In this document: positions 1 to 64,000 of the stretch, one piece after another
How the letters are laid out: each line of letters opens with the position of its first letter
Numbering within the stretch: position 1 is the first letter of the stretch
Assembly (NCBI RefSeq): GCF_019802285.1
Contig: NZ_JAIEUJ010000002.1
Location: 620,001 to 684,000, forward strand
Direction: 5' to 3'
Length of the DNA stretch: 64,000 bases
Origin: Novilysobacter antarcticus
GTDB lineage: Bacteria > Pseudomonadota > Gammaproteobacteria > Xanthomonadales > Xanthomonadaceae
Position numbers and translations under genes: made by a program
Notes under the pieces: generated by a model
Databases searched by the model: none
Told to the model about the DNA's origin: nothing
What the model saw: the letters and a program-made list of their open reading frames with translations, nothing else

Positions 1-1
1 C

Positions 2-598
2 GTGATGGAAGTCGAATCCAGCCACGTCTTCAAACGGCCGATCTACGCCGGCAACGCAATCATCACCGTGGAGGCGCCTGCCGCCCACACCGTGGTGGCG
101 ACCATCCGCACCGCCTCCTGGTCGGAAGCCGCACAGGGCGGCGACGCGCCGGTGGAAGCGGTGTCGGTGGAAGCCTCGCTGCCGCAGCACACCCGCTTCA
201 TCGGCCTGGCCGGTGCCAGCTCCGACCGGCCTGACCTCCAGAGCGCCAAGCGCGTGGTGTCGGGCGGACGCGGCGTCGGCTCGAAAGAGAACTTCAAGAT
301 CGTCTACGACTTCGCCGACAAGCTCGGTGCCGCGGTCGGCGCCTCGCGCGCGGCGGTGGACGCGGGTTACTGCCCCAACGAGATGCAGGTCGGCCAGACC
401 GGCAAGATCATCTCGCCGGAGCTGTATGTTGCCATCGGTATCTCCGGCGCGATCCAGCACCTGACCGGCATCAAGGACGCCGGGACGATCGTGGCAATCA
501 ACAAGGACGGCGACGCGCCGATCTTCGAGGTTGCTGATATCGGGCTGGTGGGTGATTTGTTCACGATTTTGCCGGAATTGGAAGCGGCGCTAAGCTGA
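2..598 (+). CDS. etfA: Electron transfer flavoprotein alpha subunit, 3' part
   Basis: Only the C-terminal two thirds are in the window; the 5' end lies upstream of base 1, so the first codon here (GTG at 2) is not a true start. The 198 visible residues hold the FAD-binding half: GRGVGS near residue 89 of this fragment and the [20 protein letters not shown] stretch near 132, both hallmarks of EtfA. With EtfB it forms a soluble heterodimer that carries electrons from acyl-CoA and other dehydrogenases to ETF:quinone oxidoreductase. Its TGA overlaps the ATG of the next gene by one base. In Xanthomonas etfA is the conserved border of the LPS locus, which fits what follows here. Confidence 0.95.
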
Positions 599-1668
599 TG
601 CTTTCCGATCCGGCTCTTGTCGCCAAAGTGACCGGTACTGGAGCGGCGCCCCCAGTGTCTCTCGCCTCACCAATCGTGGCGGTGATCATCCCCAGCTATC
701 GAGTCACCGCACATATCCTTGATGTGATCGCCCGCATTGGTGCTGAGTGCCATCACATCATTGTTGTCGATGATTGCTGTCCGGACGGCTCCGGCGACTT
801 CGTCGAAGCCCACTGTTCCGACGCTCGTGTTGCCGTGTTAAGAAACGAGCGAAATCTTGGGGTGGGCGGCGCCGTGATGGCCGGCTACCGAGCAGCCATG
901 AGCAGCGGAGCTGACATCCTGATCAAGATCGACGGCGATGGGCAAATGGCACCCGAATTGATTTCTCGCTTCATCCATCCCATCACCCACAACCTGGCTG
1001 ATTATACAAAAGGGAACCGATTTTATGACCTTCGTCAGGTAAGTGCGATGCCTGCCGCGCGGCTATTTGGAAATGCAGTCCTTTCTTTCATGTCGAAATT
1101 TTCGACCGGATACTGGGATATATTCGACCCAACCAACGGCTATACGGCACTACACGCAAGAGTGGCTGCGAACCTGCCCCTAGAGCGCATAAGCAATCGC
1201 TATTTTTTTGAATCGGACATACTTTTCCGACTGAATACCCTGCGCGCGGTCGTGGTCGATATCCCGATGGCCGCGCGGTATGCCGATGAAGTAAGCAATC
1301 TCCGAATTTCCAAAGTCTTCGCTGAATTCCTTCGAGGCCATTTACGGAATTTCTCCAAACGGATTCTATACAACTACTTCCTAAGGGATCTGTCTGCAGC
1401 TTCAATGCAATTGGTGACGGGCGCCTGCCTACTCGCATTCGGGTCCATTTATGGGCTTATCGGCTGGCACGACTCCTCCAGCAGCGGCGTCGCGACGCCG
1501 CCAGGCACAGTAATGTTGGCTGCCCTTCCGGTGCTTGTTGGAATACAGTTACTCCTCGGATTCCTCGCTTCAGACATGCAGTCGGTACCAAAAACTCCTA
1601 TTCACCCGTTGCTTTTTGACCCACAAAAAGATAGGCCAGACGTCCTGAGAGAAAATCAGCACTCCTAG
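598..1668 (+). CDS. GT2 glycosyltransferase with two C-terminal TM helices (GtrB/DPM1-like)
   Basis: A family 2 glycosyltransferase of 356 residues. The GT-A domain starts near residue 25; [10 protein letters not shown] lies at about 56-65 and the DGDGQ metal/nucleotide-sugar motif at 112-116. Two hydrophobic segments follow at about 271-290 and 304-325. This layout (cytosolic GT-A domain plus two C-terminal membrane helices) is that of polyprenyl-phosphate sugar synthases such as GtrB and DPM1, which move a sugar from a nucleotide donor to undecaprenyl phosphate at the inner face of the membrane. The ATG overlaps the etfA stop by one base, so it is probably cotranscribed with etfA. It faces the minus-strand LPS genes. 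Donor and acceptor are not identifiable from sequence. Confidence 0.85.
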
Positions 1669-1973
1669 ACGGCGGCGAATGGTCGGAACAGCCTACCCTC
1701 TGGACCGGGGCACACATGAATAGGGAAGACAGGTTCTACTCAGCGGGTCTCCGATATCTGACGACTTTTTTTCAAAAAATATGCTAAAACAACGCAATCG
1801 AAGATGGGTCGTCTCGCGCTGTGCCTTAACGTGTAATAGATGCTGTTGCGCTACTATCCATACGGCGAGCACGGTGCCGGTTGCGCGGCCGACACGACCC
1901 CGGCACCTCACCAGCCTACTGAGGTAGTGGCCACCCTATCACGGGGACGATCCCCTCGACATTGTGCCAGCGC
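1669..1973. other. Convergent intergenic gap, no gene seen
   Basis: This 305-base stretch separates the plus-strand glycosyltransferase from the convergent fnlC-like gene. I see no credible coding frame. It holds an AT-rich run near 1763-1782 and an 8-bp inverted repeat (GGTGCCGG at 1873-1880, CCGGCACC at 1900-1907, 19-nt loop) without a T-run. Transcripts from both sides should end here, but no textbook intrinsic terminator is visible. Confidence 0.6.
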
Positions 1974-3125
1974 TCAATACTTCTTCCAGACCACCCTGTT
2001 TACGTAATCGGTATAACTGTGCAAGATGCGTACCACTTTGTCCGACACGTTGGGCATGCTGTAGTCGGCCACGCGACGGAGCAGTCGTTCGTCCCCTGCA
2101 GGCTCAGACTCCAGCACGGCCATTGCCTGTAGCACCCTCTCGGGATTCAAACCAACCATCATCACTGCGGCCTCCTCCATGCCTTCAGGGCGTTCATGCG
2201 CTTCGCGCAAGTTCAATGCGCGGAAATTTAGAATGGAAGCTTCTTCAGTAATTGTCCCGCTGTCGGATAACGTTACCTTGGCCGCACTCTGCAATCTAAC
2301 GTAATCGCTGAAGCCTAAGGGCTTTAGTAAGCGCACAAGGGGATGCAGCTGAGCGCCTGTCATATCGATACGCTTGCGCGTGCGCGGGTGAGTAGAGATG
2401 ATAACCGGCAACCCGTAATGACGCGCAAGGGAATTAACCACCTCGATCAGCCCCGCAAAATTCACCTCGGACTCAATATTTTCCTCTCGGTGTGCGCTGA
2501 TTACAAAATATTTGCCCTCATATAGCCCGAGCCGTTCGACCACGTCAGAACGGTCAATGCGGTCGGAGTAATGCGTCAATACCTCGTACATCGGACTCCC
2601 AGTCTTGATGACACGATCGGCAGGCAGTCCCTCTGCGAGAAGATATTCCCGGGCAATATCACTATATGTGAGGTTGACGTCGGCTGTATGGTCGACGATT
2701 CGCCGATTGATCTCCTCGGGCACTCGCATGTCGAAGCAACGATTGCCTGCCTCCATGTGGAAAGTGGGGATCTTGCGACGCTTGGCCGGAATTACCGATA
2801 AACAACTGTTAGTGTCACCCAAAACCAGAAGCGCATCGGGGCAAATCTCACCCAGTACCTGGTCGACCGCGATGATCACCTTGCCGATAGTTTCTGCACC
2901 CGTACAACCAGCTGCCTGCAGAAAATAGTCCGGTTTACGTATTCCCATATCCTCAAAAAAAATCCCATTGAGCTCGTAATCGTAGTTCTGCCCAGTGTGG
3001 ATCAAAACGTGCTCGCAGTGCTGGTCGAGCTTTGCCAACACTTGAGACAATCGGATTATTTCGGGACGAGTGCCGACTACCGTCGCAACTTTCAACTTCC
3101 TAATGCTCATGGATACTTGCTTCAT
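1974..3125 (-). CDS. fnlC: UDP-N-acetyl-L-fucosamine synthase (UDP-GlcNAc 2-epimerase family)
   Basis: A WecB-type non-hydrolysing UDP-HexNAc 2-epimerase. The N-terminal VGTRPEIIRLS, the HTGQNYD motif, HMEAGNRCFD, SAHREEN and the SDSGTITEEAS stretch are all family signatures. Because fnlA and fnlB homologues lie immediately upstream in the same operon, the specific call is the third enzyme of UDP-L-FucNAc synthesis (FnlC/WbjD/Cap5G), which epimerises C2 of UDP-N-acetyl-L-pneumosamine. The chosen ATG (3125) overlaps the fnlB stop as ATGA and gives 383 residues; a second ATG at 3110 (378 residues) starts closer to the family N-terminus and is equally possible. The product would be an activated sugar for the O-polysaccharide. 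Confidence 0.88.
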   Translation of the reverse strand: MKQVSMSIRKLKVATVVGTRPEIIRLSQVLAKLDQHCEHVLIHTGQNYDYELNGIFFEDMGIRKPDYFLQAAGCTGAETIGKVIIAVDQVLGEICPDALLVLGDTNSCLSVIPAKRRKIPTFHMEAGNRCFDMRVPEEINRRIVDHTADVNLTYSDIAREYLLAEGLPADRVIKTGSPMYEVLTHYSDRIDRSDVVERLGLYEGKYFVISAHREENIESEVNFAGLIEVVNSLARHYGLPVIISTHPRTRKRIDMTGAQLHPLVRLLKPLGFSDYVRLQSAAKVTLSDSGTITEEASILNFRALNLREAHERPEGMEEAAVMMVGLNPERVLQAMAVLESEPAGDERLLRRVADYSMPNVSDKVVRILHSYTDYVNRVVWKKY

Positions 3126-4228
3126 ACTGGACTGGCGATAGTGTCGGGACGGGCGCGGTCGAAAACCTCGTTGGCCCACAACATTACGATCATGTCTTCG
3201 TCACCGATGTTGGTGATGTCATGCGCCCATCCCGGTATGGTCTCCACAATTACCGGTTCCGCGCCTTCCGTTTCCACCTGATACGCTTCGTTGCTGAGGA
3301 CATGACGGAACCTGAAGCGAGCTTTTCCCTTTATTACTAAGAACTTTTCAGTCTTGGAGTGATGATAGTGACCACCACGGGTTATGCCGGGATGGGCGGT
3401 AAAAAACGACACCTGCCCGGAGTCCTTCGTTTTCAACATTTCCACGAAGACCCCGCGTTGATCCGCGTACTGCGGAATACTGTAACTGAAGGCGGCGGTA
3501 GGGAGATAACTGACGTACGTCGCGTATAGGGCGCGTACCAAGCCGGAACCGACCCGCTCAGTGGTGAGCGATTGCCGAGCCTCCACAAAGGCCTCGATCT
3601 GCCGGGCGAGTTCGCCGACAGTACTATTATAAACGGGGGACACCTCGGAAAACCCTGAATTGTCCGGGGGAGTAGACAGGAACCGGACTAATTCGGCCAC
3701 CACGTCGTCGATGTACACCAACGCCATAGGAGCTGCTGGATCGTCGATCCGAATCGGAAAACCACGTGCAATGTTGTGACAGAAGGTTGCTACCACAGAG
3801 TTGTAATTTGGTCGGCACCATTTGCCAAACACATTCGGTAGACGATAGATGGCCACTGGAGCACCCGCCTCTCTACCGTAGCGGAGCAGGAGCTCTTCGG
3901 CAGCGCGCTTGCTGGTCCCATAGGGCGTGTCGCGCTCGGCCTGGGTGGATGATGCAAAGGCGATCGGCACCGCTCGCCCGGCGTCGCAAAGGACATCACA
4001 CAGCCACGCACTTAGCCCGGTGTTGCAGATCGCAAATTCTGCGGGATCACCGGGACGGTTGACACCCGCAAGATGAATCACCGCGTCTGCTTCCCCGATG
4101 GCTTCAGCGAACTCCGCTTTGCTGGTGGCGCGTGTCACCGCCAGCACTTCCATGTCCGAGTGCTCGGAGAGGGCGACACGAAGATTTTTCCCGATGAATC
4201 CGTCAGCACCGGTGATCAGTATCTTCAT
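3122..4228 (-). CDS. fnlB: UDP-sugar C4 reductase with C-terminal cupin domain, second step of UDP-L-FucNAc synthesis
   Basis: This 368-residue protein is a fusion of an NAD(P)-binding SDR/epimerase domain (GADGFIG at 7-13, Tyr103-x3-Lys107) with a C-terminal cupin of the dTDP-4-dehydrorhamnose 3,5-epimerase type (GGHYHHSKTEKF and following strands). That two-domain build is typical of FnlB/WbjC/Cap5F, which epimerises at C3 and reduces C4 of the FnlA product to give UDP-N-acetyl-L-pneumosamine. The ATG at 4228 follows the fnlA TGA by two bases; a TTG at 4234 overlapping that stop is a less likely start. It sits between fnlA and fnlC in one operon. Confidence 0.9.
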   Translation of the reverse strand: MKILITGADGFIGKNLRVALSEHSDMEVLAVTRATSKAEFAEAIGEADAVIHLAGVNRPGDPAEFAICNTGLSAWLCDVLCDAGRAVPIAFASSTQAERDTPYGTSKRAAEELLLRYGREAGAPVAIYRLPNVFGKWCRPNYNSVVATFCHNIARGFPIRIDDPAAPMALVYIDDVVAELVRFLSTPPDNSGFSEVSPVYNSTVGELARQIEAFVEARQSLTTERVGSGLVRALYATYVSYLPTAAFSYSIPQYADQRGVFVEMLKTKDSGQVSFFTAHPGITRGGHYHHSKTEKFLVIKGKARFRFRHVLSNEAYQVETEGAEPVIVETIPGWAHDITNIGDEDMIVMLWANEVFDRARPDTIASPV

Positions 4229-4230
4229 GA

Positions 4231-5265
4231 TCAACCCTCTAGGCGTGGCGTGCGGCCGGCAATGAGGTCGCGAATGAACTGAAGTTTCAGCAGCAATTGC
4301 TTCATTCCTTCCACATCAAGTTGCTCCGTGTTGTGCGAATTGTAATCGTCGCTACGGGTGATACCGGGCTCACCTTGCTCTACATATTTGCCATAGTTGA
4401 GGTCTCGAAGATCGGGAGGAATGCGGAAGTAGCCCTCCAGATCCTGCGCATGGGCGCGCTCCTCCCGGCTGAGTAACGTTTCGTGAAGTTTCTCGCCATG
4501 TCGGGTTCCGATGACATCGATCTGATGTCGGGGTCTATCAAGGAGATCAAACAGCGCGTGCGCTAGGACCTCCAGCGTCGCTGCCGGCGCCTTCTGCACA
4601 AATATGTCGCCGCTATGTCCGTGCTCGAAGGCATACTGCACCAAGTCGACAGCATCATCCAACGTCATCATGAAACGCGTCATCGCGGGGTCGGTGATGG
4701 TCAACGGCTTGCCGGCGAGGATCTGCTCTACAAAGAGAGGGATCACCGAACCTCGTGATGCCATGACGTTGCCATAGCGAGTCCCGCAGATGGTTGTGCG
4801 CTCGGGGTCGGCGCTGCGTGACTTTGCCACGAACACCTTTTCCATCATCGCCTTAGAGATCCCCATCGCGTTAATCGGATAAACCGCCTTGTCGGTGCTG
4901 AGGCAGATGACCTTGCGCACGCCGCACTGGATGGCCGCCTCGACAACATGCTCGGTACCGATTACGTTGGTCTTCACTGCCTCCATTGGATGGAATTCAC
5001 AAGAAGGCACTTGCTTCAGCGCTGCCGCATGAAAGACGTAGTCAACGCCGCGCATTACGGTAAGGACAGACTGCGGATCACGTACGTCGCCAATATGAAA
5101 TTTGAGCTTCGGATTGGCGTAGAGCTTACGCATGTCATCCTGCTTCTTCTCATCGCGACTGAATATACGGACCTCATTGATATCGGTCTCCAGAAAACGC
5201 CGGAGCACGGCATTTCCGAACGACCCGGTCCCACCGGTGATCAGTAGTGTTTTCTTCTTAAACAT
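4231..5265 (-). CDS. fnlA: UDP-GlcNAc 4,6-dehydratase/5-epimerase, first step of UDP-L-FucNAc synthesis
   Basis: A short-chain dehydrogenase family sugar-nucleotide dehydratase of 344 residues. GGTGSFG (11-17) binds the dinucleotide. The catalytic region STDKAVYPINAMGISK has Met in place of the usual SDR Tyr (M134-x3-K138), as in the FlaA1/CapE/FnlA group. The C-terminal extension, including DLNYGKYVEQGE, is characteristic of FnlA/WbjB/Cap5E, not of PseB. The ATG at 5265 is preceded by a good Shine-Dalgarno (CGGAG, about 6 bases away) and matches the family start; the frame stays open to a GTG at 5289. It is first in the fnlABC operon, with an AT-rich 300-base region upstream where its promoter should lie. 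Confidence 0.92.
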   Translation of the reverse strand: MFKKKTLLITGGTGSFGNAVLRRFLETDINEVRIFSRDEKKQDDMRKLYANPKLKFHIGDVRDPQSVLTVMRGVDYVFHAAALKQVPSCEFHPMEAVKTNVIGTEHVVEAAIQCGVRKVICLSTDKAVYPINAMGISKAMMEKVFVAKSRSADPERTTICGTRYGNVMASRGSVIPLFVEQILAGKPLTITDPAMTRFMMTLDDAVDLVQYAFEHGHSGDIFVQKAPAATLEVLAHALFDLLDRPRHQIDVIGTRHGEKLHETLLSREERAHAQDLEGYFRIPPDLRDLNYGKYVEQGEPGITRSDDYNSHNTEQLDVEGMKQLLLKLQFIRDLIAGRTPRLEG

Positions 5266-5566
5266 GTATCGGCTCCGTTTCAACTTCACTGGTCAACACA
5301 AATATCTTGCAATCCGTCCAGAATGGCAGCGGGTATCCCCTCGACTCAGCGCCATGGAGAACTGGAATTCCTGATACTCGTCAAGACACGCCTAGCGTAT
5401 TTTGCTCAGAACTAGGACCTAAAAATCCCGAAACAGGAGCAAAAATGTCGGGCAAAAAACCGGCATTTGATATTGGAAATAGGATCGACTGATTTGCCAT
5501 ATTTAAACGCAAGAATCCGCTTTATTCGCGAACTTCAATCCATCCCGGAACATCGTGCATTTATCC
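5266..5566. other. AT-rich intergenic region upstream of fnlA
   Basis: About 300 bases without a gene, markedly richer in A+T than the housekeeping DNA further right. It should contain the fnlABC promoter and the end of the transcript from the 4-TM transporter gene, both reading on the minus strand. The one clear structure is the imperfect hairpin at 5442-5468, listed separately. I can name no promoter boxes with confidence. Confidence 0.55.
5442..5468 (-). terminator. Possible intrinsic terminator hairpin
   Basis: Inverted repeat with 9-bp arms (AAATGTCGG and CCGGCATTT on the plus strand, one mismatch) around an A-rich loop. On the minus strand the second arm runs into a T5 tract. It lies about 100 bases downstream of the 4-TM transporter gene in its direction of reading. 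The stem is AT-rich at its base, so it may equally be an operator-like or accidental repeat. Confidence 0.35.
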
Positions 5567-5944
5567 CTATGCTTTGGCAGTCAGGGTCATCAATAACACT
5601 CCGGCAGTGATCATGAAAATGCCGGCCCATTGCGCTCCGCCGAGCTTTTCTCCGTAAAGCCACCAGCTCGACAGCGCAATGAGGAAATAGAACAGTCCTC
5701 CCGAAATCGCAAACGCGATTCCCAGCTTCATCCGACTCACCACGACCACCCATACCAAAAATCCGACCCCCTGGATCGCAATGGCTGCGATGATACTGGG
5801 CGACAGGACTGCCGCCACCAGCCATTGTGCGCCCTTCAGATCCGGCATACGCTGGGCAATGGTGTTGACTCCATTCTTGATGAGCAACTGACTTGCCATC
5901 GTGGACAAAGTCACAAAGGAGATCATCAATATCTCGCGAATCAT
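5567..5944 (-). CDS. Small four-helix membrane transporter of the DMT (SMR/EamA) type
   Basis: A 125-residue, very hydrophobic protein with four predicted membrane helices (roughly residues 1-20, 40-68, 71-93 and 100-121), the size and layout of SMR proteins and of ArnE/ArnF subunits. Its ATG overlaps the stop of the GT4 gene as ATGA, so it is translationally coupled to a glycosyltransferase. In a polysaccharide locus the likely job is flipping a lipid-linked sugar across the inner membrane, like ArnEF or GtrA, not drug export. The substrate is an inference from context only. No lipobox or signal peptide. Confidence 0.72.
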   Translation of the reverse strand: MIREILMISFVTLSTMASQLLIKNGVNTIAQRMPDLKGAQWLVAAVLSPSIIAAIAIQGVGFLVWVVVVSRMKLGIAFAISGGLFYFLIALSSWWLYGEKLGGAQWAGIFMITAGVLLMTLTAKA

Positions 5945-7134
5945 CGGTCAGCACCATTCCGGACATGTTTGAAAGTCGCCTCAATGCAATCGACAGCATG
6001 TTCGACGGAAAATTTTTCGTTAACGAACGCTTGCCCACGTTTCCCAATAACTCCCAGTTGCGTGGGATCGATGAGCATTTCCATCATTTTTGACATGAAG
6101 GTATCCGGGTCATCCGAGACACTGTACTCGACCCCAGAAAGAGAAGAATGTTTCCGCACCAGATCAGGGAGTGGTGTTGAAAGCACCGGCAATCCGGCCG
6201 CCTGGTACTGCAAAATCTTGATCGGAATAATGTCCTTGGTGATGCTGTTTATCTCGAAGGGATTGAGTGCGAGTACTGCGAGAGACAAGTAGCGCGGTAC
6301 ATCTTGATAGGAAACCATTCCGGTCAACACCACTCGTCCCTGGAGTTCGAGCTCCTCTACCAGCGAGGCCAACTCCATGTCCTGATCACCGCCGCCGACG
6401 ATCAACAATTTGAGCGAGGGCATTTCTTCCAGTGCGACCGGCATCCTGCGAACCAGACTGACCAATCCGCTGAAGGAATAGGTGGTACCCAGAAACAGCG
6501 CAATGGTGTCTTGGTCGGACAGCCCATACAGCTCTCGCAGCGCCGCATCGGGGGGGCGTGGAGCAAAGTGGACACTATCCACGCCGTGATCCACTACGAC
6601 TGTTCGTGATGAAATGTCGGATCCCGCAATCCGCGAAGCATACGAACTCATCTCTTCATTGGTCACCAGCACTTTGTCAGCGTGACGATAGATGAAGCGC
6701 TCTCCGAGGCGAAGGATTGTTTGTATCGCCAGTCCCGGCCTGAGCCGATGATAGGCATCCAGCACCCGGTATACCACGGGCACTCCAAATTTCCGTCCCA
6801 AGCGGACCGCCTGGGTGCCATTGATGAATACCGAGTATACAAACACGACATCGATATTCCCGCGGCGCAGGCGGTCGACGAGCATTTTCCGGAAACGTAT
6901 GCGCGCCTCGATGAATTTGTAACCGGGCATGTTGCCATGCGCAATCCTGGTCAGCGTGACCGACCCCTCGCCGGTCCTGCTGACTTGCGAGCTTCCCGCA
7001 GATGTCCGCGACGCCTCATTGAAGTCAATGACTTCCACCTCATAGCCACGTCCTGCCAAGCGCTCAGGGAAGTCCTGATATTCGTATACAGGCTTTTCCA
7101 AGTATGGCACCTCATGAATCCAAAGAATCTTCAT
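5941..7134 (-). CDS. Glycosyltransferase family 4
   Basis: A 397-residue GT-B fold protein. The N-terminal half carries a Rossmann-like acceptor domain (MKILWIHEVPY start, then VVFVYSVFINGTQAVRLGRK). The C-terminal half has the GT4 pattern: VVVDHGVDSVHFAPRP, LLIVGGGDQ near the domain core, and EINSITKDIIPIKILQYQAAGLPVLSTP in two pieces containing the E-x7-E-like donor-binding region. It is cytosolic or peripheral and probably adds one residue of the O-antigen repeat; a FucNAc transferase is plausible because fnlABC is next door, but nothing in the sequence proves the donor. It lies 16 bases after the 885-residue membrane protein and overlaps the 4-TM gene. Confidence 0.85.
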   Translation of the reverse strand: MKILWIHEVPYLEKPVYEYQDFPERLAGRGYEVEVIDFNEASRTSAGSSQVSRTGEGSVTLTRIAHGNMPGYKFIEARIRFRKMLVDRLRRGNIDVVFVYSVFINGTQAVRLGRKFGVPVVYRVLDAYHRLRPGLAIQTILRLGERFIYRHADKVLVTNEEMSSYASRIAGSDISSRTVVVDHGVDSVHFAPRPPDAALRELYGLSDQDTIALFLGTTYSFSGLVSLVRRMPVALEEMPSLKLLIVGGGDQDMELASLVEELELQGRVVLTGMVSYQDVPRYLSLAVLALNPFEINSITKDIIPIKILQYQAAGLPVLSTPLPDLVRKHSSLSGVEYSVSDDPDTFMSKMMEMLIDPTQLGVIGKRGQAFVNEKFSVEHAVDCIEATFKHVRNGADR

Positions 7135-7150
7135 TATGACGCCCCCTTGG

Positions 7151-9808
7151 TCATCGTTTTAACTCCAGAATGTAGCTATTTCCTGAAGACGCAACCACCC
7201 GTTCGGATGATATGAGATCCTCCATTCCGGAAATGCAGGCACTAGCTCTTTCCGCCGGCAAGAACAAATACCTAACACCCTCCTCGTGAAGCCATTGGCG
7301 ATCGAAGATCTTGCACACATGCTCCTCGTAGTTCACTGTGCTGTAGTCGTCATCACCGTAGTAATAGTAGAACGCAAGGGGCATTCCAATTAAGTGGGGG
7401 GCGATTCTTGCCCCACCTACAGGAAAGACCCACCGCTCGCCTCCCAGTCGCAGAACGGAATTTGGCAGCAACATTCTATCGTCATTTTTATCCGGACCAT
7501 TATTTTTTTCTAAATACTCATCGAACGCAGCCAATACATCCATATCTGACTGATCTGCGCACCCCATTGAACCGCAGTATGAAAATCCCGGTTGAACGCG
7601 GTGTTGTTGCACTGGATGAACGAGGGAAGCCACCATCACTATAAACATAGTGCCGATCCCTGCAACCTTTATATTGGAACTTCCTTCTTTCGACAACGCT
7701 GAAATGCAGACCGAGAGCAGGTACGTCAACAACAATGCCTTATGCTGTGACAGGCTGAACTCAAAATATGGCGATAGCAGATAGAACCGAGCATCAGATA
7801 GAAGAGTACTAAACACCCCACTAGCGATCCAAACTGCCGTAACAACGACGCTTCCCATGAGCCAGACGGGCCAGACTTTGCCCGGCCCACGAAAAGCGGC
7901 CAAAACGGCAATCGGCGTAGAAGCAAGGATCAAAAAAACTGGCACCGGCTGTCCCGAATAGAGCTTAATTCCGTCAAGAACGAAGGACTTCCATTGAACT
8001 AGTTTTGGGGCTAACGCACGTAACATTTCCGCAGGGCTCAGAGTATTCATGTCCCCAATGAGCTGCACCTTTCCGCTCGCAACGCTTCCACCACCGATGA
8101 ATGCGCTGTAATAAGGATCAAGCATGAGCATGACTACTGCGACTGGAGGTACAAGCCATAACGGGGAGATCCGCCGGACTCTCGAAAAGTCAACGACCAG
8201 ATATCCGAACAGAAGTATGCATGGCACCACAATGTTTACCGGATTAAGAACTGCCAACACAAAGATACACAGCGAAAGCAACGTGAATTTTGCGGGTTTT
8301 TTCGAATCCCCAAGTCGCGCCCGTGACAACAGGAGCACTGCGAAAAGGGCAAACCAGATGACGCTTATCTGACGACCCAACCCCTCCATGTGACTGTATT
8401 GCTGGTAGAGCGGGAAAAGGAACCCGGCAGAGGTTACGCCAAGGGCAGTCAGGGCACTCAACATCTTTGCTATCGGATTCCTCAAGCAGCGGCTCGCCGC
8501 CTCGCCCAACAACAATGCTGCAAGTAGCGTCTGAATCAAAGGCAGCGCCGCCAACGCGTTCCTTACGTCGAGAAACGACAAGAGGGACCACAGATATGTA
8601 ATAGCCGCAGTGCCAGCCGGGTAGCCGAATGCACTGCTACCCCATCCGGAGGTTTCTCGCGGAATGGCTCCCAGTCGCTCCACTTGCTTGGCAAAAAATG
8701 AATGGATATCGGGATCGCTGGACAGCATAACTGCCCTCGGCAGTTCTCGGTCCGCAACCCACATCGCAATAGCGACAATAATCGCAACCTGGAGAATCAT
8801 CCAGTTTCGCGAATGAGACGTTCTCCACACACGGTGAAAGATATCCGTTCTGCACAGCACGTAGTACAAACAAGCGAGCACGACAACATACATCTCTGCT
8901 CGACTCATTCCGAGGTATGGAAAAATGCCTGCGATCATCGATCTTATATATACATAGGCAACAGAAACCGTTTGACCGAGTGCTATCCACAGGAAAAGAG
9001 ACGGTGTGTGCGCGTAACCAATCCGAAATCGGCTCGAGACAGCGGCGCCGACAGCCGCAAACGAACAGATTGCAAATACGAGTCTGGCGCCGTACTTCAA
9101 CCCCCGGCCGCTCACACAACCGCCGCCCTGACAGCCAACCCCCAATAACGAATAGCCCCACCATATCGCTACAACGATGATTGGAGCGAGCCACGCAGGG
9201 TTCCGAGATAAATACGCACCTATGCCAACCGTCAATCGCCGGCCATGTCGCCAAGCGAGACGTGCGCATATCGCCAATGCCAAGAGGCCGAGGATTGCCA
9301 AGCCAGCAACCCACGCCAAATCGATCTCGACAGAGATCGGCACATCAAAATCAAAGTGGGGATCTGTTCCTTTGGATTCGAACGCCAGCATGTCGCCCCC
9401 GTACAACGGCTCCAGCTGATTTATCGGCCGTATCCAGCGCGACAGTTCATGGCCAGATACGGTCTTACGGAGCGTGCCCTGCTCGATGCTTAAGCTGCTA
9501 ATCTTGACCAATCCAACTTTCGAACCGGGATCAATTCTTACCGACGTTACGACTTCTTTCGTTGGCAGTTCGAATGAATAGCGATGATAGTCCCCGTCAG
9601 GGCTTATCTCAAATTTAATCGATTTGGCTTCGCTGTAGCCTGCCCCCGATGCGTAGAACACTTGGCCATCTCGCGAAGTAGATGTCGCCATCTCCAATAC
9701 GACCGTCAGCGGGGACGGAGTGAGCCAATAAGCTAGTGCGCACATGCAAAAAACGAGCGTTGCGAGGAGCAACACTTCAGCTTTCAGCAGGGCGGTTTTC
9801 TTGCTCAT
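7151..9808 (-). CDS. Large multispanning membrane protein with N-terminal beta-domain, GT-C-like
   Basis: An 885-residue protein I do not recognise as a named family. It begins with one membrane helix (about 11-29), then a soluble domain of about 36-160 rich in beta-strand pattern (FELP, VRIDP, VKISSLSI, DPHFDFDV), then many membrane helices up to about 700 and a soluble tail with several Cys residues. The loop around 365-372 (DPDIHSFF) followed by a GYPAGT motif resembles the acidic first extracytoplasmic loop of GT-C/PMT-type glycosyltransferases that use polyprenyl-phosphate sugars. The N-terminal domain resembles one in the sulfotransferase-like protein of the same locus. Likely role: periplasmic sugar transfer onto the O-polysaccharide (inference). 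Confidence 0.6.
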   Translation of the reverse strand: MSKKTALLKAEVLLLATLVFCMCALAYWLTPSPLTVVLEMATSTSRDGQVFYASGAGYSEAKSIKFEISPDGDYHRYSFELPTKEVVTSVRIDPGSKVGLVKISSLSIEQGTLRKTVSGHELSRWIRPINQLEPLYGGDMLAFESKGTDPHFDFDVPISVEIDLAWVAGLAILGLLALAICARLAWRHGRRLTVGIGAYLSRNPAWLAPIIVVAIWWGYSLLGVGCQGGGCVSGRGLKYGARLVFAICSFAAVGAAVSSRFRIGYAHTPSLFLWIALGQTVSVAYVYIRSMIAGIFPYLGMSRAEMYVVVLACLYYVLCRTDIFHRVWRTSHSRNWMILQVAIIVAIAMWVADRELPRAVMLSSDPDIHSFFAKQVERLGAIPRETSGWGSSAFGYPAGTAAITYLWSLLSFLDVRNALAALPLIQTLLAALLLGEAASRCLRNPIAKMLSALTALGVTSAGFLFPLYQQYSHMEGLGRQISVIWFALFAVLLLSRARLGDSKKPAKFTLLSLCIFVLAVLNPVNIVVPCILLFGYLVVDFSRVRRISPLWLVPPVAVVMLMLDPYYSAFIGGGSVASGKVQLIGDMNTLSPAEMLRALAPKLVQWKSFVLDGIKLYSGQPVPVFLILASTPIAVLAAFRGPGKVWPVWLMGSVVVTAVWIASGVFSTLLSDARFYLLSPYFEFSLSQHKALLLTYLLSVCISALSKEGSSNIKVAGIGTMFIVMVASLVHPVQQHRVQPGFSYCGSMGCADQSDMDVLAAFDEYLEKNNGPDKNDDRMLLPNSVLRLGGERWVFPVGGARIAPHLIGMPLAFYYYYGDDDYSTVNYEEHVCKIFDRQWLHEEGVRYLFLPAERASACISGMEDLISSERVVASSGNSYILELKR

Positions 9809-9851
9809 ACGATTCTAGTGGTTGGACGTGCTGGGGTTAGCCGTGAAATCG

Positions 9852-10403
9852 TCACTCGACAACCAGCATTCGCGCATCGAGATCACACTCCTTCTGCGCC
9901 GCTGTCGATGTGCCCGAAATGATGACCAACGCATAGCTCCCGGGAATCATGTCGACTCGGGCAAGAAGGTTGTAACCGGAGGTGGCGAGCGCCTCGCTGG
10001 ACAATGCCTTGGCAACGTCGGGACGGGCCACGCCGGCGAGAACCGGAATCGAATACGACCTTCCTTCGCCTCGAAAAACGAACAACGCGTCTGCCGGCAC
10101 CTGCTTGTCGTCATCCGCCACCCAACCGGAAAACCACACTTCCGTTCCGGCCTTCACTGAGGTCAACCTCGCGTCTCCACCGTTCACGGCGTCAAGGGCA
10201 CAGGATCCACCTGTCATCGCGGGTTCCGTCGCGACAAAGTCCTCGACCGGGACCGGCTCAATACTCCCGCTGCCATCCAGCGGGCCCGCGATCATGGATG
10301 CCGCGGATTCGCCCGCCGGGGTTGCGACCTCACTTGTTCCGCATCCGCTCAGCACACCCGCTACCAGCAGGGCGCACAATCCGGCGGTTGAGCCTGGCCT
10401 CAT
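9852..10403 (-). CDS. Hypothetical lipoprotein in the LPS locus
   Basis: A 183-residue protein with a lipoprotein signal: basic start, hydrophobic core, then VLSGC as lipobox. After a low-complexity linker comes a single domain of about 110 residues with a beta-rich look (TEVWFSGWVADD, ALFVFRGEGRSYSIPV, ARVDMIPGSYALVIIS), ending in a Cys-containing strand. I recognise no family. Its ATG overlaps the stop of the tandem GT2 gene as ATGA, so it belongs to the same operon, and it precedes the 885-residue membrane protein by 43 bases. A periplasmic or outer-membrane role in polysaccharide handling is a guess from position. Confidence 0.7.
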   Translation of the reverse strand: MRPGSTAGLCALLVAGVLSGCGTSEVATPAGESAASMIAGPLDGSGSIEPVPVEDFVATEPAMTGGSCALDAVNGGDARLTSVKAGTEVWFSGWVADDDKQVPADALFVFRGEGRSYSIPVLAGVARPDVAKALSSEALATSGYNLLARVDMIPGSYALVIISGTSTAAQKECDLDARMLVVE

Positions 10404-12718
10404 TGCGATATCTCCTTCGTAATTCCCTCAGCTCGCAGGGCCAAGAGAGTGGAAAAGCCCGCCAGATATTTTCTCGGCGGAAATGCAAGATCGAACGGGA
10501 CCCCGGCCACGGTCAGGTTGGGGTTGTAGCAGGGGTCGGCCAACAGGGAGTCTCCCCAGCGTGACAGCATAATTTTGATCTCGCCGTTGAACCGAGCGAT
10601 TTTCTCGGGGGTATCCTCATAACCCCGAGATGCGGATTCGTGATGGTACAGCGTGGCATAGGGCGTCCACAGGTTGCGATAACCGGCCGCCAGTACCTTG
10701 ACGCAGAAATCGACATCATTGAACGCAATAGTCAATGTCTCATCCAGCCCACCTACCTCATCGAACACCTCTTTGCGTACCAACAGGCACGCGGCGGTGA
10801 CCGCAGACATCTCTTGGGCGAGCAAAGCCCGCCCGCACTGGCCATTGGTACCGGCCGGCAACCCCGTATAGGCGTGGCCTGCAACACTGCCCATGCCCAG
10901 CACCACGCCGGCGTGCTGGATGGTGTCGTTGGGGTAGTACAACATCGCGCCAACGGCTCCGATCTCCGGGCGGATGGCCTGGCTGACCATGATCGTCATC
11001 CAGTCTGGCGTGATCACCTCGATGTCGTTGTTCACCAGCCCGATGACCGAGCCAGTGGCGCGTTTAGCGGCGTAGTTGTTGATCTTGGAATAATTGAAAG
11101 GCGCATCGTAGTGCAGTACGCGTACTCGTGACTCGGACCCCAACTCTCGGAAGTAATCGAATGTCGCAGCCTCCTGCGACTGATTATCGACGATGATTAT
11201 TTCGTAATCCGGGTAATTGGTTTTGTCGAGGATGCTCTGCACGCACATGCGCAGCAGTTCGACCTTGTCCCGCGTCGGGATGATCAGGCTGACCCTGGGG
11301 GGCGATGGAAGCTCGCGATATACATTCAGGTGCCCGGAGTGGTTGATCTCGATGCGCGCGCGCTGCCCGGTGCGCTTCAAATGTTCCTCAACCGCACGCC
11401 AGCCAGCGCTGCCGGCGTAATCCTTCTGCTGGACCCCCAGCGCGGTCGAACCTGCGATGGCGCGCCAGTGATAAAGGACCTTGGGCACATGGCCGATCTC
11501 GTCAGGCCGTAGCTTCTCCACGCATCGCAACGCAAGATCCCAGTCCTGCGCGCCCTCGAAACCCTTCCTGAAGCCGCCCACCTCACGCACCAGTGCAGTC
11601 TCGTATATCCCCAGGTGGCTGATGCAGTTCTGGGACAGGAACAACTCGTAATTCCAATCGGGCTTGAAGTACGGTGAAAACCGCACGCCTTTGCCGTCGA
11701 TCTTGTCTTCGTCGGAATAAACCAAACGCCATTGCGGACTGATGTTGATAGCCTTGACCATTTCCAGCAGAGAGTGCGGACGCAGCTCATCGTCGTGATC
11801 CAGCAGCGCAATGTATTCACCCTCCGCAAAATCCAGGGCCGAATTGGTCGCCTCCGAGATATGCCCGTTGTGTTCGCGGATGTGAACGCGTATGCGTGGA
11901 TCGCGCTGCGCATATTCGTCCAGCACCCGACGTACGTGCCGCGATGGTGATGCATCATCGGCGATGCACAGCTCCCAGTTCGGATAGACCTGCGCCAAGA
12001 CACTGTCAAGGCATTTCCGCAGCCAGCGCTCCTTGGGTTCGTACACCGGAACAAGGATCGATACGAGCGGCTGGTGCGTCAGCTCGGCGACTTTCTCATG
12101 CAGGAGCTCGACATCCACTGTGCTGAGGGTGTCGTAATTTCGTACCCAGGCCACGTAATCGTCTGCGGCGGGTTGGATCAATTGCATGTAGCGAGCGTAG
12201 GCATCCTGACCGCCCTGGCGTAGCCTTCCAGTGCAGGCAGCCCGCGCGAAAGGCAGCAGCACATCGCGTGAGCGCTGCCAATCCCGCTCAGGGCCGGCAA
12301 CGCCGATCACCATCCGCGCCAGTGCTTCGATGCGACTCAGACGACGCAGCCGCACGTAGGGCAGGCGAAAGCGTGCCGTCTTGGTACTGGGATCAAAACG
12401 CAGCTGGGTGACCGGATGCTTCAGGAGGATAACGGCGCGGATGCGACCGTTTTCATCGGGTTCCGGCAGCAGCACCCGTCCGGACTCCGCGATGCCCACA
12501 CCGTAGTCCGGATATAGGCAGGGGGACATCAGCAGTCCTTCGACCTTCTCGAAATCCGCTTCGAAAAGATACCAGCCGCCTTTGAGCGCCAGCTGACGGT
12601 CACCCAACAGGAACTGCGGGTCTTCGTTGCGGGAAAGCCAGAAGTCGCCGTCCGGACCGTGATCTTCCCGCAGAATATTTGCCAGCGGGATCAGACCCAG
12701 CCTGTATGACGCGCTCAT
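10400..12718 (-). CDS. Tandem-domain family 2 glycosyltransferase (WbbL/rhamnosyltransferase-like)
   Basis: A 772-residue protein with two GT2 domains. The first spans about 217-430 (VSILVPVYEPKE, IADDAS, LLDHDDE at 305-311). The second begins at about 475 with VSLIIPTRDK, then IIVDNQSQE, GLVNNDIEVITPDW and the DVDFCVKVLAAGYRNLWTP region. Such double GT2 proteins often build disaccharide units of bacterial O-chains. The N-terminal 140 residues are not GT2: they contain NEDPQFLL and LRFDPSTKTARFRLPYVRL, echoing the beta-domain motifs of two other proteins of the locus. It follows the sulfotransferase-like gene by 19 bases and overlaps the lipoprotein gene. Donor sugars are unknown. Confidence 0.85.
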   Translation of the reverse strand: MSASYRLGLIPLANILREDHGPDGDFWLSRNEDPQFLLGDRQLALKGGWYLFEADFEKVEGLLMSPCLYPDYGVGIAESGRVLLPEPDENGRIRAVILLKHPVTQLRFDPSTKTARFRLPYVRLRRLSRIEALARMVIGVAGPERDWQRSRDVLLPFARAACTGRLRQGGQDAYARYMQLIQPAADDYVAWVRNYDTLSTVDVELLHEKVAELTHQPLVSILVPVYEPKERWLRKCLDSVLAQVYPNWELCIADDASPSRHVRRVLDEYAQRDPRIRVHIREHNGHISEATNSALDFAEGEYIALLDHDDELRPHSLLEMVKAINISPQWRLVYSDEDKIDGKGVRFSPYFKPDWNYELFLSQNCISHLGIYETALVREVGGFRKGFEGAQDWDLALRCVEKLRPDEIGHVPKVLYHWRAIAGSTALGVQQKDYAGSAGWRAVEEHLKRTGQRARIEINHSGHLNVYRELPSPPRVSLIIPTRDKVELLRMCVQSILDKTNYPDYEIIIVDNQSQEAATFDYFRELGSESRVRVLHYDAPFNYSKINNYAAKRATGSVIGLVNNDIEVITPDWMTIMVSQAIRPEIGAVGAMLYYPNDTIQHAGVVLGMGSVAGHAYTGLPAGTNGQCGRALLAQEMSAVTAACLLVRKEVFDEVGGLDETLTIAFNDVDFCVKVLAAGYRNLWTPYATLYHHESASRGYEDTPEKIARFNGEIKIMLSRWGDSLLADPCYNPNLTVAGVPFDLAFPPRKYLAGFSTLLALRAEGITKEISQ

Positions 12719-12737
12719 CCACTCCTCCTTTTAATGT

Positions 12738-14636
12738 TCAATGGCGGCCCCGCAGTCGCCGCCACCAGTAGCCTAAAGACCGTCGTTGGGCCCAACTCAA
12801 CAGAACGCCTTGTTGTTCTCGCATAGACTCGAGTTCCGCGATCACCGCCTCGTTCTGTGCGTGGGTGGCCTGAAGCTCCTCGCGGGCGTGTGCAAGTGAC
12901 GCCTGAAGGCGATCATGTTCTGTCCGCCGGTTCTGTATCTCCTCACCCAGAGCGACATGAAACGACCGCGTGGCTGCCTCCATCAAGCTGACGTCGTTCG
13001 AGATACCGATGGCGGACTCGCCGAACTTCGACAGACGCTGCTCGAGCAATTCGACGCATTCGGTCAAACGGCGCTGCCGCTCTCCCAGATCCCGTTGAGC
13101 GTGCTCGATCTCCTGACCGGAATCCTTGAGGTATCCGGCGATTTCCGACAACACCGTTTCAGCGCGGAAACGGACTTCGACCTGCGACGGGCCATCGGTA
13201 TGGCTCCATTCCAGACCGCGGACGTCCAACTCGAAATGGGGGTCCTCGCCAAGGGCGGCAAACCGGATTCCGCCCCGGTGAGACGTTACGGGCAAGGCGA
13301 ACTCATTCATGGCGTTGACCCGGTCGGCGAGGTCTTCCACGACCTTGCCTCCGATGCTCAACGACCAGATCGCGAACGCGCCCGGCGCATCATCGGGATC
13401 GATTCGCAGGTGCTCGACCTTCGCACCCTCGGGAAGCTCGAACACCACATGCTGGCCGTCTTCCATCAGTACCGGATCGGCAAACAACGACCGGGACTCG
13501 TTAAAAGGCGTCGACGTCTCCCTGTAATACAGGCGGCATGCACCGGGCATCCGGGCTGGCAACGCCGGACGCCACAGTTCACGCAATGCCGCGATCTGCA
13601 GCGACATGTCTACCCGGGACTGGTCCAACGCCTGGCGCTGCAATTCATCCTCCAGCCGGAGGGGCGCGTCCAGGTAGCCGGCCGCCACTCGTGCGAGCTT
13701 CGCCGTGATCGCGTCGAACCCCTCGTCCGCCCGATTCCCGGCAGGATCGGCCGCGCAATGCAGAGCCAGGCCGTACAGCTCCAGAGCCAGGGGCTCGAAT
13801 GGAGACACCGGCTTTCCACCCCGTTCCGCTTGATTATTGCGTAGGGACACATCGAGGAACCCGTCGATCTCCTCCGCAACTGCCGTTGTCGCGAGAAGGG
13901 CGACACCTAGACGCTTCCTCATGCGATCCATCTCGATCCGCCAGTCCGCCAGCAACGCCTCATACGACACGAACGCCCGCGGCAGCTCGCGGCTGGCGCG
14001 CTCGGCCTCCAGCAGGTAGGTCATCCACAGCAGATGCGCGCGTGACCGTGACAATCCGTCGCGCTTGTGCAGCGAGCCGGCTACTTCGTTGGGATGCCGG
14101 ACCATCAGCAACGCGCTCGGGCGGGCTCCTGCTTGCGCCGCGACGTCCAGCCACAAGGGCACCACCCGGCTGCTGCGCGGATCCTTCACAGCCGCCACAG
14201 CGGCATCAGCATCGGCATCGGCATCGGCAAACATGTCACGCAGGAGCGGTACCAGCGCCACGCGCGCCTCGTCGGCGGCCGCACTTTCCCTCCAGTTCGG
14301 CGGCAACGGACGCGGGTCGTGCCAGGGACGATGGAACGCCGCGAACAACGTTTCCTGCGCGGCCACCACCCGCGCATTTTCGAAATATCCCTTGGGGTTG
14401 TCGGAGGTCGGCGGCAGCAGCTCCTCGCCCAGTGTCACGCCGAGCTTTCCCAGCACACCGGTGAGCGCGGACGTCCCGCTGCGGTGCATGCCAAGCACCA
14501 ACAGAAGGTCGCGCCCGGCCCGCCCTCCCGCGACCGCGCCCGCATCGCCTTCCGCTGCCGTCGGTGTCGGCGCGGGAAGATCAGCGTCCGTAGGTGCCTG
14601 CGATCTGTCCAGTCCTGCCGTCTCTTTTGTGCTCAT
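12738..14636 (-). CDS. Sulfotransferase-like protein with beta-domain and C-terminal coiled coil
   Basis: 632 residues in three parts. Residues about 44-300 are a sulfotransferase-type P-loop domain: VLGMHRSGTSALTGVL at 47-62 fits the 5'-phosphosulfate loop, and MVRHPNEVAGSLHKR at 178-192 fits the 3'-phosphate region. Residues about 370-490 form a beta-rich domain (FELP, LRIDP, WSLSI, EDPHFELDV). Residues about 495-612 are heptad-like and charged (coiled coil), ending in a basic, Trp-rich tail (residues 615-632) that could lie on the membrane. An Ala-Asp repeat (138-145) is encoded by a hexanucleotide repeat. It ends where wzt begins (4-base overlap region), so it is coupled to the exporter. 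The role is not established; a chain-capping enzyme is discussed in the findings. Confidence 0.75.
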   Translation of the reverse strand: MSTKETAGLDRSQAPTDADLPAPTPTAAEGDAGAVAGGRAGRDLLLVLGMHRSGTSALTGVLGKLGVTLGEELLPPTSDNPKGYFENARVVAAQETLFAAFHRPWHDPRPLPPNWRESAAADEARVALVPLLRDMFADADADADAAVAAVKDPRSSRVVPLWLDVAAQAGARPSALLMVRHPNEVAGSLHKRDGLSRSRAHLLWMTYLLEAERASRELPRAFVSYEALLADWRIEMDRMRKRLGVALLATTAVAEEIDGFLDVSLRNNQAERGGKPVSPFEPLALELYGLALHCAADPAGNRADEGFDAITAKLARVAAGYLDAPLRLEDELQRQALDQSRVDMSLQIAALRELWRPALPARMPGACRLYYRETSTPFNESRSLFADPVLMEDGQHVVFELPEGAKVEHLRIDPDDAPGAFAIWSLSIGGKVVEDLADRVNAMNEFALPVTSHRGGIRFAALGEDPHFELDVRGLEWSHTDGPSQVEVRFRAETVLSEIAGYLKDSGQEIEHAQRDLGERQRRLTECVELLEQRLSKFGESAIGISNDVSLMEAATRSFHVALGEEIQNRRTEHDRLQASLAHAREELQATHAQNEAVIAELESMREQQGVLLSWAQRRSLGYWWRRLRGRH

Positions 14637-16066
14637 TCGTTGGTACCTATTATTCTGAACGAGCTCGCCGGCTCACTCGCAAGATCATAGAACCCTACTT
14701 TCACCCGGTCGTTGGCCCGGTGCTCCACCTTGAACATCAACACGTCCAGCATGCGGTGGAGGAACGATCCATCGACACCCTGGGCGCACCCGTTCACCCC
14801 GGCATTCATGAAATAGGTGCCGGGGAGCAGCTTGGAGTCGAAGTTGAACTCGACCAAGTAGACGTCGCCGGCCCGCACGGAATCGATCGCATCACCAAAC
14901 GCGTGGCTGGCCATGCCGAACAACTCCACCCCGGCGACCGATTTGATCATCATGCCGAAATGAACAAGCCGGGCATCGCTGTCGAACTTGACACGATACC
15001 GGTAGCGATACGGTCGCCCCGGAACCAGCACATTGACTCTCTCGCCATCGGCGTTGACCAGATGCGGGTCGGATATCCGTGCGCCGCGGCTTTCATACTC
15101 GACCGTACTTTCCGACCGCAGACCCGGATCGTATCGCTCTGCATCGGATTGGTCATACGCCGCGATTACCGCTTGGTGCTCCGCAGCGGCACCGACCTGC
15201 TGCGGATCCTCTACGAGGGATTCCTCCCCCATCGAACGAAATTGGCGTCGCATCTGTTTACGCCTGTCGGGCGAGGCGTACAGCAGCTTCTGATACAGCG
15301 CGACCGTGGCCTTGGGTTGGCCTGAAAACACCAGTTCGCCGGCATCCAGCAGGATCGCGCGATCGCACAACTGGACGACGCTGCCCGCCGAATGGGAAAC
15401 AAACAAAATGGTGCAACCGGACCGTTTCAATTCCTCTATGCGGGCGAAGCACTTGCGCTGGAACGCTTCGTCGCCCACCGACAGCGCCTCGTCAATGATC
15501 AGTATCTGGGGGTCGGTATTGATCGCCACCGCGAATGCGAGGCGGATGTACATGCCGCTGGAATAGGTCTTCACCGGTTGCTCGATGAAATCCCCGATAT
15601 CCGCGAACGCCACGATGGCGTCGAAACGCGCATCCACTTCATGCCGGTTCAGGCCGAGCACCGCGGCATTCAGGTAGATGTTCTCCCGGCCGGTGAAGTC
15701 TGGGTTGAATCCGGCGCCCAGTTCCAGCAGCGCCGCGACCCTCCCGTTGACGCTGACGGTCCCCTGGGTGGGCTGCAGGATGCCGCAGATGACCTGGAGC
15801 AATGTCGACTTTCCGGAACCATTGCGACCGACTATGCCCACGGTCTCGCCGCGCCGGATGACGACGCTGATACCGTCAAGCGCCTGGAAACGCCCGTACC
15901 AGCCATCCGCGCGGGCGCGCAGGAGGCCGTGGATGAAGCGCTGGTGCGGCTTTCCGTACATTCTGAAAACCTTGGACACCGCATCGAGGCGGATCACCTC
16001 GTCGGCCGCCATTTCAACCGTCGCGCCATCTGCCGCGACGCCATCAGTCCTCGCCTCACAGGACAT
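14633..16066 (-). CDS. wzt: ABC transporter ATPase for O-polysaccharide export, with C-terminal carbohydrate-binding domain
   Basis: 477 residues. The ATPase domain has Walker A GIVGRNGSGKST (77-88), the YSSGM signature, Walker B ILIIDEALSVGDE and the H-loop VSHSAG. From about residue 300 there is an extra domain (RYDPGLRSEST to the end) with the beta-strand pattern of the Wzt-C domain that, in E. coli O8/O9a, binds the modified non-reducing end of the glycan before export. The ATG at 16066 overlaps the wzm stop by 11 bases and has a strong GGGGA Shine-Dalgarno about 6 bases upstream; the frame is open further upstream. With Wzm it would move undecaprenyl-linked O-chain across the inner membrane. 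Confidence 0.93.
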   Translation of the reverse strand: MSCEARTDGVAADGATVEMAADEVIRLDAVSKVFRMYGKPHQRFIHGLLRARADGWYGRFQALDGISVVIRRGETVGIVGRNGSGKSTLLQVICGILQPTQGTVSVNGRVAALLELGAGFNPDFTGRENIYLNAAVLGLNRHEVDARFDAIVAFADIGDFIEQPVKTYSSGMYIRLAFAVAINTDPQILIIDEALSVGDEAFQRKCFARIEELKRSGCTILFVSHSAGSVVQLCDRAILLDAGELVFSGQPKATVALYQKLLYASPDRRKQMRRQFRSMGEESLVEDPQQVGAAAEHQAVIAAYDQSDAERYDPGLRSESTVEYESRGARISDPHLVNADGERVNVLVPGRPYRYRYRVKFDSDARLVHFGMMIKSVAGVELFGMASHAFGDAIDSVRAGDVYLVEFNFDSKLLPGTYFMNAGVNGCAQGVDGSFLHRMLDVLMFKVEHRANDRVKVGFYDLASEPASSFRIIGTNE

Positions 16067-16874
16067 CGGCAAATCCCCGGCGCGTCGACTGGAACCACAG
16101 GCTGCCCAGGTAGGCAAAAACCAGGCTGAAGAACAGATACCACGCCAGGCCCGACCAATTGGGCAGGATGCCCCACAGGGCCACGTTCCGCATTTCGTCG
16201 ATGATGAATGTCAACGGATTCAGATGGAATATCTTCTGGTATGTATCGGGCAAGGCGCTGACCGGAATGATGGCCGACGACAGGAACAGCATCGCCGTCG
16301 CGATCGGCCCGGTGATCTGGTTGATATCGCGAAAATAAACACCCAGCGCAGCCAGGAACCAGGCCAATCCGGAGAGCAACACCAGCATTGGCAAGATCAC
16401 CAGCGGCACCAGCACGATGGTCGAGGGCAACGGCCCCTCAAGCACCAGATGCACCAAGGTGAACACCACCAGATTCATCGTGAAATGAAACAACGCCGAC
16501 AGCAGCATGGGCCACGGCAATATCTCAAGTGGGAAGATGATCCGCTTGACGTAGTTGGGATTGCTGACTACCAGCATCGGTGACCGCATCAGGCATTCGG
16601 CAAAGAAGCCGTGGACAATCAGTCCGGCGAACAGGATCAGCGCGAAGTTCGAGGTCCCGCCGCCCATCACCGGCCACTTCGCGCGCAATATCTCGCCAAA
16701 CGCCACGCTGTAAACGATCACCATCATCAACGGGCCGAGCAAGGTCCAGATCAGGCCCAGGCTGGCGCCACGGTAGCGGCCCAAGACCTCGCGCTTGGTC
16801 ATTTCCCAGGTGAGCGAGCCATGCCTGGTGACCGCACCGAGCGCGCTGGCCGCGCTTAAAAAACGATTGCCCAT
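16056..16874 (-). CDS. wzm: ABC-2 type permease for O-polysaccharide export
   Basis: A 272-residue membrane protein with about six helices and the N-terminal amphipathic start seen in Wzm/TagG-type permeases (TKREVLGRYRGASLGLIWTLLGP). It contains the NPNYVKRIIFPLEILP motif, which is typical of polysaccharide ABC-2 permeases and contacts the ATPase. It pairs with the overlapping wzt to form the channel for the finished O-chain. It is the first gene of the transport section, 55 bases downstream of metB on the same strand. The pair implies an ABC-dependent pathway; no Wzx flippase, Wzy polymerase or Wzz is seen in the locus. Confidence 0.94.
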   Translation of the reverse strand: MGNRFLSAASALGAVTRHGSLTWEMTKREVLGRYRGASLGLIWTLLGPLMMVIVYSVAFGEILRAKWPVMGGGTSNFALILFAGLIVHGFFAECLMRSPMLVVSNPNYVKRIIFPLEILPWPMLLSALFHFTMNLVVFTLVHLVLEGPLPSTIVLVPLVILPMLVLLSGLAWFLAALGVYFRDINQITGPIATAMLFLSSAIIPVSALPDTYQKIFHLNPLTFIIDEMRNVALWGILPNWSGLAWYLFFSLVFAYLGSLWFQSTRRGFADVL

Positions 16875-16929
16875 GATTATTCCTTGCAGACCCGCTTCTT
16901 ACCGCTCGGGAATCGGGATGCCCGACGGC

Positions 16930-18111
16930 TCAACCGCGCAACGCGCTTTCGATGTCAGATTGCAGGTCCACCACATCCTCCACGCCCACGCTGAGCCGCA
17001 CGAGATTGTCCGTGATCCCCAGCGCCGTGCGCCGTTCTACCGGCACCGACGCGTGCGTCATGATTGCCGGATGGTTGACCAGGCTTTCCACACCGCCCAG
17101 GGATTCAGCCAGCGCAAACAGCTGGGTCTTTTCGCAGAAGCGGTTTGCCGCCTCGGCGCCGCCCTTCAGGTAGATGCTGATCATGCCGCCGAAGCCGTCC
17201 ATCTGAAGGTTTGCGAGTTCGTGCTGCGGATGCGACTTCAAACCCGGATACAGAACCTTCTCCACCGCCGTATGCCATTGCAGCCATTGCGCCAGCTGAT
17301 GGGCGTTCTCGCAATGCGCCTTCATCCGCAGATGCAGTGTCTTCAGGCCGCGCAGCGCCAGGAAGCTGTCAAACGGGCCCTGAACGGCGCCGGTGGCGTT
17401 CTGCAGAAACGCGACCTGCTCGGCCAGTTCGGCGTTATCGCCAACCACAACGATGCCGCCGACGATGTCGGAGTGGCCATTGAGGTACTTGGTGGCGGAG
17501 TGAACGACGATGTCGGCGCCCAACTCCAGTGGTCGCTGCAGGATCGGCGAGGAGAACGTGTTGTCGACCACGACGATCAGGCCGTGTTTATGCGCAATCT
17601 CGGCGATGCGACCGATGTCTACCAGCTTCAGCAGAGGGTTGGTCGGCGTCTCGATCCACACCATTTTGGTCTCGGGCCGGATCGCGGCCTCGAAGGAGGC
17701 GGCATCGGTCAGGTCGACCCAGCTGAAGTCCAGGCCCGCGCTGCGGCGGCGGACGCGCTCGAACAACCGGTAGGTCCCGCCATATACGTCATCCATCGCG
17801 ATGACGTGGCTGCCGCTGTCGAGCAGCTCCAGCACCGTCGAACTCGCCGCAGAGCCGGAGGCAAAGGCAAAGCCGCGCGTTCCGCTTTCCAGCGCGGCCA
17901 CGCAGCCCTCGTAGGCGAAGCGCGTCGGGTTGTGGCTGCGCGAGTACTCGAAACCCTGATGCACGCCCGGGCTGGACTGCACGTAGGTGGATGTCGCGTA
18001 GATCGGCGTCATCACCGCGCCGGTGCTTGGGTCCGGTGACTGCCCTGCATGGATCGCAAGAGTTCCCAAGCCCTGCCTGCGCCCAGCCCTGTTGGAATTG
18101 TCACTACTCAT
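16930..18111 (-). CDS. metB: Cystathionine gamma-synthase/gamma-lyase (PLP)
   Basis: A 393-residue Cys/Met-metabolism PLP enzyme. The catalytic lysine is K208 in HSATKYLNGHSD; other signatures are YSRSHNPTR, FASGSAAS and SLGGVESLVNHPA. Family members either join O-succinylhomoserine and cysteine into cystathionine or cleave cystathionine to cysteine; sequence motifs alone do not separate them. The ATG at 18111 is used; the frame is open to a TTG at 18126. Upstream lies a cystathionine beta-synthase on the same strand, which hints at reverse transsulfuration, while the metB label follows its conserved position as LPS-locus border in Xanthomonas. Confidence 0.9.
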   Translation of the reverse strand: MSSDNSNRAGRRQGLGTLAIHAGQSPDPSTGAVMTPIYATSTYVQSSPGVHQGFEYSRSHNPTRFAYEGCVAALESGTRGFAFASGSAASSTVLELLDSGSHVIAMDDVYGGTYRLFERVRRRSAGLDFSWVDLTDAASFEAAIRPETKMVWIETPTNPLLKLVDIGRIAEIAHKHGLIVVVDNTFSSPILQRPLELGADIVVHSATKYLNGHSDIVGGIVVVGDNAELAEQVAFLQNATGAVQGPFDSFLALRGLKTLHLRMKAHCENAHQLAQWLQWHTAVEKVLYPGLKSHPQHELANLQMDGFGGMISIYLKGGAEAANRFCEKTQLFALAESLGGVESLVNHPAIMTHASVPVERRTALGITDNLVRLSVGVEDVVDLQSDIESALRG

Positions 18112-18262
18112 TGTGGGCGCTCCCAAACCGCGACGAATCAGCCGACAAGTTTATCACCGACGGCTGAAGGGCCCCTCACCGCTTTGAGCATCCATCGACC
18201 CGGAAATCGGTTTACCACCGGGGCGCTGGGTCGCAAGGCTCTTTGTCCCGCGGTGCTCGGGT

Positions 18263-19639
18263 CTACTCCACCCGCCTGCGCAAATGGTTCAGCAAGTCAA
18301 TCCGTGTGATCAGCCCCAAAAAGCGGTCGCCGTCCACAATGACCGCGACGTGGCCGCGCTCGAATACGGGCAACAGCGCCTCCACCGGCTGGTGCAAATC
18401 GATCTTCTCAACCTTGCTCACCATCGCCGTGGACACGGGATCGCGGAACCCGGCTTCATCGCCATACACATGCAGCAGCAGGTCGGACTCGTCGATGATG
18501 CCGACCAGCTCGTCGCCGCGCATCACCGGCAACTGGCTGACGTCGTAGAGCTTCATGCGCTGATAGGCGGTGACCAGCAGGTCGTCGGGGCCGATGACGA
18601 CGGTGTCGCGGCGCGAGAAGGGGCGCAGGATCAGGTCGCGCAGGTCGCCGTGGCGTTCCGCTTCCAGAAAGCCGTTGTCGAGCATCCAGTAGTCGTTGTA
18701 CATCTTCGACAGGTACTTGTTACCGGTATCGCAGACGAACACCAGCACACGTTTGGGGACCGTCTGCGCGGCGCAGTATTTAAGCGCCGCCGCCAGCAGG
18801 GTGCCCGTCGAGGAGCCGCCGAGAATGCCTTCCTTCTCCAGCAGCATGCGCGCGGTCATGAAGCTTTCCTTGTCGCTGATCGCATAGGCCTGCTTGACGC
18901 GGCTGAAGTCGGCAATCGATGGCAGGAAATCCTCGCCGATTCCTTCCACCATCCAGCTGGCGGACTTGTCGCTCAGCGTGCCCTCGTTGATGTATTCGGT
19001 CAGGATCGAGCCGACCGGATCCGCGAGGATCAGTTCGGTGTGCGGGGATTTCTCTGCAAAGCAGCGCGACAAACCGGTCATGGTGCCGGAGCTGCCGCAG
19101 CCAAATACGATCGCATCCAGCCCGCCGACCTCAGCCATCTGGGCGAGGATCTCCGGACCGGTGACCTGCTCGTGCGCGGCGGGGTTGTCCGGATTGCCGA
19201 ACTGGTTGATGAAGTACGCGCCGGGCGTCTCGCTGGCAATCCGCGCCGCCAGGTCCTGGTAGTAGTCGGGGTGGCCTTTGGCGACGTCCGAACGCGTCAG
19301 TACCACCTGCGCGCCCATCGCCTTGAGGTTGAAAATCTTCTCCCGGCTCATCTTGTCGGGAACCACGAGGATGAGCTTGTAGCCTTTCTGCTGGGCGACC
19401 AGCGCCAGCCCCAGCCCGGTGTTGCCCGCCGTGCCCTCGACCAGCGTGTCGCCGGGCGCAATGTCGCCGCGTGCCTCGGCCGCCTCGATCATCTGCAGAC
19501 CGATGCGATCCTTGATGGAGCCACCGGGGTTCTGGGATTCCAGCTTGAAATACAGTTCGCACACACCGGTGTCGAGGTGTTGCGCCTTCACGATTGGCGT
19601 GTTGCCGATCAGATCGAGTACGGAGCTGGCAATTCGCAT
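18263..19639 (-). CDS. cbs: Cystathionine beta-synthase with C-terminal CBS pair
   Basis: A 458-residue PLP enzyme. The beta-family core has NPGGSIKDR with the PLP lysine K43, the substrate loop EGTAGNTG and GCGSSGTMTG phosphate-binding loop. Two CBS motifs occupy about 340-458 (VTAYQRMKLYDVSQLPVM and a second near the end). The CBS pair and length fit cystathionine beta-synthase better than cysteine synthase CysK, which lacks that module. The reaction would be serine (or O-acetylserine) plus homocysteine to cystathionine, feeding the adjacent metB-like enzyme to make cysteine. The 151-base gap to metB may hold a separate promoter. Allosteric control through the CBS module is possible but not shown. 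Confidence 0.9.
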   Translation of the reverse strand: MRIASSVLDLIGNTPIVKAQHLDTGVCELYFKLESQNPGGSIKDRIGLQMIEAAEARGDIAPGDTLVEGTAGNTGLGLALVAQQKGYKLILVVPDKMSREKIFNLKAMGAQVVLTRSDVAKGHPDYYQDLAARIASETPGAYFINQFGNPDNPAAHEQVTGPEILAQMAEVGGLDAIVFGCGSSGTMTGLSRCFAEKSPHTELILADPVGSILTEYINEGTLSDKSASWMVEGIGEDFLPSIADFSRVKQAYAISDKESFMTARMLLEKEGILGGSSTGTLLAAALKYCAAQTVPKRVLVFVCDTGNKYLSKMYNDYWMLDNGFLEAERHGDLRDLILRPFSRRDTVVIGPDDLLVTAYQRMKLYDVSQLPVMRGDELVGIIDESDLLLHVYGDEAGFRDPVSTAMVSKVEKIDLHQPVEALLPVFERGHVAVIVDGDRFLGLITRIDLLNHLRRRVE

Positions 19640-19748
19640 GCGGGTAACGGGTTTCTGGCGCCGGCAGTCGCGGCTGACCCGGGGATTCTAAGGGATGCCG
19701 GCACCGGCGGCCCGCAGACCGGCAGCCGGCGTCGGCAGTGCACCATGC

Positions 19749-19967
19749 TCAGGTAGCCTGGGCAGCGTACATTCTGACCAACTGGTCCTTGGCCGCGAGC
19801 TTTTCCCGTTTCATCTGCGCCAGCGTTGTCGTATCGATCGGCAGCACACCCAACTCGGCGTCCATCACCTTCTTGTCGAGCTTCTTGTGACGCTGGTACA
19901 GCCGCTTGAACTCGCGGTTGGAATCGATCAGGGCATCGATCTCGGGCTGGGATTGATCATCGAACAT
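19749..19967 (-). CDS. DUF465 (YdcH-like) small protein
   Basis: A 72-residue, highly charged, alpha-helical protein (FKRLYQRHKKLDKKVMDAE, then LAQMKREKLAAKDQLVRMY) matching the YdcH/DUF465 family of short helical-hairpin proteins of unknown function. The ATG at 19967 is fixed by a perfect AAGGAGG Shine-Dalgarno; the longer open frame upstream has no family similarity. It lies 109 bases upstream of cbs on the same strand, and its leader contains a strong hairpin (19995-20018), so expression may be controlled at the RNA level (inference). Confidence 0.85.
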   Translation of the reverse strand: MFDDQSQPEIDALIDSNREFKRLYQRHKKLDKKVMDAELGVLPIDTTTLAQMKREKLAAKDQLVRMYAAQAT

Positions 19968-20359
19968 TGAGGCCTCCTTCAGCACATGGACAAACGCCCC
20001 GACCGGGCGGTCAGGGCGTGCATGGATTGGATCAGGAGATTCGCCGTCTGGAGTGTCGCGCGTTGCACCCAGGCCGCCGGGAACGCTCCCACGACGTTGT
20101 GGAAACCTGAAACCTGGGAGATCGGCGGGATTGCGGTGGTCGACGTGGCGGATCATCTACGGCTCATCGCCGGGCGGGAATCGATCGCCCGGTGATTCGA
20201 CCCTACTCCGCACGTCCGGCACCGGCAAGACGCGTTGGCCGGGCCGAGGGTGCGTCCGAGGCGAAGCCCCGGCAAGAGCCTTGTCCCCACACGCTATGCC
20301 GACTTAAACCGCTGACAACCAACGATTTATTGACAAATCGGCCAGCGGCCTGGGCGCGG
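19968..20359. other. Structured 392-base intergenic region, possible ncRNA or leader
   Basis: No credible protein frame. Two stable hairpins are visible: 20166-20196 (11-bp arms with one G.U on the plus strand, 9-nt loop) and 19995-20018 (10-bp stem, tetraloop, fully paired on the minus strand if one G.U is counted). Between them, on the minus strand, CTCCCA can pair with TGGGAG, or the overlapping CCCAGG with CCTGGG, giving mutually exclusive stems. This suggests a structured RNA or regulatory leader for the DUF465 gene. I could not match it to a known RNA family. Confidence 0.4.
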
Positions 20360-20971
20360 TTACTTCTTCTTGGGCTTCTCGTCAGGCTTGCCGCCCATCA
20401 GCTCGGCTTCCTGGCGGGCCAATTCGGCTTCGCGGGCGCGGGCGGCTTTCAGACGGGCAGCCTGAGCCCCGGCGACGTCCTTGAGCGCGGTCTCCACGTC
20501 GGCCATGGCGTCGGCGTCGCTCTGGGTCTGCATGCGCAGACGCTCCGCCTCCTCGGCGCGCACTTGGGCCTCGATACGCAGACGCTCGGCTTCGGCACGC
20601 GCGGCCGCGGCGTCACGGCGACTGGCTTCCAGCAGCAACTCGGTGCGCTCCCGTTCCAGCTCACGTATCTGCCGCTGCATCGCGGCTGTCTCCGCCGCCG
20701 CCTCGGCGATCTGCACCCGGCGGTCGGCGACGTAATACGCCGCCTCGTACTGACTCTGGCGGGCGTTGGCCAGTGCATCAACGGCGTTGCGTGCCTGCAG
20801 GCGCTCAAAGGACGCGGCATTGGCGTAGTCAGGATTGGCATCCAGTGCGACCAGCTTGCGGCCCAGGGCCTCAGCGCCGGCATCGGAGCGTCCCTGTGCG
20901 TGGGCCGGCGACACGGCGGCCGCCAGCATCAGCGCGATCGCAAGGCAACGAATATCGGTGGAGAGTCTCAT
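20360..20971 (-). CDS. Periplasmic Ala/Glu-rich coiled-coil protein
   Basis: 203 residues with a Sec signal peptide (cleavage probably after AHA at about residue 25) and a long helical, Ala/Glu/Arg-rich body (IRELERERTELLLEASRRDAA and similar) that reads as coiled coil, ending in a Lys-rich tail (PDEKPKKK). It resembles the DUF4398-associated envelope proteins that in related bacteria precede an OmpA domain, but no OmpA peptidoglycan-binding domain is present here. The ATG overlaps the stop of the upstream lipoprotein as ATGA, so the two are one unit. Function unknown. Confidence 0.75.
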   Translation of the reverse strand: MRLSTDIRCLAIALMLAAAVSPAHAQGRSDAGAEALGRKLVALDANPDYANAASFERLQARNAVDALANARQSQYEAAYYVADRRVQIAEAAAETAAMQRQIRELERERTELLLEASRRDAAAARAEAERLRIEAQVRAEEAERLRMQTQSDADAMADVETALKDVAGAQAARLKAARAREAELARQEAELMGGKPDEKPKKK

Positions 20972-21348
20972 CGGCTGCTCGCTCCTTCGAAACGTTCGCG
21001 AAGCTCGCGCACTTCATCGCGGCGTTGGGCCAGCTCCGCCGCTGCCTTCGCATTGGCGCTCAGGGCGATCGCGAGCTCAGCGTCGGCGCTGGCGGCGTTG
21101 GCCAGCGAGCGTGCCGCATCATTGCGACCTTCCGACATCGCCACCTGGGCGCGACTCAGGCCATCGCGTGCCGACGCAAGCTGCTCGCTGGCGTACTGGT
21201 CAGCGTCCAGATCAGTGGCCCTGGAAACGGCCTGACGCGCATCTGCCAGCTCATTGGTCGGCGGCGGCAGGGTGGCGCATGCGCCGAGCACACAAGCGAG
21301 AACTGTGCACGCGAGCAAACTGCGGAATTGTGCGAAGCTTGGATGCAT
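20968..21348 (-). CDS. DUF4398-type lipoprotein
   Basis: 126 residues. A hydrophobic signal ends in a lipobox (VLGAC), followed by a DUF4398-like helical domain: ELADARQAVSRATDLDADQYA, then SARDGLSRAQVAM and a second helix. Such proteins are small envelope lipoproteins of unknown role. The ATG at 21348 places the signal peptide correctly; the open frame extends further upstream without similarity. It is divergent from pilU, with 95 bases between, and coupled to the coiled-coil periplasmic gene. Confidence 0.8.
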   Translation of the reverse strand: MHPSFAQFRSLLACTVLACVLGACATLPPPTNELADARQAVSRATDLDADQYASEQLASARDGLSRAQVAMSEGRNDAARSLANAASADAELAIALSANAKAAAELAQRRDEVRELRERFEGASSR

Positions 21349-21443
21349 ATGGGGAGCCGTGGTGGAGGTGTATCGCCCGGCCATTGTGGGCAATCCGGCG
21401 TCAAGGTTGCAATGACGGCGTCCGGTCAACGGGGAGTGCGCGC

Positions 21444-22541
21444 ATGGACATCGGCTATTTTTTGAAGCTGATGACGGAGAAGAACGCGTCGGACATGTTC
21501 TTGAGCACCGGCGCGCCGGTGTACATCAAGATCGAGGGCCGGCTGCATCCGTTGGGTAATACCGGCCTGCCGCCGGGGATGGTCAAGAAGATCGCCTATT
21601 CGCTGATGGGTGATGGCCAGGTGCCGCAGTTCGAGCGCGAGCTGGAGCTCAACATGGCCTACTCGCTGCCCGACGCCGGCCGCTTCCGCATCAACGTGTT
21701 CAAGCAGCGCGGTGAAGTCGGCATGGTGATCCGCGCGATCCGCAGCGTGATCCCATCGATCGAGGAGCTGCAACTGCCGCAGGTGCTCAAGAACATCATC
21801 CTGGAGCCGCGCGGGCTGGTCCTGATCGTCGGCTCCACCGGCTCGGGCAAGTCGACGACGCTGGCCTCGATGATCGACCACCGCAACAGCAGCGTCTCGG
21901 GGCACATCCTCACCATCGAGGATCCGATCGAGTACCTGCACCGGCACAAGCGCTCGCTGGTCAACCAGCGCGAGGTCGGCCTGGACACCCATGCCTTCCA
22001 GAGCGCGCTGAAAAATGCGATGCGCGAAGCGCCGGACGTGATCCTGATTGGCGAGATCCTCGACCAGTCGACGATGGAGGCGGCAATCGCCTTCGCCGAG
22101 ACGGGGCATCTGTGCCTGGCCACGCTGCACTCCAACAACGCCGACCAGACCATCGAACGCATCCTCAACTTCTTCCCCGAGGCGGCGCACAAGAACGTGC
22201 TGATGAACCTGTCGCTGAATCTGAAGGCGGTGATATCCCAGCGCCTGGTGGTGGGCGTGGACGGCCGCCGCGTGCCTGCCGCGGAGGTACTGATCAACAC
22301 GCCGCACATCCGCGACCTGATCCGCCGTGGCCAGATCCACGAGATCAAGCAGGCGATGGAGGAGTCGCTGGAGGAAGGCATCGAATCCTTCGACCAGTGC
22401 CTGTTCCGGATGCAGAAGGAAGGCAAGATCGATATCGACGAGGCGTTGCGCGCGGCCGACTCACGCGACGGACTGGCACTGAAGTTCCGCCTGTCCGACG
22501 GTGCCGACGCCGAGCACGACCAGTACGCGTCGGTGTTCTGA
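21444..22541 (+). CDS. pilU: Type IV pilus retraction ATPase PilU
   Basis: A 365-residue hexameric GspE-family ATPase. Walker A is GSTGSGKST (130-138); the Asp box is ILTIEDPIEYLH; the Walker B region reads LIGEILD (201-207), where the common form is IGEIRD; the His box is GHLCLATLHSNNA. The N-terminal LMTEKNASDMFL and the C-terminal EEGIESFDQCLF are PilU-like rather than PilT-like. PilU assists PilT in depolymerising pili for twitching. The ATG at 21444 follows GGGGAG. PilT is not adjacent here, unlike in many relatives, so the gene stands alone beside a divergent lipoprotein. Confidence 0.93.
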   Translation: MDIGYFLKLMTEKNASDMFLSTGAPVYIKIEGRLHPLGNTGLPPGMVKKIAYSLMGDGQVPQFERELELNMAYSLPDAGRFRINVFKQRGEVGMVIRAIRSVIPSIEELQLPQVLKNIILEPRGLVLIVGSTGSGKSTTLASMIDHRNSSVSGHILTIEDPIEYLHRHKRSLVNQREVGLDTHAFQSALKNAMREAPDVILIGEILDQSTMEAAIAFAETGHLCLATLHSNNADQTIERILNFFPEAAHKNVLMNLSLNLKAVISQRLVVGVDGRRVPAAEVLINTPHIRDLIRRGQIHEIKQAMEESLEEGIESFDQCLFRMQKEGKIDIDEALRAADSRDGLALKFRLSDGADAEHDQYASVF

Positions 22542-22574
22542 CGCGCGCTGGCGCCGCTGCGACCGCCAGGATTC

Positions 22575-23252
22575 TCAGCCGGAGCCAGTCTCCGGCGCAG
22601 GAGCGTCAGGCTGGTTCTCCGGCCGTGCCGCGTCGAATTCGGGCAGCGCCAGACAGGCCTGCTCCACCCTGACCAAGGTGGGGTAAGGCGTCAGGTCCAC
22701 CGCGAAGCGGCGCGCGTTGTACATCTGCGGTATGAGGCAGCAATCGGCCAGGCCGGGGACGTCGCCTTCACAGAACATCCCGGTGGACGGATGGTCATTG
22801 AGCATCGTCTCGATTGCAGCGAAGCCCTCGGCTACCCAGTGCCTGACCCACTCCTCGCGCTCGGGCTGGGGAACGCCCCATGTGCGCTCGAAATACTGCA
22901 GCACCCGCAGGTTGTTGAGCGGATGGATGTCGCAGGCGAGCGTCTGGGCGATCGCCCGCGCGCGCTGCCGATCCCGGCTGGCCGCAGGCAGCAGCGGCGG
23001 CGTGGGCCAGGTCTCGTCCAGGTATTCCAGGATCGCCACCGACTGCCGCATGACGCGGTCCCCGTGCATGAGCACCGGCACCAGTTCCTGCGGGTTGAGC
23101 TGGCGGTAGGCTTCGGCGTGCTGTTGGCCGCCGTCACGGACCAGGTGCACCGGTACCGTCTTGTAGGCCAGCCCTTTCAGGTTGAGACCGATCCTGACGC
23201 GATACGCCGCGCTGGAGCGCCAGTACGAGTACAGCGTCAACTGCTCGGTCAT
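22575..23252 (-). CDS. maiA: Maleylacetoacetate isomerase (zeta-class GST)
   Basis: A 225-residue GST-fold protein. The N-terminal LYSYWRSSAAYRVRIGLNLKG contains the SSxxxRVRI active-site motif of zeta GSTs; ELVPVL and QSVAILEYLDE are the glutathione-binding elements. It isomerises maleylacetoacetate to fumarylacetoacetate in tyrosine/homogentisate breakdown. ATG 23252 is preceded by GGGAGAGAGG. It follows the fumarylacetoacetase gene by 25 bases on the same strand, which confirms the pathway. The C-terminal tail (about 15 residues, Pro/Glu-rich) extends a little beyond the usual end. Confidence 0.94.
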   Translation of the reverse strand: MTEQLTLYSYWRSSAAYRVRIGLNLKGLAYKTVPVHLVRDGGQQHAEAYRQLNPQELVPVLMHGDRVMRQSVAILEYLDETWPTPPLLPAASRDRQRARAIAQTLACDIHPLNNLRVLQYFERTWGVPQPEREEWVRHWVAEGFAAIETMLNDHPSTGMFCEGDVPGLADCCLIPQMYNARRFAVDLTPYPTLVRVEQACLALPEFDAARPENQPDAPAPETGSG

Positions 23253-23277
23253 GCCTCTCTCCCTGGCGAGCGCGCGG

Positions 23278-24264
23278 TCAGTCGTTGTGGCGTTCGATGC
23301 GCTGTTCGATGGCGCCAAAGATGCTGGCTCCCTCGCGGTCGAGCATCTCGATGCGGACCGTATCGCCGAAGGACATGAACGGGGTGCTCGGCTTGCCGTC
23401 GCGCAGCGCCTCGACCGTACGCAGCTCGGCAAAGCAGGACGCGCCCAGTGCGGTGTCCTCGTTGGCGATGGTCCCCGAGCCCACGATCGTACCCGCCGAC
23501 AGCGGACGGGTGCGCGCCGCGTGTGCGACCAGCTGGGCAAAGTTGAACTGCATGTCGACGCCCGCCTCGGGCGCACCGAACCACTTGCCGTTGACGTGGG
23601 TAAGCATTGGCAGGTGCAGCTTGGTATCCCGCCAGGCATCGCCCAACTCGTCGGGGGTCACGAACACCGGGCTCAGCGCCGAGCGAGGCTTGGCCTGCAG
23701 GAAGCCGAAGCCCTTGGCCAGCTCGCCTGGAATCAGGTTGCGCAACGACACGTCATTGACCAGGCCGACCAGCTGGATGTGGCCGGCCGCGGATTCGGGA
23801 GAGACAGCCATCGGCACGTCATCGGTGATGACCACCAGTTCGGCCTCTAGATCGATGCCGAACTCCTCGCTGCTCACGCGCACCGGGTCGCGCGGCCCCA
23901 TGAAGCCGGCGCTGACCGCCTGGTACATCAACGGGTCGGTGTAGAAGCTCTCCGGCACCTCGGCACCGCGGGCGCGGCGGACGCGCTCCACGTGCGGCAG
24001 GTAGGCGCTGCCATCGACGAACTCGTAGGCGCGCGGGAGCGGCGCGGCAAGTATGGCCACGTCCAGTTCAAACGCGCCCTCGGCGCTGCCGGCATTGAGC
24101 GACTCGTACAAGGCATTCAGTCGCGGAGCGGCGTTGCTCCAGTCCTCGAGCGCGCGCTGCAGGATGTCGGCGATGCCCGTGGCGCGAACCGCGCGGGTCA
24201 GGTCGCGCGAAACGACGACCAGCGTGCCGTCGCGGCCGCCTTCCTTGAGGGAACCAAGCTTCAT
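23278..24264 (-). CDS. fahA: Fumarylacetoacetate hydrolase family protein
   Basis: A 328-residue FAH-fold hydrolase. SSEEFGIDLEAELVVITDD contains the acidic metal-binding pattern (E-x-E), with NDVSLRNL and GSGTIANEDT as further FAH motifs. It cleaves fumarylacetoacetate to fumarate and acetoacetate, the last step of homogentisate catabolism. It is the first gene of a two-gene unit with maiA. hppD and hmgA are not in the window. The start at 24264 gives the usual MKLGSLKEGGRDG N-terminus of this bacterial subgroup. Confidence 0.94.
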   Translation of the reverse strand: MKLGSLKEGGRDGTLVVVSRDLTRAVRATGIADILQRALEDWSNAAPRLNALYESLNAGSAEGAFELDVAILAAPLPRAYEFVDGSAYLPHVERVRRARGAEVPESFYTDPLMYQAVSAGFMGPRDPVRVSSEEFGIDLEAELVVITDDVPMAVSPESAAGHIQLVGLVNDVSLRNLIPGELAKGFGFLQAKPRSALSPVFVTPDELGDAWRDTKLHLPMLTHVNGKWFGAPEAGVDMQFNFAQLVAHAARTRPLSAGTIVGSGTIANEDTALGASCFAELRTVEALRDGKPSTPFMSFGDTVRIEMLDREGASIFGAIEQRIERHND

Positions 24265-24330
24265 CGGAAACTCCTGATAACGGCGCCGTGGCGCGATGGT
24301 TTCAATTGTAACCGCCCGCAGCCGGGCAAC

Positions 24331-24354
24331 AAAAAACCCGCCACGTGGGCGGGT
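24331..24354 (-). terminator. Intrinsic terminator after tRNA-Gln
   Basis: On the minus strand a CCCGCC stem, short loop CACGT and GGCGGG arm are followed at once by six T residues. It lies 11 bases beyond the 3' end of tRNA-Gln and ahead of fahA, so it should stop transcripts from the rplM-rpsI-tRNA side. Confidence 0.9.
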
Positions 24355-24365
24355 TCTTCGTTGTA

Positions 24366-24440
24366 TGGCAGCCCCGGATGGATTCGAACCACCGAATGCC
24401 TGAGTCAGAGTCAGGTGCCTTACCGCTTGGCGACGGGGCT
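24366..24440 (-). tRNA. tRNA-Gln (anticodon CUG)
   Basis: 75 nt including the encoded CCA. The acceptor stem AGCCCCG pairs with CGGGGCT, the discriminator is G, the anticodon stem CCTGA/TCAGG frames the loop CTCTGAC with anticodon CTG, and the T arm is GGTGG-TTCGAAT-CCATC. It therefore decodes CAG glutamine codons. It lies 27 bases downstream of rpsI on the same strand and ends in its own terminator. Confidence 0.95.
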
Positions 24441-24467
24441 ATAAAGCAAATTGTAGCGTAAAGAATC

Positions 24468-24860
24468 TTAGCGCTTGGAGAACTGCGTCGCGCGACGTGC
24501 CTTGTGCAGACCGACCTTCTTGCGCTCGACTTCGCGCGCGTCGCGGGTCATGAAGCCAGCCTGGCGCAGCTCGCTCTTCAGCGACTCGTCGTACTCGACC
24601 AGCGCGCGGGCGATGCCCAGGCGGATCGCACCGGCCTGACCGGTCGTGCCGCCGCCGGCAACGGTAACGTTGACGTCGAACTTGTCGGTGGACTTGGTCA
24701 ACTCGAGCGGCTGGCGCACGATCATGCGCGCGGTTTCGCGACCGAAGAATTCTTCGATGCTGCGCTTGTTGATGGTGATGTTGCCCTCACCCTTGCGCAG
24801 GTACACGCGGGCGGTGGAGGACTTGCGGCGGCCGGTGCCGTAGTTCTGCTGGATTGCCAT
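24468..24860 (-). CDS. rpsI: Small ribosomal subunit protein uS9
   Basis: 130 residues starting [20 protein letters not shown] and ending with the conserved [11 protein letters not shown] tail that reaches toward the P-site tRNA anticodon. The length and start match the family exactly; the open frame runs further upstream inside rplM but is not used. It is 10 bases after rplM, the universal bacterial order. Part of the 30S head. Confidence 0.98.
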
Positions 24861-24870
24861 GTCGTTGACC

Positions 24871-25299
24871 TTAGAGTTCCAGCAGCTGCGGCTGCTGGGC
24901 AGTGTGCGGATGCTCGGGGCCTGCATAGACCTTGAGCTTGCGGTACATGGCGCGGCCGAGAGGATTCTTCGGCAGCATGCCCTTGACCGCAGTCTCGATG
25001 ACGCGCTCGGGATGGCGCTCAAGCGCCTGGCCCAGGGTCTCGGACTTCAGGTTGCCGATGTAGCCGGTGAAGCGATAGTACTTCTTGTCGGCCAGCTTGT
25101 TGCCGGTGACCACGATCTTCTCGGCGTTGATGACTACCAGGTAGTCGCCGGTATCGACGTGCGGGGTGTAAACCGGCTTGTGCTTGCCGCGCAGGCGGTG
25201 GGCAAGCTCGGCGGCCAGGCGGCCCAGGGTCTTGCCGGAGGCGTCGACCACATACCAGTCACGCTGGACGGTCTCGTTCTTGGCGCTAAATGTCTTCAT
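24871..25299 (-). CDS. rplM: Large ribosomal subunit protein uL13
   Basis: 142 residues, [20 protein letters not shown] start, then [20 protein letters not shown] and the [18 protein letters not shown] core, ending [16 protein letters not shown]. An early-assembly 50S protein. ATG 25299 is preceded by AAGAAGA. First gene of the rplM-rpsI unit, divergent from the iron-sulfur protein gene with a 180-base gap that must hold both promoters. Confidence 0.98.
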
Positions 25300-25480
25300 G
25301 ACTGATCTTCTTGGGTACCTTGCCGGGCTTGTTGCGCCCATTTCCCGCAGAAGGGAGACGGCCGGAACTTTGCCACGCGTTGTGGTGTGAAAGAGGTGCT
25401 GTGGAGCTTAAAGAGGCGGAATGATAACGGTCGCCGCCATGCAGCGCAAGCCACCGAGCCGCACATGCTAGCATCCCGCA

Positions 25481-26677
25481 ATGCCTGCCGCCAGCCGTCC
25501 GCTTGCCTCCGACCCGCTGGTCGCACTGGCCGACCGGTGTGTCCAATGCGGCCTGTGTTTGCCGGTGTGTCCGACCTACGGCCGCGAGAGGATGGAAGCC
25601 GAGTCACCGCGCGGGCGTATTGCGCTGGCACGGGCGTGGGCACTGGATACGATCGAACCGGGGCCGCTCGGCGATGGCCATCTGGACCACTGTCTGGGGT
25701 GTGGCAACTGCGAATCGGCCTGCCCCGCCGGAGTGGAGTATGACGCGCTGCTGGTTTCCGCGCGCGGTCGTCAACGCGCGCGCCGCGGCGCCAGCTGCCT
25801 GCAAAAGGCCTTGGAAGCCCTGGTTGTCCGGCCCCGCCTGCTGCGCGTACTTGTGGGCCTCTACCGCCACACCCGCAGCCTGCTTCCGCACCGTTTGCAG
25901 CTGCTGCCGGCGCCGCCCTCTCCGGCGTCGGCCGGGTATCCCTCGGGACCCAGTGCGCCGCCTGTGCAATCGGCCGCCCTTTTCGTCGGTTGCATTGCGG
26001 GGCCCTACGAGGTCGGTGCCCGCAGCGCCCTGATCCGTCTTTGCGCGGCAGCGGGTATTGATGTGGTGGTTCCGCAGGGGCAGACCTGTTGCGGCGCCCT
26101 CCACGCCCACGCCGGCAATAGCGACGGCGCAGCGCACCTGGCTGCACAAAACCGCGAGGCGTTTGCCGGACACCCGCAGGTGCTCACCATCGCCAGCGGC
26201 TGCCACAAGGCGGTTGCGGGCGCTATCGACGGTGAAGCTCTGGACGCGCTGACGCTGCTGGACGCACACGGCGATCGCCTCGCCTTCCAGTCACGCCCGG
26301 AACGCATCGCGCTGCACCTGCCCTGTACCCAGCGCAATGCCAGCGGCAGCGTGCCGGCCCTTCGTCGCCTGCTGGCCCGGATCCCGGAGCTGACGGTGAT
26401 CGAGATCGATGCCGGCTTCGGCTGCTGCGGCGCTGCGGGCAACCAGATGGTGACCGACCGGGCGCGCGCCAACGAGTACCGGCAGCCGCTGCTGGATCAA
26501 TTGGCAGGCAGCGGCGCGACCCGCCTGCTCAGTGCCAACATCGGCTGTCGCCTGCACCTGGGCAACGGGACGGCGCTACCGGTGCAGCACCCGCTGGAGT
26601 TTCTCGCCGAGGCACTGGGGCCGACCGATACCCGCGACCACGCGCATGATGTCTCGGGGCCCCGCGGCGCGCGCTAA
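25481..26677 (+). CDS. (Fe-S)-binding oxidoreductase subunit, GlcF-like
   Basis: 398 residues. Two N-terminal 4Fe-4S motifs: C20-x2-C23-x2-C26-x3-C30-P and C71-x2-C74-x2-C77-x3-C81-P. These are followed by two cysteine-rich CCG domains (CCGALHAHAG and GFGCCGAAGNQM). This is the build of GlcF (glycolate oxidase iron-sulfur subunit), also found in LutA and GlpC relatives, which pass electrons from a flavoprotein to the quinone pool. No flavoprotein GlcD/GlcE partner is adjacent, so the substrate is open. It is followed after nine bases by coq7, suggesting cotranscription with ubiquinone synthesis. Confidence 0.85.
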   Translation: MPAASRPLASDPLVALADRCVQCGLCLPVCPTYGRERMEAESPRGRIALARAWALDTIEPGPLGDGHLDHCLGCGNCESACPAGVEYDALLVSARGRQRARRGASCLQKALEALVVRPRLLRVLVGLYRHTRSLLPHRLQLLPAPPSPASAGYPSGPSAPPVQSAALFVGCIAGPYEVGARSALIRLCAAAGIDVVVPQGQTCCGALHAHAGNSDGAAHLAAQNREAFAGHPQVLTIASGCHKAVAGAIDGEALDALTLLDAHGDRLAFQSRPERIALHLPCTQRNASGSVPALRRLLARIPELTVIEIDAGFGCCGAAGNQMVTDRARANEYRQPLLDQLAGSGATRLLSANIGCRLHLGNGTALPVQHPLEFLAEALGPTDTRDHAHDVSGPRGAR

Positions 26678-26686
26678 ACTGGCGCC

Positions 26687-27331
26687 ATGGAAACCACCCG
26701 CCGCCTCAGCCGGATCGACCGCGTCCTCGACGATGCCCAGCGTGCGCTGGAAACCGTCCTGGGTTCCCCTGCCGCCATGCGCCCCAACCCGGCCGCTGAC
26801 CGACCGGACGTCGTGCTGGAGGAAAGCGAGCGGCGCCACGCCGCCGGCCTCATGCGCGTAAACCACGTCGGCGAGGTCTGCGCGCAGGCGCTGTATTGCG
26901 GTCAGGCGGCAGTCGCCCGCGATCCGTCCACCCGCGCCCATCTGCTGGAGGCGGCGCAGGAAGAGACCGACCACTTGGCCTGGTGCGCCGACCGCTTGCG
27001 GGAGCTGGACGACCGTCCCAGCCTGCTCAACCCGCTGTGGTATGGCAGCAGCTTTGCGATCGGGGTGCTGGCCGGGCTGCGCGGCGACGGCTGGAACCTG
27101 GGGTTCGTGGTGGAGACCGAACGCCAGGTCGAAGCCCACATCGACGAGAACCTGGCCTCGCTGCCGCCGGCCGATGCCCGCAGCCGGGCGATCCTGGAGG
27201 TGATGAAGGCCGACGAGGCGCGGCATGCGGACAATGCCGAGGCCGCCGGCGCGCGCATCCTGCCGCCGCCGGTACCTTCCATCATGTCGGCTGCCTCGCG
27301 GGTGATGAAGGCCATCGCCTACCGCGTCTGA
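26687..27331 (+). CDS. coq7: 2-polyprenyl-3-methyl-6-methoxy-1,4-benzoquinone monooxygenase
   Basis: 214 residues. A ferritin-like di-iron hydroxylase: [15 protein letters not shown] supplies Glu63, EETDHLAWC supplies Glu93 and His96, and the second pair lies in [12 protein letters not shown] and [12 protein letters not shown]. It carries out the last ring hydroxylation of ubiquinone biosynthesis. It is the Coq7 type, not the flavin UbiF type. Nine bases follow the iron-sulfur protein gene, and a strong terminator comes directly after. Confidence 0.95.
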
Positions 27332-27354
27332 TCGGAAAAAAACGACTTCGCAAG

Positions 27355-27390
27355 ACGCAGGAAGGCCGGCAATTGCCGGCCTTCTTGCGT
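27355..27390. terminator. Bidirectional intrinsic terminator between coq7 and speD
   Basis: Near-perfect hairpin: ACGCA, one mismatch, GAAGGCCGGC, loop AATT, GCCGGCCTTC, one mismatch, TGCGT. It separates the convergent coq7 (+) and speD (-) genes. On the minus strand an AT-rich stretch with six or more T follows about 15 bases later; on the plus strand TTCTTGCGTTGTTG follows. Confidence 0.85.
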
Positions 27391-27415
27391 TGTTGCCCAT
27401 GTACGAGCCTGCCGA

Positions 27416-28207
27416 TCAGTCGACTAGGTTGCGCCCGTGGTAGAGCTCTTCGATCTCGCGCTTGAGCCGCGCCTCGATCTTCATGCGCTCCTTGAACGAC
27501 AGGTTGCGCGCCTTCTCCTCGAACAGGTACTGGTCCAGGTCGAAGTCCTTCAGGTGCATCTTGGTGTGGAAGATGTTTTCCTGATAGACGTTCACGTCGA
27601 GCATCTCGTAGCGCGACTTGATGTTCTTGGCCAGGTAATCCTGGATCGAGTTGATCCGGTGATCGATGTAGTGCTTCTTGCCCTTCACATCGCGGGTAAA
27701 GCCGCGCACGCGGTAATCCATCACCACGATGTCGGACTCCAGGGTCTCGATCAGGTAATTGAGGGCCTTCAGCGGCGAGATCACCCCGCAGGTCGCCACG
27801 TCGATGTCGGCGCGGAACGTCGCGATGCCGTTGTCGGGGTGGGTTTCCGGGTAGGTGTGGACGGTGATGTGCGACTTGTCCATGTGCGCGACCACCGCCT
27901 CGGAGATCACGCCCTTGGCATCGGACTTGTCGACCACCGGCTCCTCGGAGATCAGGATCGTCACCGATGCACCCTGCGGATCGTAGTCCTGCCGCGCGAT
28001 GTTGAGGATATTGGCGCCGATGATGTCCGCCACATCCGTCAGGATCTGGGTCAGGCGATCGGCGTTGTACTCCTCGTCGATGTACTCGATGTAGCGCTGC
28101 CGCTCCTCCTCGGAGTAGGCAAAGCTGACATCGTAGATGTTGAACGAGAGCGCTTTGGTGAGGTTGTTGAAACCCTGCAACCTCAGGCGCGGCAACGGCT
28201 TGACCAC
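27416..28207 (-). CDS. speD: S-adenosylmethionine decarboxylase (E. coli-type proenzyme)
   Basis: 263 residues, matching the gammaproteobacterial class of about 264. The self-processing site is [12 protein letters not shown] with Ser112, which becomes the pyruvoyl cofactor after cleavage between residues 111 and 112. The enzyme makes decarboxylated SAM, the aminopropyl donor for spermidine. speE is not in the window. It is divergent from clp with 175 bases between. Confidence 0.96.
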
Positions 28208-28382
28208 TAGGCTTTATCCGGACGATGACAAGAGGCGGGATTATGCGGCAATTGGCCGCCGGTTGAAAACGCGGGTGCAGGGATCGTTCACCCGAAGTGC
28301 CGCGAATGGGCAAAGTTTGCCACTCAGCGCCCATTCACCCTAAGCTGGCTGAATCCGAATTTTCCGACATCACGCCATCCCG
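28208..28382. promoter_or_regulatory. Divergent speD-clp control region
   Basis: 175 bases between the two divergent start codons must carry both promoters. It holds an inverted repeat (AATGGGC at 28305-28311, GCCCATT at 28329-28335) 48-78 bases upstream of the clp GTG, which could be an operator. No CRP/Clp consensus (TGTGA-N6-TCACA) is visible. Confidence 0.4.
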
Positions 28383-29057
28383 GTGGACCAATTGACTGCA
28401 TTGCGCAAATTCAACAGCCCCCTTACGCCTGACGGCCCCACAATCGAACGCTTCCTGGCCCACTGCCACCGTCGTCGCTACCCGACGCGGACGGACGTGT
28501 TTCGCCCCGGGGATCCTGCCAGCACCTTGTATTACATCGTTTCCGGCTCGGTCAGCATCATCGCCGAGGAGGACGATGACCGCGAGTTGGTGCTGGGCTA
28601 TTTCGGCCCGGGCGAATTCGTCGGCGAGCTTGGCCTGTTCGTGGAAAGCGACCAGCGCGAGGTCATCCTGCGCACCCGCACGCCGTGCGAGCTGGCCGAA
28701 ATCGGCCACGAGCGCCTCTACGACCTGATGCTGACCCGGCTCGCCGATGACGCGCCCAAGCTGCTGTACTCGATTGCCTCGCAGATTTCCCAGCGCTTGC
28801 TCGATACCAGCCGCAAGGCCGGCCGGCTGGCGTTCCTTGACGTCACTGACCGCATCATCCGCGCGCTGCACGACCTGTCCCGCGAGCCGGAAGCAATGAG
28901 CCACCCGGACGGCACCCAGCTGCGGGTATCGCGTCAGGAGCTCTCGCGGCTGGTGGGCTGCTCGCGCGAGATGGCGGGGCGGGTCCTGAAGAAGCTCGAA
29001 GCCGACGGCAAACTGCACGCCCGCGGCAAGACCATCGTGCTCTACGGCACGCGCTGA
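28383..29057 (+). CDS. clp: Clp, CRP-like global regulator
   Basis: 224 residues from a GTG start. The cyclic-nucleotide-fold domain runs to about 130 and contains RYPTRTDVFRPGD and YFGPGEFVGELGLF; the winged-helix domain contains RVSRQELSRLVGCSREMAGRVLKKL. These stretches are nearly those of Xanthomonas Clp, a CRP homologue that binds DNA without ligand and is released by cyclic di-GMP, controlling extracellular enzymes, polysaccharide and biofilm genes. The Glu in GEFVGELG, implicated in c-di-GMP response in Xanthomonas, is kept. The gene overlaps the end of the convergent HAD gene by 16 bases. Confidence 0.95.
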   Translation: MDQLTALRKFNSPLTPDGPTIERFLAHCHRRRYPTRTDVFRPGDPASTLYYIVSGSVSIIAEEDDDRELVLGYFGPGEFVGELGLFVESDQREVILRTRTPCELAEIGHERLYDLMLTRLADDAPKLLYSIASQISQRLLDTSRKAGRLAFLDVTDRIIRALHDLSREPEAMSHPDGTQLRVSRQELSRLVGCSREMAGRVLKKLEADGKLHARGKTIVLYGTR

Positions 29058-29800
29058 GGCGCGTTACCGACGGTCCCGGGCACCGGTTCGCCGGCGCGCC
29101 CCGGGCAACCCCAGTTGAGGATCGGCGTTCCCGGCGGCAACACTTCGCGGAACATCCCAACATTGGCCTGCTTTGGATTGACCACGACCGGACGCTCCGC
29201 CGCCAGCAGCAATGGCAGGTCGGCGCTGCTGTCCGAGTAGGCCACCGCCACCGGCGCGGTGAAGCCGGCCTCGCGCAACATCGTCATCTTCATCCGGAAG
29301 TGGCAGTGACGTGCTGCACCCAGACCGCCCAGGCGCGGTCCGACCAGTGTTCCGACCACGGGCACGTCCGCGTGGGCGACGAATGCCAGGATCGCGCGCG
29401 CCAGTTCGGGTGGTGCTCCGGTGGCCACGACGACCTGATCGCCAGCGAGGCGGTGCTGCTGGAACACCTCCAGCGCGACCGGCAACAGGCGCGAGCGGAT
29501 CTGCGGCTCATGCAGCTCGACGTAGCGGTCGATCAGCGAATCCAGTTCGCGCCGACCGTGCATACCCACGGTGCCGGCCCAGACGAACCCGGAGATGCCG
29601 ACGCGACGGGTCGGCTGGAACGCGACCATCGGCCCGAAAAGCGGCGCCAAGAGCAGTGCCAGCGCCATCCGCCACCAGCGTCGCCGGATCATCCAGGCAA
29701 ACAGGTGGCTGCCCGAGTCGCCGTCGTACAGGGTGTGGTCGAAGTCGAACACGACCAGTGGGGGCGTACCCCGCGCAGCCGGCGTGGCTGCGCTGCTCAC
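29042..29800 (-). CDS. HAD family hydrolase (HAD-IB type)
   Basis: 252 residues. Motif [14 protein letters not shown], motif II TGAP with the threonine after VVVA, and motif [13 protein letters not shown] define a HAD-IB phosphatase, the group of SerB and of PlsC-associated phosphatases. A hydrophobic stretch ([16 protein letters not shown]) near residues 43-58 suggests membrane association. Substrate unknown. The start overlaps the trpC stop as ATGA, so it is the last gene of the trp operon; its 3' end overlaps clp in antisense. Confidence 0.88.
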
Positions 29801-30588
29801 GCCTGGAACATCCGGCGCAGCGCTGCACCGGGATCGGTCTCGCGCATGAAGCTCTCGCCAATCAGGAAGGTATCAATGCCGGCCCCGCGCATTTTGGCGA
29901 CGTCGTCGCGGGTCGCGATGCCGCTTTCGGTGATCGTGATCCGGTCGTGCGGGACCGCGGCCTTGAGCTCGATGCTGGTCTCCAACGAGACCTCGAAGGT
30001 GCGCAGGTTGCGGTTGTTGATACCGATCAGTTCGCAGTCGGTCTGCAGTGCGCGCTCCAGCTCGTCGATGTCATGGACCTCCATCAGCACGTCCATGCCC
30101 AGCTCGTGAGCCAGGTTGGCCATCTCGATCATCGGACCGTCCTCCAGCGCCGCGACAATCAGCAGAATGCAGTCGGCGCCGATCATCCGCGCCTCGTAGA
30201 CCTGGTACGGATCAACGATGAAATCCTTGCGCAGCGCCGGCAGCGAACAGGCCGAACGCGCCTCGCCCAGGTAGCGGTTGCTGCCCTGGAAGAAATCCAC
30301 ATCGGTCAGTACCGACAGGCAGGCCGCGCCGCCGGCCTCGTAGCTGCGCGCGATCGCCGCCGGATCAAAGTCCTTACGGATCAGACCCTTGGACGGACTG
30401 GCCTTCTTGATCTCGGCGATCACCGCCGCCTCGCCGGCCAGGTGCCGCTGCTTCAACGCATCCACGAAACCGCGCGTGGGCGGCTGTGAGTGGGCCCGCG
30501 CGCGGACGCTGTCCAAGGTGCGGATCTGGCTGCGCTGGGCGATCTCCTGGTGCTTGCGGGCGAGAATGGTGTCGAGGATGTCGCTCAT
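29797..30588 (-). CDS. trpC: Indole-3-glycerol phosphate synthase
   Basis: 263 residues, a monofunctional TIM-barrel IGPS without the TrpF domain. [19 protein letters not shown] holds the catalytic lysine, [16 protein letters not shown] the second, and [13 protein letters not shown] plus [11 protein letters not shown] type motifs ([11 protein letters not shown] here) close the barrel. ATG 30588 chosen over an upstream open frame because it matches the family start [12 protein letters not shown]. It follows trpD by 63 bases. Confidence 0.96.
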
Positions 30589-30651
30589 GGCGTGCAGGTG
30601 GCTCCGGACTGAAACGAAACGCAAAAAGGGGAAAGGCGGGTGCGCGGCCGG

Positions 30652-31686
30652 TCAGGCCGGCTGCAGCTGGCGGGTGGCGGCCACGAACTCGTCGAGCTTG
30701 CGCCGGGCCGCGCCGGAGGCGAGCACTCCGCGCGCCAGTTGCACGCCAGCGGCGATGGTTTCAGCGACGCCTGCCACGTACAGCGCGGCGCCCGCGTTGA
30801 GGGCGACGATGTCCAGCGCCGGGCCGGGCCGGTTGTCGAGCACCTCGGTGAGCGTGGCGATCGACGCCTCTGGGCTGTCCACCCGCAAGTTCCGGCTGGC
30901 CGACATCGCGATGCCGAAATCTTCCGGATGCAGCTCGTACTCGCGCACCTTGCCATCGCGCAGCTCGCCGACCAGCGAGCCGGCGCCCAGCGAGAGCTCA
31001 TCCATGCCGTCACGGCCCCAGACCACCAACGCCCGCTCGGCGCCCATCTTCTGCAGCACACGGATCTGGATGCCGACCAGATCCTCGTGGAAGACCCCCA
31101 TCAGGATGTTCGGCGCACTGGCCGGGTTGGTCAGCGGGCCGAGGATGTTGAACAGGGTGCGCACACCCATCTCGCGGCGCACCGGCGCCACGACTTTCAT
31201 CGCCGGGTGGTGCATCGGTGCATACATGAAGCCGATGCCGGTCCGGGCGATGCACTGCGCGACCTGCACGGGCGTCAGCTCGATTGCGGCGCCCAGCGCC
31301 TCCAGCGCGTCGGCGCTGCCCGACTTGGACGACACGCTGCGCCCGCCGTGCTTGGCGACCCGCCCGCCCGCCGCGGCGATGACGAAGATGCTTGCCGTGG
31401 AGATATTGAAGGTGTTGGCGCCGTCGCCACCGGTGCCGACGATATCGACCAGATGGGTGCGGTCGTCGACCTCGACGGGAACCGCGAACTCGCGCATCAC
31501 CTGCGCCGCGCCCGCGATCTCGCCAACGGTTTCCTTCTTCACCCGCAGGCCGGTCATGATCGCCGCGGTCATCAGCGGGCTGACTTCACCGCGCATGATC
31601 ATGCGCATCAGCTCGACCATCTCGTCGTGGAAGATCTCGCGGTGTTCGATCGTGCGCTGCAGGGCTTCTTGCGGGGTGATGGGCAT
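30652..31686 (-). CDS. trpD: Anthranilate phosphoribosyltransferase
   Basis: 344 residues. The PRPP-binding loop [15 protein letters not shown] and [15 protein letters not shown] are diagnostic, with [12 protein letters not shown] and LGPLTNPA farther on. It transfers the phosphoribosyl group to anthranilate, second committed step of tryptophan synthesis. It is separate from trpG, unlike the fused form in enterics. It starts 32 bases after trpG. Confidence 0.97.
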
Positions 31687-31718
31687 TGCTGGCTCGTGTT
31701 GTTGAGGTGGACGCGGCC

Positions 31719-32297
31719 TCAGCCGTCGAGGAAATTCTTCAGCAGGGCATGGCCGTGCTCGGTCAGGATCGACTCGGGATGGAACTGCACGCCTTCCACT
31801 GGATGCACGCGGTGGCGCAGGCCCATGACTTCCTCGATCGAGCCGTCCTCATTCTCGGTCCATGCAGTGACTTCCAGACAGTCCGGAATCGAGGTCTTGT
31901 CGACCACCAGCGAGTGGTAGCGCGTGGCGGTGTAGCCGTCCGGCAGCCCGGCGAACACGCCGCTGCCGTGGTGGCGGATGGGCGAGGTCTTGCCGTGCAT
32001 GATCCGGCCGGCGCGCACGACATGACCGCCGTAAACCTGGCCGATGCCCTGATGGCCCAGGCAGACGCCCAGCAGCGGCGTGCGCGGACCCAGCTGGCGG
32101 ATGACATCCAGCGACACGCCGGCCTCGTCGGGGGTGCACGGACCGGGCGAGATCACGATCCGCTCCGGCGCCAGCGCCTCGATCTGGGCGACCGACAGCT
32201 CGTCGTTGCGGATCACCTTCACCTCCGCGCCCAACACCTGCAGGTACTGGACGAGGTTCCAGGTGAAGCTGTCGTAGTTGTCGATCATCAGCAGCAC
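31719..32297 (-). CDS. trpG: Anthranilate synthase glutaminase component
   Basis: 192 residues, a class I amidotransferase. [15 protein letters not shown] start, oxyanion loop ISPGPCTP, nucleophile Cys in GVCLGHQ, and catalytic His/Glu in GVQFHPESI. It supplies ammonia to TrpE. One base separates it from trpE, consistent with stoichiometric expression; the same subunit may also serve PabB. Confidence 0.96.
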
Positions 32298-32298
32298 G

Positions 32299-33819
32299 TC
32301 ACAGCCCCCTTGCCGCTTCGGCGACCGCGCGGAACAGCGCCCGACCCTTGCTCATGGTCTCTTCCCATTCCTTTTGCGGGTCCGAGTCGTGGACGATGCC
32401 GGCGCCGGCCTGCACGTGCAGGCGGCCGTCCTGGATCACCGCGGTGCGGATCGCGATGGCGGTGTCGGCATCGCCGTGCCAGCCCAGGTAACCGATCGAG
32501 CCGGCGTAGACGTTGCGCTTGACCGGCTCCAGCTCGCGGATCACTTCAAGCGCGCGGATCTTCGGCGCGCCGCTGACGGTACCGGCGGGGAACGTGGCGC
32601 GCAGCACATCGGCATAGGACAGGCCCGGCTTCAGCGTGCCCGTCACCTCGCTGACGATGTGCATCACGTGGCTGTAGCGCTCGATCACGAACTGCTCGCC
32701 CACTTCGACCGTGCCTGGCTGGCTGACCCGGCCGACATCGTTGCGGCCCAGGTCGATCAGCATCAGATGCTCGGCGCGCTCCTTGGGGTCGGCCAGCAGC
32801 TCGGCCTCCAACGCCTCGTCCTCGGCCTGGGTAGCGCCGCGCGGGCGGGTGCCGGCGATGGGACGTACCGTCACCATGCCCTGCCCGGCCTCGTCGAACT
32901 GCAGGCGGACCAGGATCTCCGGCGAAGAGCCGACCACCTGCATGTCGCCGACATCGAGGAAATACATGTACGGCGACGGGTTGAGCGCGCGCAAGGCGCG
33001 GTAGACATCCACAGGCCGGGCCTTGAATGGGATGCTCAGTCGCTGACTCAGCACGACCTGGAAGATGTCGCCGTCGCGGATGTACTGCTGGGACTGCTCG
33101 ACGGCCTTCATGAAGCCCTCGCGGGTGAACCCGGAGATGAAATCGGCCTCATCCAGACCGTAGGAATCCAGTGTCTCCGGATACGCGGTACCGCTGTTGC
33201 GCAGGCGGTGGACCAGCTGGTCCAGGCGCCGGTTGGCGCGCGCCCACGCCTGCGGCTCGGTCGGGTCGGCATGCACGATCAGGTACAGGCGGCCCTTGAG
33301 GTTGTCGAACACGGCGACCTCTTCGCTCAGCATCAGCAGGATGTCCGGGGTGCCCAACTCATCGGACTTCAACTCGCCATCCGGCCCCGGACCCGCCAGG
33401 CGCGGCTCAATGTACTGGATGCACTCGAAACCGAACCAGCCAACCAGTCCGCCGGTGAATCCGGGCAGGCCGTCGATCCGCGGCACCGAGTGCTGCGAGC
33501 GCAGCCGCTCCACCTCGGCAAACGGGTCGGCGACCTCACGCGCCTCGACCAGCTCGCCGTGCTCGGTGACGTACAGGGTATGGCCGGCAAAGGCGTACAC
33601 GCGCTGCGCAGGCAGGCCGATGATCGAGTAGCGCCCGAAACGCTCTCCGCCTTCGACGGACTCAAACAGATAGGTGTGCGGCCCGTCGGCGAGCTTCAGG
33701 TAGACCGAAAGCGGCGTGTCCAGGTCCGACAGGACCTCGCGCACCACCGGGATGCGGGTGTGGCCGTCAGCGACGTGCTGTTGGTACTGCTGGTACTGCG
33801 GACTGTCTGGCGTGGACAT
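32299..33819 (-). CDS. trpE: Anthranilate synthase component I
   Basis: 506 residues. The chorismate-binding core is at the C-terminal half: [38 protein letters not shown] and [13 protein letters not shown]. The N-terminal half carries the tryptophan-binding [15 protein letters not shown] motif, so feedback inhibition is expected. ATG 33819 ([15 protein letters not shown]) was chosen; the frame is open 24 codons further. No leader peptide with Trp codons or attenuator is visible upstream, unlike E. coli. Confidence 0.96.
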
Positions 33820-33977
33820 GCGGCATTTCCTGGAGATGCGACGGGGCGGGAGCGACGGCGACAAGCCACCATCGCCAACCGGTGTCGGCATTGCGGAAAT
33901 GCAGGTTCGCCCTTGAAGTCATCCCCATACTGTAGCGGTTTGGCGCCGGCGGTGCGACGGGGCCGGGCACAGCGCCG

Positions 33978-34943
33978 TCAGTAGGTAACCGTCACGATCA
34001 CTACGTCGTTGTAGGTGCCGGCGGGTGGCGTGGTTTGCGGCGGCACGGTGCCGTACACGGTCAGGCTCTGGGTGTTTCCGTTGCCGGTGCCAGCCACAGT
34101 GTTGGTGCCGATGGTATTGCCCCAGACTTGGGTCCGTCCGGTATCCCGGTACAGCTGGTAGCCGACACTATTTCCGCCCCGCACCATCTTACGGGCGCCG
34201 ATGTCACCGCCCCCATTCTGGCCAGCATCAAGACCGACGTTGTAGGGCGTGGTATTGGAGCATTGCACCGCGAGCGTGGTGCTGGCATTCACCGCAGTAT
34301 TCAGCAAACCAGGGTTGGTGCCGAAGTCCAGTGGGCTTGCGCTAACCGTGCATTTCTTGACGACGTTGGCCGATACGGTAAAAGGGAAATATAAGCTCCC
34401 AGTGGGGTTAGTATTACATTCCCCGGGCGCTTGAGGGCTCAGTGGCGCATTTACGGTGGCGCGTGCGTTATTGTTACCAGGAAATGATTTTGAATAGCTG
34501 CCTGGGATCACTTCCGTCTGTCCGGAGAGGACACGCCCGTATAACGTCACCGGGAACGTCTGCGATTCGCGCGGTCCCAGATACACGTCAAATTCTACCG
34601 GCGGTGAATTCGCCACGTCAAACTGACTGCCCCAGATGATGGAGCGGGAAGGATCCTGAAAGAGCTGGAATTTGAGTGTGCTTGCGCCGCTGGTCATTTG
34701 ACGTGGCTGCCCAATGCTCAAACAGATAGTCGCCGCTCTCGTTTGCAGAAGGAGGTCGTTTCGGCATGTGATGCTGAACGTTGCGGTGACGTCTTTTTGG
34801 GTCGACTGGGGATCTATCGTGTCGAATGAGAGTGCCGTCATCGTTGGGTTTGTACATTGCACTACCGCAGATACAGGCATGGTCCCGAACAAGCCAACTC
34901 CAAGCAGTAACAAGGCGAAAAGGCGCGAAATAGTGTGGTTCAT
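33978..34943 (-). CDS. Spore coat U domain fimbrial tip/adhesin protein (CsuE-like)
   Basis: 321 residues: signal peptide (to about VSA, residue 26), then two spore coat U (SCPU) domains, about 28-165 and 190-321. The second shows the full family pattern: Cys pairs, LDFGTNPGLLNT, GYQLYRDTGRTQVWG and the terminal TVYGTVPPQTTPPAGTY strand ending TVTY. Two-domain subunits sit at the tip of Csu-type archaic chaperone-usher pili. The ATG overlaps the usher stop as ATGA. Last gene of the operon; the gap to trpE (158 bases) shows no clear terminator. Confidence 0.86.
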   Translation of the reverse strand: MNHTISRLFALLLLGVGLFGTMPVSAVVQCTNPTMTALSFDTIDPQSTQKDVTATFSITCRNDLLLQTRAATICLSIGQPRQMTSGASTLKFQLFQDPSRSIIWGSQFDVANSPPVEFDVYLGPRESQTFPVTLYGRVLSGQTEVIPGSYSKSFPGNNNARATVNAPLSPQAPGECNTNPTGSLYFPFTVSANVVKKCTVSASPLDFGTNPGLLNTAVNASTTLAVQCSNTTPYNVGLDAGQNGGGDIGARKMVRGGNSVGYQLYRDTGRTQVWGNTIGTNTVAGTGNGNTQSLTVYGTVPPQTTPPAGTYNDVVIVTVTY

Positions 34944-37330
34944 GGCGAATTTTCTTGGCAGACAAGCGGGCCAATCAGGGGGACGGACTTCGCTTTTGGC
35001 TGATAATCCAATTGAGCGCGGCATAGGCCCTGCGCGGTTTTCACGTCCAGCACGTTATGCGCACCGAGCCCTTCCAGATAGACGATGCCGTCGTAACCGA
35101 CCACCATCGGCGGTGCGCTGCTGCCTTGCAGGGTGACGCTGCTGCCGACCGGTATGGGGTCGCCGTCGGCGCCATGCAGGATCACCGTCGCGGCCTGTAC
35201 CGGCTGGATGCCGAATCGCACCAGTGTGCCAGCGCGGTCGGATGGCACCACTTCGGCATTGACGCGCGTGATGTCCACGTCGGCGGGCAGACCCATGGGA
35301 TCGATGGAGAGCTTGTTGCGCTGGTAGGCATTGAGTGACGTCACCAGCAGGCCACCGCGCTTGTTGGTGATGCCCATCGGGCGGTTTTCACGCATGACCG
35401 GCACATTGGCGACACCGTCGGTGGAAATCACCGCGAAGGCATCGTCGATCCGGCGTGCGAGGAAGAACTGCTTGTCCATCAACACCACCGCGCCGCTGAG
35501 ATCCGCGTAGCCGTAGGTATTGGAGTCGAAGCTCTGCACGCCGGCACGAACGTCGGAATGTTGCCCGCGGTAGCCCACTTCGGCGAGGCCGCCGCTCTGG
35601 TTGTCACCATCCTGCGCGCGCAGGCGCCAGCCGAAGCCGCCGTCGGAGTTGATCGACTTGTTGACGTCGACCGCCGCGAGATTTCCATTGGGACTGTGTT
35701 GGGCCGACACGCTCCCCGAGACACGGTTGTCCAGGGACATGGAAAAGGAGAGATACACGCTGCGATCGTCGTGGTCTTCCAGGTTCTGGTTGACGCTGAG
35801 ATTGAGCGACGTGCGGGGGCCAAGCCGTTTGGAATAGTAGGCGCTGCCATAGCGGGAGCGCGGTTCGCCAGGATATTCCAGGGCAACATAGTTGACACCG
35901 AGGCTGCCGGCCTCGCCCAGGCTCAGCCCGAGCAGCGCGCGATCGGAGCGGCTGGGCGGCGAGCGGCCGTAGCGCGTGGCGATGTCACGGTAGTCACCGG
36001 ACGTGCGCAGGGTGTCGACCGAGAAATTGAAACGCTCGTTGCGCCAGTTGTAGCCCAGTCCGGTCTGATGGCCGCTGGTGCCGTGATCGCGACTGGCCGC
36101 GTACGAGGCGTTGATGACACCGGCTTGACCCACCGCCATCACCGCGCCGCCCCCCCCGGCGCTCAGACCTGACACCGTTTCTGCATGTCCAGCAAGGGTC
36201 AGCCGGTCGGTCACGCCGACACGATAGGTGGCGCTGACGGCGGGATCGCTGGCGTAGGAGAACGAGTCCACGCCGTAATCCTCACGTATAAACCCGGCTT
36301 CCACGGAATAGTCGCTCAAGCCCTTTCGGAGCAACTGGTTGGTCGTATAGAACGGAAAGGCGATGGTGCTCTGTCGTCCCAACCCATCGGTCACCACGAC
36401 CTGGGCCTGACCGCTGCCGTTGACGATCGGCACGGTGTTCAACTCGAATGGCCCGGCCGGCACGTCGCTGCTGTATTGCTTCAACCCGTTGATGTAGAGG
36501 TCAACGGTGGAGGGCAGGTTGGCCTGACCGTAGAAGGCCGGCACCGGAAAGGTGATGAGTTCGGGTTGCAAGGCGAAGTTGCGTCGCAACTGGATTCCGC
36601 CCAAACGCGTCGGGCGCGTCCAGTCCAGGCCACCGCTGATGAGATCGCCGAGGCCCAGTGTCACGGCTTGATTCACGAACGAGCGACTGAAGGTGGTATC
36701 CAGGCGGACGGTATCGCTGGATGTGCCGGGCGCGCTCGAATCGTTCCAGCGCGACAGGGCGGTGTTCGACAGCACACCCCAAGAGCTGAACGCGCGCAGC
36801 TCGGTGTAGGCCGACACACTGGTGCTGTTGCGGTTGTCGCGCGTGCCGTACAGGTCGTAATTCAACAGCAGGCCCGGCGAGGCCGTGGGTTGCGGGATGG
36901 TGCTGGTGCGCGCGTTGAGCACGGTGGCGGTCTGATCAATCAGGTCCGCCGTTGCGGTGATATCCAGACGCTGGGCCGCGGCGTTGTAATCGACCTGCAC
37001 GCCGGGAAGGCCGGTCAGATCGACCAGCCCCTGCGTCTCCGCCGACATGCGAAAGCCGAGCTGGCGCAGGGTTTCGGCGCTGGCGTGAAAGCGTGCACCG
37101 TCGCGGACGAAGTGCCCGATCTTTCCCGTTGGATTGCCATTGAGCACAACCTCCAGATAGAGGTCTTCGCCCGCGGCTGTTCCCAGAAAGCCTGAGCCCG
37201 AGTCCGCAATCACCGACAGGCCCGAACTGCGCGCCAGCGCTTTGGGCGATGTTGTTGCGGCGATCCCCAGCAGCAACGCGCTAGTGAGGCAGGTCGCCGA
37301 CAGGGAACGTCTGGTCGAGCGGCTTGCCAT
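34940..37330 (-). CDS. Outer-membrane fimbrial usher (archaic/Csu type)
   Basis: 796 residues with a signal peptide. The N-terminal domain starts after about residue 34 (LYLEVVLNGNPTG), the beta-barrel includes GGLDWTRPTRLGGIQLRRNF and the plug-adjacent LPSTVDLYINGLKQYSSDVPAGPF, and the C-terminal domains end with Cys-containing strands (LCRAQLDYQP, LVCQENSP). It assembles and secretes the pilin subunits. Its ATG lies 50 bases inside the chaperone gene, a long overlap that implies coupled translation. Confidence 0.92.
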   Translation of the reverse strand: MASRSTRRSLSATCLTSALLLGIAATTSPKALARSSGLSVIADSGSGFLGTAAGEDLYLEVVLNGNPTGKIGHFVRDGARFHASAETLRQLGFRMSAETQGLVDLTGLPGVQVDYNAAAQRLDITATADLIDQTATVLNARTSTIPQPTASPGLLLNYDLYGTRDNRNSTSVSAYTELRAFSSWGVLSNTALSRWNDSSAPGTSSDTVRLDTTFSRSFVNQAVTLGLGDLISGGLDWTRPTRLGGIQLRRNFALQPELITFPVPAFYGQANLPSTVDLYINGLKQYSSDVPAGPFELNTVPIVNGSGQAQVVVTDGLGRQSTIAFPFYTTNQLLRKGLSDYSVEAGFIREDYGVDSFSYASDPAVSATYRVGVTDRLTLAGHAETVSGLSAGGGGAVMAVGQAGVINASYAASRDHGTSGHQTGLGYNWRNERFNFSVDTLRTSGDYRDIATRYGRSPPSRSDRALLGLSLGEAGSLGVNYVALEYPGEPRSRYGSAYYSKRLGPRTSLNLSVNQNLEDHDDRSVYLSFSMSLDNRVSGSVSAQHSPNGNLAAVDVNKSINSDGGFGWRLRAQDGDNQSGGLAEVGYRGQHSDVRAGVQSFDSNTYGYADLSGAVVLMDKQFFLARRIDDAFAVISTDGVANVPVMRENRPMGITNKRGGLLVTSLNAYQRNKLSIDPMGLPADVDITRVNAEVVPSDRAGTLVRFGIQPVQAATVILHGADGDPIPVGSSVTLQGSSAPPMVVGYDGIVYLEGLGAHNVLDVKTAQGLCRAQLDYQPKAKSVPLIGPLVCQENSP

Positions 37331-38036
37331 TGATCCTCGCCTTCAGTTGCGTGCCAGTGCCGATTCGTGCCGCAGGTACGTTCAGTGCCCAGCGCATGGT
37401 CATGCCTGGCAGAACGTAGCCGAGGAGGCCTGGAGATACTTCCACCGGCTGGTTGCCCGACTGCAGGAGGGTCGCAGCACTTACCTGAGCGTGCGTGGAA
37501 CCCGAATTGTGTGCTTGCAGCGACACACCATTGCCATCTCGGACCAGTGACCACTGCAACGCCGCAGCAACTGTGGCGGCATCGGGCGCGTCTACCGACT
37601 GCCCGACAAACACCGGCACGGAATGGCGCATCACGTAGCGAATTCCGGTTTGTTCGGCCTGCTCCGCTGGGGGCAGCTCGTCGATCAGAACGCGGTAGGC
37701 ATCCTCGCTAACGCCGGAGGCTGAGGCATCGGTGCGGATCACCCGCACGAGTTGCCGCGCGCCAGGCGCAAGGCTGAGCGCTGGGGGGCTGGCTAGGAGC
37801 GCTTGGGTTGGCGTCAATTCGTCTTTGCCGCTGTCCTGCGTCCAGTGGAAAACGCGAACCTGTGCGTTCAGTACCTCGCTACCAGTGTTGGTCAGCCACA
37901 AGCCTTGAGCGGGGCTGGCAGGCGTGAACGTCAGCCTGATCGGCGAGACCTGCAAGCCGGAAGCACCGGCTGCGGTGACTACTGCCAAGAGCCCCGCAGC
38001 CAAGAAGCTGCGGGACAATAGTCGGCTAAAAGTCAT
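37281..38036 (-). CDS. Periplasmic fimbrial chaperone (archaic/Csu type)
   Basis: 251 residues with a Sec signal (cut near ASG, residue 26). Two Ig-like domains: LQVSPIRLTFTPASPAQGLWLTN start strand, VFHWTQDSGKDELTPTQALLASPPALSLAPGARQLVRVIR with the subunit-binding Arg, and YRVLIDELPP. This is the long N-terminal-strand pattern of archaic (CsuC-like) chaperones. ATG 38036 follows the pilin stop by five bases. It donates strands to the SCPU pilins before the usher. Confidence 0.92.
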   Translation of the reverse strand: MTFSRLLSRSFLAAGLLAVVTAAGASGLQVSPIRLTFTPASPAQGLWLTNTGSEVLNAQVRVFHWTQDSGKDELTPTQALLASPPALSLAPGARQLVRVIRTDASASGVSEDAYRVLIDELPPAEQAEQTGIRYVMRHSVPVFVGQSVDAPDAATVAAALQWSLVRDGNGVSLQAHNSGSTHAQVSAATLLQSGNQPVEVSPGLLGYVLPGMTMRWALNVPAARIGTGTQLKARINGKPLDQTFPVGDLPH

Positions 38037-38041
38037 TCGAT

Positions 38042-38551
38042 TTAGTAGATGACAGAGACGAGCACGGTGTCGGTATATACGCCTTCCGGCGGTGTAGTCT
38101 GCGCCGGAACTTCGCCGTAGACGGTGTACGGCTGAGTAGCACCAGTGCCTGTGCCGGCTAACAACGCGCCTTCTGCGCCATCGCCCCACACGGTTGTGTG
38201 ACCAGCCTCTTGGTAAAGCTGATATTGCACTTCTTCCGTGCCGTTGCGCATGACGCGGGCGTTGATATCAGTGCTGATGCCGCCACCAAGCGCGATATCG
38301 TATGAAGCTCCGGTAGTACAGGTCACTTCGAAGTCCGATGTGGCGTCTTGGGCTGTGGACAAGACGCTGTGCGTCCCGAAATTCATCAAGGTCGGCGTCA
38401 CGTTAATTTCGCAGCCCTCCACGATTTCGATCTGCACACCCATGTTGGCGGTAACGGGCGAAGGTACGGACTGCGCGTAAGCGGTGGAAACGGTCAGGCC
38501 AGCCGCAACCATGGCGGCAGTCAGGAGAAGTGGTTTCAGATTCATAGTCAT
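38042..38551 (-). CDS. Major pilin with spore coat U domain (CsuA/B-like)
   Basis: 169 residues: signal peptide ending AYA (about residue 26), then one SCPU domain with CEINVTPTLMNFGTHSVLST, Cys-containing FEVTCTTGASYDIALGGG, YQLYQEAGHTTVWGDG and terminal TVYGEVPAQTTPPEGVYTD. First in the four-gene operon pilin-chaperone-usher-tip. Two ATGs lie two codons apart (38551 and 38545); the first has a GAG Shine-Dalgarno. Such pili mediate abiotic attachment and biofilm formation. Confidence 0.88.
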   Translation of the reverse strand: MTMNLKPLLLTAAMVAAGLTVSTAYAQSVPSPVTANMGVQIEIVEGCEINVTPTLMNFGTHSVLSTAQDATSDFEVTCTTGASYDIALGGGISTDINARVMRNGTEEVQYQLYQEAGHTTVWGDGAEGALLAGTGTGATQPYTVYGEVPAQTTPPEGVYTDTVLVSVIY

Positions 38552-38861
38552 TTTCGGACTCTCATATAACGCGGGGAAGGTGATTCGGCTCTGCGCTGAA
38601 GGCCTAACGCCGGACCCCAGAAGCTCAGCGGGCACAGGGTCATACAGGGTCAACTCACACAATCTTACGGTTTCGACACCCCACATGCAGTGAAGAGACG
38701 TCCGTCACCTTAGTCCACATTCAGATTAGAGACTCTGGCGAGTGAGCTGGCGCTCCGACCGCAATTCAGCGCCAAGGCTGAGATTGACGCGTGATCTTCG
38801 CCACCCGTCCGTTTGATCCCGATCAAGGCGTTATCGACTTGCGCTGGATAGCCTGACCGAC
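38552..38861. other. Divergent pilin-hemN control region
   Basis: 310 bases without a gene. It must hold the promoter of the fimbrial operon on the minus strand and of hemN on the plus strand. The hemN-proximal end carries a perfect FNR box (38813-38826). The pilin-proximal part is unremarkable; no repeat or recognisable promoter hexamers stood out. Confidence 0.6.
38813..38826 (+). promoter_or_regulatory. FNR/ANR box upstream of hemN
   Basis: Perfect consensus TTGAT-CCCG-ATCAA. The centre lies about 42 bases before the hemN ATG, so a class II position (-41.5) would put the transcript start almost at the ATG. An activator such as the FNR-type protein encoded just downstream of hemN would switch haem synthesis to the oxygen-independent route. 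Confidence 0.85.
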
Positions 38862-40253
38862 ATGTCCAGTCCCCTCCTCTTCGACGCGTCGCTGCTGCAG
38901 CGATACGACCGGCCCGGTCCGCGGTACACCTCGTACCCGACCGCGCCGCAATTCTCCGCTGACTTCGGCGAGGAGGCGCTGCGCGACGCGATCCTGGCGA
39001 GCAATGGCGATCCGATCCCGCGGCGGCTGTCGTTGTACGTGCATGTGCCGTTCTGCATGAGTCCGTGCTTCTACTGCGGTTGCAACCGGATCATCACCCG
39101 CGACCTGGCGCGCGGGGAGACCTACCTGGTCCGCCTGTACCGCGAAATCGCGATGACCTCGGCGATGTTCGACCGCGACCGCGAGGTGATCCAGCTGCAC
39201 TTCGGCGGCGGTACGCCCAACTTCCTCTCCCCGGCGCAACTGGGCGAGGTCGTGGACTCGCTGCGCAGCCATTTCCACTTTTCCGAATCGCCCAAGCGCG
39301 ACCTGTCAATCGAGCTGGACCCACGCTTCGTCAAGCCGGCCGACATCGCCGAGCTCGCCGCGATCGGGTTCAACCGCGCCAGCCTGGGTGTGCAGGACTT
39401 CGATCCGGCCGTGCAGCAGGCCGTCAACCGCATCCAGTCGGTCGAGGAGACCGTCGCCATCATCGACGCCTGCCGCGAAAGTGGCATGCGCTCGGTCAAC
39501 GTCGACCTGATCTATGGCCTGCCCAAGCAGACGCTGGATGGCTTCTCCAAAACCCTGGATACCGTCATCAAGGTGCGCCCGGACCGGCTGGCGGTGTACA
39601 GCTACGCCCACCTGCCCGACCTGTTCAAGGCCCAAGGCCAGATCAACGCCGAGGACCTGCCCTCGCCGGAGGTCAAGCTGGGGCTGTTGCAGCTGGCCAT
39701 CGAGAAGCTCACCGACGCCGGCTATTCCTATGTCGGCATGGACCATTTCGCCCTGCCAGAGGACGACCTGGCGACGGCGCAGGACCGCGGGGGGCTGCAC
39801 CGCAACTTCATGGGTTACACCACCCACTCCGACACCGACCTGATCGGCCTTGGCGTCAGCGCCATCAGCCACATCGGCGACAGTTTCAGCCAGAACCCGC
39901 GTGACCTGCCAAGCTGGCAGATCGCGCTGGACGAAGGCCGCCTGCCGGTATTCCGCGGCATGCGCCTGAGCGAGGACGACCAGCTGCGCGCCGATGTCAT
40001 CCAGCGCCTGATGTGCCAGGGCGAGATTCCGATCGATGCTCTGGAACGGCGTTACCTGATCGACTTCCACGCCTACTTCGCCGACGCCATCGCCCAGCTC
40101 GAGCCCCTGGTGGCCGACGGACTGGTGAAGGTCGAGCCTTCACGGATCATCGCAACATCGCGCGGACGTCTGTTGCTGCGTAACATAGCGATGTGCTTCG
40201 ACCATTATCTGACCAAACCAACCGCCTCGCCCCGCTTCTCCCGCGCCATCTAG
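38862..40253 (+). CDS. hemN: Oxygen-independent coproporphyrinogen III oxidase
   Basis: 463 residues, a radical SAM enzyme. The N-terminal RYTSYPTAPQFS and the cluster motif C65-x3-C69-x2-C72 plus C74 (FCMSPCFYCGCNR) are HemN signatures, as are FGGGTPNFL and MGYTTHSDTDLIGLG, which separate true HemN from HemW. It decarboxylates coproporphyrinogen III anaerobically for haem, needed by the haem-rich oxidase and reductases encoded nearby. No Shine-Dalgarno is seen before the ATG. It is followed by the FNR-type regulator after 19 bases. Confidence 0.96.
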   Translation: MSSPLLFDASLLQRYDRPGPRYTSYPTAPQFSADFGEEALRDAILASNGDPIPRRLSLYVHVPFCMSPCFYCGCNRIITRDLARGETYLVRLYREIAMTSAMFDRDREVIQLHFGGGTPNFLSPAQLGEVVDSLRSHFHFSESPKRDLSIELDPRFVKPADIAELAAIGFNRASLGVQDFDPAVQQAVNRIQSVEETVAIIDACRESGMRSVNVDLIYGLPKQTLDGFSKTLDTVIKVRPDRLAVYSYAHLPDLFKAQGQINAEDLPSPEVKLGLLQLAIEKLTDAGYSYVGMDHFALPEDDLATAQDRGGLHRNFMGYTTHSDTDLIGLGVSAISHIGDSFSQNPRDLPSWQIALDEGRLPVFRGMRLSEDDQLRADVIQRLMCQGEIPIDALERRYLIDFHAYFADAIAQLEPLVADGLVKVEPSRIIATSRGRLLLRNIAMCFDHYLTKPTASPRFSRAI

Positions 40254-40272
40254 GCGCGGCTTGGAGGCGCGC

Positions 40273-41025
40273 GTGAGCCCGACCGCGTTCCCGCGGCATG
40301 ACGCAACCACGATGGCGGACGACGGCGATGAGCTGACGTTCTGCTCGACGTGCGCGTTCTCCCAGGCCTGCCTGGCCGAAGGGATGGACAAGCGTTCTTT
40401 GATGGACCTTCACGTGCTGGTGGAGCACGTCGGTCCGTTCCACGCCGGCGAGCACATCTTCCGCGAAGGCGACCCCTTCGAGGCGATCGCCGCGGTCCGC
40501 GCAGGCACAGTGAAGACCTACATGATCGATCGCGACGGCCGCGAGCACGTGCTCGGCTTCCACCTGCCCGGCGAGGTCATCGGGCTGGACGCGATCGACG
40601 GCGAGACCTACCCCTGCAATGCGGTCGCGCTGGATACGGCGATGTTGTGCCGCTTCTCGTTCCCCAAGATCGCGGTGCTGGCGAGCAAGTTGCCGGGACT
40701 GCAACGGCATCTGTTCCGCCTGCTCAGCCGTGACATCGGTCGGGCCGCACTGCTGGCCGGGGACTGGTCGGCCGACCAGCGCATGGCGGCGTTCCTGATG
40801 GGCCTGTCGCGGCGACTGGCGGCTCGCGGGTTCTCGGCCAACCGCTTCCAGTTGACGATGGCACGCACCGACATCGCCAACTACCTGCGCCTCGCGCCTG
40901 AGACGGTCAGCCGCGTGCTGCGCCGCTTCCAGAAAGACGACCTGCTGCTGGTCGATCGTCGCGAGGTGGAGTTGCTCGACCGCGACCAGCTGGCCGCACT
41001 GGCCGACCCGATCCTGCACCGCTGA
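40273..41025 (+). CDS. fnr: FNR/ANR-type oxygen-sensing transcriptional regulator
   Basis: 250 residues from GTG 40273, which has GGAGG five bases upstream; a TTG at 40261 is less likely. Cys24, Cys27 and Cys33 (C-x2-C-x5-C) match the N-terminal 4Fe-4S ligands of E. coli FNR, and a further Cys comes in the ALDTAMLC region, equivalent to C122. The helix-turn-helix reads DIANYLRLAPETVSRVLRRF, with E-x2-SR as in FNR (E209, S212, R213), the residues that read TTGAT half-sites. It is therefore the natural binder of the boxes before hemN, nirK, ccoN and perhaps norB. Confidence 0.93.
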   Translation: MSPTAFPRHDATTMADDGDELTFCSTCAFSQACLAEGMDKRSLMDLHVLVEHVGPFHAGEHIFREGDPFEAIAAVRAGTVKTYMIDRDGREHVLGFHLPGEVIGLDAIDGETYPCNAVALDTAMLCRFSFPKIAVLASKLPGLQRHLFRLLSRDIGRAALLAGDWSADQRMAAFLMGLSRRLAARGFSANRFQLTMARTDIANYLRLAPETVSRVLRRFQKDDLLLVDRREVELLDRDQLAALADPILHR

Positions 41026-41243
41026 GGCGGCGCTCCCCGTGCGAATGACGCACGCCGGTCGCACTATGCGCCCGGCGGGGTTGCGCATGCGCGGACCTCA
41101 CGTCACCGTCGGCGACGGGAGGAAGGGTGTCGCCATGCCCTTGCGCCTGGTCCAAGTGCGCGATTTATCCCGGCTCTACAGTCTGCTTGCAGCGGCTGAC
41201 AGAGCCCTGATGGGGAGCGTCCATGGTCCAGCGGGTCGGGTGC

Positions 41244-41257
41244 TTGATCCAGGTCAA
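41244..41257 (+). promoter_or_regulatory. FNR/DNR-type box upstream of norB
   Basis: TTGAT-CCAG-GTCAA, one base from the symmetric FNR consensus and identical to the pattern used by DNR/NnrR-type NO regulators. Its centre is about 62 bases before the norB ATG; a class II promoter would start near 41292 with CAATAT as a possible -10. Either the local FNR protein or an unlinked DNR could act here. Confidence 0.8.
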
Positions 41258-41312
41258 CGAGACCTGAACCCCGACTGGCCAATATGGCCGCCATTATCCG
41301 GGAGAAGCATCG

Positions 41313-43610
41313 ATGGAACCAAAAAGTGTGCAAATAACGAGGCGACTATGGCTGGGGCTGGGGGCCCTGCTCATCGTCAGTTTCGGGATCATGTTGTGGA
41401 TCGGCAAGGACCTGTACCAGACAGCGCCACCGATGCCCGAACAGGTGGTCACCGAAAGTGGCGAGGTGCTCTACACCAAGGATGACATCCTGGCCGGACG
41501 ACGGATCTGGCAGGAGATGGGCGGGCAGCAGAGCGGCTCGATCTGGGGCCACGGTGCACTGGTCGCGCCCGACTGGTCGGCCGAATGGCTGCACAAGGAA
41601 GTCGTGGCGATGCTGGACATCCGTTCGCGGATCGAGTTCGGCATGCCCTACGAGCAGCTCAGCGAAAGCGAGCAGGCCAAGCTGCACGCGGAGATCAAGC
41701 CCGAGATCCGGGCCAACACCTACGACCCCCAGACCGGCTCCATCGTGGTCAGCGACGAACGGGCGCAGGCGATCTCGCAGGTGGCGGCTCATTACATGAG
41801 CGTGTTCTCCAACGATCCGGCAACGCACGATCTGCGCGAGGCCTACGCGATCCGCGAGAACCCGGTTCCGGATGAGAACAACCGTCGACTGATGACCGGG
41901 TTCTTCTTCTGGGCCTCCTGGGCGACCGTCACCAACCGTCCCGACGACGTCAAGTCCTACACCAACAACTTTCCGCACGAACCGCTGGTAGGCAACGTCC
42001 CGACCGCCAGCAGCTTCATGTGGTCCATGTTCTCGATCCTTTTCATGATCGCGGGCATCGGCTTGCTGTCGTGGCATTACGCCGCGTATCACGGCAAGGA
42101 AAAACCGCTCGCCCCGCCGGCGCAGGATCCCGCACGGGCAATCGTGGTGACCCCCTCGATGCGCGCCACCGCCAAGTACTTCTGGCTGGTGATGGCACTC
42201 TTCCTCGTCCAGATCCTGATGGGCGCGACCACCGCGCACTACCAGGTCGAAGGCCAGGAGGCCTACGGTTTCGCACTGTCGGAGTGGCTGCCGTATGCGG
42301 TCACCCGCAGTTGGCACACACAGCTGGCGATCCTGTGGATTGCGACCGCGTGGCTGGCCACCGGCCTGTACCTGGGGCCGGCGATTTCCGGGCATGAGCC
42401 CAAGTACCAGAAGCTGGGAGTCAACTTCCTCTTCATCAGCCTGATCGTCATCGTCGTCGGCGCGTTCGCCGGCCAGTGGATGGCGGTGATGGGCAAGCTG
42501 GGCAAGATGCCGAACTTCTGGTTTGGCCATCAGGGCTGGGAATACGTCGATATCGGCCGCTTCTGGCAGATCTACCTGTTCATCGGCCTGATGCTGTGGC
42601 TGACCCTCGTCGGTCGCGCCCTGTGGCCGGCGATGCGGGCCAAGAACCAGACGTCCTCGATCGCCGGGCTGCTGTTCCTGTCCACCGTGGCCATTGGCAT
42701 CCTGTACGCCGCCGGCCTGATGTGGAAGGAAGACACCCATATCTCGATCGTTACCTACTGGAAGTTCTGGATCGTCCACCTGTGGGTGGAGGGCTTCTTC
42801 GAGGTCTTCGCGGTGGCGGTGATCAGCTTCATCTTCGTCAAGCTCGGTCTGGTGCGCGGCCGCTCGGCGACGATCAACGTGCTGTTCGCGACCATCGTGT
42901 TCATGGCCGGCGGCGTGCTGGGCATGTTCCACCACCTGTACTTCGCCGGCGTCACCACCGGGGTGATCGCGCTGGGTGCGAGCATCTCGGCGCTGGAAGT
43001 GGTGCCACTGGCATTGATCGGCCTGGAGGCACACGAGACCTGGAAGAGCAGCCGCGCCACGCCGTGGATGGAGCAGTACAAGTGGCCGATCATGTTCTTC
43101 CTGGCGGTCAGCTTCTGGAACCTGATCGGTGCCGGCCTGCTGGGCTTCCTGATCAACACCCCGCTGGCGCTGTTCTACATGCAGGGCACCAACCTGACCG
43201 CCGCGCACGGCCATACCGCGCTGTTCGGCGTGTACGGCATGCTCGGCATCGGTCTGATGCTGTACTGCCTGCGTGGCCTCAAGCCCGACCTGGTCTGGCG
43301 TGAGGGGCTGCTGCGCAGCGGCTTCTGGGCACTCAACATCGGCCTGATGCTGATGATGACCCTGACCCTGCTGCCGATGGGTGTGCTGCAGCTGGAGGCC
43401 AACCTGGAGAACGGGTACTGGTACGCGCGCTCGGCGGAGTTCATGACCCGTCCGATCATCGACGTGCTGGTGTGGCTGCGGGTACCGGGCGATACGATCT
43501 TCGCTGCGGGTGCCTTCATGATCGCGCTGTTCGTGCTCTCGCTGTGGCTGGGGCCACGCGTGGCGCGGAAGCCGGCGACCGCTCGTATGGAGGCCGAGTC
43601 GAGCCTCTGA
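41313..43610 (+). CDS. norB: Quinol-dependent nitric oxide reductase (qNOR)
   Basis: 765 residues, a single-subunit NorB (also called NorZ): the N-terminal extension of about 200 residues replaces NorC but lacks a CxxCH haem motif. The haem-copper-oxidase-like core has the His ligands in SWHTQLAILW, HLWVEGFFEVF, MFHHLYFAG and HGHTALFGV. It reduces NO to N2O with electrons from quinol at the inner membrane. ATG 41313 follows GGGAGAAG. It forms a detoxification and respiration partner for NirK. A strong terminator follows. Confidence 0.96.
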   Translation: MEPKSVQITRRLWLGLGALLIVSFGIMLWIGKDLYQTAPPMPEQVVTESGEVLYTKDDILAGRRIWQEMGGQQSGSIWGHGALVAPDWSAEWLHKEVVAMLDIRSRIEFGMPYEQLSESEQAKLHAEIKPEIRANTYDPQTGSIVVSDERAQAISQVAAHYMSVFSNDPATHDLREAYAIRENPVPDENNRRLMTGFFFWASWATVTNRPDDVKSYTNNFPHEPLVGNVPTASSFMWSMFSILFMIAGIGLLSWHYAAYHGKEKPLAPPAQDPARAIVVTPSMRATAKYFWLVMALFLVQILMGATTAHYQVEGQEAYGFALSEWLPYAVTRSWHTQLAILWIATAWLATGLYLGPAISGHEPKYQKLGVNFLFISLIVIVVGAFAGQWMAVMGKLGKMPNFWFGHQGWEYVDIGRFWQIYLFIGLMLWLTLVGRALWPAMRAKNQTSSIAGLLFLSTVAIGILYAAGLMWKEDTHISIVTYWKFWIVHLWVEGFFEVFAVAVISFIFVKLGLVRGRSATINVLFATIVFMAGGVLGMFHHLYFAGVTTGVIALGASISALEVVPLALIGLEAHETWKSSRATPWMEQYKWPIMFFLAVSFWNLIGAGLLGFLINTPLALFYMQGTNLTAAHGHTALFGVYGMLGIGLMLYCLRGLKPDLVWREGLLRSGFWALNIGLMLMMTLTLLPMGVLQLEANLENGYWYARSAEFMTRPIIDVLVWLRVPGDTIFAAGAFMIALFVLSLWLGPRVARKPATARMEAESSL

Positions 43611-43633
43611 CGGGCAACGACTGCTGAAAATGG

Positions 43634-43660
43634 AAGGGGCGGCGCAAGCCGCCCCTTTTT
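43634..43660 (+). terminator. Intrinsic terminator after norB
   Basis: GGGGCGGC, loop GCAA, GCCGCCCC, then TTTTT. Classical strong hairpin 24 bases after the norB stop, so nnrS is transcribed separately. Confidence 0.95.
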
Positions 43661-43721
43661 CATGCGCATGTTTTCATGCGCGTGTTTCCGGCAGGTGTTC
43701 CAGGCAGGTGTTTTCATGCGC
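43657..43721 (+). repeat. Short interspersed direct repeats before nnrS
   Basis: TTTTCATGCGC occurs three times (43657-43667, 43671-43681, 43711-43721), and GGCAGGTGTT twice between them (43690-43699 and 43703-43712). The set fills the space between the norB terminator and the nnrS upstream box. It may be a duplicated regulatory segment or a slippage product; no ORF is encoded. Confidence 0.7.
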
Positions 43722-43730
43722 GCGTTCCGG

Positions 43731-43744
43731 GTGACCCAAGTCAA
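43731..43744 (+). promoter_or_regulatory. Degenerate FNR/DNR-like box upstream of nnrS
   Basis: GTGAC-CCAA-GTCAA keeps one intact half-site and four of five bases of a symmetric partner. It ends 36 bases before the nnrS ATG, the same spacing as the perfect box before hemN. That spacing supports function, but the match is imperfect. Confidence 0.5.
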
Positions 43745-43779
43745 TAACGCCCGCGCCCATCGAAGGCACACTGACGTCC

Positions 43780-45012
43780 ATGGAAAATCACGCCAACACC
43801 AAATCCGCCGCGCTGTCGCCGGGCCGGCTTGCCACCGCGCCGCACCGCTTGATGTTCTTCATCGGCTCGATGAACCTGCTGATCGCCATGGCATGGTGGG
43901 CGGCGTGGCTGGTTGGTGCCCGCTGGCCGGGACTGGCAATACCGCAGGCACAGCTTCACACCGGCTGGGTGCATGCCTTCGTGATGCAGTACCAGGTACT
44001 GCCGAGCTTCTTCTTTGGATTCCTGCTGACCACCTTTCCCAAATGGTTGGGGCTGCCGGACATCGACCGCTGGCGCTACGTTCCGGTCGGACTGGGCATC
44101 TTCGGCGGCCAGATCGCCACCCTTCTGGGAGCGCTGGGCTGGGAAGCGGGCATTGTTGTTGGCGTCCTGATGACCGGTGCGGGTTGGCTGGCCGGCCTGA
44201 CGGTGATGGCACCGCTGCTGTGGCGCGAGAGCGGCACGACCTGGCATGCGCGCTCGTGCTTTGCCGCGCTGTGCCTGGGTTTCCTCGGCGTGCTGGCATG
44301 GGGTGCCTATGTGCTGGGTGCCTCGCCGGTCTGGGTCTTCGCCAGCATCAAGATCGGCAGCTTCGGCCTGTTGCTGCCGGTGTACTTCACCGTCGCCCAC
44401 CGGATGTTCCCGTTCTTCGCCAGCCGGGTCGTGCCCGGGTACCAGCCGTGGCGGCCGATGTGGCTGCTGGCCGCGGCGTGGCCACTGTTTATCGGCCATC
44501 TGCTGATGGAGCTGTTCCACCTCTACGGCTGGTTGTGGCTGGTCGACCTGCCACTGCTCGCCCTGACCGCCACGATGGTGTGGCGATGGTGGCCACGCGG
44601 CAGGAATCCGGGCCTGCTGTCGGTATTGTTCGTCGGCCTGGCGTGGCTGCCGCTGGCGTTCGCGCTGTACTCGGCGCAGAGCATCAGCTACGCCATGACC
44701 GGCGTGTACTGGCTCGGTCGCGGCCCGGCCCATGCGCTTTTCATCGGTTTCTTCGGCAGCATCCTCATCGCGATGGTGACCCGGGTGACCGAGGGCCACG
44801 CCGGTCGGCCGCTGACCATGTACCCGGTGGCTTGGTTCGCGTTCGTCGCGATCCAGGTGGTGGCGGTGATCCGGGTGGCGGCGGAAGTGTTTCCCGACAG
44901 CACGGCGTGGCAGGCGATCGCAGCGGTGGGCTGGCTGGTCGCCTTCCTGCCCTGGGTGGCCCATGTGGGACGGATCTATCTGGCGCCGCGCTCCGACGGC
45001 CGGCCCGGCTGA
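43780..45012 (+). CDS. nnrS: NnrS family haem/copper membrane protein
   Basis: 410 residues with about twelve membrane helices and many Trp and His residues. Matching features of NnrS are HTGWVHAFVMQYQVLPSFFFGF, VAHRMFPFFASRVVPGY and LGRGPAHALFIGFFGS. NnrS protects against nitrosative stress, lowering NO-derived iron complexes, and often sits near nor/nir genes and under NO-responsive control, as here. It has its own upstream box and lies after the norB terminator. Biochemical role is not settled. Confidence 0.9.
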   Translation: MENHANTKSAALSPGRLATAPHRLMFFIGSMNLLIAMAWWAAWLVGARWPGLAIPQAQLHTGWVHAFVMQYQVLPSFFFGFLLTTFPKWLGLPDIDRWRYVPVGLGIFGGQIATLLGALGWEAGIVVGVLMTGAGWLAGLTVMAPLLWRESGTTWHARSCFAALCLGFLGVLAWGAYVLGASPVWVFASIKIGSFGLLLPVYFTVAHRMFPFFASRVVPGYQPWRPMWLLAAAWPLFIGHLLMELFHLYGWLWLVDLPLLALTATMVWRWWPRGRNPGLLSVLFVGLAWLPLAFALYSAQSISYAMTGVYWLGRGPAHALFIGFFGSILIAMVTRVTEGHAGRPLTMYPVAWFAFVAIQVVAVIRVAAEVFPDSTAWQAIAAVGWLVAFLPWVAHVGRIYLAPRSDGRPG

Positions 45013-45140
45013 GTCACCGGACTCGCACAGACTCTTCCGGCCGGCCGCCACTGCCGGCATCACCCGCGCACGCCTGAACGACCGCTCGCGCCCCAAGCCG
45101 CGCGTCGGCCGACGTGGCCACGCATTTCAAAGGACACCCC

Positions 45141-45542
45141 ATGATCGAGTTCTACCCGCAGATCAAAAGCATCCACATCGCGATGGCCATCACCAGCGGG
45201 CTGATCTTTGCCCTGCGCGGTGCCGGCGTACTGGCCGGCATGCGCTGGCCGCACTGGCTGCCGGTGCGCTGGACCAGCTACACCGTGGATACCGCGCTGC
45301 TGACCGCGGCGCTGATGCTGCTCACCATGCTGCCGGGCGCGATGTTCGCCAATGGCTGGTTGACGGTGAAGCTGCTGCTGCTCGTCGTCTACATCGTGCT
45401 GGGGGTTTTCGCGATCAAACGCGGTCGCACCCGCATGGCCAAGGCCGGCTTCTACGTCGCCGCCCTGCTCACCTTCGGGATGGTCTATTCGATTGCCCGC
45501 GCACACAGCCCGTGGGGGTTCCTCAATGCCTTCCTCGGCTGA
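45141..45542 (+). CDS. sirB: SirB family membrane protein
   Basis: 133 residues with four membrane helices; starts MIEFYPQIKSIHIAMAITSG, typical of the SirB2 family, and ends in a SPWG-containing stretch. ATG 45141 is preceded by AAAGGA. The family is named from a Salmonella invasion locus, but its molecular function is not known; in several denitrifiers it lies by nnrS. Its last 17 bases overlap the start of the decarboxylase gene. Confidence 0.85.
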   Translation: MIEFYPQIKSIHIAMAITSGLIFALRGAGVLAGMRWPHWLPVRWTSYTVDTALLTAALMLLTMLPGAMFANGWLTVKLLLLVVYIVLGVFAIKRGRTRMAKAGFYVAALLTFGMVYSIARAHSPWGFLNAFLG

Positions 45543-47541
45543 GCGCTCCGCAGCGGCCAAATCGGGCGGTGCACTGGCCATGGCCGCCGGCACACCCGGC
45601 GTCGCCGATCCGGACCGGCCGATGCTCGATGCGCTGTTTCTGGGCCCCTACGGTGAAAACGACACCCTGCTGGAAAAGCTCGTCGTCGAGTTCCTGCGCG
45701 ACCATGTCTATTGGCGGCGCAACTTCCATCCCGAGGATCCGCCGGCGATTCCGACCCACGCCGCCCAGCACCCCGACTACAAGGCGTTCGAGTCGCGTCT
45801 GCGCCGCGAACTGCACCAGTTGTCGGCATCGCTGAAGCGCTCGGTCCCCTTCCACAGCCCGCGCTACATCGGCCACATGGCCTCCGACCTGCTGCTGCCG
45901 GGACTGGTCGCGCAGATCCTCACCCTGCCCTACAACCCCAACAACGTCAGCGAAGATGCGGCGCCGGTCACCATCGACCTGGAAGTCCAGGTCGGGCTGC
46001 AGCTGGCGCGGATGCTCGGCTATCCCGATGACACCGACCGCCCCGACTGCGCGTTTGGTCACCTGACTTCCGGGGGCACCGTCGCCAACTACCAAGCCCT
46101 GCGCCTGGCCCTGGCGCTGAAGGCGTTTCCGGTCGCACTGCGCGCTGCCCAGGTGCCCGGGTTGGCGCTGCCGGCCGATGACTGGGAAGCCTTCAATCTG
46201 GGTCCGGATGCCGGTATCCGATTGCTCGGCCGCTGGCAGGTCTGGCTGGCCGGGCAGCCGGCGCGCGATCGCCGGCGCTGGCGCGATGCGGTGCAGAGCC
46301 AGCGGCTGGAGCATCTGGGGATGGTCGAATTCTTTGCCCGCCACCGCGAGCTGAAGGTGCCGGTGGTGCTGGCCCCGATCACCGCCCACTACTCCTGGAG
46401 CAAGGGCCTGAAGCTGCTCGGCCTGGGCCGGGAGCAACTGCGGCTGTTGCCGGAGAAAGGCATGCGGCTGGATGCACAGGCGCTGGAACAAACGCTGGCG
46501 CAGTGCCAGCGCGAGCGCCAGCCGGTGCTCATGACCGTGGCCGTGCTGGGCACGACCGAGTACGGCACCGTGGACCCGGTGGATGCCGTGGTCGACCTGC
46601 GCGATCGATTCCAGGGTGAGGAGCTCGGCTTCAGCGTGCACATCGACGCCGCCTGGGGTGGCTACCTGGCCACGCTGTTCCGCAATCCGGACGGCAGCCT
46701 GCGCGGCATCGACGACGTCCGAGCAGGCTTCGCCCATTTCCCCCAGCCCGAAGTGCACGCCGCGTTTGCCGCGCTGGGCCGCACCGACTCGGTCACCGTC
46801 GATCCGCACAAGCTCGGCTACCTGCCCTATGGGGCCGGCGCGTTCATCTGTCGCGACCATCGCGCCACCGCACTGCTGGCCGAGGCTGCCGACTACGTCT
46901 TCCACGACACCCGGGCGACCGACTATCTCAGCCGTTACCGCCGGCTCGGCCAGTTTGTTCCGGAAGGCTCCAAATCCGGTGCCGCAGCCGCCGCGGTGTA
47001 CGTCACCCACAAGGTGCTGCCGCTGGACCACGCCAACTTCGGTCGCCTGCCGCGCCAGACGGTGCTCGCCGCCGAAGCTTTCCACGCCCGCGCCGAACGG
47101 CTCTCGATCGAGCTCGCCGGCATCGCCCACATCACCGTGCCCTTCGCGCCCGACAGCAACCTGGTCTGCGTGGCGATCAATCCGGCCGGCAACCCGGATC
47201 TTGCGCGGGCCAACGCGTTCGTCCGCAGCCTCCACGATGAATTGCGCGCCGACGCCAGCCAGCCGCTCCAGCTCAAGCAGTTCTTCGGTTCGATGACCAC
47301 CCTGCGCCCGGAAGCCCTGGGCGAGCTGGAGATGAACCGGATCCTGACCCAGTTGCAGCTGGACCCTGCGACACTGGTCGATGACGACGAGGACACCGAT
47401 GCCGATCGACTGGTGATCCTGCGTCACACCCTGATGAATCCGTATCTGATCGACCACGAGAACGGCATCAGCTACATCGACCTATATCTGGCACACCTGG
47501 GCCGAAGGATCTGGGCGCTGCTGGGGAGCCCGAGTCCATGA
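45526..47541 (+). CDS. Group II PLP-dependent decarboxylase (tyrosine decarboxylase-like)
   Basis: 671 residues from ATG 45526. The PLP fold shows HLTSGGTVANYQALRLAL, the histidine in PITAHYSWSKG, GTTEYGTVDPV, VHIDAAWGGYLATLF and the Schiff-base lysine in DPHKLGYLPYGAGAF. The DPHKLGY-PYGAG block and the size resemble bacterial tyrosine decarboxylases of about 620 residues rather than glutamate decarboxylase. Substrate unproven. It overlaps sirB by 17 bases and its stop overlaps the next ATG as ATGA. ATG 45580 is a second possible start. Role near denitrification genes is unclear. Confidence 0.8.
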   Translation: MPSSAERSAAAKSGGALAMAAGTPGVADPDRPMLDALFLGPYGENDTLLEKLVVEFLRDHVYWRRNFHPEDPPAIPTHAAQHPDYKAFESRLRRELHQLSASLKRSVPFHSPRYIGHMASDLLLPGLVAQILTLPYNPNNVSEDAAPVTIDLEVQVGLQLARMLGYPDDTDRPDCAFGHLTSGGTVANYQALRLALALKAFPVALRAAQVPGLALPADDWEAFNLGPDAGIRLLGRWQVWLAGQPARDRRRWRDAVQSQRLEHLGMVEFFARHRELKVPVVLAPITAHYSWSKGLKLLGLGREQLRLLPEKGMRLDAQALEQTLAQCQRERQPVLMTVAVLGTTEYGTVDPVDAVVDLRDRFQGEELGFSVHIDAAWGGYLATLFRNPDGSLRGIDDVRAGFAHFPQPEVHAAFAALGRTDSVTVDPHKLGYLPYGAGAFICRDHRATALLAEAADYVFHDTRATDYLSRYRRLGQFVPEGSKSGAAAAAVYVTHKVLPLDHANFGRLPRQTVLAAEAFHARAERLSIELAGIAHITVPFAPDSNLVCVAINPAGNPDLARANAFVRSLHDELRADASQPLQLKQFFGSMTTLRPEALGELEMNRILTQLQLDPATLVDDDEDTDADRLVILRHTLMNPYLIDHENGISYIDLYLAHLGRRIWALLGSPSP

Positions 47542-48689
47542 GTACCGACGCATTCCATCCAAGCAACGACTTCCGCCCTGCCAGCGCCGCGACGCCACCG
47601 GCAACGGTCTGCGACAGCGCGACGATGCGCAGCTGGACCGCGAGAGCCCTGTTGTGCCTGCGCCAGGAAGCCGCGCGCTCGGCCGATACGCATCTGCTGC
47701 GGCTGGAGTTCCCGGGCTTCCCGGGCATCGAGTTCTACTTCAAGGACGAGGCGGCGCATCCCACCGGCAGCCTGAAGCACCGGCTCGCCCGCTCGCTGTA
47801 CCTGTACGCGCTGTGCAACGGCCGGCTCAGCCCCGGCCAGCCGGTGGTGGATGCGTCCTCGGGCAGCACCGCGATCTCGGAGGCGTGGTTCGCGCGCATG
47901 CTCGGCCTGCCGTTCACCGCCGTGATGCCGACCGCGACCGCCCCGCGCAAGATCGCCGACGTGCACGCGCTGGGCGGCCACTGCGATCTGGTTGATGACC
48001 CCGCCCAGGTGCACGAACGCGCCGCCTGGCATGCCGCCAACGGCGCCTGCCACCTGGACCAGTTCGGCCTGGCCGAGCGCGCGACCGACTGGCGCGGCAA
48101 TAACAACATCGCCGAGTCGATCATCGGCCAGCTGGCCTGCGAACCGCATCCGCACCCGGCGTGGATCGTCTGCGGCGCCGGCACCGGCGGCACCTCGGCC
48201 ACCATCGGGCGCTACATCCGCTACCGCGCGCTGGAAACCGGCCTCTGCGTGGCGGAACCGGCCGGCAGCGGCTTCGTGCACGGCTGGCGCACACGCGACC
48301 GCAATGCGATTGCCAGCCAGCCCACCGTCATTGAAGGCATCGGCCGGCCGAAGGTGGAGCCCGGATTCCTGTTCGAGGTGGTGGATGAGGTGATCGAAGT
48401 CGCCGACGCCGCCTCGGTGGCAGCGATGCACCTGCTGGAAGAGCAGCTGGGCCGCCGCTACGGCGGCTCTTCAGGGACCAACCTGGTCGCCTGTCTGGAA
48501 CTGGCCGCGCGGATGCGTGCCGCGGGCGAGTGCGGCAGCATCGTCAGCCTGTTGTGCGATCCCGGCGAGCGCTACGACCAGACCCTGTACGACCCGGCCT
48601 GGCTGGCCGACAACGGGATCGACCCGGCGCCCGCACAAGCCGCGCTGCGGGCCACGCTCGCCACCGGTGACTGGCACCCGCCGGCCTGA
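47538..48689 (+). CDS. PLP-dependent cysteine synthase family protein, Cds1-like cysteine desulfhydrase
   Basis: 383 residues. The PLP lysine lies in HPTGSLKHRLARSLYLYALCNG, the substrate loop is SSGSTAISEAWFA, and the phosphate loop is GAGTGGTSATIGR. These blocks match the mycobacterial Cds1 L-cysteine desulfhydrase type better than CysK or CysM, whose lysine motif is SxKDR. Expected reaction: L-cysteine to pyruvate, ammonia and sulfide. It is translationally coupled (ATGA) to the decarboxylase, so both probably act on amino acids in one response. Activity is inferred from motif similarity. Confidence 0.78.
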   Translation: MSTDAFHPSNDFRPASAATPPATVCDSATMRSWTARALLCLRQEAARSADTHLLRLEFPGFPGIEFYFKDEAAHPTGSLKHRLARSLYLYALCNGRLSPGQPVVDASSGSTAISEAWFARMLGLPFTAVMPTATAPRKIADVHALGGHCDLVDDPAQVHERAAWHAANGACHLDQFGLAERATDWRGNNNIAESIIGQLACEPHPHPAWIVCGAGTGGTSATIGRYIRYRALETGLCVAEPAGSGFVHGWRTRDRNAIASQPTVIEGIGRPKVEPGFLFEVVDEVIEVADAASVAAMHLLEEQLGRRYGGSSGTNLVACLELAARMRAAGECGSIVSLLCDPGERYDQTLYDPAWLADNGIDPAPAQAALRATLATGDWHPPA

Positions 48690-48758
48690 TTACGCCCAAT
48701 CGGGAGCAGCGTTCACCGCCATGACCCGGGCCGACGCGCCCGGGTCGGAACACCGGTT

Positions 48759-49328
48759 TCAGGCGTCGTCGTGGTCGGTCCCTTCGTCCGCTTCCGCGAA
48801 ACCCGGGTCGTCGAACAGCTTCGGATAGTCCGCCAGCGCGGCGGTCATGTCGGCCACCGGGGACGGATCGGCCGGATCGCCGTGCAGGGCTTCCGCGCCC
48901 GCCATCAGCCGGGCCAGTACCGCGTGCAGGGCAACGTCGGGCTCGGCGTCCAGCGTGCAATTGGCGAACATGTAGGCCGCCGCCTCGTCGACCTGGGTCG
49001 CCAGCTGGTCCACCTGGGCCTCATCGAGATGCCCCATTTCATGGTGATGCAGGCCGGCCATCGCGTCGCGCATGCGCCGCATGCCTTCCATCAGCGGCGC
49101 GTCGGGTTCCCATTTGACGTGGTCGGCCGGAATCGTCATCACCGCGGTATCGGCGTGATGGTCCGCGTGCGCGGCGTGTTTGTGCGCGTCCGCCGCAGCA
49201 GGCTTGGCCTGCTGATGCTGGGCGTGGCTGTGTGTGCTGTCCTGCGCCTGAACCGCCGACGGTGACAGTGCCAGCCCGAGACCGATCGCAGCTGCGACCG
49301 CAACGGCCAACGTGGTCTGTGTCTTCAT
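48759..49328 (-). CDS. His-rich periplasmic protein, unknown function
   Basis: 189 residues with a clear signal peptide ending VQAQ (about residue 29). The mature N-terminus is packed with His (HSHAQHQQ, HKHAAHADHHAD), a likely metal-binding stretch. The rest is helical with a second His cluster (AGLHHHEMGHL), one Cys, and an acidic tail (EADEGTDHDDA). I recognise no family. AGGAG precedes the ATG. It lies 32 bases downstream of fabB on the same strand, next to copper enzymes nirK, SCO and cbb3, so copper or other metal binding is plausible but unproven. Confidence 0.75.
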   Translation of the reverse strand: MKTQTTLAVAVAAAIGLGLALSPSAVQAQDSTHSHAQHQQAKPAAADAHKHAAHADHHADTAVMTIPADHVKWEPDAPLMEGMRRMRDAMAGLHHHEMGHLDEAQVDQLATQVDEAAAYMFANCTLDAEPDVALHAVLARLMAGAEALHGDPADPSPVADMTAALADYPKLFDDPGFAEADEGTDHDDA

Positions 49329-49360
49329 ACGATCAATCTCCTGGAAAGACGAGGGGACAC

Positions 49361-50596
49361 TCAGACCCGCGCGAACACGAGGCTGGCGTTGGTACCGCCG
49401 AAACCGAAACTGTTGGACATCACCGTGTCCAGCGTGGCGTCGCGGCTTTCGCGCACGATCGGGAAGCCTTCCACGCGAGGATCGAGGTAGTCGATGTTGG
49501 CCGAACCGGCAATGAAGCCCTCGCGCATCATCAGCAGGCAGTAGATCGCCTCGTGCACGCTGGCCGCGCCAAGCGAGTGGCCGCTGAGCGCCTTCGTGGA
49601 TGAAATCGGCGGGACGTCGTCACCGAACACGGTGCGGATCGACTGCAACTCCACCACATCGCCCACCGGGGTGGAGGTGCCGTGGGTGTTGAGGTAGTCC
49701 ACCTTGCCGACCGGCGTGCCGTGGATGCCGGCCATCGCCATCTGCATGCAGCGCACCGCACCTTCGCCGGACGGGGCGACCATGTCGACGCCGTCGGAGG
49801 TCACCCCGTAGCCGACGAGTTCGGCAATGATGTTCGCGCCGCGTGCCACGGCGTGCTCGTACTCCTCCAGCACCAGCATCCCGCCGCCACCGGCGATGAC
49901 GAAGCCGTCGCGGTCGGCGTCGTACGGACGGGAGGCCTTTTCCGGGGCGTCGTTGCGCTTGGTCGACAGGGCGCCCATCGCATCGAACTGCGCGGTCATG
50001 CCCCAGTGCAGCTCCTCACCACCGCCGGCAATGATGATGTCCTGCGCGCCGTGGCGGATCAGGTCGGCTCCGGCGCCGATGCAATGCGCGGAGGTCGCGC
50101 AGGCGGCGGAGATCGAATAGCTCAGGCCGCGGATACCGAATGCGGTCGACAGCGTTGCCGATACGGTGGAGCCCATGGTGCGCGGCACCATGTACGGACC
50201 GACCTTGCGTACACCGCGGTTGCGCAAAAGGTCACCGGTTTCGATCTGCCACTGCGGCGAACCACCACCGGAACCGGCGATCAGCCCGGTGCGCACGTCG
50301 CGGACCTGCTCATCGCTGAGGCCGGCGTCGGCAATCGCATCGCGCATGGCGACGTAGGCGAACCCCGCCGCGTCGCCCATGAAGCGCTTCACCTTGCGGT
50401 CGATCTGCTCAACCAGGTCGATCTGCGGCTCGCCGGCGACCTGACTGCGCAGGCCCAGTTCGGCGTACTCGGGGATAAAACGGATACCGGGGGTGCTGGT
50501 ACGCAATGCCCCGGTCACACTGGCCTGATCGTTGCCCAGGCAGGACACGATGCCCATGCCGGTAACCACTACGCGCCTGTCTGCCACACCGCCCAT
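49361..50596 (-). CDS. fabB: 3-oxoacyl-ACP synthase I
   Basis: 411 residues, thiolase-fold condensing enzyme. Nucleophile Cys in [16 protein letters not shown], His in [12 protein letters not shown], and His in [22 protein letters not shown] closes the fold. Paired with fabA two bases upstream, it is the KAS I that elongates the cis-unsaturated branch, not FabF. Essential for unsaturated fatty acids. Confidence 0.96.
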
Positions 50597-50598
50597 GC

Positions 50599-51114
50599 TC
50601 AGAAACCCTCCGTCGAGGTGAACAGCCCCACCCGCAGGTCTGAGGCAACATAGATCTCGCGCCCGTCAACCAGGGTGCGGCCGTCGGCGATCACCAACTC
50701 CAGCTTGCCGCGCATGATCCGGCGGATATCCAGCTCATAGGTCACCAGCTTGGCATCGGGCAGGACCTGGCCGCTGAACTTCACCTGCCCCACGCCCAGC
50801 GCGCGACCGCGACCCGGTGCGCCCAGCCAGGGCAGGTAGAACCCGCACAGCTGCCACATCGCATCGAGCCCGAGGCAGCCCGGCATGACCGGATCGTTCT
50901 CGAAGTGGCACGGGAAGAACCACAGGTCGGGGCGGATATCCAGCTCGGCGCGGACAAAGCCCTTGCCGTACTTGCCACCCTCGGTGGTGATCTCGGTGAT
51001 GCGATCGAACATGAGCATCGGCGGCGCCGGCAGTCGCGCGTTGCCAGGGCCGAACATCTCGCCGCGGGCGCAGGACAAAAGCTGCTCGCGATCAAAGGAA
51101 GAAGGTCGATTCAT
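50599..51114 (-). CDS. fabA: 3-hydroxydecanoyl-ACP dehydratase/isomerase
   Basis: 171 residues, the usual size. The hot-dog fold has the catalytic His in [20 protein letters not shown] and the Asp within the same helix. It introduces the cis double bond at C10 that FabB then elongates. ATG 51114 gives the exact family N-terminus [16 protein letters not shown]; the frame is open upstream. No clear Shine-Dalgarno is seen. A TTGAC-N4-GTCAA palindrome sits 58 bases upstream of the start codon. Confidence 0.96.
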
Positions 51115-51171
51115 GTAGTCACACAGCGCAGGGGAAACCTTGGATTCTGCCGGTTTGGCGAAAGAAATGTG

Positions 51172-51185
51172 TTGACTGACGTCAA
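51172..51185. promoter_or_regulatory. Perfect TTGAC-N4-GTCAA palindrome upstream of fabA
   Basis: TTGAC-TGAC-GTCAA is fully symmetric in its half-sites, with the spacing of CRP/FNR-family operators. It ends 58 bases before the fabA ATG and could also supply a -35 element on the minus strand. The cognate regulator is not identified. Confidence 0.6.
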
Positions 51186-51255
51186 CCCACACAGCCGTAC
51201 GCTCCCGTATCCAATGGCCGCAGAGATCGCAATCGACGATGTGACGCTGGGTAAT

Positions 51256-51283
51256 CACACAACATCGCGGGTACTGTTGTGTG
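51256..51283. repeat. 9-bp perfect inverted repeat between fabA and nirK
   Basis: CACACAACA (51256-51264) and TGTTGTGTG (51275-51283) with a 10-base spacer. No T-run follows in either direction, so an operator is more likely than a terminator. Confidence 0.6.
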
Positions 51284-51357
51284 CGATTCAATCCGTCGAT
51301 CTTGGGTGGCTACTCTTTCCCGCCGCCCGTCGGATTGTGCCGGGGAAGCGACTCCAC

Positions 51358-51371
51358 CTGATCCTGGTCAA
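51358..51371 (+). promoter_or_regulatory. Upstream FNR/DNR-like box of nirK
   Basis: CTGAT-CCTG-GTCAA differs from the DNR-type TTGAT-N4-GTCAA by one base. Its centre is 49 bases upstream of the perfect FNR box centre, so the two could act in tandem, one for oxygen and one for NO. Confidence 0.55.
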
Positions 51372-51406
51372 GAATCCGGCGGAAGAACGCGGTCATAGAC
51401 GGAAAT

Positions 51407-51420
51407 TTGATCAGGATCAA
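51407..51420 (+). promoter_or_regulatory. FNR/ANR box upstream of nirK
   Basis: Perfect TTGAT-CAGG-ATCAA. The centre is about 132 bases before the nirK ATG; a class II promoter would give a leader of about 90 nt. Confidence 0.85.
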
Positions 51421-51545
51421 ACTGAGTGCCACGGATGCTGCGACCCTTGCCCCAAATCCAGCGCGCGCCCGGCTCCACGTGCAAGTGCCCGGTCGCCGCA
51501 ACAGCCAACAGCCATCAACCCTCACACCACCACAGAGAGTCACGG

Positions 51546-53069
51546 ATGAAACCCAAGAACGTCTATTTGATACCGCTATTGGCGGCACTGGCACTGGCAT
51601 TGCCAGCCTGTGACCGCAGCAGCCCGTCGTCCGACACACCGGCCGCCGGCGCCAGCCAGGACAAGATCGTAGGATCGCGAAAGGGCGACTTCGGTCCGCC
51701 GCAGGGTGAGCCGATCAAAGCGATCCTGACCAGTCCTCCGCATGTGCCGCCGGCAACCGGCCGTACCGCACCGGCCAAGGTCATTGTGGAGCTGGACGTG
51801 ATCGAGAAGGTCATGCCGATCTCCGAGGGCGTGGACTACACGTTCTGGACCTTCGGCGGCACCGTACCGGGCAGCTTCATCCGCGTGCGCCAGGGCGATA
51901 CGGTGGAATTCCACCTGCGCAACATGCCCGACAGCAAGATGCCTCACAACATCGACCTGCACGGCGTGACCGGTCCGGGCGGCGGCGCCGCCTCCAGCTT
52001 CACCGCGCCCGGCCACCGCACCCAGTTCACCTTCAAGGCGCTCAACGCCGGCCTGTTCGTCTATCACTGCGCCACCGCACCGGTCGGCATGCATATCGCC
52101 AACGGCATGTACGGGATGATCCTGGTCGAGCCGCCGGAAGGTTTGCCGGAGGTGGATCGCGAGTACTACGTGATGCAGGGTGATTTCTACACCACGGGCA
52201 AATACCGCGAGAAAGGCCTGCAGCCGTTCGACATGGAAAAGGCGATCGACGAGAACCCGACCTACGTCCTGTTCAATGGCTCGGAAGGGTCCACCACCGG
52301 CGACAAGGCACTGACGGCCAAGGTCGGCGAGACCGTGCGACTGCACGTCGGCAACGGCGGCCCCAACCTGGTGTCGAGCTTCCATGTCATCGGCGAGATC
52401 TTCGACAAGGTCTGGTACGAGGGCGGCACCAACTATCAGGAAAACGTCCAGACCACGCTGATTCCGGCGGGCGGCGCGGCGATGATGGAGTTCCACCTGG
52501 AAGTCCCGGGCAGCTACGTGCTGGTTGACCACAGCATCTTCCGCGCCTTCAACAAGGGTGCGCTGGCGATCCTCAAGGCCGACGGCCCGGAGAACAAGGA
52601 GATCTACTCGGGACTGGAAGTCGACGAGATGTACATCGGCGACCGCGCCGGCGACAGCCTGGGTGCGGTGGCGGTAGCGGCCAAGGCGCAGGCCAGCGGC
52701 GATCTGACCGTCGAGGAGCAGATGGCGGCCGGCAAGGAGCTGTTCATGGGCACCTGCTCGACCTGCCACCAGGGCAACGGCGAGGGTATGGCCGGCGTGT
52801 TCCCGCCGATCGCGGCGTCGGACTACATCAAGGCCGACCCGTCATCGCTGCCGCGCGTGATCCTGCACGGCCTGCAGGGCCCGGTCACGGTCAATGGAGA
52901 GGACTACAACTCGATCATGCCGCCGATGAACCAGCTGACCGACGACGAGGTGGCCAACATCTCCACCTATGTGCTCAACAGCTGGAACAACCCGGGTGGC
53001 AAGATCACCAAGGAACAGGTCGCTGAAATCCGCAAGAGCAAGCCGGCCAACGCCTCGGCGGGCCACTGA
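51546..53069 (+). CDS. nirK: Copper nitrite reductase, AniA-type lipoprotein with C-terminal cytochrome c domain
   Basis: 507 residues. A lipoprotein signal ends in LPAC22. Two cupredoxin domains follow: type 1 and type 2 copper ligands lie in PHNIDLHG and [19 protein letters not shown], the second block being that of Neisseria AniA (class II) rather than classic periplasmic NirK. Domain two supplies HVIGEIFD. From about residue 385 a cytochrome c domain carries C404-S-T-C407-H408 with a Met ligand probably in [10 protein letters not shown]. It reduces nitrite to NO, with the fused haem likely handling electron entry. Promoter carries FNR boxes; nirV follows directly. Confidence 0.96.
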
Positions 53070-53070
53070 C

Positions 53071-53847
53071 GTGATCCGTGCGATCGCCGCCGCGGTCCTG
53101 GTGGCAATCCCCTTCGTCGGCGTCCTCGCCGGCGAGGGGGACTACCTGCCGATACCGGCCGGCAAGTTTGCCAGTGCACTGAACTACGAAGACGCGCCCG
53201 GCAAACAGCCGGTCGCGGCCTACTCGATGATGCGTACCCCGGTCACCAACGCCGACTTCCTGGCGTTCGTGAAGGCCAACCCGAAGTGGCGGCGCGACCG
53301 GGTGCCGACCGTCATGGCCGAGAAACGCTACCTGTCGCACTGGGCCGGCCCGCTGGAGCTGGGCGAGACGGCCAAGCCGGGCCAGCCGGTGGTACAGGTC
53401 AGCTGGTTCGCTGCCGACGCCTACTGCGCCGCCCAGGGCGCCCGCCTGCCCACCTGGACGGAATGGGAATACGCCGCGGCTGCCGATGAGACCCGGCGCG
53501 ACGCCCGCAGCGACCGCATCTGGCGCGAACGCATCCTGCGCTGGTACTCGCGGCCCTCAAACACCGCCCTGCCCCGCGCCGGCCTGCAACCGGCCAACGT
53601 CTACGGCGTGCAGGACCTGCACGGGCTGGTCTGGGAATGGACCGAGGACTTCTCCTCGATGCTGATGGACGCCGACAACCGCAACCAGGGCGACCCGGAC
53701 AACGCCCGCTTCTGCGGCGCCGGCGCGCTGTCGATGAACGACCGCGACAACTACGCCGTACTGATGCGCGTGGCGATGCTGTCCTCGCTCAGCGCCGAGG
53801 CGACCACCGCCAACCTGGGTTTCCGCTGCGTCAAGGACACACCATGA
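53071..53847 (+). CDS. nirV: NirV, formylglycine-generating-enzyme-like protein
   Basis: 258 residues from a GTG one base after the nirK stop, with a signal peptide (cut near VLAG). The FGE-sulfatase (SUMF1) fold shows PVTNADFLAFV, PVVQVSWFAADAYCAAQGARLPTWTEWEYAA, NVYGVQDLHGLVWEWTEDF and terminal LGFRCVKD. NirV genes follow nirK in many denitrifiers; their function is not established and they are dispensable for NirK activity in some species. The usual active-site Cys pair of true FGE is not evident. It overlaps the SCO gene as ATGA. Confidence 0.88.
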   Translation: MIRAIAAAVLVAIPFVGVLAGEGDYLPIPAGKFASALNYEDAPGKQPVAAYSMMRTPVTNADFLAFVKANPKWRRDRVPTVMAEKRYLSHWAGPLELGETAKPGQPVVQVSWFAADAYCAAQGARLPTWTEWEYAAAADETRRDARSDRIWRERILRWYSRPSNTALPRAGLQPANVYGVQDLHGLVWEWTEDFSSMLMDADNRNQGDPDNARFCGAGALSMNDRDNYAVLMRVAMLSSLSAEATTANLGFRCVKDTP

Positions 53848-54446
53848 AATCACTTGCCCTTTCCATCGCCCTGGCCGTGCTGGCTGGCGGCACGGTGGCG
53901 ATCCCGGCCGCGGCCCTGGCCGCCTCCCCCGCTTCGCAGAAGTCGCCCCTGCCGAGCAACTCGGTCTACCAGCTGGACGTGCAACTGACCGATCAGGCCG
54001 GCCGCAAAAGCGCGTGGCGTGACAAGCGCGGCCAGCCCCAGCTGGTATCGATGTTCTACACCTCCTGCCAGTACATCTGCCCGCTGATCATCGACAGTGG
54101 CAAGGCGGTGCAGAAGCAGCTCGACGACAGCGAGCGTGAAAAGCTCGGCGTGACCCTGATCAGCATGGACCCGGCCCGCGATACGCCGCAGGCACTGGCC
54201 AAGATCGCCACCCAACGGAAACTCGATCCGGCGCAGTGGACCCTGGCCAGCCCCGCAGCCGACGACGTGCGCTCCGTCGCAGGTGTGCTCAACATCCGCT
54301 ATCGCGCACTGGCAGATGGCGAGTTCAACCACACCAGTGCGCTGGTCCTGCTGGACGGCGAGGGCCGGATCCTGGCCCGTACCGAGAAGATGGGTAGCAA
54401 GCCCGATCCGGAGTTCGTCGCCGCGGTGCGCAAGGCACTCAAGTAA
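53844..54446 (+). CDS. SCO1/SenC family copper chaperone
   Basis: 200 residues with a signal peptide (to about ALA, residue 27). Thioredoxin fold with the copper ligands C75-x3-C79 (SMFYTSCQYICPL) and H163 (FNHTSALVLL). SCO proteins deliver copper to CuA of cytochrome oxidase, or to cbb3 and other copper enzymes. Here it is coupled to nirV and lies just before ccoN, so NirK or CcoN are the likely clients. The start codon overlaps the nirV stop. Confidence 0.93.
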   Translation: MKSLALSIALAVLAGGTVAIPAAALAASPASQKSPLPSNSVYQLDVQLTDQAGRKSAWRDKRGQPQLVSMFYTSCQYICPLIIDSGKAVQKQLDDSEREKLGVTLISMDPARDTPQALAKIATQRKLDPAQWTLASPAADDVRSVAGVLNIRYRALADGEFNHTSALVLLDGEGRILARTEKMGSKPDPEFVAAVRKALK

Positions 54447-54834
54447 GCCGTCCCTCCGGGGGCTCCATCCGGGCACACGCCAGATCCGGCACAGCCTGAC
54501 GCTACGCCGGCGTCGGGCATGGCTGCGTTTCGTCGGCGCGATCATCTACAATGTCCGTACCTGGCCGCATCCAGTGCTGGTATTCAGCAAAGCGGCAGGC
54601 AGGCGGGCGGTCAAGGCGCCCAGCCGGCCCATCACGAGCGGCGCTGTGTCCGTTCGCCCGTGCTGGTTCGGGTGCGCGCCGAGACCTGCCACGGACTCAT
54701 CGGAAAGTGGTCGGGCGACGGCTTACCGCAGACACTCCTTACCACCCACCGCACCCCACCAGATTGATCCAGATCAAGTACCCGTCAGCTTGCATTCGGG
54801 AAAATAGGTGCTAACGCAAAATGAAGGTCCATCC
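54447..54834. other. Intergenic region between SCO gene and ccoN
   Basis: 388 bases without a convincing gene. A TACAAT hexamer at 54547-54552 resembles a -10 box but has no good -35. The functional site I can name is the FNR box at 54764-54777; the rest shows no repeats or terminator. Confidence 0.6.
54764..54777 (+). promoter_or_regulatory. FNR/ANR box upstream of ccoN
   Basis: Perfect TTGAT-CCAG-ATCAA, centre about 64 bases before the ccoN ATG. A class II start near 54812 would have AAAATA around 54800-54806 as -10. Oxygen-limited induction of cbb3 oxidase by FNR/ANR is standard in gammaproteobacteria. Confidence 0.88.
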
Positions 54835-56328
54835 ATGACTGTGCATCACGATGCCGTGGCAAGGCCGGGCGCTCCCGGCGTACCCGAGGCCGCCGCTCCA
54901 CGCGGTTACTACAACGACAAGGTCGTTCACCAATTCGTGGTGGCGACGATGTTCTGGGGCATCGTGGGCATGGCGGTCGGCGTGTTCATCGCTGCCCAGC
55001 TGTACTGGCCGGCGCTGAACTTCGACACCCCGTGGCTCAGTTACGGCCGCCTGCGCCCGCTGCACACCAACGGGGTGATCTTCGCCTTCGGTGGCTCGGT
55101 CCTCTTTGCCACCAGCCTGTACGTGGTCCAGCGCACCTGCCACGTCCGCCTCCTCTCGGACAAGCTTGCCAGCTTCGTCTTCTGGGGCTGGCAGCTGGCC
55201 ATGGTCAGCGCGGTGATCACGCTGCCGCTGGGAATCACCCAGAGCAAGGAATACGCCGAGCTGGAATGGCCGATCGACATCCTGATCGCGGTCGTCTGGG
55301 TGGCCTATGGGTGGTTGTTCTTCGGCACCATCGCCAAGCGCAAGGTCAAGCACATCTATGTCGCCAACTGGTTCTACGGCGCGTACATCATCGGCGTGTG
55401 CATGCTGCACATCGTCAACAACCTGGCCATGCCGGCCGGGCTGTTCAAGTCGTACTCCCTCTACACCGGCGCAGTGGATGCGATGGCACAGTGGTGGTAT
55501 GGGCACAACGCGGTGGCATTCCTGCTGACCGTGGGCTACCTGGCGATGATGTATTACTTCGTCCCCAAGCAGGCGCAGCGCCCGATCTACTCCTACCGCT
55601 TGTCGATCGTTCACTTCTGGGCGCTGATCTCGGTCTACATGTGGGCCGGCCCGCACCACCTGCACTACACCGCGCTGCCTGACTGGGCGCAATCGGTGGG
55701 CATGGTGTTCTCGGTGATCCTGCTCGCTCCCAGCTGGGGCGGCGCGATGAACGGCATCCTGACCCTGTCGGGCGTATGGCACAAACTGCGCACCGACCCG
55801 ATCCTGAAGTTCCTGATCGTCGCCATCAGCTTCTACATGATCGCGACCTTTGAAGGTCCGCTCCTGTCGATCAAGACGGTCAACTCGCTCAGCCACTACA
55901 CCGACTGGACGGTGGGCCACGTCCACGCCGGCACCTTGGGCTGGGTGGCTATGATCTCCTTCGGCTCGCTGTACTCGCTCTATCCCCGCCTGATCGGGGC
56001 CAAGGAGATGTTCTCGACCAAGTGGATCGACGCGCACTTCTGGCTGCACACCATCGGCGTGGTGTTCTACATCGCCTCGATGTGGATCGCCGGAATCACC
56101 CAGGGCCTGATGTGGCGCGCAACCAACGCCGACGGCACGCTGACCTACAGCTTCGTCGAGTCGCTGGCGGTCACCTATCCGTACTACCTGGGCCGCCTGC
56201 TGGGCGGGGTGATGGTACTGGCGGGAATCTGCCTGATGGCTTGGAACATGTGGCGCACACGCCAGAGCGTGCTCGCACCTGCCGCACATCCGGTCCTGCC
56301 GCCACACGCGGCAGCGGCAAAGGGCTGA
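54835..56328 (+). CDS. ccoN: cbb3-type cytochrome oxidase subunit I
   Basis: 497 residues, twelve membrane helices. Haem and copper His ligands lie in [12 protein letters not shown], the [12 protein letters not shown] helix, [16 protein letters not shown] and [17 protein letters not shown]. It forms the catalytic haem b/b3-CuB centre reducing oxygen with high affinity. ATG 54835 is preceded by GAAGG; a GTG at 54808 is in frame but extends beyond the family start. First gene of ccoNOQP. Confidence 0.97.
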
Positions 56329-56338
56329 GGAAGACAAG

Positions 56339-56953
56339 ATGGCTTTCGGACACGAAAAGATTGAGAAGAACATCGGCCTGCTGGCAGTGCTGGTGGCGGT
56401 GGCGGTTTCACTGGGTGGATTGGCGGAAATCGTTCCGCTGATGTACCAGGCAGAGGCGATCAAACCCCTGCCGGGTGTCAAACCCTACCCCGCGCTGCAA
56501 CTGGCCGGCCGCGACGTGTACGTTCGCGAGGGGTGCTACAACTGCCATTCGCAGATGATCCGCACCCTGCGTTTCGAGACCGAGCGCTACGGCCATTATT
56601 CGCTGGCCGGCGAGTCCGTCTACGACCGTCCGTTCCAGTGGGGATCCAAGCGCACCGGGCCGGACCTGGCCCGGATCGGCGGTCGCTATTCCGACGACTG
56701 GCACCGCGTCCACATGGTCGATCCGCGCGCCCTGGTGCCCGAATCGAACATGCCGGCGTTCCCGTGGCTGGCCAAGAACGAGGTCAGCGGCGAGAAGATC
56801 ACCCGCCACATGAAGGCCCTGCAGCGCTTGGGCGACCCGTACACCGACGAGGAAGTGGCCAGCGCCGCGGACGACGTGGCAGGGAAGACCGAACTCGACG
56901 CAGTCGTTGCCTACCTGCAAGGCCTCGGCCTGCATGCGCCCCGCGGAGGTTGA
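56339..56953 (+). CDS. ccoO: cbb3-type cytochrome oxidase subunit II (monohaem cytochrome c)
   Basis: 204 residues: one N-terminal membrane anchor (about 12-32), then a periplasmic cytochrome c with C66-Y-N-C69-H70 ([13 protein letters not shown]) and a Met ligand in the [10 protein letters not shown] segment. It passes electrons from CcoP to CcoN. Ten bases after ccoN. Confidence 0.97.
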
Positions 56954-56956
56954 ACC

Positions 56957-57130
56957 ATGCTGTCTGGATTGATCACCCTCTTCCTGATGCTGATCTTCAT
57001 CGGCATCTGGGTCTGGGCCTGGCGCCCGGAGAACAAGGCTGCATTTGATGAGACGGCACGTCTCGCGCTTGAAGACGAACCGGGCGACATGGCTATCGTC
57101 GCCAACGACGCAAGGAAACAGGACGCATGA
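56957..57130 (+). CDS. ccoQ: cbb3 oxidase small subunit CcoQ
   Basis: 57 residues: a single membrane helix (LSGLITLFLMLIFIGIWVWAW) followed by RPENKAAFDETARLAL and an acidic tail, the CcoQ pattern. It stabilises the assembled oxidase. It starts four bases after ccoO and overlaps ccoP as ATGA. Confidence 0.93.
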   Translation: MLSGLITLFLMLIFIGIWVWAWRPENKAAFDETARLALEDEPGDMAIVANDARKQDA

Positions 57131-58059
57131 GCACCAGTTGGTCGTGGTATGTCATTGCCTTGGCGGCATTCAACCTGCTCGGCATCAGCTGGCTGCTGTG
57201 GTGGACCTCCAAGCGCCGCCCCGGGGACCCGAAGCCGGAGGAAACCAGTCATTACTGGGACGAGGACATCACCGAATACAACAAGCCGATGCCGCGCTGG
57301 TGGATCCAGGGCTTCTACATCAGCATCGCGTTCGGAATTGCCTATTTCTTCTGGTACGGCGGCCTCGGCAGCTACCCCGGCTACAGCGGTTGGTCGTCGA
57401 AAACCGAGCACGCGCAGGACAAGGCGATCTGGGATGAGACCCTGGCCGAGACGTTCCGTCCGTACGAAGGCAAGCCGATCGACCAGCTCGCCGGCGATCC
57501 GGTGGCGCTGAACCTGGGACGCTCGATCTTTGCCAACACCTGCGCGACCTGCCACGGCTCCTCGGCCCAGGGTGCGATCGGCTATCCCAACCTGACCGAT
57601 GACATCTGGCATTGGGGTGGTGCGCCCGACACGATCCTGGAAACCGTCCTGGACGGTCGCGAAGGCGTGATGCCCGAGTGGGGCAAGGTCCTGACCGGCA
57701 TGGGCGGCGAGAACGCCGTCGACTACGTGATTGCCTACGTGCGCGCCCTGGGTACGACCGACCAGGCGACCCGCAACGACTTCATGGCCGCACGCGGCAA
57801 GAAGCTCTACGACGGCGTCTGCGTGGCGTGTCACGGGGTGGACGGCAAGGGCAACCAGGCCCTGGGCGCGCCCGACCTGACCGATGACTACTGGATGTAC
57901 GGCGACAGCAAGGAAAGCCTGTACCAGACCATCGCGAACGGTCGCCACGGCGTGATGCCGGCGCACCGCGAGGTGCTGGGCGAGACCCGCTCGCGTCTGG
58001 TGGCCGCGTATGTCTGGTCATTGTCCAACAAGCCGGCGGATACCAAGGCGGCTCAATGA
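57127..58059 (+). CDS. ccoP: cbb3-type cytochrome oxidase subunit III (dihaem cytochrome c)
   Basis: 310 residues: an N-terminal helix, the conserved YWDEDITEYNKPMPRWW loop, a second helix (about 60-78), then two cytochrome c domains with C139-A-T-C142-H143 and C232-V-A-C235-H236. It accepts electrons from soluble cytochrome c. Overlaps the next small gene as ATGA. Confidence 0.97.
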   Translation: MSTSWSWYVIALAAFNLLGISWLLWWTSKRRPGDPKPEETSHYWDEDITEYNKPMPRWWIQGFYISIAFGIAYFFWYGGLGSYPGYSGWSSKTEHAQDKAIWDETLAETFRPYEGKPIDQLAGDPVALNLGRSIFANTCATCHGSSAQGAIGYPNLTDDIWHWGGAPDTILETVLDGREGVMPEWGKVLTGMGGENAVDYVIAYVRALGTTDQATRNDFMAARGKKLYDGVCVACHGVDGKGNQALGAPDLTDDYWMYGDSKESLYQTIANGRHGVMPAHREVLGETRSRLVAAYVWSLSNKPADTKAAQ

Positions 58060-58355
58060 GTAAATACGCGCAGCCCTCACCAATGGAACACCCGCCGCGA
58101 CCGATGGCGCAGCGGGTGGGAGCGATCCTCTGGCCGAGCTTCTTTGCGGCCGGAGTCTCCACGATGGTTTTCTTCGCCCTCGTGGATCCCTTGCAGCTGC
58201 GCGACATGACCTTCCCCGAGGTGTCCATCACCCCGGGGCTGGGTTACACGATCGGCTTCTTCATGTTCTGGCTGGCGACCGCGTCATCGAGCCTCTTCAC
58301 CTGGCTGCTGTTGCGGCCCGCAAGCAGGTTCAATCAATCGTTACCCCCGAAGTAA
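58056..58355 (+). CDS. Small two-helix membrane protein between ccoP and ccoG, unknown
   Basis: 99 residues with two membrane helices (about 20-42 and 62-86), a short periplasmic loop (LQLRDMTFPEVSITPG) and no metal motif. I do not recognise it as a named Cco factor. It is translationally coupled to ccoP and 22 bases before ccoG, so it is likely an assembly or accessory subunit particular to this lineage. Confidence 0.75.
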   Translation: MSKYAQPSPMEHPPRPMAQRVGAILWPSFFAAGVSTMVFFALVDPLQLRDMTFPEVSITPGLGYTIGFFMFWLATASSSLFTWLLLRPASRFNQSLPPK

Positions 58356-58377
58356 CCATCATTACAGGCAGTCTGCG

Positions 58378-59943
58378 GTGAGCAAGAAAATCGACATCGA
58401 CCTCCTTGACGACGGCAGCGGAAGCTCCGTCTACGTCAAGGAGCGGAAGGTCTATCCGCGAGATGTCAACGGCCGGTTCGACCGCCTGCGCAAGGCGGCG
58501 GTGTTCTGGTTGCTGGGCATGTACTACGTGTTCCCGTGGCTGCAGTGGGATGGCCACCAAGCGGTCCTGTTCGATCTGCCGGCGCGCAAGTTCTACGTCT
58601 TCGGGCTGACCTTCTGGCCACAGGATTTCACCTTCCTGGCGATGCTGCTGATCATCCTGGCGATGATCCTGTTTTTTGTCACCGCCCTGGCCGGGCGCAT
58701 CTGGTGCGGTTACGCCTGCCCGCAAACGGTCTGGACCGAAGTGTTCCTGTGGATGGAGCGCTGGACGGAGGGTGACCGCGCCAAGCGGATGAAGCTGGAC
58801 GCCGGCCCGTGGAACGGCAACAAGATCCTGCGCAAGGGCAGCAAGCACGTGCTGTGGATCGCCTTCGCGCTGTGGACGGGCTTCACGTTCGTCGGTTTTT
58901 TCACCCCGATCGTCAGCCTCGGCCAGCGCATCTGGCCGTTCGACTGGAACGGCTGGGAAACCTTCTGGGTGTTCTTCTACGCGCTTGCCACGCTGGGCAA
59001 CGCAGGCTTCCTGCGTGAGCAGGTCTGCCGCTACATGTGCCCGTACGCGCGCTTCCAGAGCGCGATGTTCGACCGCGACACCCTGATCATCGCCTACGAC
59101 CCGATGCGCGGTGAGCCGCGCGGACCTCGCCGTCGCGGCCTGGGCGATGTCATCTCGCGCGGCCGTGGCCTGCTCGACAAGGCGCTGGCCTACGAACTGG
59201 TCTTCCGGGCGAGCGGTCACGACGCCGCCGGCAACGCCATGGAAGTGGCGCGTGCCGATGCCGGGCTGCCCAACGACGCCGCATTCGGTGCCAGCCTGGA
59301 GGTCGCCCTGCCGCGCCCGGACCCCGAACTGGCCGGTGACTGCATCGATTGCACGTTGTGCGTGCAGGTCTGCCCGACCGGCATCGATATCCGCAACGGC
59401 CTGCAGTACGACTGCATTGCCTGCGGTGCGTGTGTCGATGTGTGCGACGAGGTCATGGACAAGATGGGCTACCCGCGTGGCCTGATCCGCTACTCCACCC
59501 AGAACGCGATCGACGGCAAGCCGACCCGCGTCCTGCGCCCGCGCGTGTTCATCTATGCGGCGCTGCTGCTCGTTCTGACGGGTGCCTGGGCCTGGGGCAT
59601 TGCCGCCCGCAGCCCGCTGATCGTGGACGTGCTGCGTGACCGCAACGCGCTCTACCGGGTCACCGCCGACGGCATCGACAACGGCTACACCCTGAAGCTG
59701 GTCAACAAGACCGACATGGAGCAGGACTATCGCATCACTCTGGACGCCAAGACACCAGGGATCGAGTTGCGCGACGCCGGCACCAACGTGCACGTGCAGG
59801 CCGCTCAGGTCGCGTCGGTACCGGTGGAAGTCACCGCCCCGGCCAGCGTGCAGGGCCGCCACGAGGTGCGCTTCATCATCGAGTCGGCCGACGGCAGCAT
59901 CCGCCAGGTCGCGGACAGCAGCTTCTTTGGACCCACCCCATGA
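58378..59943 (+). CDS. ccoG: CcoG/RdxA-type polyferredoxin, cbb3 assembly
   Basis: 521 residues from a GTG. N-terminal membrane helices carry CGYACPQTVWTEVF and CRYMCPYARFQSAMFD; two 4Fe-4S motifs follow (CIDCTLCVQVCPTG and CIACGACVDVCDEVMDKMG), and a C-terminal periplasmic IG-like domain follows one more helix. CcoG reduces Cu(II) for delivery to CcoN. Overlaps fixH as ATGA. Confidence 0.95.
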   Translation: MSKKIDIDLLDDGSGSSVYVKERKVYPRDVNGRFDRLRKAAVFWLLGMYYVFPWLQWDGHQAVLFDLPARKFYVFGLTFWPQDFTFLAMLLIILAMILFFVTALAGRIWCGYACPQTVWTEVFLWMERWTEGDRAKRMKLDAGPWNGNKILRKGSKHVLWIAFALWTGFTFVGFFTPIVSLGQRIWPFDWNGWETFWVFFYALATLGNAGFLREQVCRYMCPYARFQSAMFDRDTLIIAYDPMRGEPRGPRRRGLGDVISRGRGLLDKALAYELVFRASGHDAAGNAMEVARADAGLPNDAAFGASLEVALPRPDPELAGDCIDCTLCVQVCPTGIDIRNGLQYDCIACGACVDVCDEVMDKMGYPRGLIRYSTQNAIDGKPTRVLRPRVFIYAALLLVLTGAWAWGIAARSPLIVDVLRDRNALYRVTADGIDNGYTLKLVNKTDMEQDYRITLDAKTPGIELRDAGTNVHVQAAQVASVPVEVTAPASVQGRHEVRFIIESADGSIRQVADSSFFGPTP

Positions 59944-60485
59944 CCAACGCCTCCCCGAAAAAACCCGGCAATCCGGCTGACGCCAACAGCAAGCCGGAAT
60001 CGCCCTGGCGGATGCCGATCGTCTGGCTGGTGATCGCGCTGCCGGCGGCCGTGGTGATCGCCAGCATCGGCCTGATCTTCATCGCTGGCGGCGACGGCAA
60101 CGATGTGGTCCGCGACGACGTCCAGCGCACCGCGCAGATCCAGACCGCGGACCTCGGCGCGGATGCGTTCGCCAGGGAGCAGAAACTCAGCGCGATCGTG
60201 CGCACCGACGCGGAGGGCGGCTTCGTCGAAGTGCTCCCGGTCAGCGGCACCTTCGACCGTAACGCGCCACTGCGTCTGACCCTGGCCCACCCGACCGATT
60301 CGGCGCGCGACACGGTGTTGCTGCTCGCCCCGGGCGAGCTGGGCTGGCGCGCCGACGCCGAGCTGGACGACAGCCACGACTGGAAGGTCGAGCTGGGGCC
60401 CGAGGACTCCCATTGGCGCCTGAAAGGGCGTCTCCCCAAGGGCCAGCAGGCCACCAACCTGCGGCCTTCGTTGCAGGCCGAGTAG
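59940..60485 (+). CDS. ccoH: FixH/CcoH family protein, cbb3 assembly
   Basis: 181 residues: a membrane helix (about 26-48) after a Pro-rich cytosolic start, then a periplasmic beta-rich domain typical of FixH (SGTFDRNAPLRLTLAHPTD, LLLAPGELGWRADAELDD). CcoH stabilises CcoN during assembly. Located between ccoG and ccoI, the usual order. Confidence 0.9.
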   Translation: MTNASPKKPGNPADANSKPESPWRMPIVWLVIALPAAVVIASIGLIFIAGGDGNDVVRDDVQRTAQIQTADLGADAFAREQKLSAIVRTDAEGGFVEVLPVSGTFDRNAPLRLTLAHPTDSARDTVLLLAPGELGWRADAELDDSHDWKVELGPEDSHWRLKGRLPKGQQATNLRPSLQAE

Positions 60486-60494
60486 GTCCGTGCA

Positions 60495-62960
60495 ATGGCT
60501 ACGGCGATGAGCGCAGGCGTCACCACGCGCAACGAATCGCTGCTCGCGGATACCGACGGCTGCTACCACTGCGGGGAAGCGCTCCCCGCATCACCGGCGC
60601 GCATCGAACTGGATGGGTCGGACCGCCTGTTCTGCTGCGACGGGTGCGCCGCGGCAGCGCAGTGGATCCGCGAAGCCGATCTGGGCGACTACTACCAGCT
60701 GCGCAGTGAACACGCCGGCCGGGTCGATACCGACCCCGTGGATCTGGCGGTCTGGGACCGCGACGAACTGCTCGCCGAGCACGCCCACGACATCCCCGGC
60801 GGCCGCGAGATCACCCTGCTCACCGACGGGATGCGCTGCGCCGCGTGCGCGTGGCTGATCGACCGCGTGCTGGCACGGGAGGCCGGCGTTCTGGAGGCTG
60901 GCGCAAACGCCGTCACCGGGCGGATCCGGGTCGCCTGGGATCCGGCGCAGACCTCGCTGTCGGTTCCCTTGCAGCGGCTCGTGGCACTCGGCTACCGACC
61001 CTATCTGGCCAGTGGCGAAGCGCGGGAGCGGGCCCATCGCCGCCAACGGAACCGGGACCTGATCCGGATCGGCGTCGCCGGCCTGGGATCGATGCAGGCG
61101 ATGATGCTCGCCGGCTCGCTGTACCTGGACACGACCGGCTCGATGCCGATCCCGACCCGCGACTTTTTCCGCTGGCTGACGTTCCTGGTCTCCACGCCGG
61201 TGGTGTTCTACGCCGGCTGGCCGTTCATCAGCGGCGCATGGCGCGAACTGCGCCACCGCCAACTGGGGATGGACACCTTGATCGCCGGCTCGACCCTGCT
61301 GGCGTACTTCGCCAGCGTGGTCGGCACCATCAGGGGCAGCGAACACGTCTGGTACGACGCCGCGGTGATGTTCGTCTTCCTGCTCTCGATCGCGCGGATG
61401 CTCGAGCAACGCGCGCGCAACATCGCCAGCGCACAGGTCGACGCGCTGGCCCGTGCCCGTCCGGCCTTTGCCACCCGTGAGCTGGCCGACGGCAGCCGGG
61501 AGTCGATCCCCTTGCCGACACTGGTGATCGGCGATATCGCCTGCGTGGCGGTGGGCGAAGTCGTGCCCGCCGACGGCCGGCTGCTGGATGCCCACGCGCG
61601 CTTCGAGGAAGCGCTGCTCACCGGCGAGTCCAGCCCGGTCGACAAAGCCGCGGGCGATCCGGTGTTCGCCGGCACCGTGTGCCGCGAGCAGCCCGCCCGG
61701 CTGGCGGTCACAGAGACCGGCAGTGCCACCCGCCTGTCGCAACTGGCCCGGCTGGTCGAGCAGGCGCAGGCGCAGCGTCCGGCGCTGGCCCGCACCGCCG
61801 AGCGTGTCGCCCACTATTTCGTCAGCGGGCTGTTGGTGGCGACGGTCGCGGTGTACTTCGGCTGGCGCGCGTACGACCCGTCACGCGCTTTCGAGGTCAC
61901 CCTGGCGCTGCTGGTGATCAGCTGCCCGTGCGCGCTGTCATTGGCCGTGCCCGCTGCGCTGGCCGCGGCACACGGGGCTCTGGCCCGGCTTGGCGTGCTG
62001 GCGGTACGCGAGAACGCCCTGGACCGGCTGGCCGACGCCACCGACATCGTCTTCGACAAGACCGGCACCCTCAGCGACGGCAAGCCGGCGCTGGCGGCGG
62101 TCGAGGTGTCGGCCGATCTGGATCGCGCCCAGGTGCTGCGGATCGCGGCGGCGCTGGAGCGCGACAGCGGCCATCCGATCGCGCGCGCGTTTGCGCGCGT
62201 GGAGGACGCTCCCCTGGCCCGCGATGTCCGCGCCGTTCCGGGCCAGGGCATCGAGGGGGTGGTCGACGGCCGGTTGTGGCGTCTTGGGCAGGCGGGTTTC
62301 GCCGCGGGCGCCGGCGACGATGGCTGGCTCTGGCTCGGTGACGGTACCCGGGCGGTCGCGCGTTTCCAGCTGGCCGAGTCGGAGCGCGCCGACGCCCGCC
62401 TCGCGGTCGAATCACTGCGTGAACTGGGGCTCTCGGTCCACCTGTCCAGCGGCGACGCCGCCGGTGCGGTGGCACGCTTCGCCCGGCAGGTCGGCATCGA
62501 AGAGGCACACGCGCGGCAGAGCCCGGAGGACAAGCTCGCCTACGCCCGCGCGCTGCAGGCGCAGGGGCGGATCGTGGCGATGATCGGCGACGGCCTCAAC
62601 GACGCGCCCGTGCTCGCCGGCGCGGATGTCTCGCTGGCGATCGGGGAAGGCGCCGCGCTGGCCCAACGCGCCGCCGATCTGGTGCTGACCGGCTCGTCGC
62701 TGTCGCGCATTCCCGAGGCCGTCTCGGTGGCGCGGCGGACGCGGCGGATCATCCACCAGAACATCGGCTGGGCGATCGGCTACAACGTCCTCGCCCTGCC
62801 CTTGGCGGCCGCTGGCATGGTCACCCCGTGGATCGCCGCACTGGGTATGGCGTTGTCCTCGCTGATTGTCACCGCGAACGCACTGCGCCTGACCCGCGCG
62901 CCGGCAACCGCGCCGGCACGGCGCCACTCCCGACTGACGGCCGCGGAGGGTCGCCCATGA
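60495..62960 (+). CDS. ccoI: Copper-exporting P-type ATPase for cbb3 assembly
   Basis: 821 residues. N-terminal double-Cys metal-binding region (CYHCGEAL and FCCDGCAAA), an HMA domain with C115-x2-C118 (GMRCAACAW), eight membrane helices with the transport motif C477-P-C479, the phosphorylation site D521 in DKTGTL, and GDGLNDAP. FixI/CcoI supplies copper to the periplasm for CuB assembly. Ten bases after ccoH. Confidence 0.96.
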   Translation: MATAMSAGVTTRNESLLADTDGCYHCGEALPASPARIELDGSDRLFCCDGCAAAAQWIREADLGDYYQLRSEHAGRVDTDPVDLAVWDRDELLAEHAHDIPGGREITLLTDGMRCAACAWLIDRVLAREAGVLEAGANAVTGRIRVAWDPAQTSLSVPLQRLVALGYRPYLASGEARERAHRRQRNRDLIRIGVAGLGSMQAMMLAGSLYLDTTGSMPIPTRDFFRWLTFLVSTPVVFYAGWPFISGAWRELRHRQLGMDTLIAGSTLLAYFASVVGTIRGSEHVWYDAAVMFVFLLSIARMLEQRARNIASAQVDALARARPAFATRELADGSRESIPLPTLVIGDIACVAVGEVVPADGRLLDAHARFEEALLTGESSPVDKAAGDPVFAGTVCREQPARLAVTETGSATRLSQLARLVEQAQAQRPALARTAERVAHYFVSGLLVATVAVYFGWRAYDPSRAFEVTLALLVISCPCALSLAVPAALAAAHGALARLGVLAVRENALDRLADATDIVFDKTGTLSDGKPALAAVEVSADLDRAQVLRIAAALERDSGHPIARAFARVEDAPLARDVRAVPGQGIEGVVDGRLWRLGQAGFAAGAGDDGWLWLGDGTRAVARFQLAESERADARLAVESLRELGLSVHLSSGDAAGAVARFARQVGIEEAHARQSPEDKLAYARALQAQGRIVAMIGDGLNDAPVLAGADVSLAIGEGAALAQRAADLVLTGSSLSRIPEAVSVARRTRRIIHQNIGWAIGYNVLALPLAAAGMVTPWIAALGMALSSLIVTANALRLTRAPATAPARRHSRLTAAEGRP

Positions 62961-63229
62961 ATATCCTGCTGTTCCTGATTCCCGTCAGCATGCTCGGCCT
63001 GGGGCTCGCGTTGTGGGCCTTCATCTGGGCGGTCAAGCGCGGCCAGTTTGAAGACATGGACACTCCAGCGCTGGATATCCTGCGCGAGGACGAACACGAC
63101 CGCCCGGTCGTTGATTCGCGGGCGAGCAGGCTTGACCCGCCCGGCACAGGCACCGCGCCTACCGTGCCGACGCCGCCGGCCAATGAAAACGCGCACTTGA
63201 ACGCGCCCAAGCCGGACCGGAACGACTGA
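62957..63229 (+). CDS. ccoS: cbb3 oxidase maturation protein CcoS
   Basis: 90 residues: one membrane helix (MNILLFLIPVSMLGLGLALW) followed by RGQFEDMDTPALDILRED, the CcoS signature, and a Pro-rich variable tail. It is needed to insert haem and copper in CcoN. Overlaps ccoI as ATGA. Confidence 0.93.
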   Translation: MNILLFLIPVSMLGLGLALWAFIWAVKRGQFEDMDTPALDILREDEHDRPVVDSRASRLDPPGTGTAPTVPTPPANENAHLNAPKPDRND

Positions 63230-63231
63230 GG

Positions 63232-63960
63232 ATGCCGTTGGACTGGCTCACGCTGGGCGCTGCCGTCCTGACCGGGCTGATGGGCGGCGTGCACTGCGCG
63301 GCGATGTGCGGCGGCATCGCCACCGGCTTCTCGGCCATGGGACCGCGGGCAAGTTGGAAGTACGCGGTCGAGCCCAATCTGGGACGGGTCCTGGGTTACA
63401 CCCTGGCGGGCGGGCTGGTGGGCGGCTTCGGCCATGGCATCCTGGATCTGGCGCGGGTGGAGTGGCTTGCGATGGCACTGCGCGCCGGCGTCGGCCTGGT
63501 GTTGGTGGTGGTGGCGATTCGCCTGCTCGACCGCAAGGGGCGCCTGGCATTCCTGTCAGGCCCCGGCACCGGCAAACTGTGGGCGAACCTCAGGCCGCTG
63601 CAGCGCCGCCTGTTGCCGGCCAATACCAGCGCCAAGCGGATCGGCTTGGGCATGCTGTGGGGCTGGATGCCGTGCGGACTGAGCACCACCATGCTGGCCG
63701 CGGCCTGGCTGCAGGCCGATGCGCGCAACGGCGCACTGACCATGGCCGCCTTCGGCCTGGGTACGCTGCCGCTGATGGTCTCGTTGACCTGGTCCGGCGC
63801 GCGTCTGGGCCAACGCCTCCAGCGCGGCGGATGGCGCCTTGGCGCCGGGCTGCTCGTACTTGCCGCCGGACTGCTCACCATCGCCTCGCCGTGGTTGATG
63901 CAGGTACCGGCGCTGCACAGCTTGCTGGGCGCGCTGGGGTGCCTGCCCCGGCCCGTGTAG
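63232..63960 (+). CDS. SafE/DsbD_2-type membrane protein at end of cco cluster
   Basis: 242 residues, six membrane helices. The HCAAMCGGIA motif at about 21-30 and MLWGWMPCGLSTTMLAAAW are typical of the sulfite exporter TauE/SafE-annotated, DsbD_2-like proteins that end cco clusters. The Cys and His residues near the membrane suggest metal or thiol handling, probably cbb3 maturation; sulfite transport is unlikely. Two bases after ccoS. Confidence 0.88.
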   Translation: MPLDWLTLGAAVLTGLMGGVHCAAMCGGIATGFSAMGPRASWKYAVEPNLGRVLGYTLAGGLVGGFGHGILDLARVEWLAMALRAGVGLVLVVVAIRLLDRKGRLAFLSGPGTGKLWANLRPLQRRLLPANTSAKRIGLGMLWGWMPCGLSTTMLAAAWLQADARNGALTMAAFGLGTLPLMVSLTWSGARLGQRLQRGGWRLGAGLLVLAAGLLTIASPWLMQVPALHSLLGALGCLPRPV

Positions 63961-64000
63961 CGGTCCCGGAAAACGCCCACGCTTCCGCGTCGTTGAGTCG

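What the first reader, a model, noticed from the sequence alone, without database searches (positions are those of the whole stretch)
12738..14636. Sulfotransferase-coiled-coil protein as a candidate O-chain terminator and length ruler
In E. coli O8/O9a, WbdD caps the chain with a kinase/methyltransferase and measures length with a C-terminal coiled coil ending at the membrane; the cap is then read by the Wzt C-terminal domain. Here a gene coupled to a wzt with such an extra domain encodes a PAPS-type P-loop domain, a beta-domain, about 115 residues of heptad-like sequence and a basic Trp-rich tail. The architecture suggests sulfate capping with a ruler, which I do not know to be described.
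Basis: inference. Interest (0 to 1): 0.8.

Follow-up and report, generated by a model that had tools for sequence, protein, structure and literature searches.

The report
Sulfotransferase cap-and-ruler for O-antigen chains
A bacterial gene next to the exporter of a long surface sugar chain appears to end each chain with a sulfate group at a length set by a rod-like coiled coil, a way of capping such chains that I did not find described.

Summary
The feature is real: a 632-residue minus-strand ORF (12738-14636) whose start overlaps the wzt stop (ATGA). It has a sulfotransferase-fold domain with PAPS motifs invariant in 66 homologues, a beta-domain, about 120 residues of proline-free helix with heptad period, and a basic Trp tail. 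Foldseek's three hits with E<=0.001 are all sulfotransferases.

Comparative evidence supports the terminator reading. The gene after wzt is a "terminator slot": in relatives with a Trp-type Wzt it mostly holds methyltransferases, and about half of the non-sulfotransferase slot proteins have a coiled coil. In the Wzt cap domain, the position of A. aeolicus Trp362 (published to stack on a methyl cap) is Arg in 42 of 42 retained rows from loci with this sulfotransferase and Trp in 46 of 51 others. E. coli O9/O99 (methyltransferase plus kinase) have Arg; O8/O60 (methyltransferase) have Trp. Some coils contain in-register tandem duplications.

Limits: no sulfate, chain-length or binding data; Arg/Trp is one change on the tree; many homologues are not beside wzt, and some lie with a Wzt lacking a cap domain. 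Verdict: probably a sulfate-cap variant of the WbdD-type polymerase-terminator-ruler system, not found described in the library searched; a key review was not held.

The parts
12738..14636 (-). Candidate sulfotransferase chain terminator with coiled coil, 632 aa (P0001)
13842..14513 (-). Sulfotransferase-fold domain, residues about 42-265; PSB loop GMHRSGTS 49-56, KDPR 151-154, 3'-PB pair R180/S188 (8 apart)
   Evidence: Residues 49-56, 151-154, 180 and 188 invariant in 66 sequences; pLDDT mostly above 90; the three Foldseek hits with E<=0.001 are sulfotransferases. Motif names recalled.
13158..13550 (-). Beta-domain, residues 363-493, also present in the neighbouring multi-spanning protein
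   Evidence: no PDB match with E<=0.001
12786..13154 (-). Long helices / predicted coiled coil, residues 495-542 and 549-617
12741..12788 (-). Basic, Trp-rich C-terminal tail (candidate membrane or partner contact)
   Evidence: sequence, kept in some relatives, helix 621-628
14633..16117 (-). wzt, ABC-transporter ATPase with C-terminal cap-binding domain (TTG start as called; the true start may lie further in)
   Evidence: Wzt_C 100.7 bits
14663..15115 (-). Wzt cap-binding domain, residues 335-485 of the called ORF
14753..14755 (-). Codon of Wzt Arg455, aligned with A. aeolicus Wzt Trp362 (cap-stacking residue)
16056..16874 (-). wzm, ABC-transporter permease
   Evidence: ABC2_membrane 90.3 bits
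10400..12718 (-). GT2: 772 aa protein with two glycosyltransferase-2 stretches, candidate polymerase; nearly whole GT2 fused to the sulfotransferase in L033, L034, L035
7151..9808 (-). 885 aa protein, multi-spanning by its sequence (GT-C-like; no Pfam match), carrying the same beta-domain (residues 48-157)

Best explanation
The protein is the chain terminator and ruler of an ABC-transporter-dependent O-antigen. Its N-terminal sulfotransferase moves sulfate from PAPS to the non-reducing end of the growing, lipid-linked chain and so stops growth. The coiled coil holds that active site at a fixed distance from the membrane-proximal end and the GT2 polymerase, so only chains that span the rod reach it. 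The Wzt cap-binding domain then recognises the anionic sulfate through a pocket that includes Arg455, and only capped chains are exported by Wzm/Wzt. Shown by computation: sulfotransferase fold and motifs, helix/heptad architecture, gene slot, co-occurrence with Arg-type Wzt domains, fusion to GT2 in relatives. Inferred: activity, the sugar acceptor, one sulfate per chain, length control, cap reading.
For: Fold and motifs: 66-sequence alignment with invariant GMHRSGTS, KDPR, R180 and S188; AlphaFold pLDDT mostly above 90 in this domain; the 3 Foldseek hits with E<=0.001 are sulfotransferases.

Slot: ATGA overlap with wzt. ST is the first gene within 250 bp after wzt in 17 of 40 fetched Xanthomonadaceae ST loci and 18 of 80 named loci (at least 7 named loci are the same genomes as unnamed ones). 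In 46 loci with Trp-type Wzt and no ST hit, 27 next genes hit Methyltransf_11, 5 FkbM, 4 Methyltransf_24 (overlap between families not excluded).

Coiled coil >=42 residues by my own heptad measure: 29 of 39 ST and 31 of 62 non-ST slot proteins, against 0 of 141 CGS/CBS/Wzm ORFs, 0 of 90 Wzt, 27 of 542 other ORFs and 2 of 39 shuffled ST.

Cap reader: Arg at Wzt 455 in 42 of 42 retained rows whose locus holds the ST; of 51 others 46 Trp, 5 Arg, one of them L132 with a divergent ST. With the dropped rows put back (117): ST loci 53 Arg, 1 Asp, 5 without the position; others 52 Trp, 6 Arg. E. coli O9 and O99 R, O8 and O60 W. A. aeolicus Trp362 stacks on the methyl cap and W362L essentially abolishes LPS binding (PMC9445017 passages); alignments.

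Independent scan: the window's cap domain against 398 genomes, then the ST profile in the flanks: 4 of the 5 best places besides itself lie beside this ST; a weaker one, L228, lies beside a Sulfotransfer_1 protein with a coil-like end.

Other sulfotransferases directly after wzt: L128, L132 (divergent relatives), L152, L171.

Fusion: 19 of 40 ST ORFs carry a GT2 match. PAPS supply: two CysD-CysNC pairs, one beside cysJ/cysI, one apart.
Against: No sulfate, PAPS-binding, export or chain-length data. [quoted passage not shown] a single terminal group could be missed. The Arg/Trp switch is one change on the cap-domain tree, so the rows are not independent. Arg also occurs beside proteins in which only a methyltransferase was matched (L117; L224) or methyltransferase and glycosyltransferase but no kinase (L127), a GT8-like gene (L227), a glycosyltransferase (L119), a DUF4915 protein (L118) and in L134. 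One ST-locus Wzt (L070) has Asp, and L058 aligns as Arg but as a gap. 23 of 40 fetched Xanthomonadaceae ST loci do not have ST right after wzt, and 10 of the 40 stretches show no wzt. In 7 of 80 named loci the best wzt hit is only 224-282 aa, too short for a cap domain (L154, L165, L166, L173, L184, L188, L215). The second half of the window's coil has no significant heptad signal of its own. The named loci, and the 40 best-scoring Xanthomonadaceae loci, were found by the ST itself.
Confidence: 0.55

Rival explanations
1. Sulfate cap without a ruler: the protein caps chains and certifies them for export, but the helices serve oligomerisation and recruitment and do not set length.
For: Helix lengths vary widely and 10 of 39 slot STs have no stretch of 42 or more by my measure; half of the window's own coil is weak.
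Against: Enrichment of the coil in the slot, in-register tandem duplications in several relatives, and the ruler function reported for E. coli O9 and K. pneumoniae O12 terminators (PMC11231755).
Confidence: 0.2
2. Tailoring enzyme: the sulfotransferase sulfates internal sugars of each repeat, and the coiled coil is only a scaffold that ties it to the polymerase and exporter.
For: Sulfotransferases are fused to GT2 modules; many homologues lie in stretches with no visible wzt and 7 of 80 named loci have a Wzt too short for a cap domain. Sulfated repeats are reported for other polysaccharides (titles and abstract starts in the listing).
Against: The slot is shared with methyltransferases and other sulfotransferases; the paired Wzt cap pocket has Arg. 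In A. salmonicida no sulfate was reported in the O-antigen.
Confidence: 0.17
3. The sulfotransferase fold has been repurposed (inactive, or transferring another group) and acts as a glycan-binding or structural domain.
For: Pfam score below the family cut-off; no catalytic assay.
Against: Cofactor motifs invariant across 66 diverse sequences; a second CysD-CysNC pair in the genome.
Confidence: 0.06

Closest known systems
WbdD of E. coli O9/O9a and O8 (kinase-methyltransferase or methyltransferase terminator with coiled-coil ruler)
   Same: Gene after wzt; N-terminal capping catalysis; C-terminal coiled coil; partner of a Wzt with cap-binding domain and of a polymerase gene (PMC3482155 passages).
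   Different: Catalytic domain is a sulfotransferase, not methyltransferase/kinase; an extra beta-domain precedes the coil.
ORF6 of K. pneumoniae O7 (methyltransferase-kinase, CBM-like domain, coiled coil, fused GT2 modules)
   Same: Order catalytic domain, beta-type domain, coiled coil, and GT2 modules fused in relatives (PMC11231755; here).
   Different: Sulfotransferase instead of methyltransferase-kinase; in the window GT2 is a separate gene.
WbbB (O12) and ORF7-O4, Kdo-adding terminators
   Same: Coiled-coil protein whose cap is read (O12) or predicted to be read (O4) by a Wzt cap-binding domain.
   Different: The cap there is a sugar (Kdo), here a proposed sulfate.
Aeromonas salmonicida ORF19, 216 aa sulfotransferase-domain protein between wzt and wbbB
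   Same: Sulfotransferase beside wzt (PMC4483657 passages).
   Different: At 216 aa probably too short for a domain plus long coil; function not assigned by its authors.
PAPS sulfotransferase domains of olefin synthase / curacin pathway and human TPST2
   Same: Fold and cofactor motifs.
   Different: Other substrates and no ruler (recalled).

Membership tests
PAPS-dependent sulfotransferase | 5'-phosphosulfate loop and 3'-phosphate-binding Arg/Ser eight residues apart (motif knowledge recalled) | tested here: met
   GMHRSGTS 49-56, R180 and S188 invariant in 66 sequences
PAPS-dependent sulfotransferase | Sulfotransferase fold | tested here: met
   4gox 9.8e-6, 3ap3 3.2e-5, 4gbm 6.3e-5, the only hits with E<=0.001
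PAPS-dependent sulfotransferase | Transfers sulfate from PAPS | not testable with these tools
   Only supply genes seen
Pfam PF13469 Sulfotransfer_3 | Score over the curated cut-off | tested here: not met
   18.9 bits against 27; relatives L219, L220, L150 pass
Polymerase-terminator-ruler system (WbdD type, by function) | N-terminal capping enzyme joined to a C-terminal coiled coil | tested here: met
   (architecture only; capping itself not shown)
Polymerase-terminator-ruler system (WbdD type, by function) | Coupled to Wzt with cap-binding domain | tested here: met
   ATGA overlap; Wzt_C 100.7 bits
Polymerase-terminator-ruler system (WbdD type, by function) | C-terminus recruits the polymerase at the membrane | tested here: inconclusive
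   Basic Trp tail kept in some relatives and GT2 fusion in relatives; contact not shown
Polymerase-terminator-ruler system (WbdD type, by function) | Caps the chain end and sets its length | not testable with these tools
   Needs glycan chemistry and mutants
WbdD protein family (homology) | Methyltransferase and/or kinase domain | tested here: not met
   Neither matched in P0001; found in E. coli O8/O9/O99 slot proteins

The most novel reading that the evidence does not exclude
Sulfate is a further general cap chemistry for ABC-exported polysaccharides. Several distinct sulfotransferase families have been recruited to the post-wzt slot. A Trp/Arg switch at one Wzt cap-pocket position tells methyl caps from anionic ones (sulfate or methylphosphate). 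The ruler's length evolves by tandem duplication of whole heptad blocks (63 or 84 bp units), giving a tunable O-chain length.
Probability: 0.4. Interest if true: 0.85.

Novelty: new variant of a known kind. Interest (0 to 1): 0.72.

Why it matters
Caps named in the papers I opened are methyl, (methyl)phosphate and special sugars such as Kdo (PMC9445017, PMC11231755). A sulfate cap read by an Arg pocket would add a cap chemistry, make the cap of many unstudied O-antigens predictable from sequence (slot enzyme plus Trp or Arg in Wzt), and supply rulers whose repeat number could be counted and compared with chain length.

Tried and rejected
Rejected or weak leads.

(1) Nearness of a CysD-CysNC pair (12 kb left of the window) to the cluster as evidence of dedicated PAPS supply: rejected, because APS-kinase genes also lie 22-26 kb from Wzt_C genes in genomes without this ST (G082, G099, G245). 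Counts, read by eye: two copies in 10 of 72 ST genomes against 6 of 175 without; none in 2 of 72 against 23 of 175 (the five unlisted zero genomes inferred from gaps in the list). Fisher p 0.008 and 0.018, not corrected for kinship; at least eight of the zero genomes share genus g29.

(2) Identity of the beta-domain: a separate AlphaFold model gave no PDB match with E<=0.001.

(3) Treating the Arg rows as independent evidence: rejected after the tree showed one change.

(4) Label test on Wzt trees: ST versus other needs 4 changes on the cap-domain tree and 5 on the ATPase tree; shuffled means 28.4 and 28.5, minima 23 and 21. The two domains hardly differ, so this shows that Wzt and the slot gene travel together in this sample, not that the cap domain alone does; much of the sample was found by the ST. 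93 of 117 Wzt rows were used (truncated, duplicate and gap >250 bp rows dropped); the 24 dropped rows were read later.

(5) Promoter and terminator scan found no more than shuffles.

(6) Sequence search of the PDB with the ST profile gave only weak hits.

(7) Slots not readable: L222 (no same-strand gene seen), L225 (short stretch), L096 (no gene found). L226 has an RSGST-like start but no Pfam sulfotransferase match.

(8) Repeats with lag 38 in L155 and L184 lie outside the coil by inspection and were not counted as ruler repeats.

(9) Sampling: fetched the 40 best-scoring of 72 genomes with an ST hit (one of the 72, G144, matches only residues 361-531) and 60 genomes with Wzt_C but no ST hit, chosen by me mainly from the top of a cut list (177 of 247 genomes have Wzt_C). 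The 39 ST slot proteins include two with gaps of 475 and 699 bp and one genome counted twice (L187, L059).

Full report
OBSERVATION. The ORF at 12738-14636 is on the minus strand, 632 aa, uninterrupted. Its ATG overlaps the wzt stop as ATGA, and the next gene, GT2 (772 aa, two glycosyltransferase-2 stretches), begins 19 nt on. Order on the minus strand: wzm 16056-16874, wzt 14633-16117, this ORF, GT2 10400-12718, a small protein 9852-10403, a multi-spanning protein 7151-9808, a GT4-like gene 5941-7134, a small EamA-like gene 5567-5944, then FnlA-like (below its cut-off), FnlB/WbcJ-like and WecB-like genes 4231-5289, 3122-4234 and 1974-3179. From recalled pathway knowledge the last three could make UDP-L-FucNAc.

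CATALYTIC DOMAIN. Pfam gives only a sub-threshold Sulfotransfer_3 match (18.9 bits, cut-off 27). The alignment of 66 sequences keeps GMHRSGTS (49-56), E86, KDPR (151-154), R180 and S188 invariant. The spacing R180/S188 is the one I recall for the 3'-phosphate site of PAPS sulfotransferases. AlphaFold (mean pLDDT 81.5, mostly above 90 in this domain) and Foldseek (the three matches with E<=0.001 are sulfotransferases) agree. The genome has two CysD-CysNC pairs: one beside cysJ and cysI and one with no further sulfur-assimilation gene among the eight proteins I scanned around it.

RULER AND TAIL. Residues 493-609 hold no proline and have a peak hydrophobic period of 3.54, reached by 0.1% of 1000 shuffles. 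The signal sits in 493-548; 549-609 alone is not significant. The model has helices 495-542 and 549-617 and a short one 621-628. The basic Trp tail is kept in L032, L038 and L039, partly in L033, not in L034/L035. My own heptad measure, which is not a published predictor and counts a coil anywhere in the protein, finds stretches of at least 42 residues in 29 of 39 ST proteins after wzt, 31 of 62 non-ST proteins after wzt, 0 of 141 CGS/CBS/Wzm ORFs, 0 of 90 Wzt, 27 of 542 other ORFs and 2 of 39 shuffled ST proteins. Several ST coils are tandem arrays: amino-acid lags of 28, 21, 14 or 35 (all multiples of 7) in L041, L042, L043, L045, L046, L047, L051, L059, L069, L157, L174 and L208, with L187 repeating L059. 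DNA arrays of 84 bp occur in L041, L042, L045 and L069 and of 63 bp in L059. Non-ST slot proteins show other lags (18, 25, 34, 38, 39, 46, 50, 53). Coil repeats favour multiples of 7 by nature, so the register is expected; the near-identity of some copies suggests recent duplication. The window scan showed no repeat of 30 bp or longer period.

THE SLOT AFTER WZT. Of 247 family genomes, 72 have an ST match and 177 have Wzt_C. I fetched the 40 best-scoring ST loci and 60 Wzt_C loci from genomes without an ST match. ST is the first gene within 250 bp after wzt in 17 of the 40; in 10 of the 40 no wzt was seen in the stretch. In the 60, the next genes fall into several families (representatives). 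In the 46 with Trp-type Wzt, 27 hit Methyltransf_11, 27 Methyltransf_23, 5 FkbM and 4 Methyltransf_24; counts by family may overlap, and no sulfotransferase is among the 25 families shown of 26. Two of the 60 (L128, L132) carry a divergent sulfotransferase (profile E 3e-42 and 3e-29), and their Wzt cap domains are the two nearest to the window's. Other sulfotransferases directly after wzt: L152 and L171. In 80 named loci from several phyla, found by the ST itself, 18 have it within 250 bp after wzt; they include Luteimonas deserti, Stenotrophomonas pictorum, Dyella, Rhodanobacter, Sulfuricella and Desulfogranum. In seven of the 80 the best wzt hit is only 224-282 aa, too short for a cap domain.

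INDEPENDENT SCAN. The window's cap domain alone was searched against 398 genomes of the phylum: 16 genomes, 18 places. Apart from the window, 4 of the 5 best places have this ST in the 1.5 kb flank (L219, L220, L221, L223; not L222). Of the 12 weaker places none has it by profile, but L228 has a Sulfotransfer_1 protein with a coil-like C-terminus (63.6 bits). L224 and L235 have methyltransferases and L227 a GT8-like gene. These numbers are small.

THE CAP READER. In the A. aeolicus transporter, Trp362 stacks on the 3-O-methyl cap and W362L essentially abolishes LPS binding (PMC9445017, passages). The PDB chain alignments put that Trp (chain 363, paper 362; the offset is inferred from the paper's other residues) at the window's Wzt R455. 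Among 93 retained Wzt cap domains, all 42 whose locus holds the ST have Arg; of the 51 others 46 have Trp and 5 Arg, one of the five being L132 with its divergent ST. Putting back the 24 dropped rows: 53 of 59 ST-locus rows Arg, 1 Asp (L070), 5 without the position (three of them Wzts of 224-282 aa; L058/L170 align as a gap here though L058 as Arg); others 52 Trp, 6 Arg. Other pocket positions also change: T346 to Asn and A348 to Gly in 35 and 36 of 43 ST-linked domains, and Arg at each in six. As a test outside the sample I fetched E. coli wzt genes: O9 (L236) and O99 (L238), whose slot proteins have methyltransferase plus protein-kinase matches (O99's kinase match is just under its cut-off), have Arg; O8 (L237) and O60 (L239) have Trp (the O8 slot protein matches methyltransferase and no kinase, the O60 one is annotated as methyltransferase and was not scanned). 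O9-type chains carry methylphosphate and O8-type methyl (PMC3482155 passages; PMC11231755). The switch is one change on the cap-domain tree, so the agreement is mechanistically telling but not many independent cases. Arg without a known anionic-cap enzyme beside it: L117 and L127 (methyltransferase matched, no kinase matched), L118, L119, L224, L227 and L134.

POLYMERASE LINK. 19 of 40 ST ORFs also match GT2, three of them (L033, L034, L035) over nearly the whole of it. This fits the published layout in which terminators with coils are separate from, or fused to, GT2 polymerase modules (PMC11231755, part 1 of 2 of the Discussion). The beta-domain of the window protein recurs in the multi-spanning protein 7151-9808 and its relatives; a published terminator also has a CBM-like domain before its coil, but no fold match was found here.

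VERDICT. The best reading is a sulfate-cap version of the WbdD-type polymerase-terminator-ruler system. It would work like that system; it is not a member of the WbdD protein family, whose methyltransferase/kinase domains were not matched. Searches of the held library found no sulfotransferase described as such a terminator; I opened passages of five papers (PMC4483657, PMC11231755, PMC3071791, PMC9445017, PMC3482155) and read none whole; the review I looked for was not held, so absence from print is not proven. Published hint: a sulfotransferase-domain gene between wzt and wbbB in A. salmonicida, left unexplained. On a second check against the calls I lowered the best explanation from 0.68 to 0.55 and the novel case from 0.45 to 0.40, because the first odds summed with the rivals to more than one and because short Wzts and further Arg exceptions had been left out.

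Noticed in passing
window 9338-9667 (residues 48-157 of 7151-9808) and 13158-13550: The same beta-domain occurs in the terminator candidate and in the neighbouring multi-spanning protein, where by sequence it seems to lie between membrane segments; perhaps both recognise the same glycan.
   Followed up: partly
L118:2500-6159: The protein right after an Arg-type wzt has a DUF4915 N-terminus, a coil made of about four 46-residue repeats (138 bp, 99% match at DNA level) and a GT match near the C-terminus: a possible terminator of unknown cap chemistry.
   Followed up: partly
L117:7752-10664: Methyltransferase protein after wzt with a 75-bp repeat array of about nine copies in its C-terminal half.
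   Followed up: no
L124:9428-10495 and L137:9477-10517: Proteins directly after wzt that look like membrane acyltransferases, with Trp-type cap domains; the set A5, which holds both, has two Acyl_transf_3 matches (members not named). Possibly an acyl cap.
   Followed up: no
window 1974-5289: FnlA-, FnlB/WbcJ- and WecB-like genes, suggesting L-FucNAc in the O-antigen.
   Followed up: no
L075:4930-7865 (12 kb left of the window) and L076:6307-9224: Two CysD-CysNC pairs in the genome; the second lies beside cysJ/cysI, the first has none among the neighbours scanned.
   Followed up: partly
L033:11001-12767: A second, different sulfotransferase domain (44.1 bits, over the cut-off) downstream of wzt in a cluster that also has the ST-GT2 fusion.
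   Followed up: no
L154, L166, L173, L188: Sulfotransferases of this family about 1.9 kb downstream of a short Wzt (228-247 aa) with no room for a cap domain: a different use of the enzyme.
   Followed up: no
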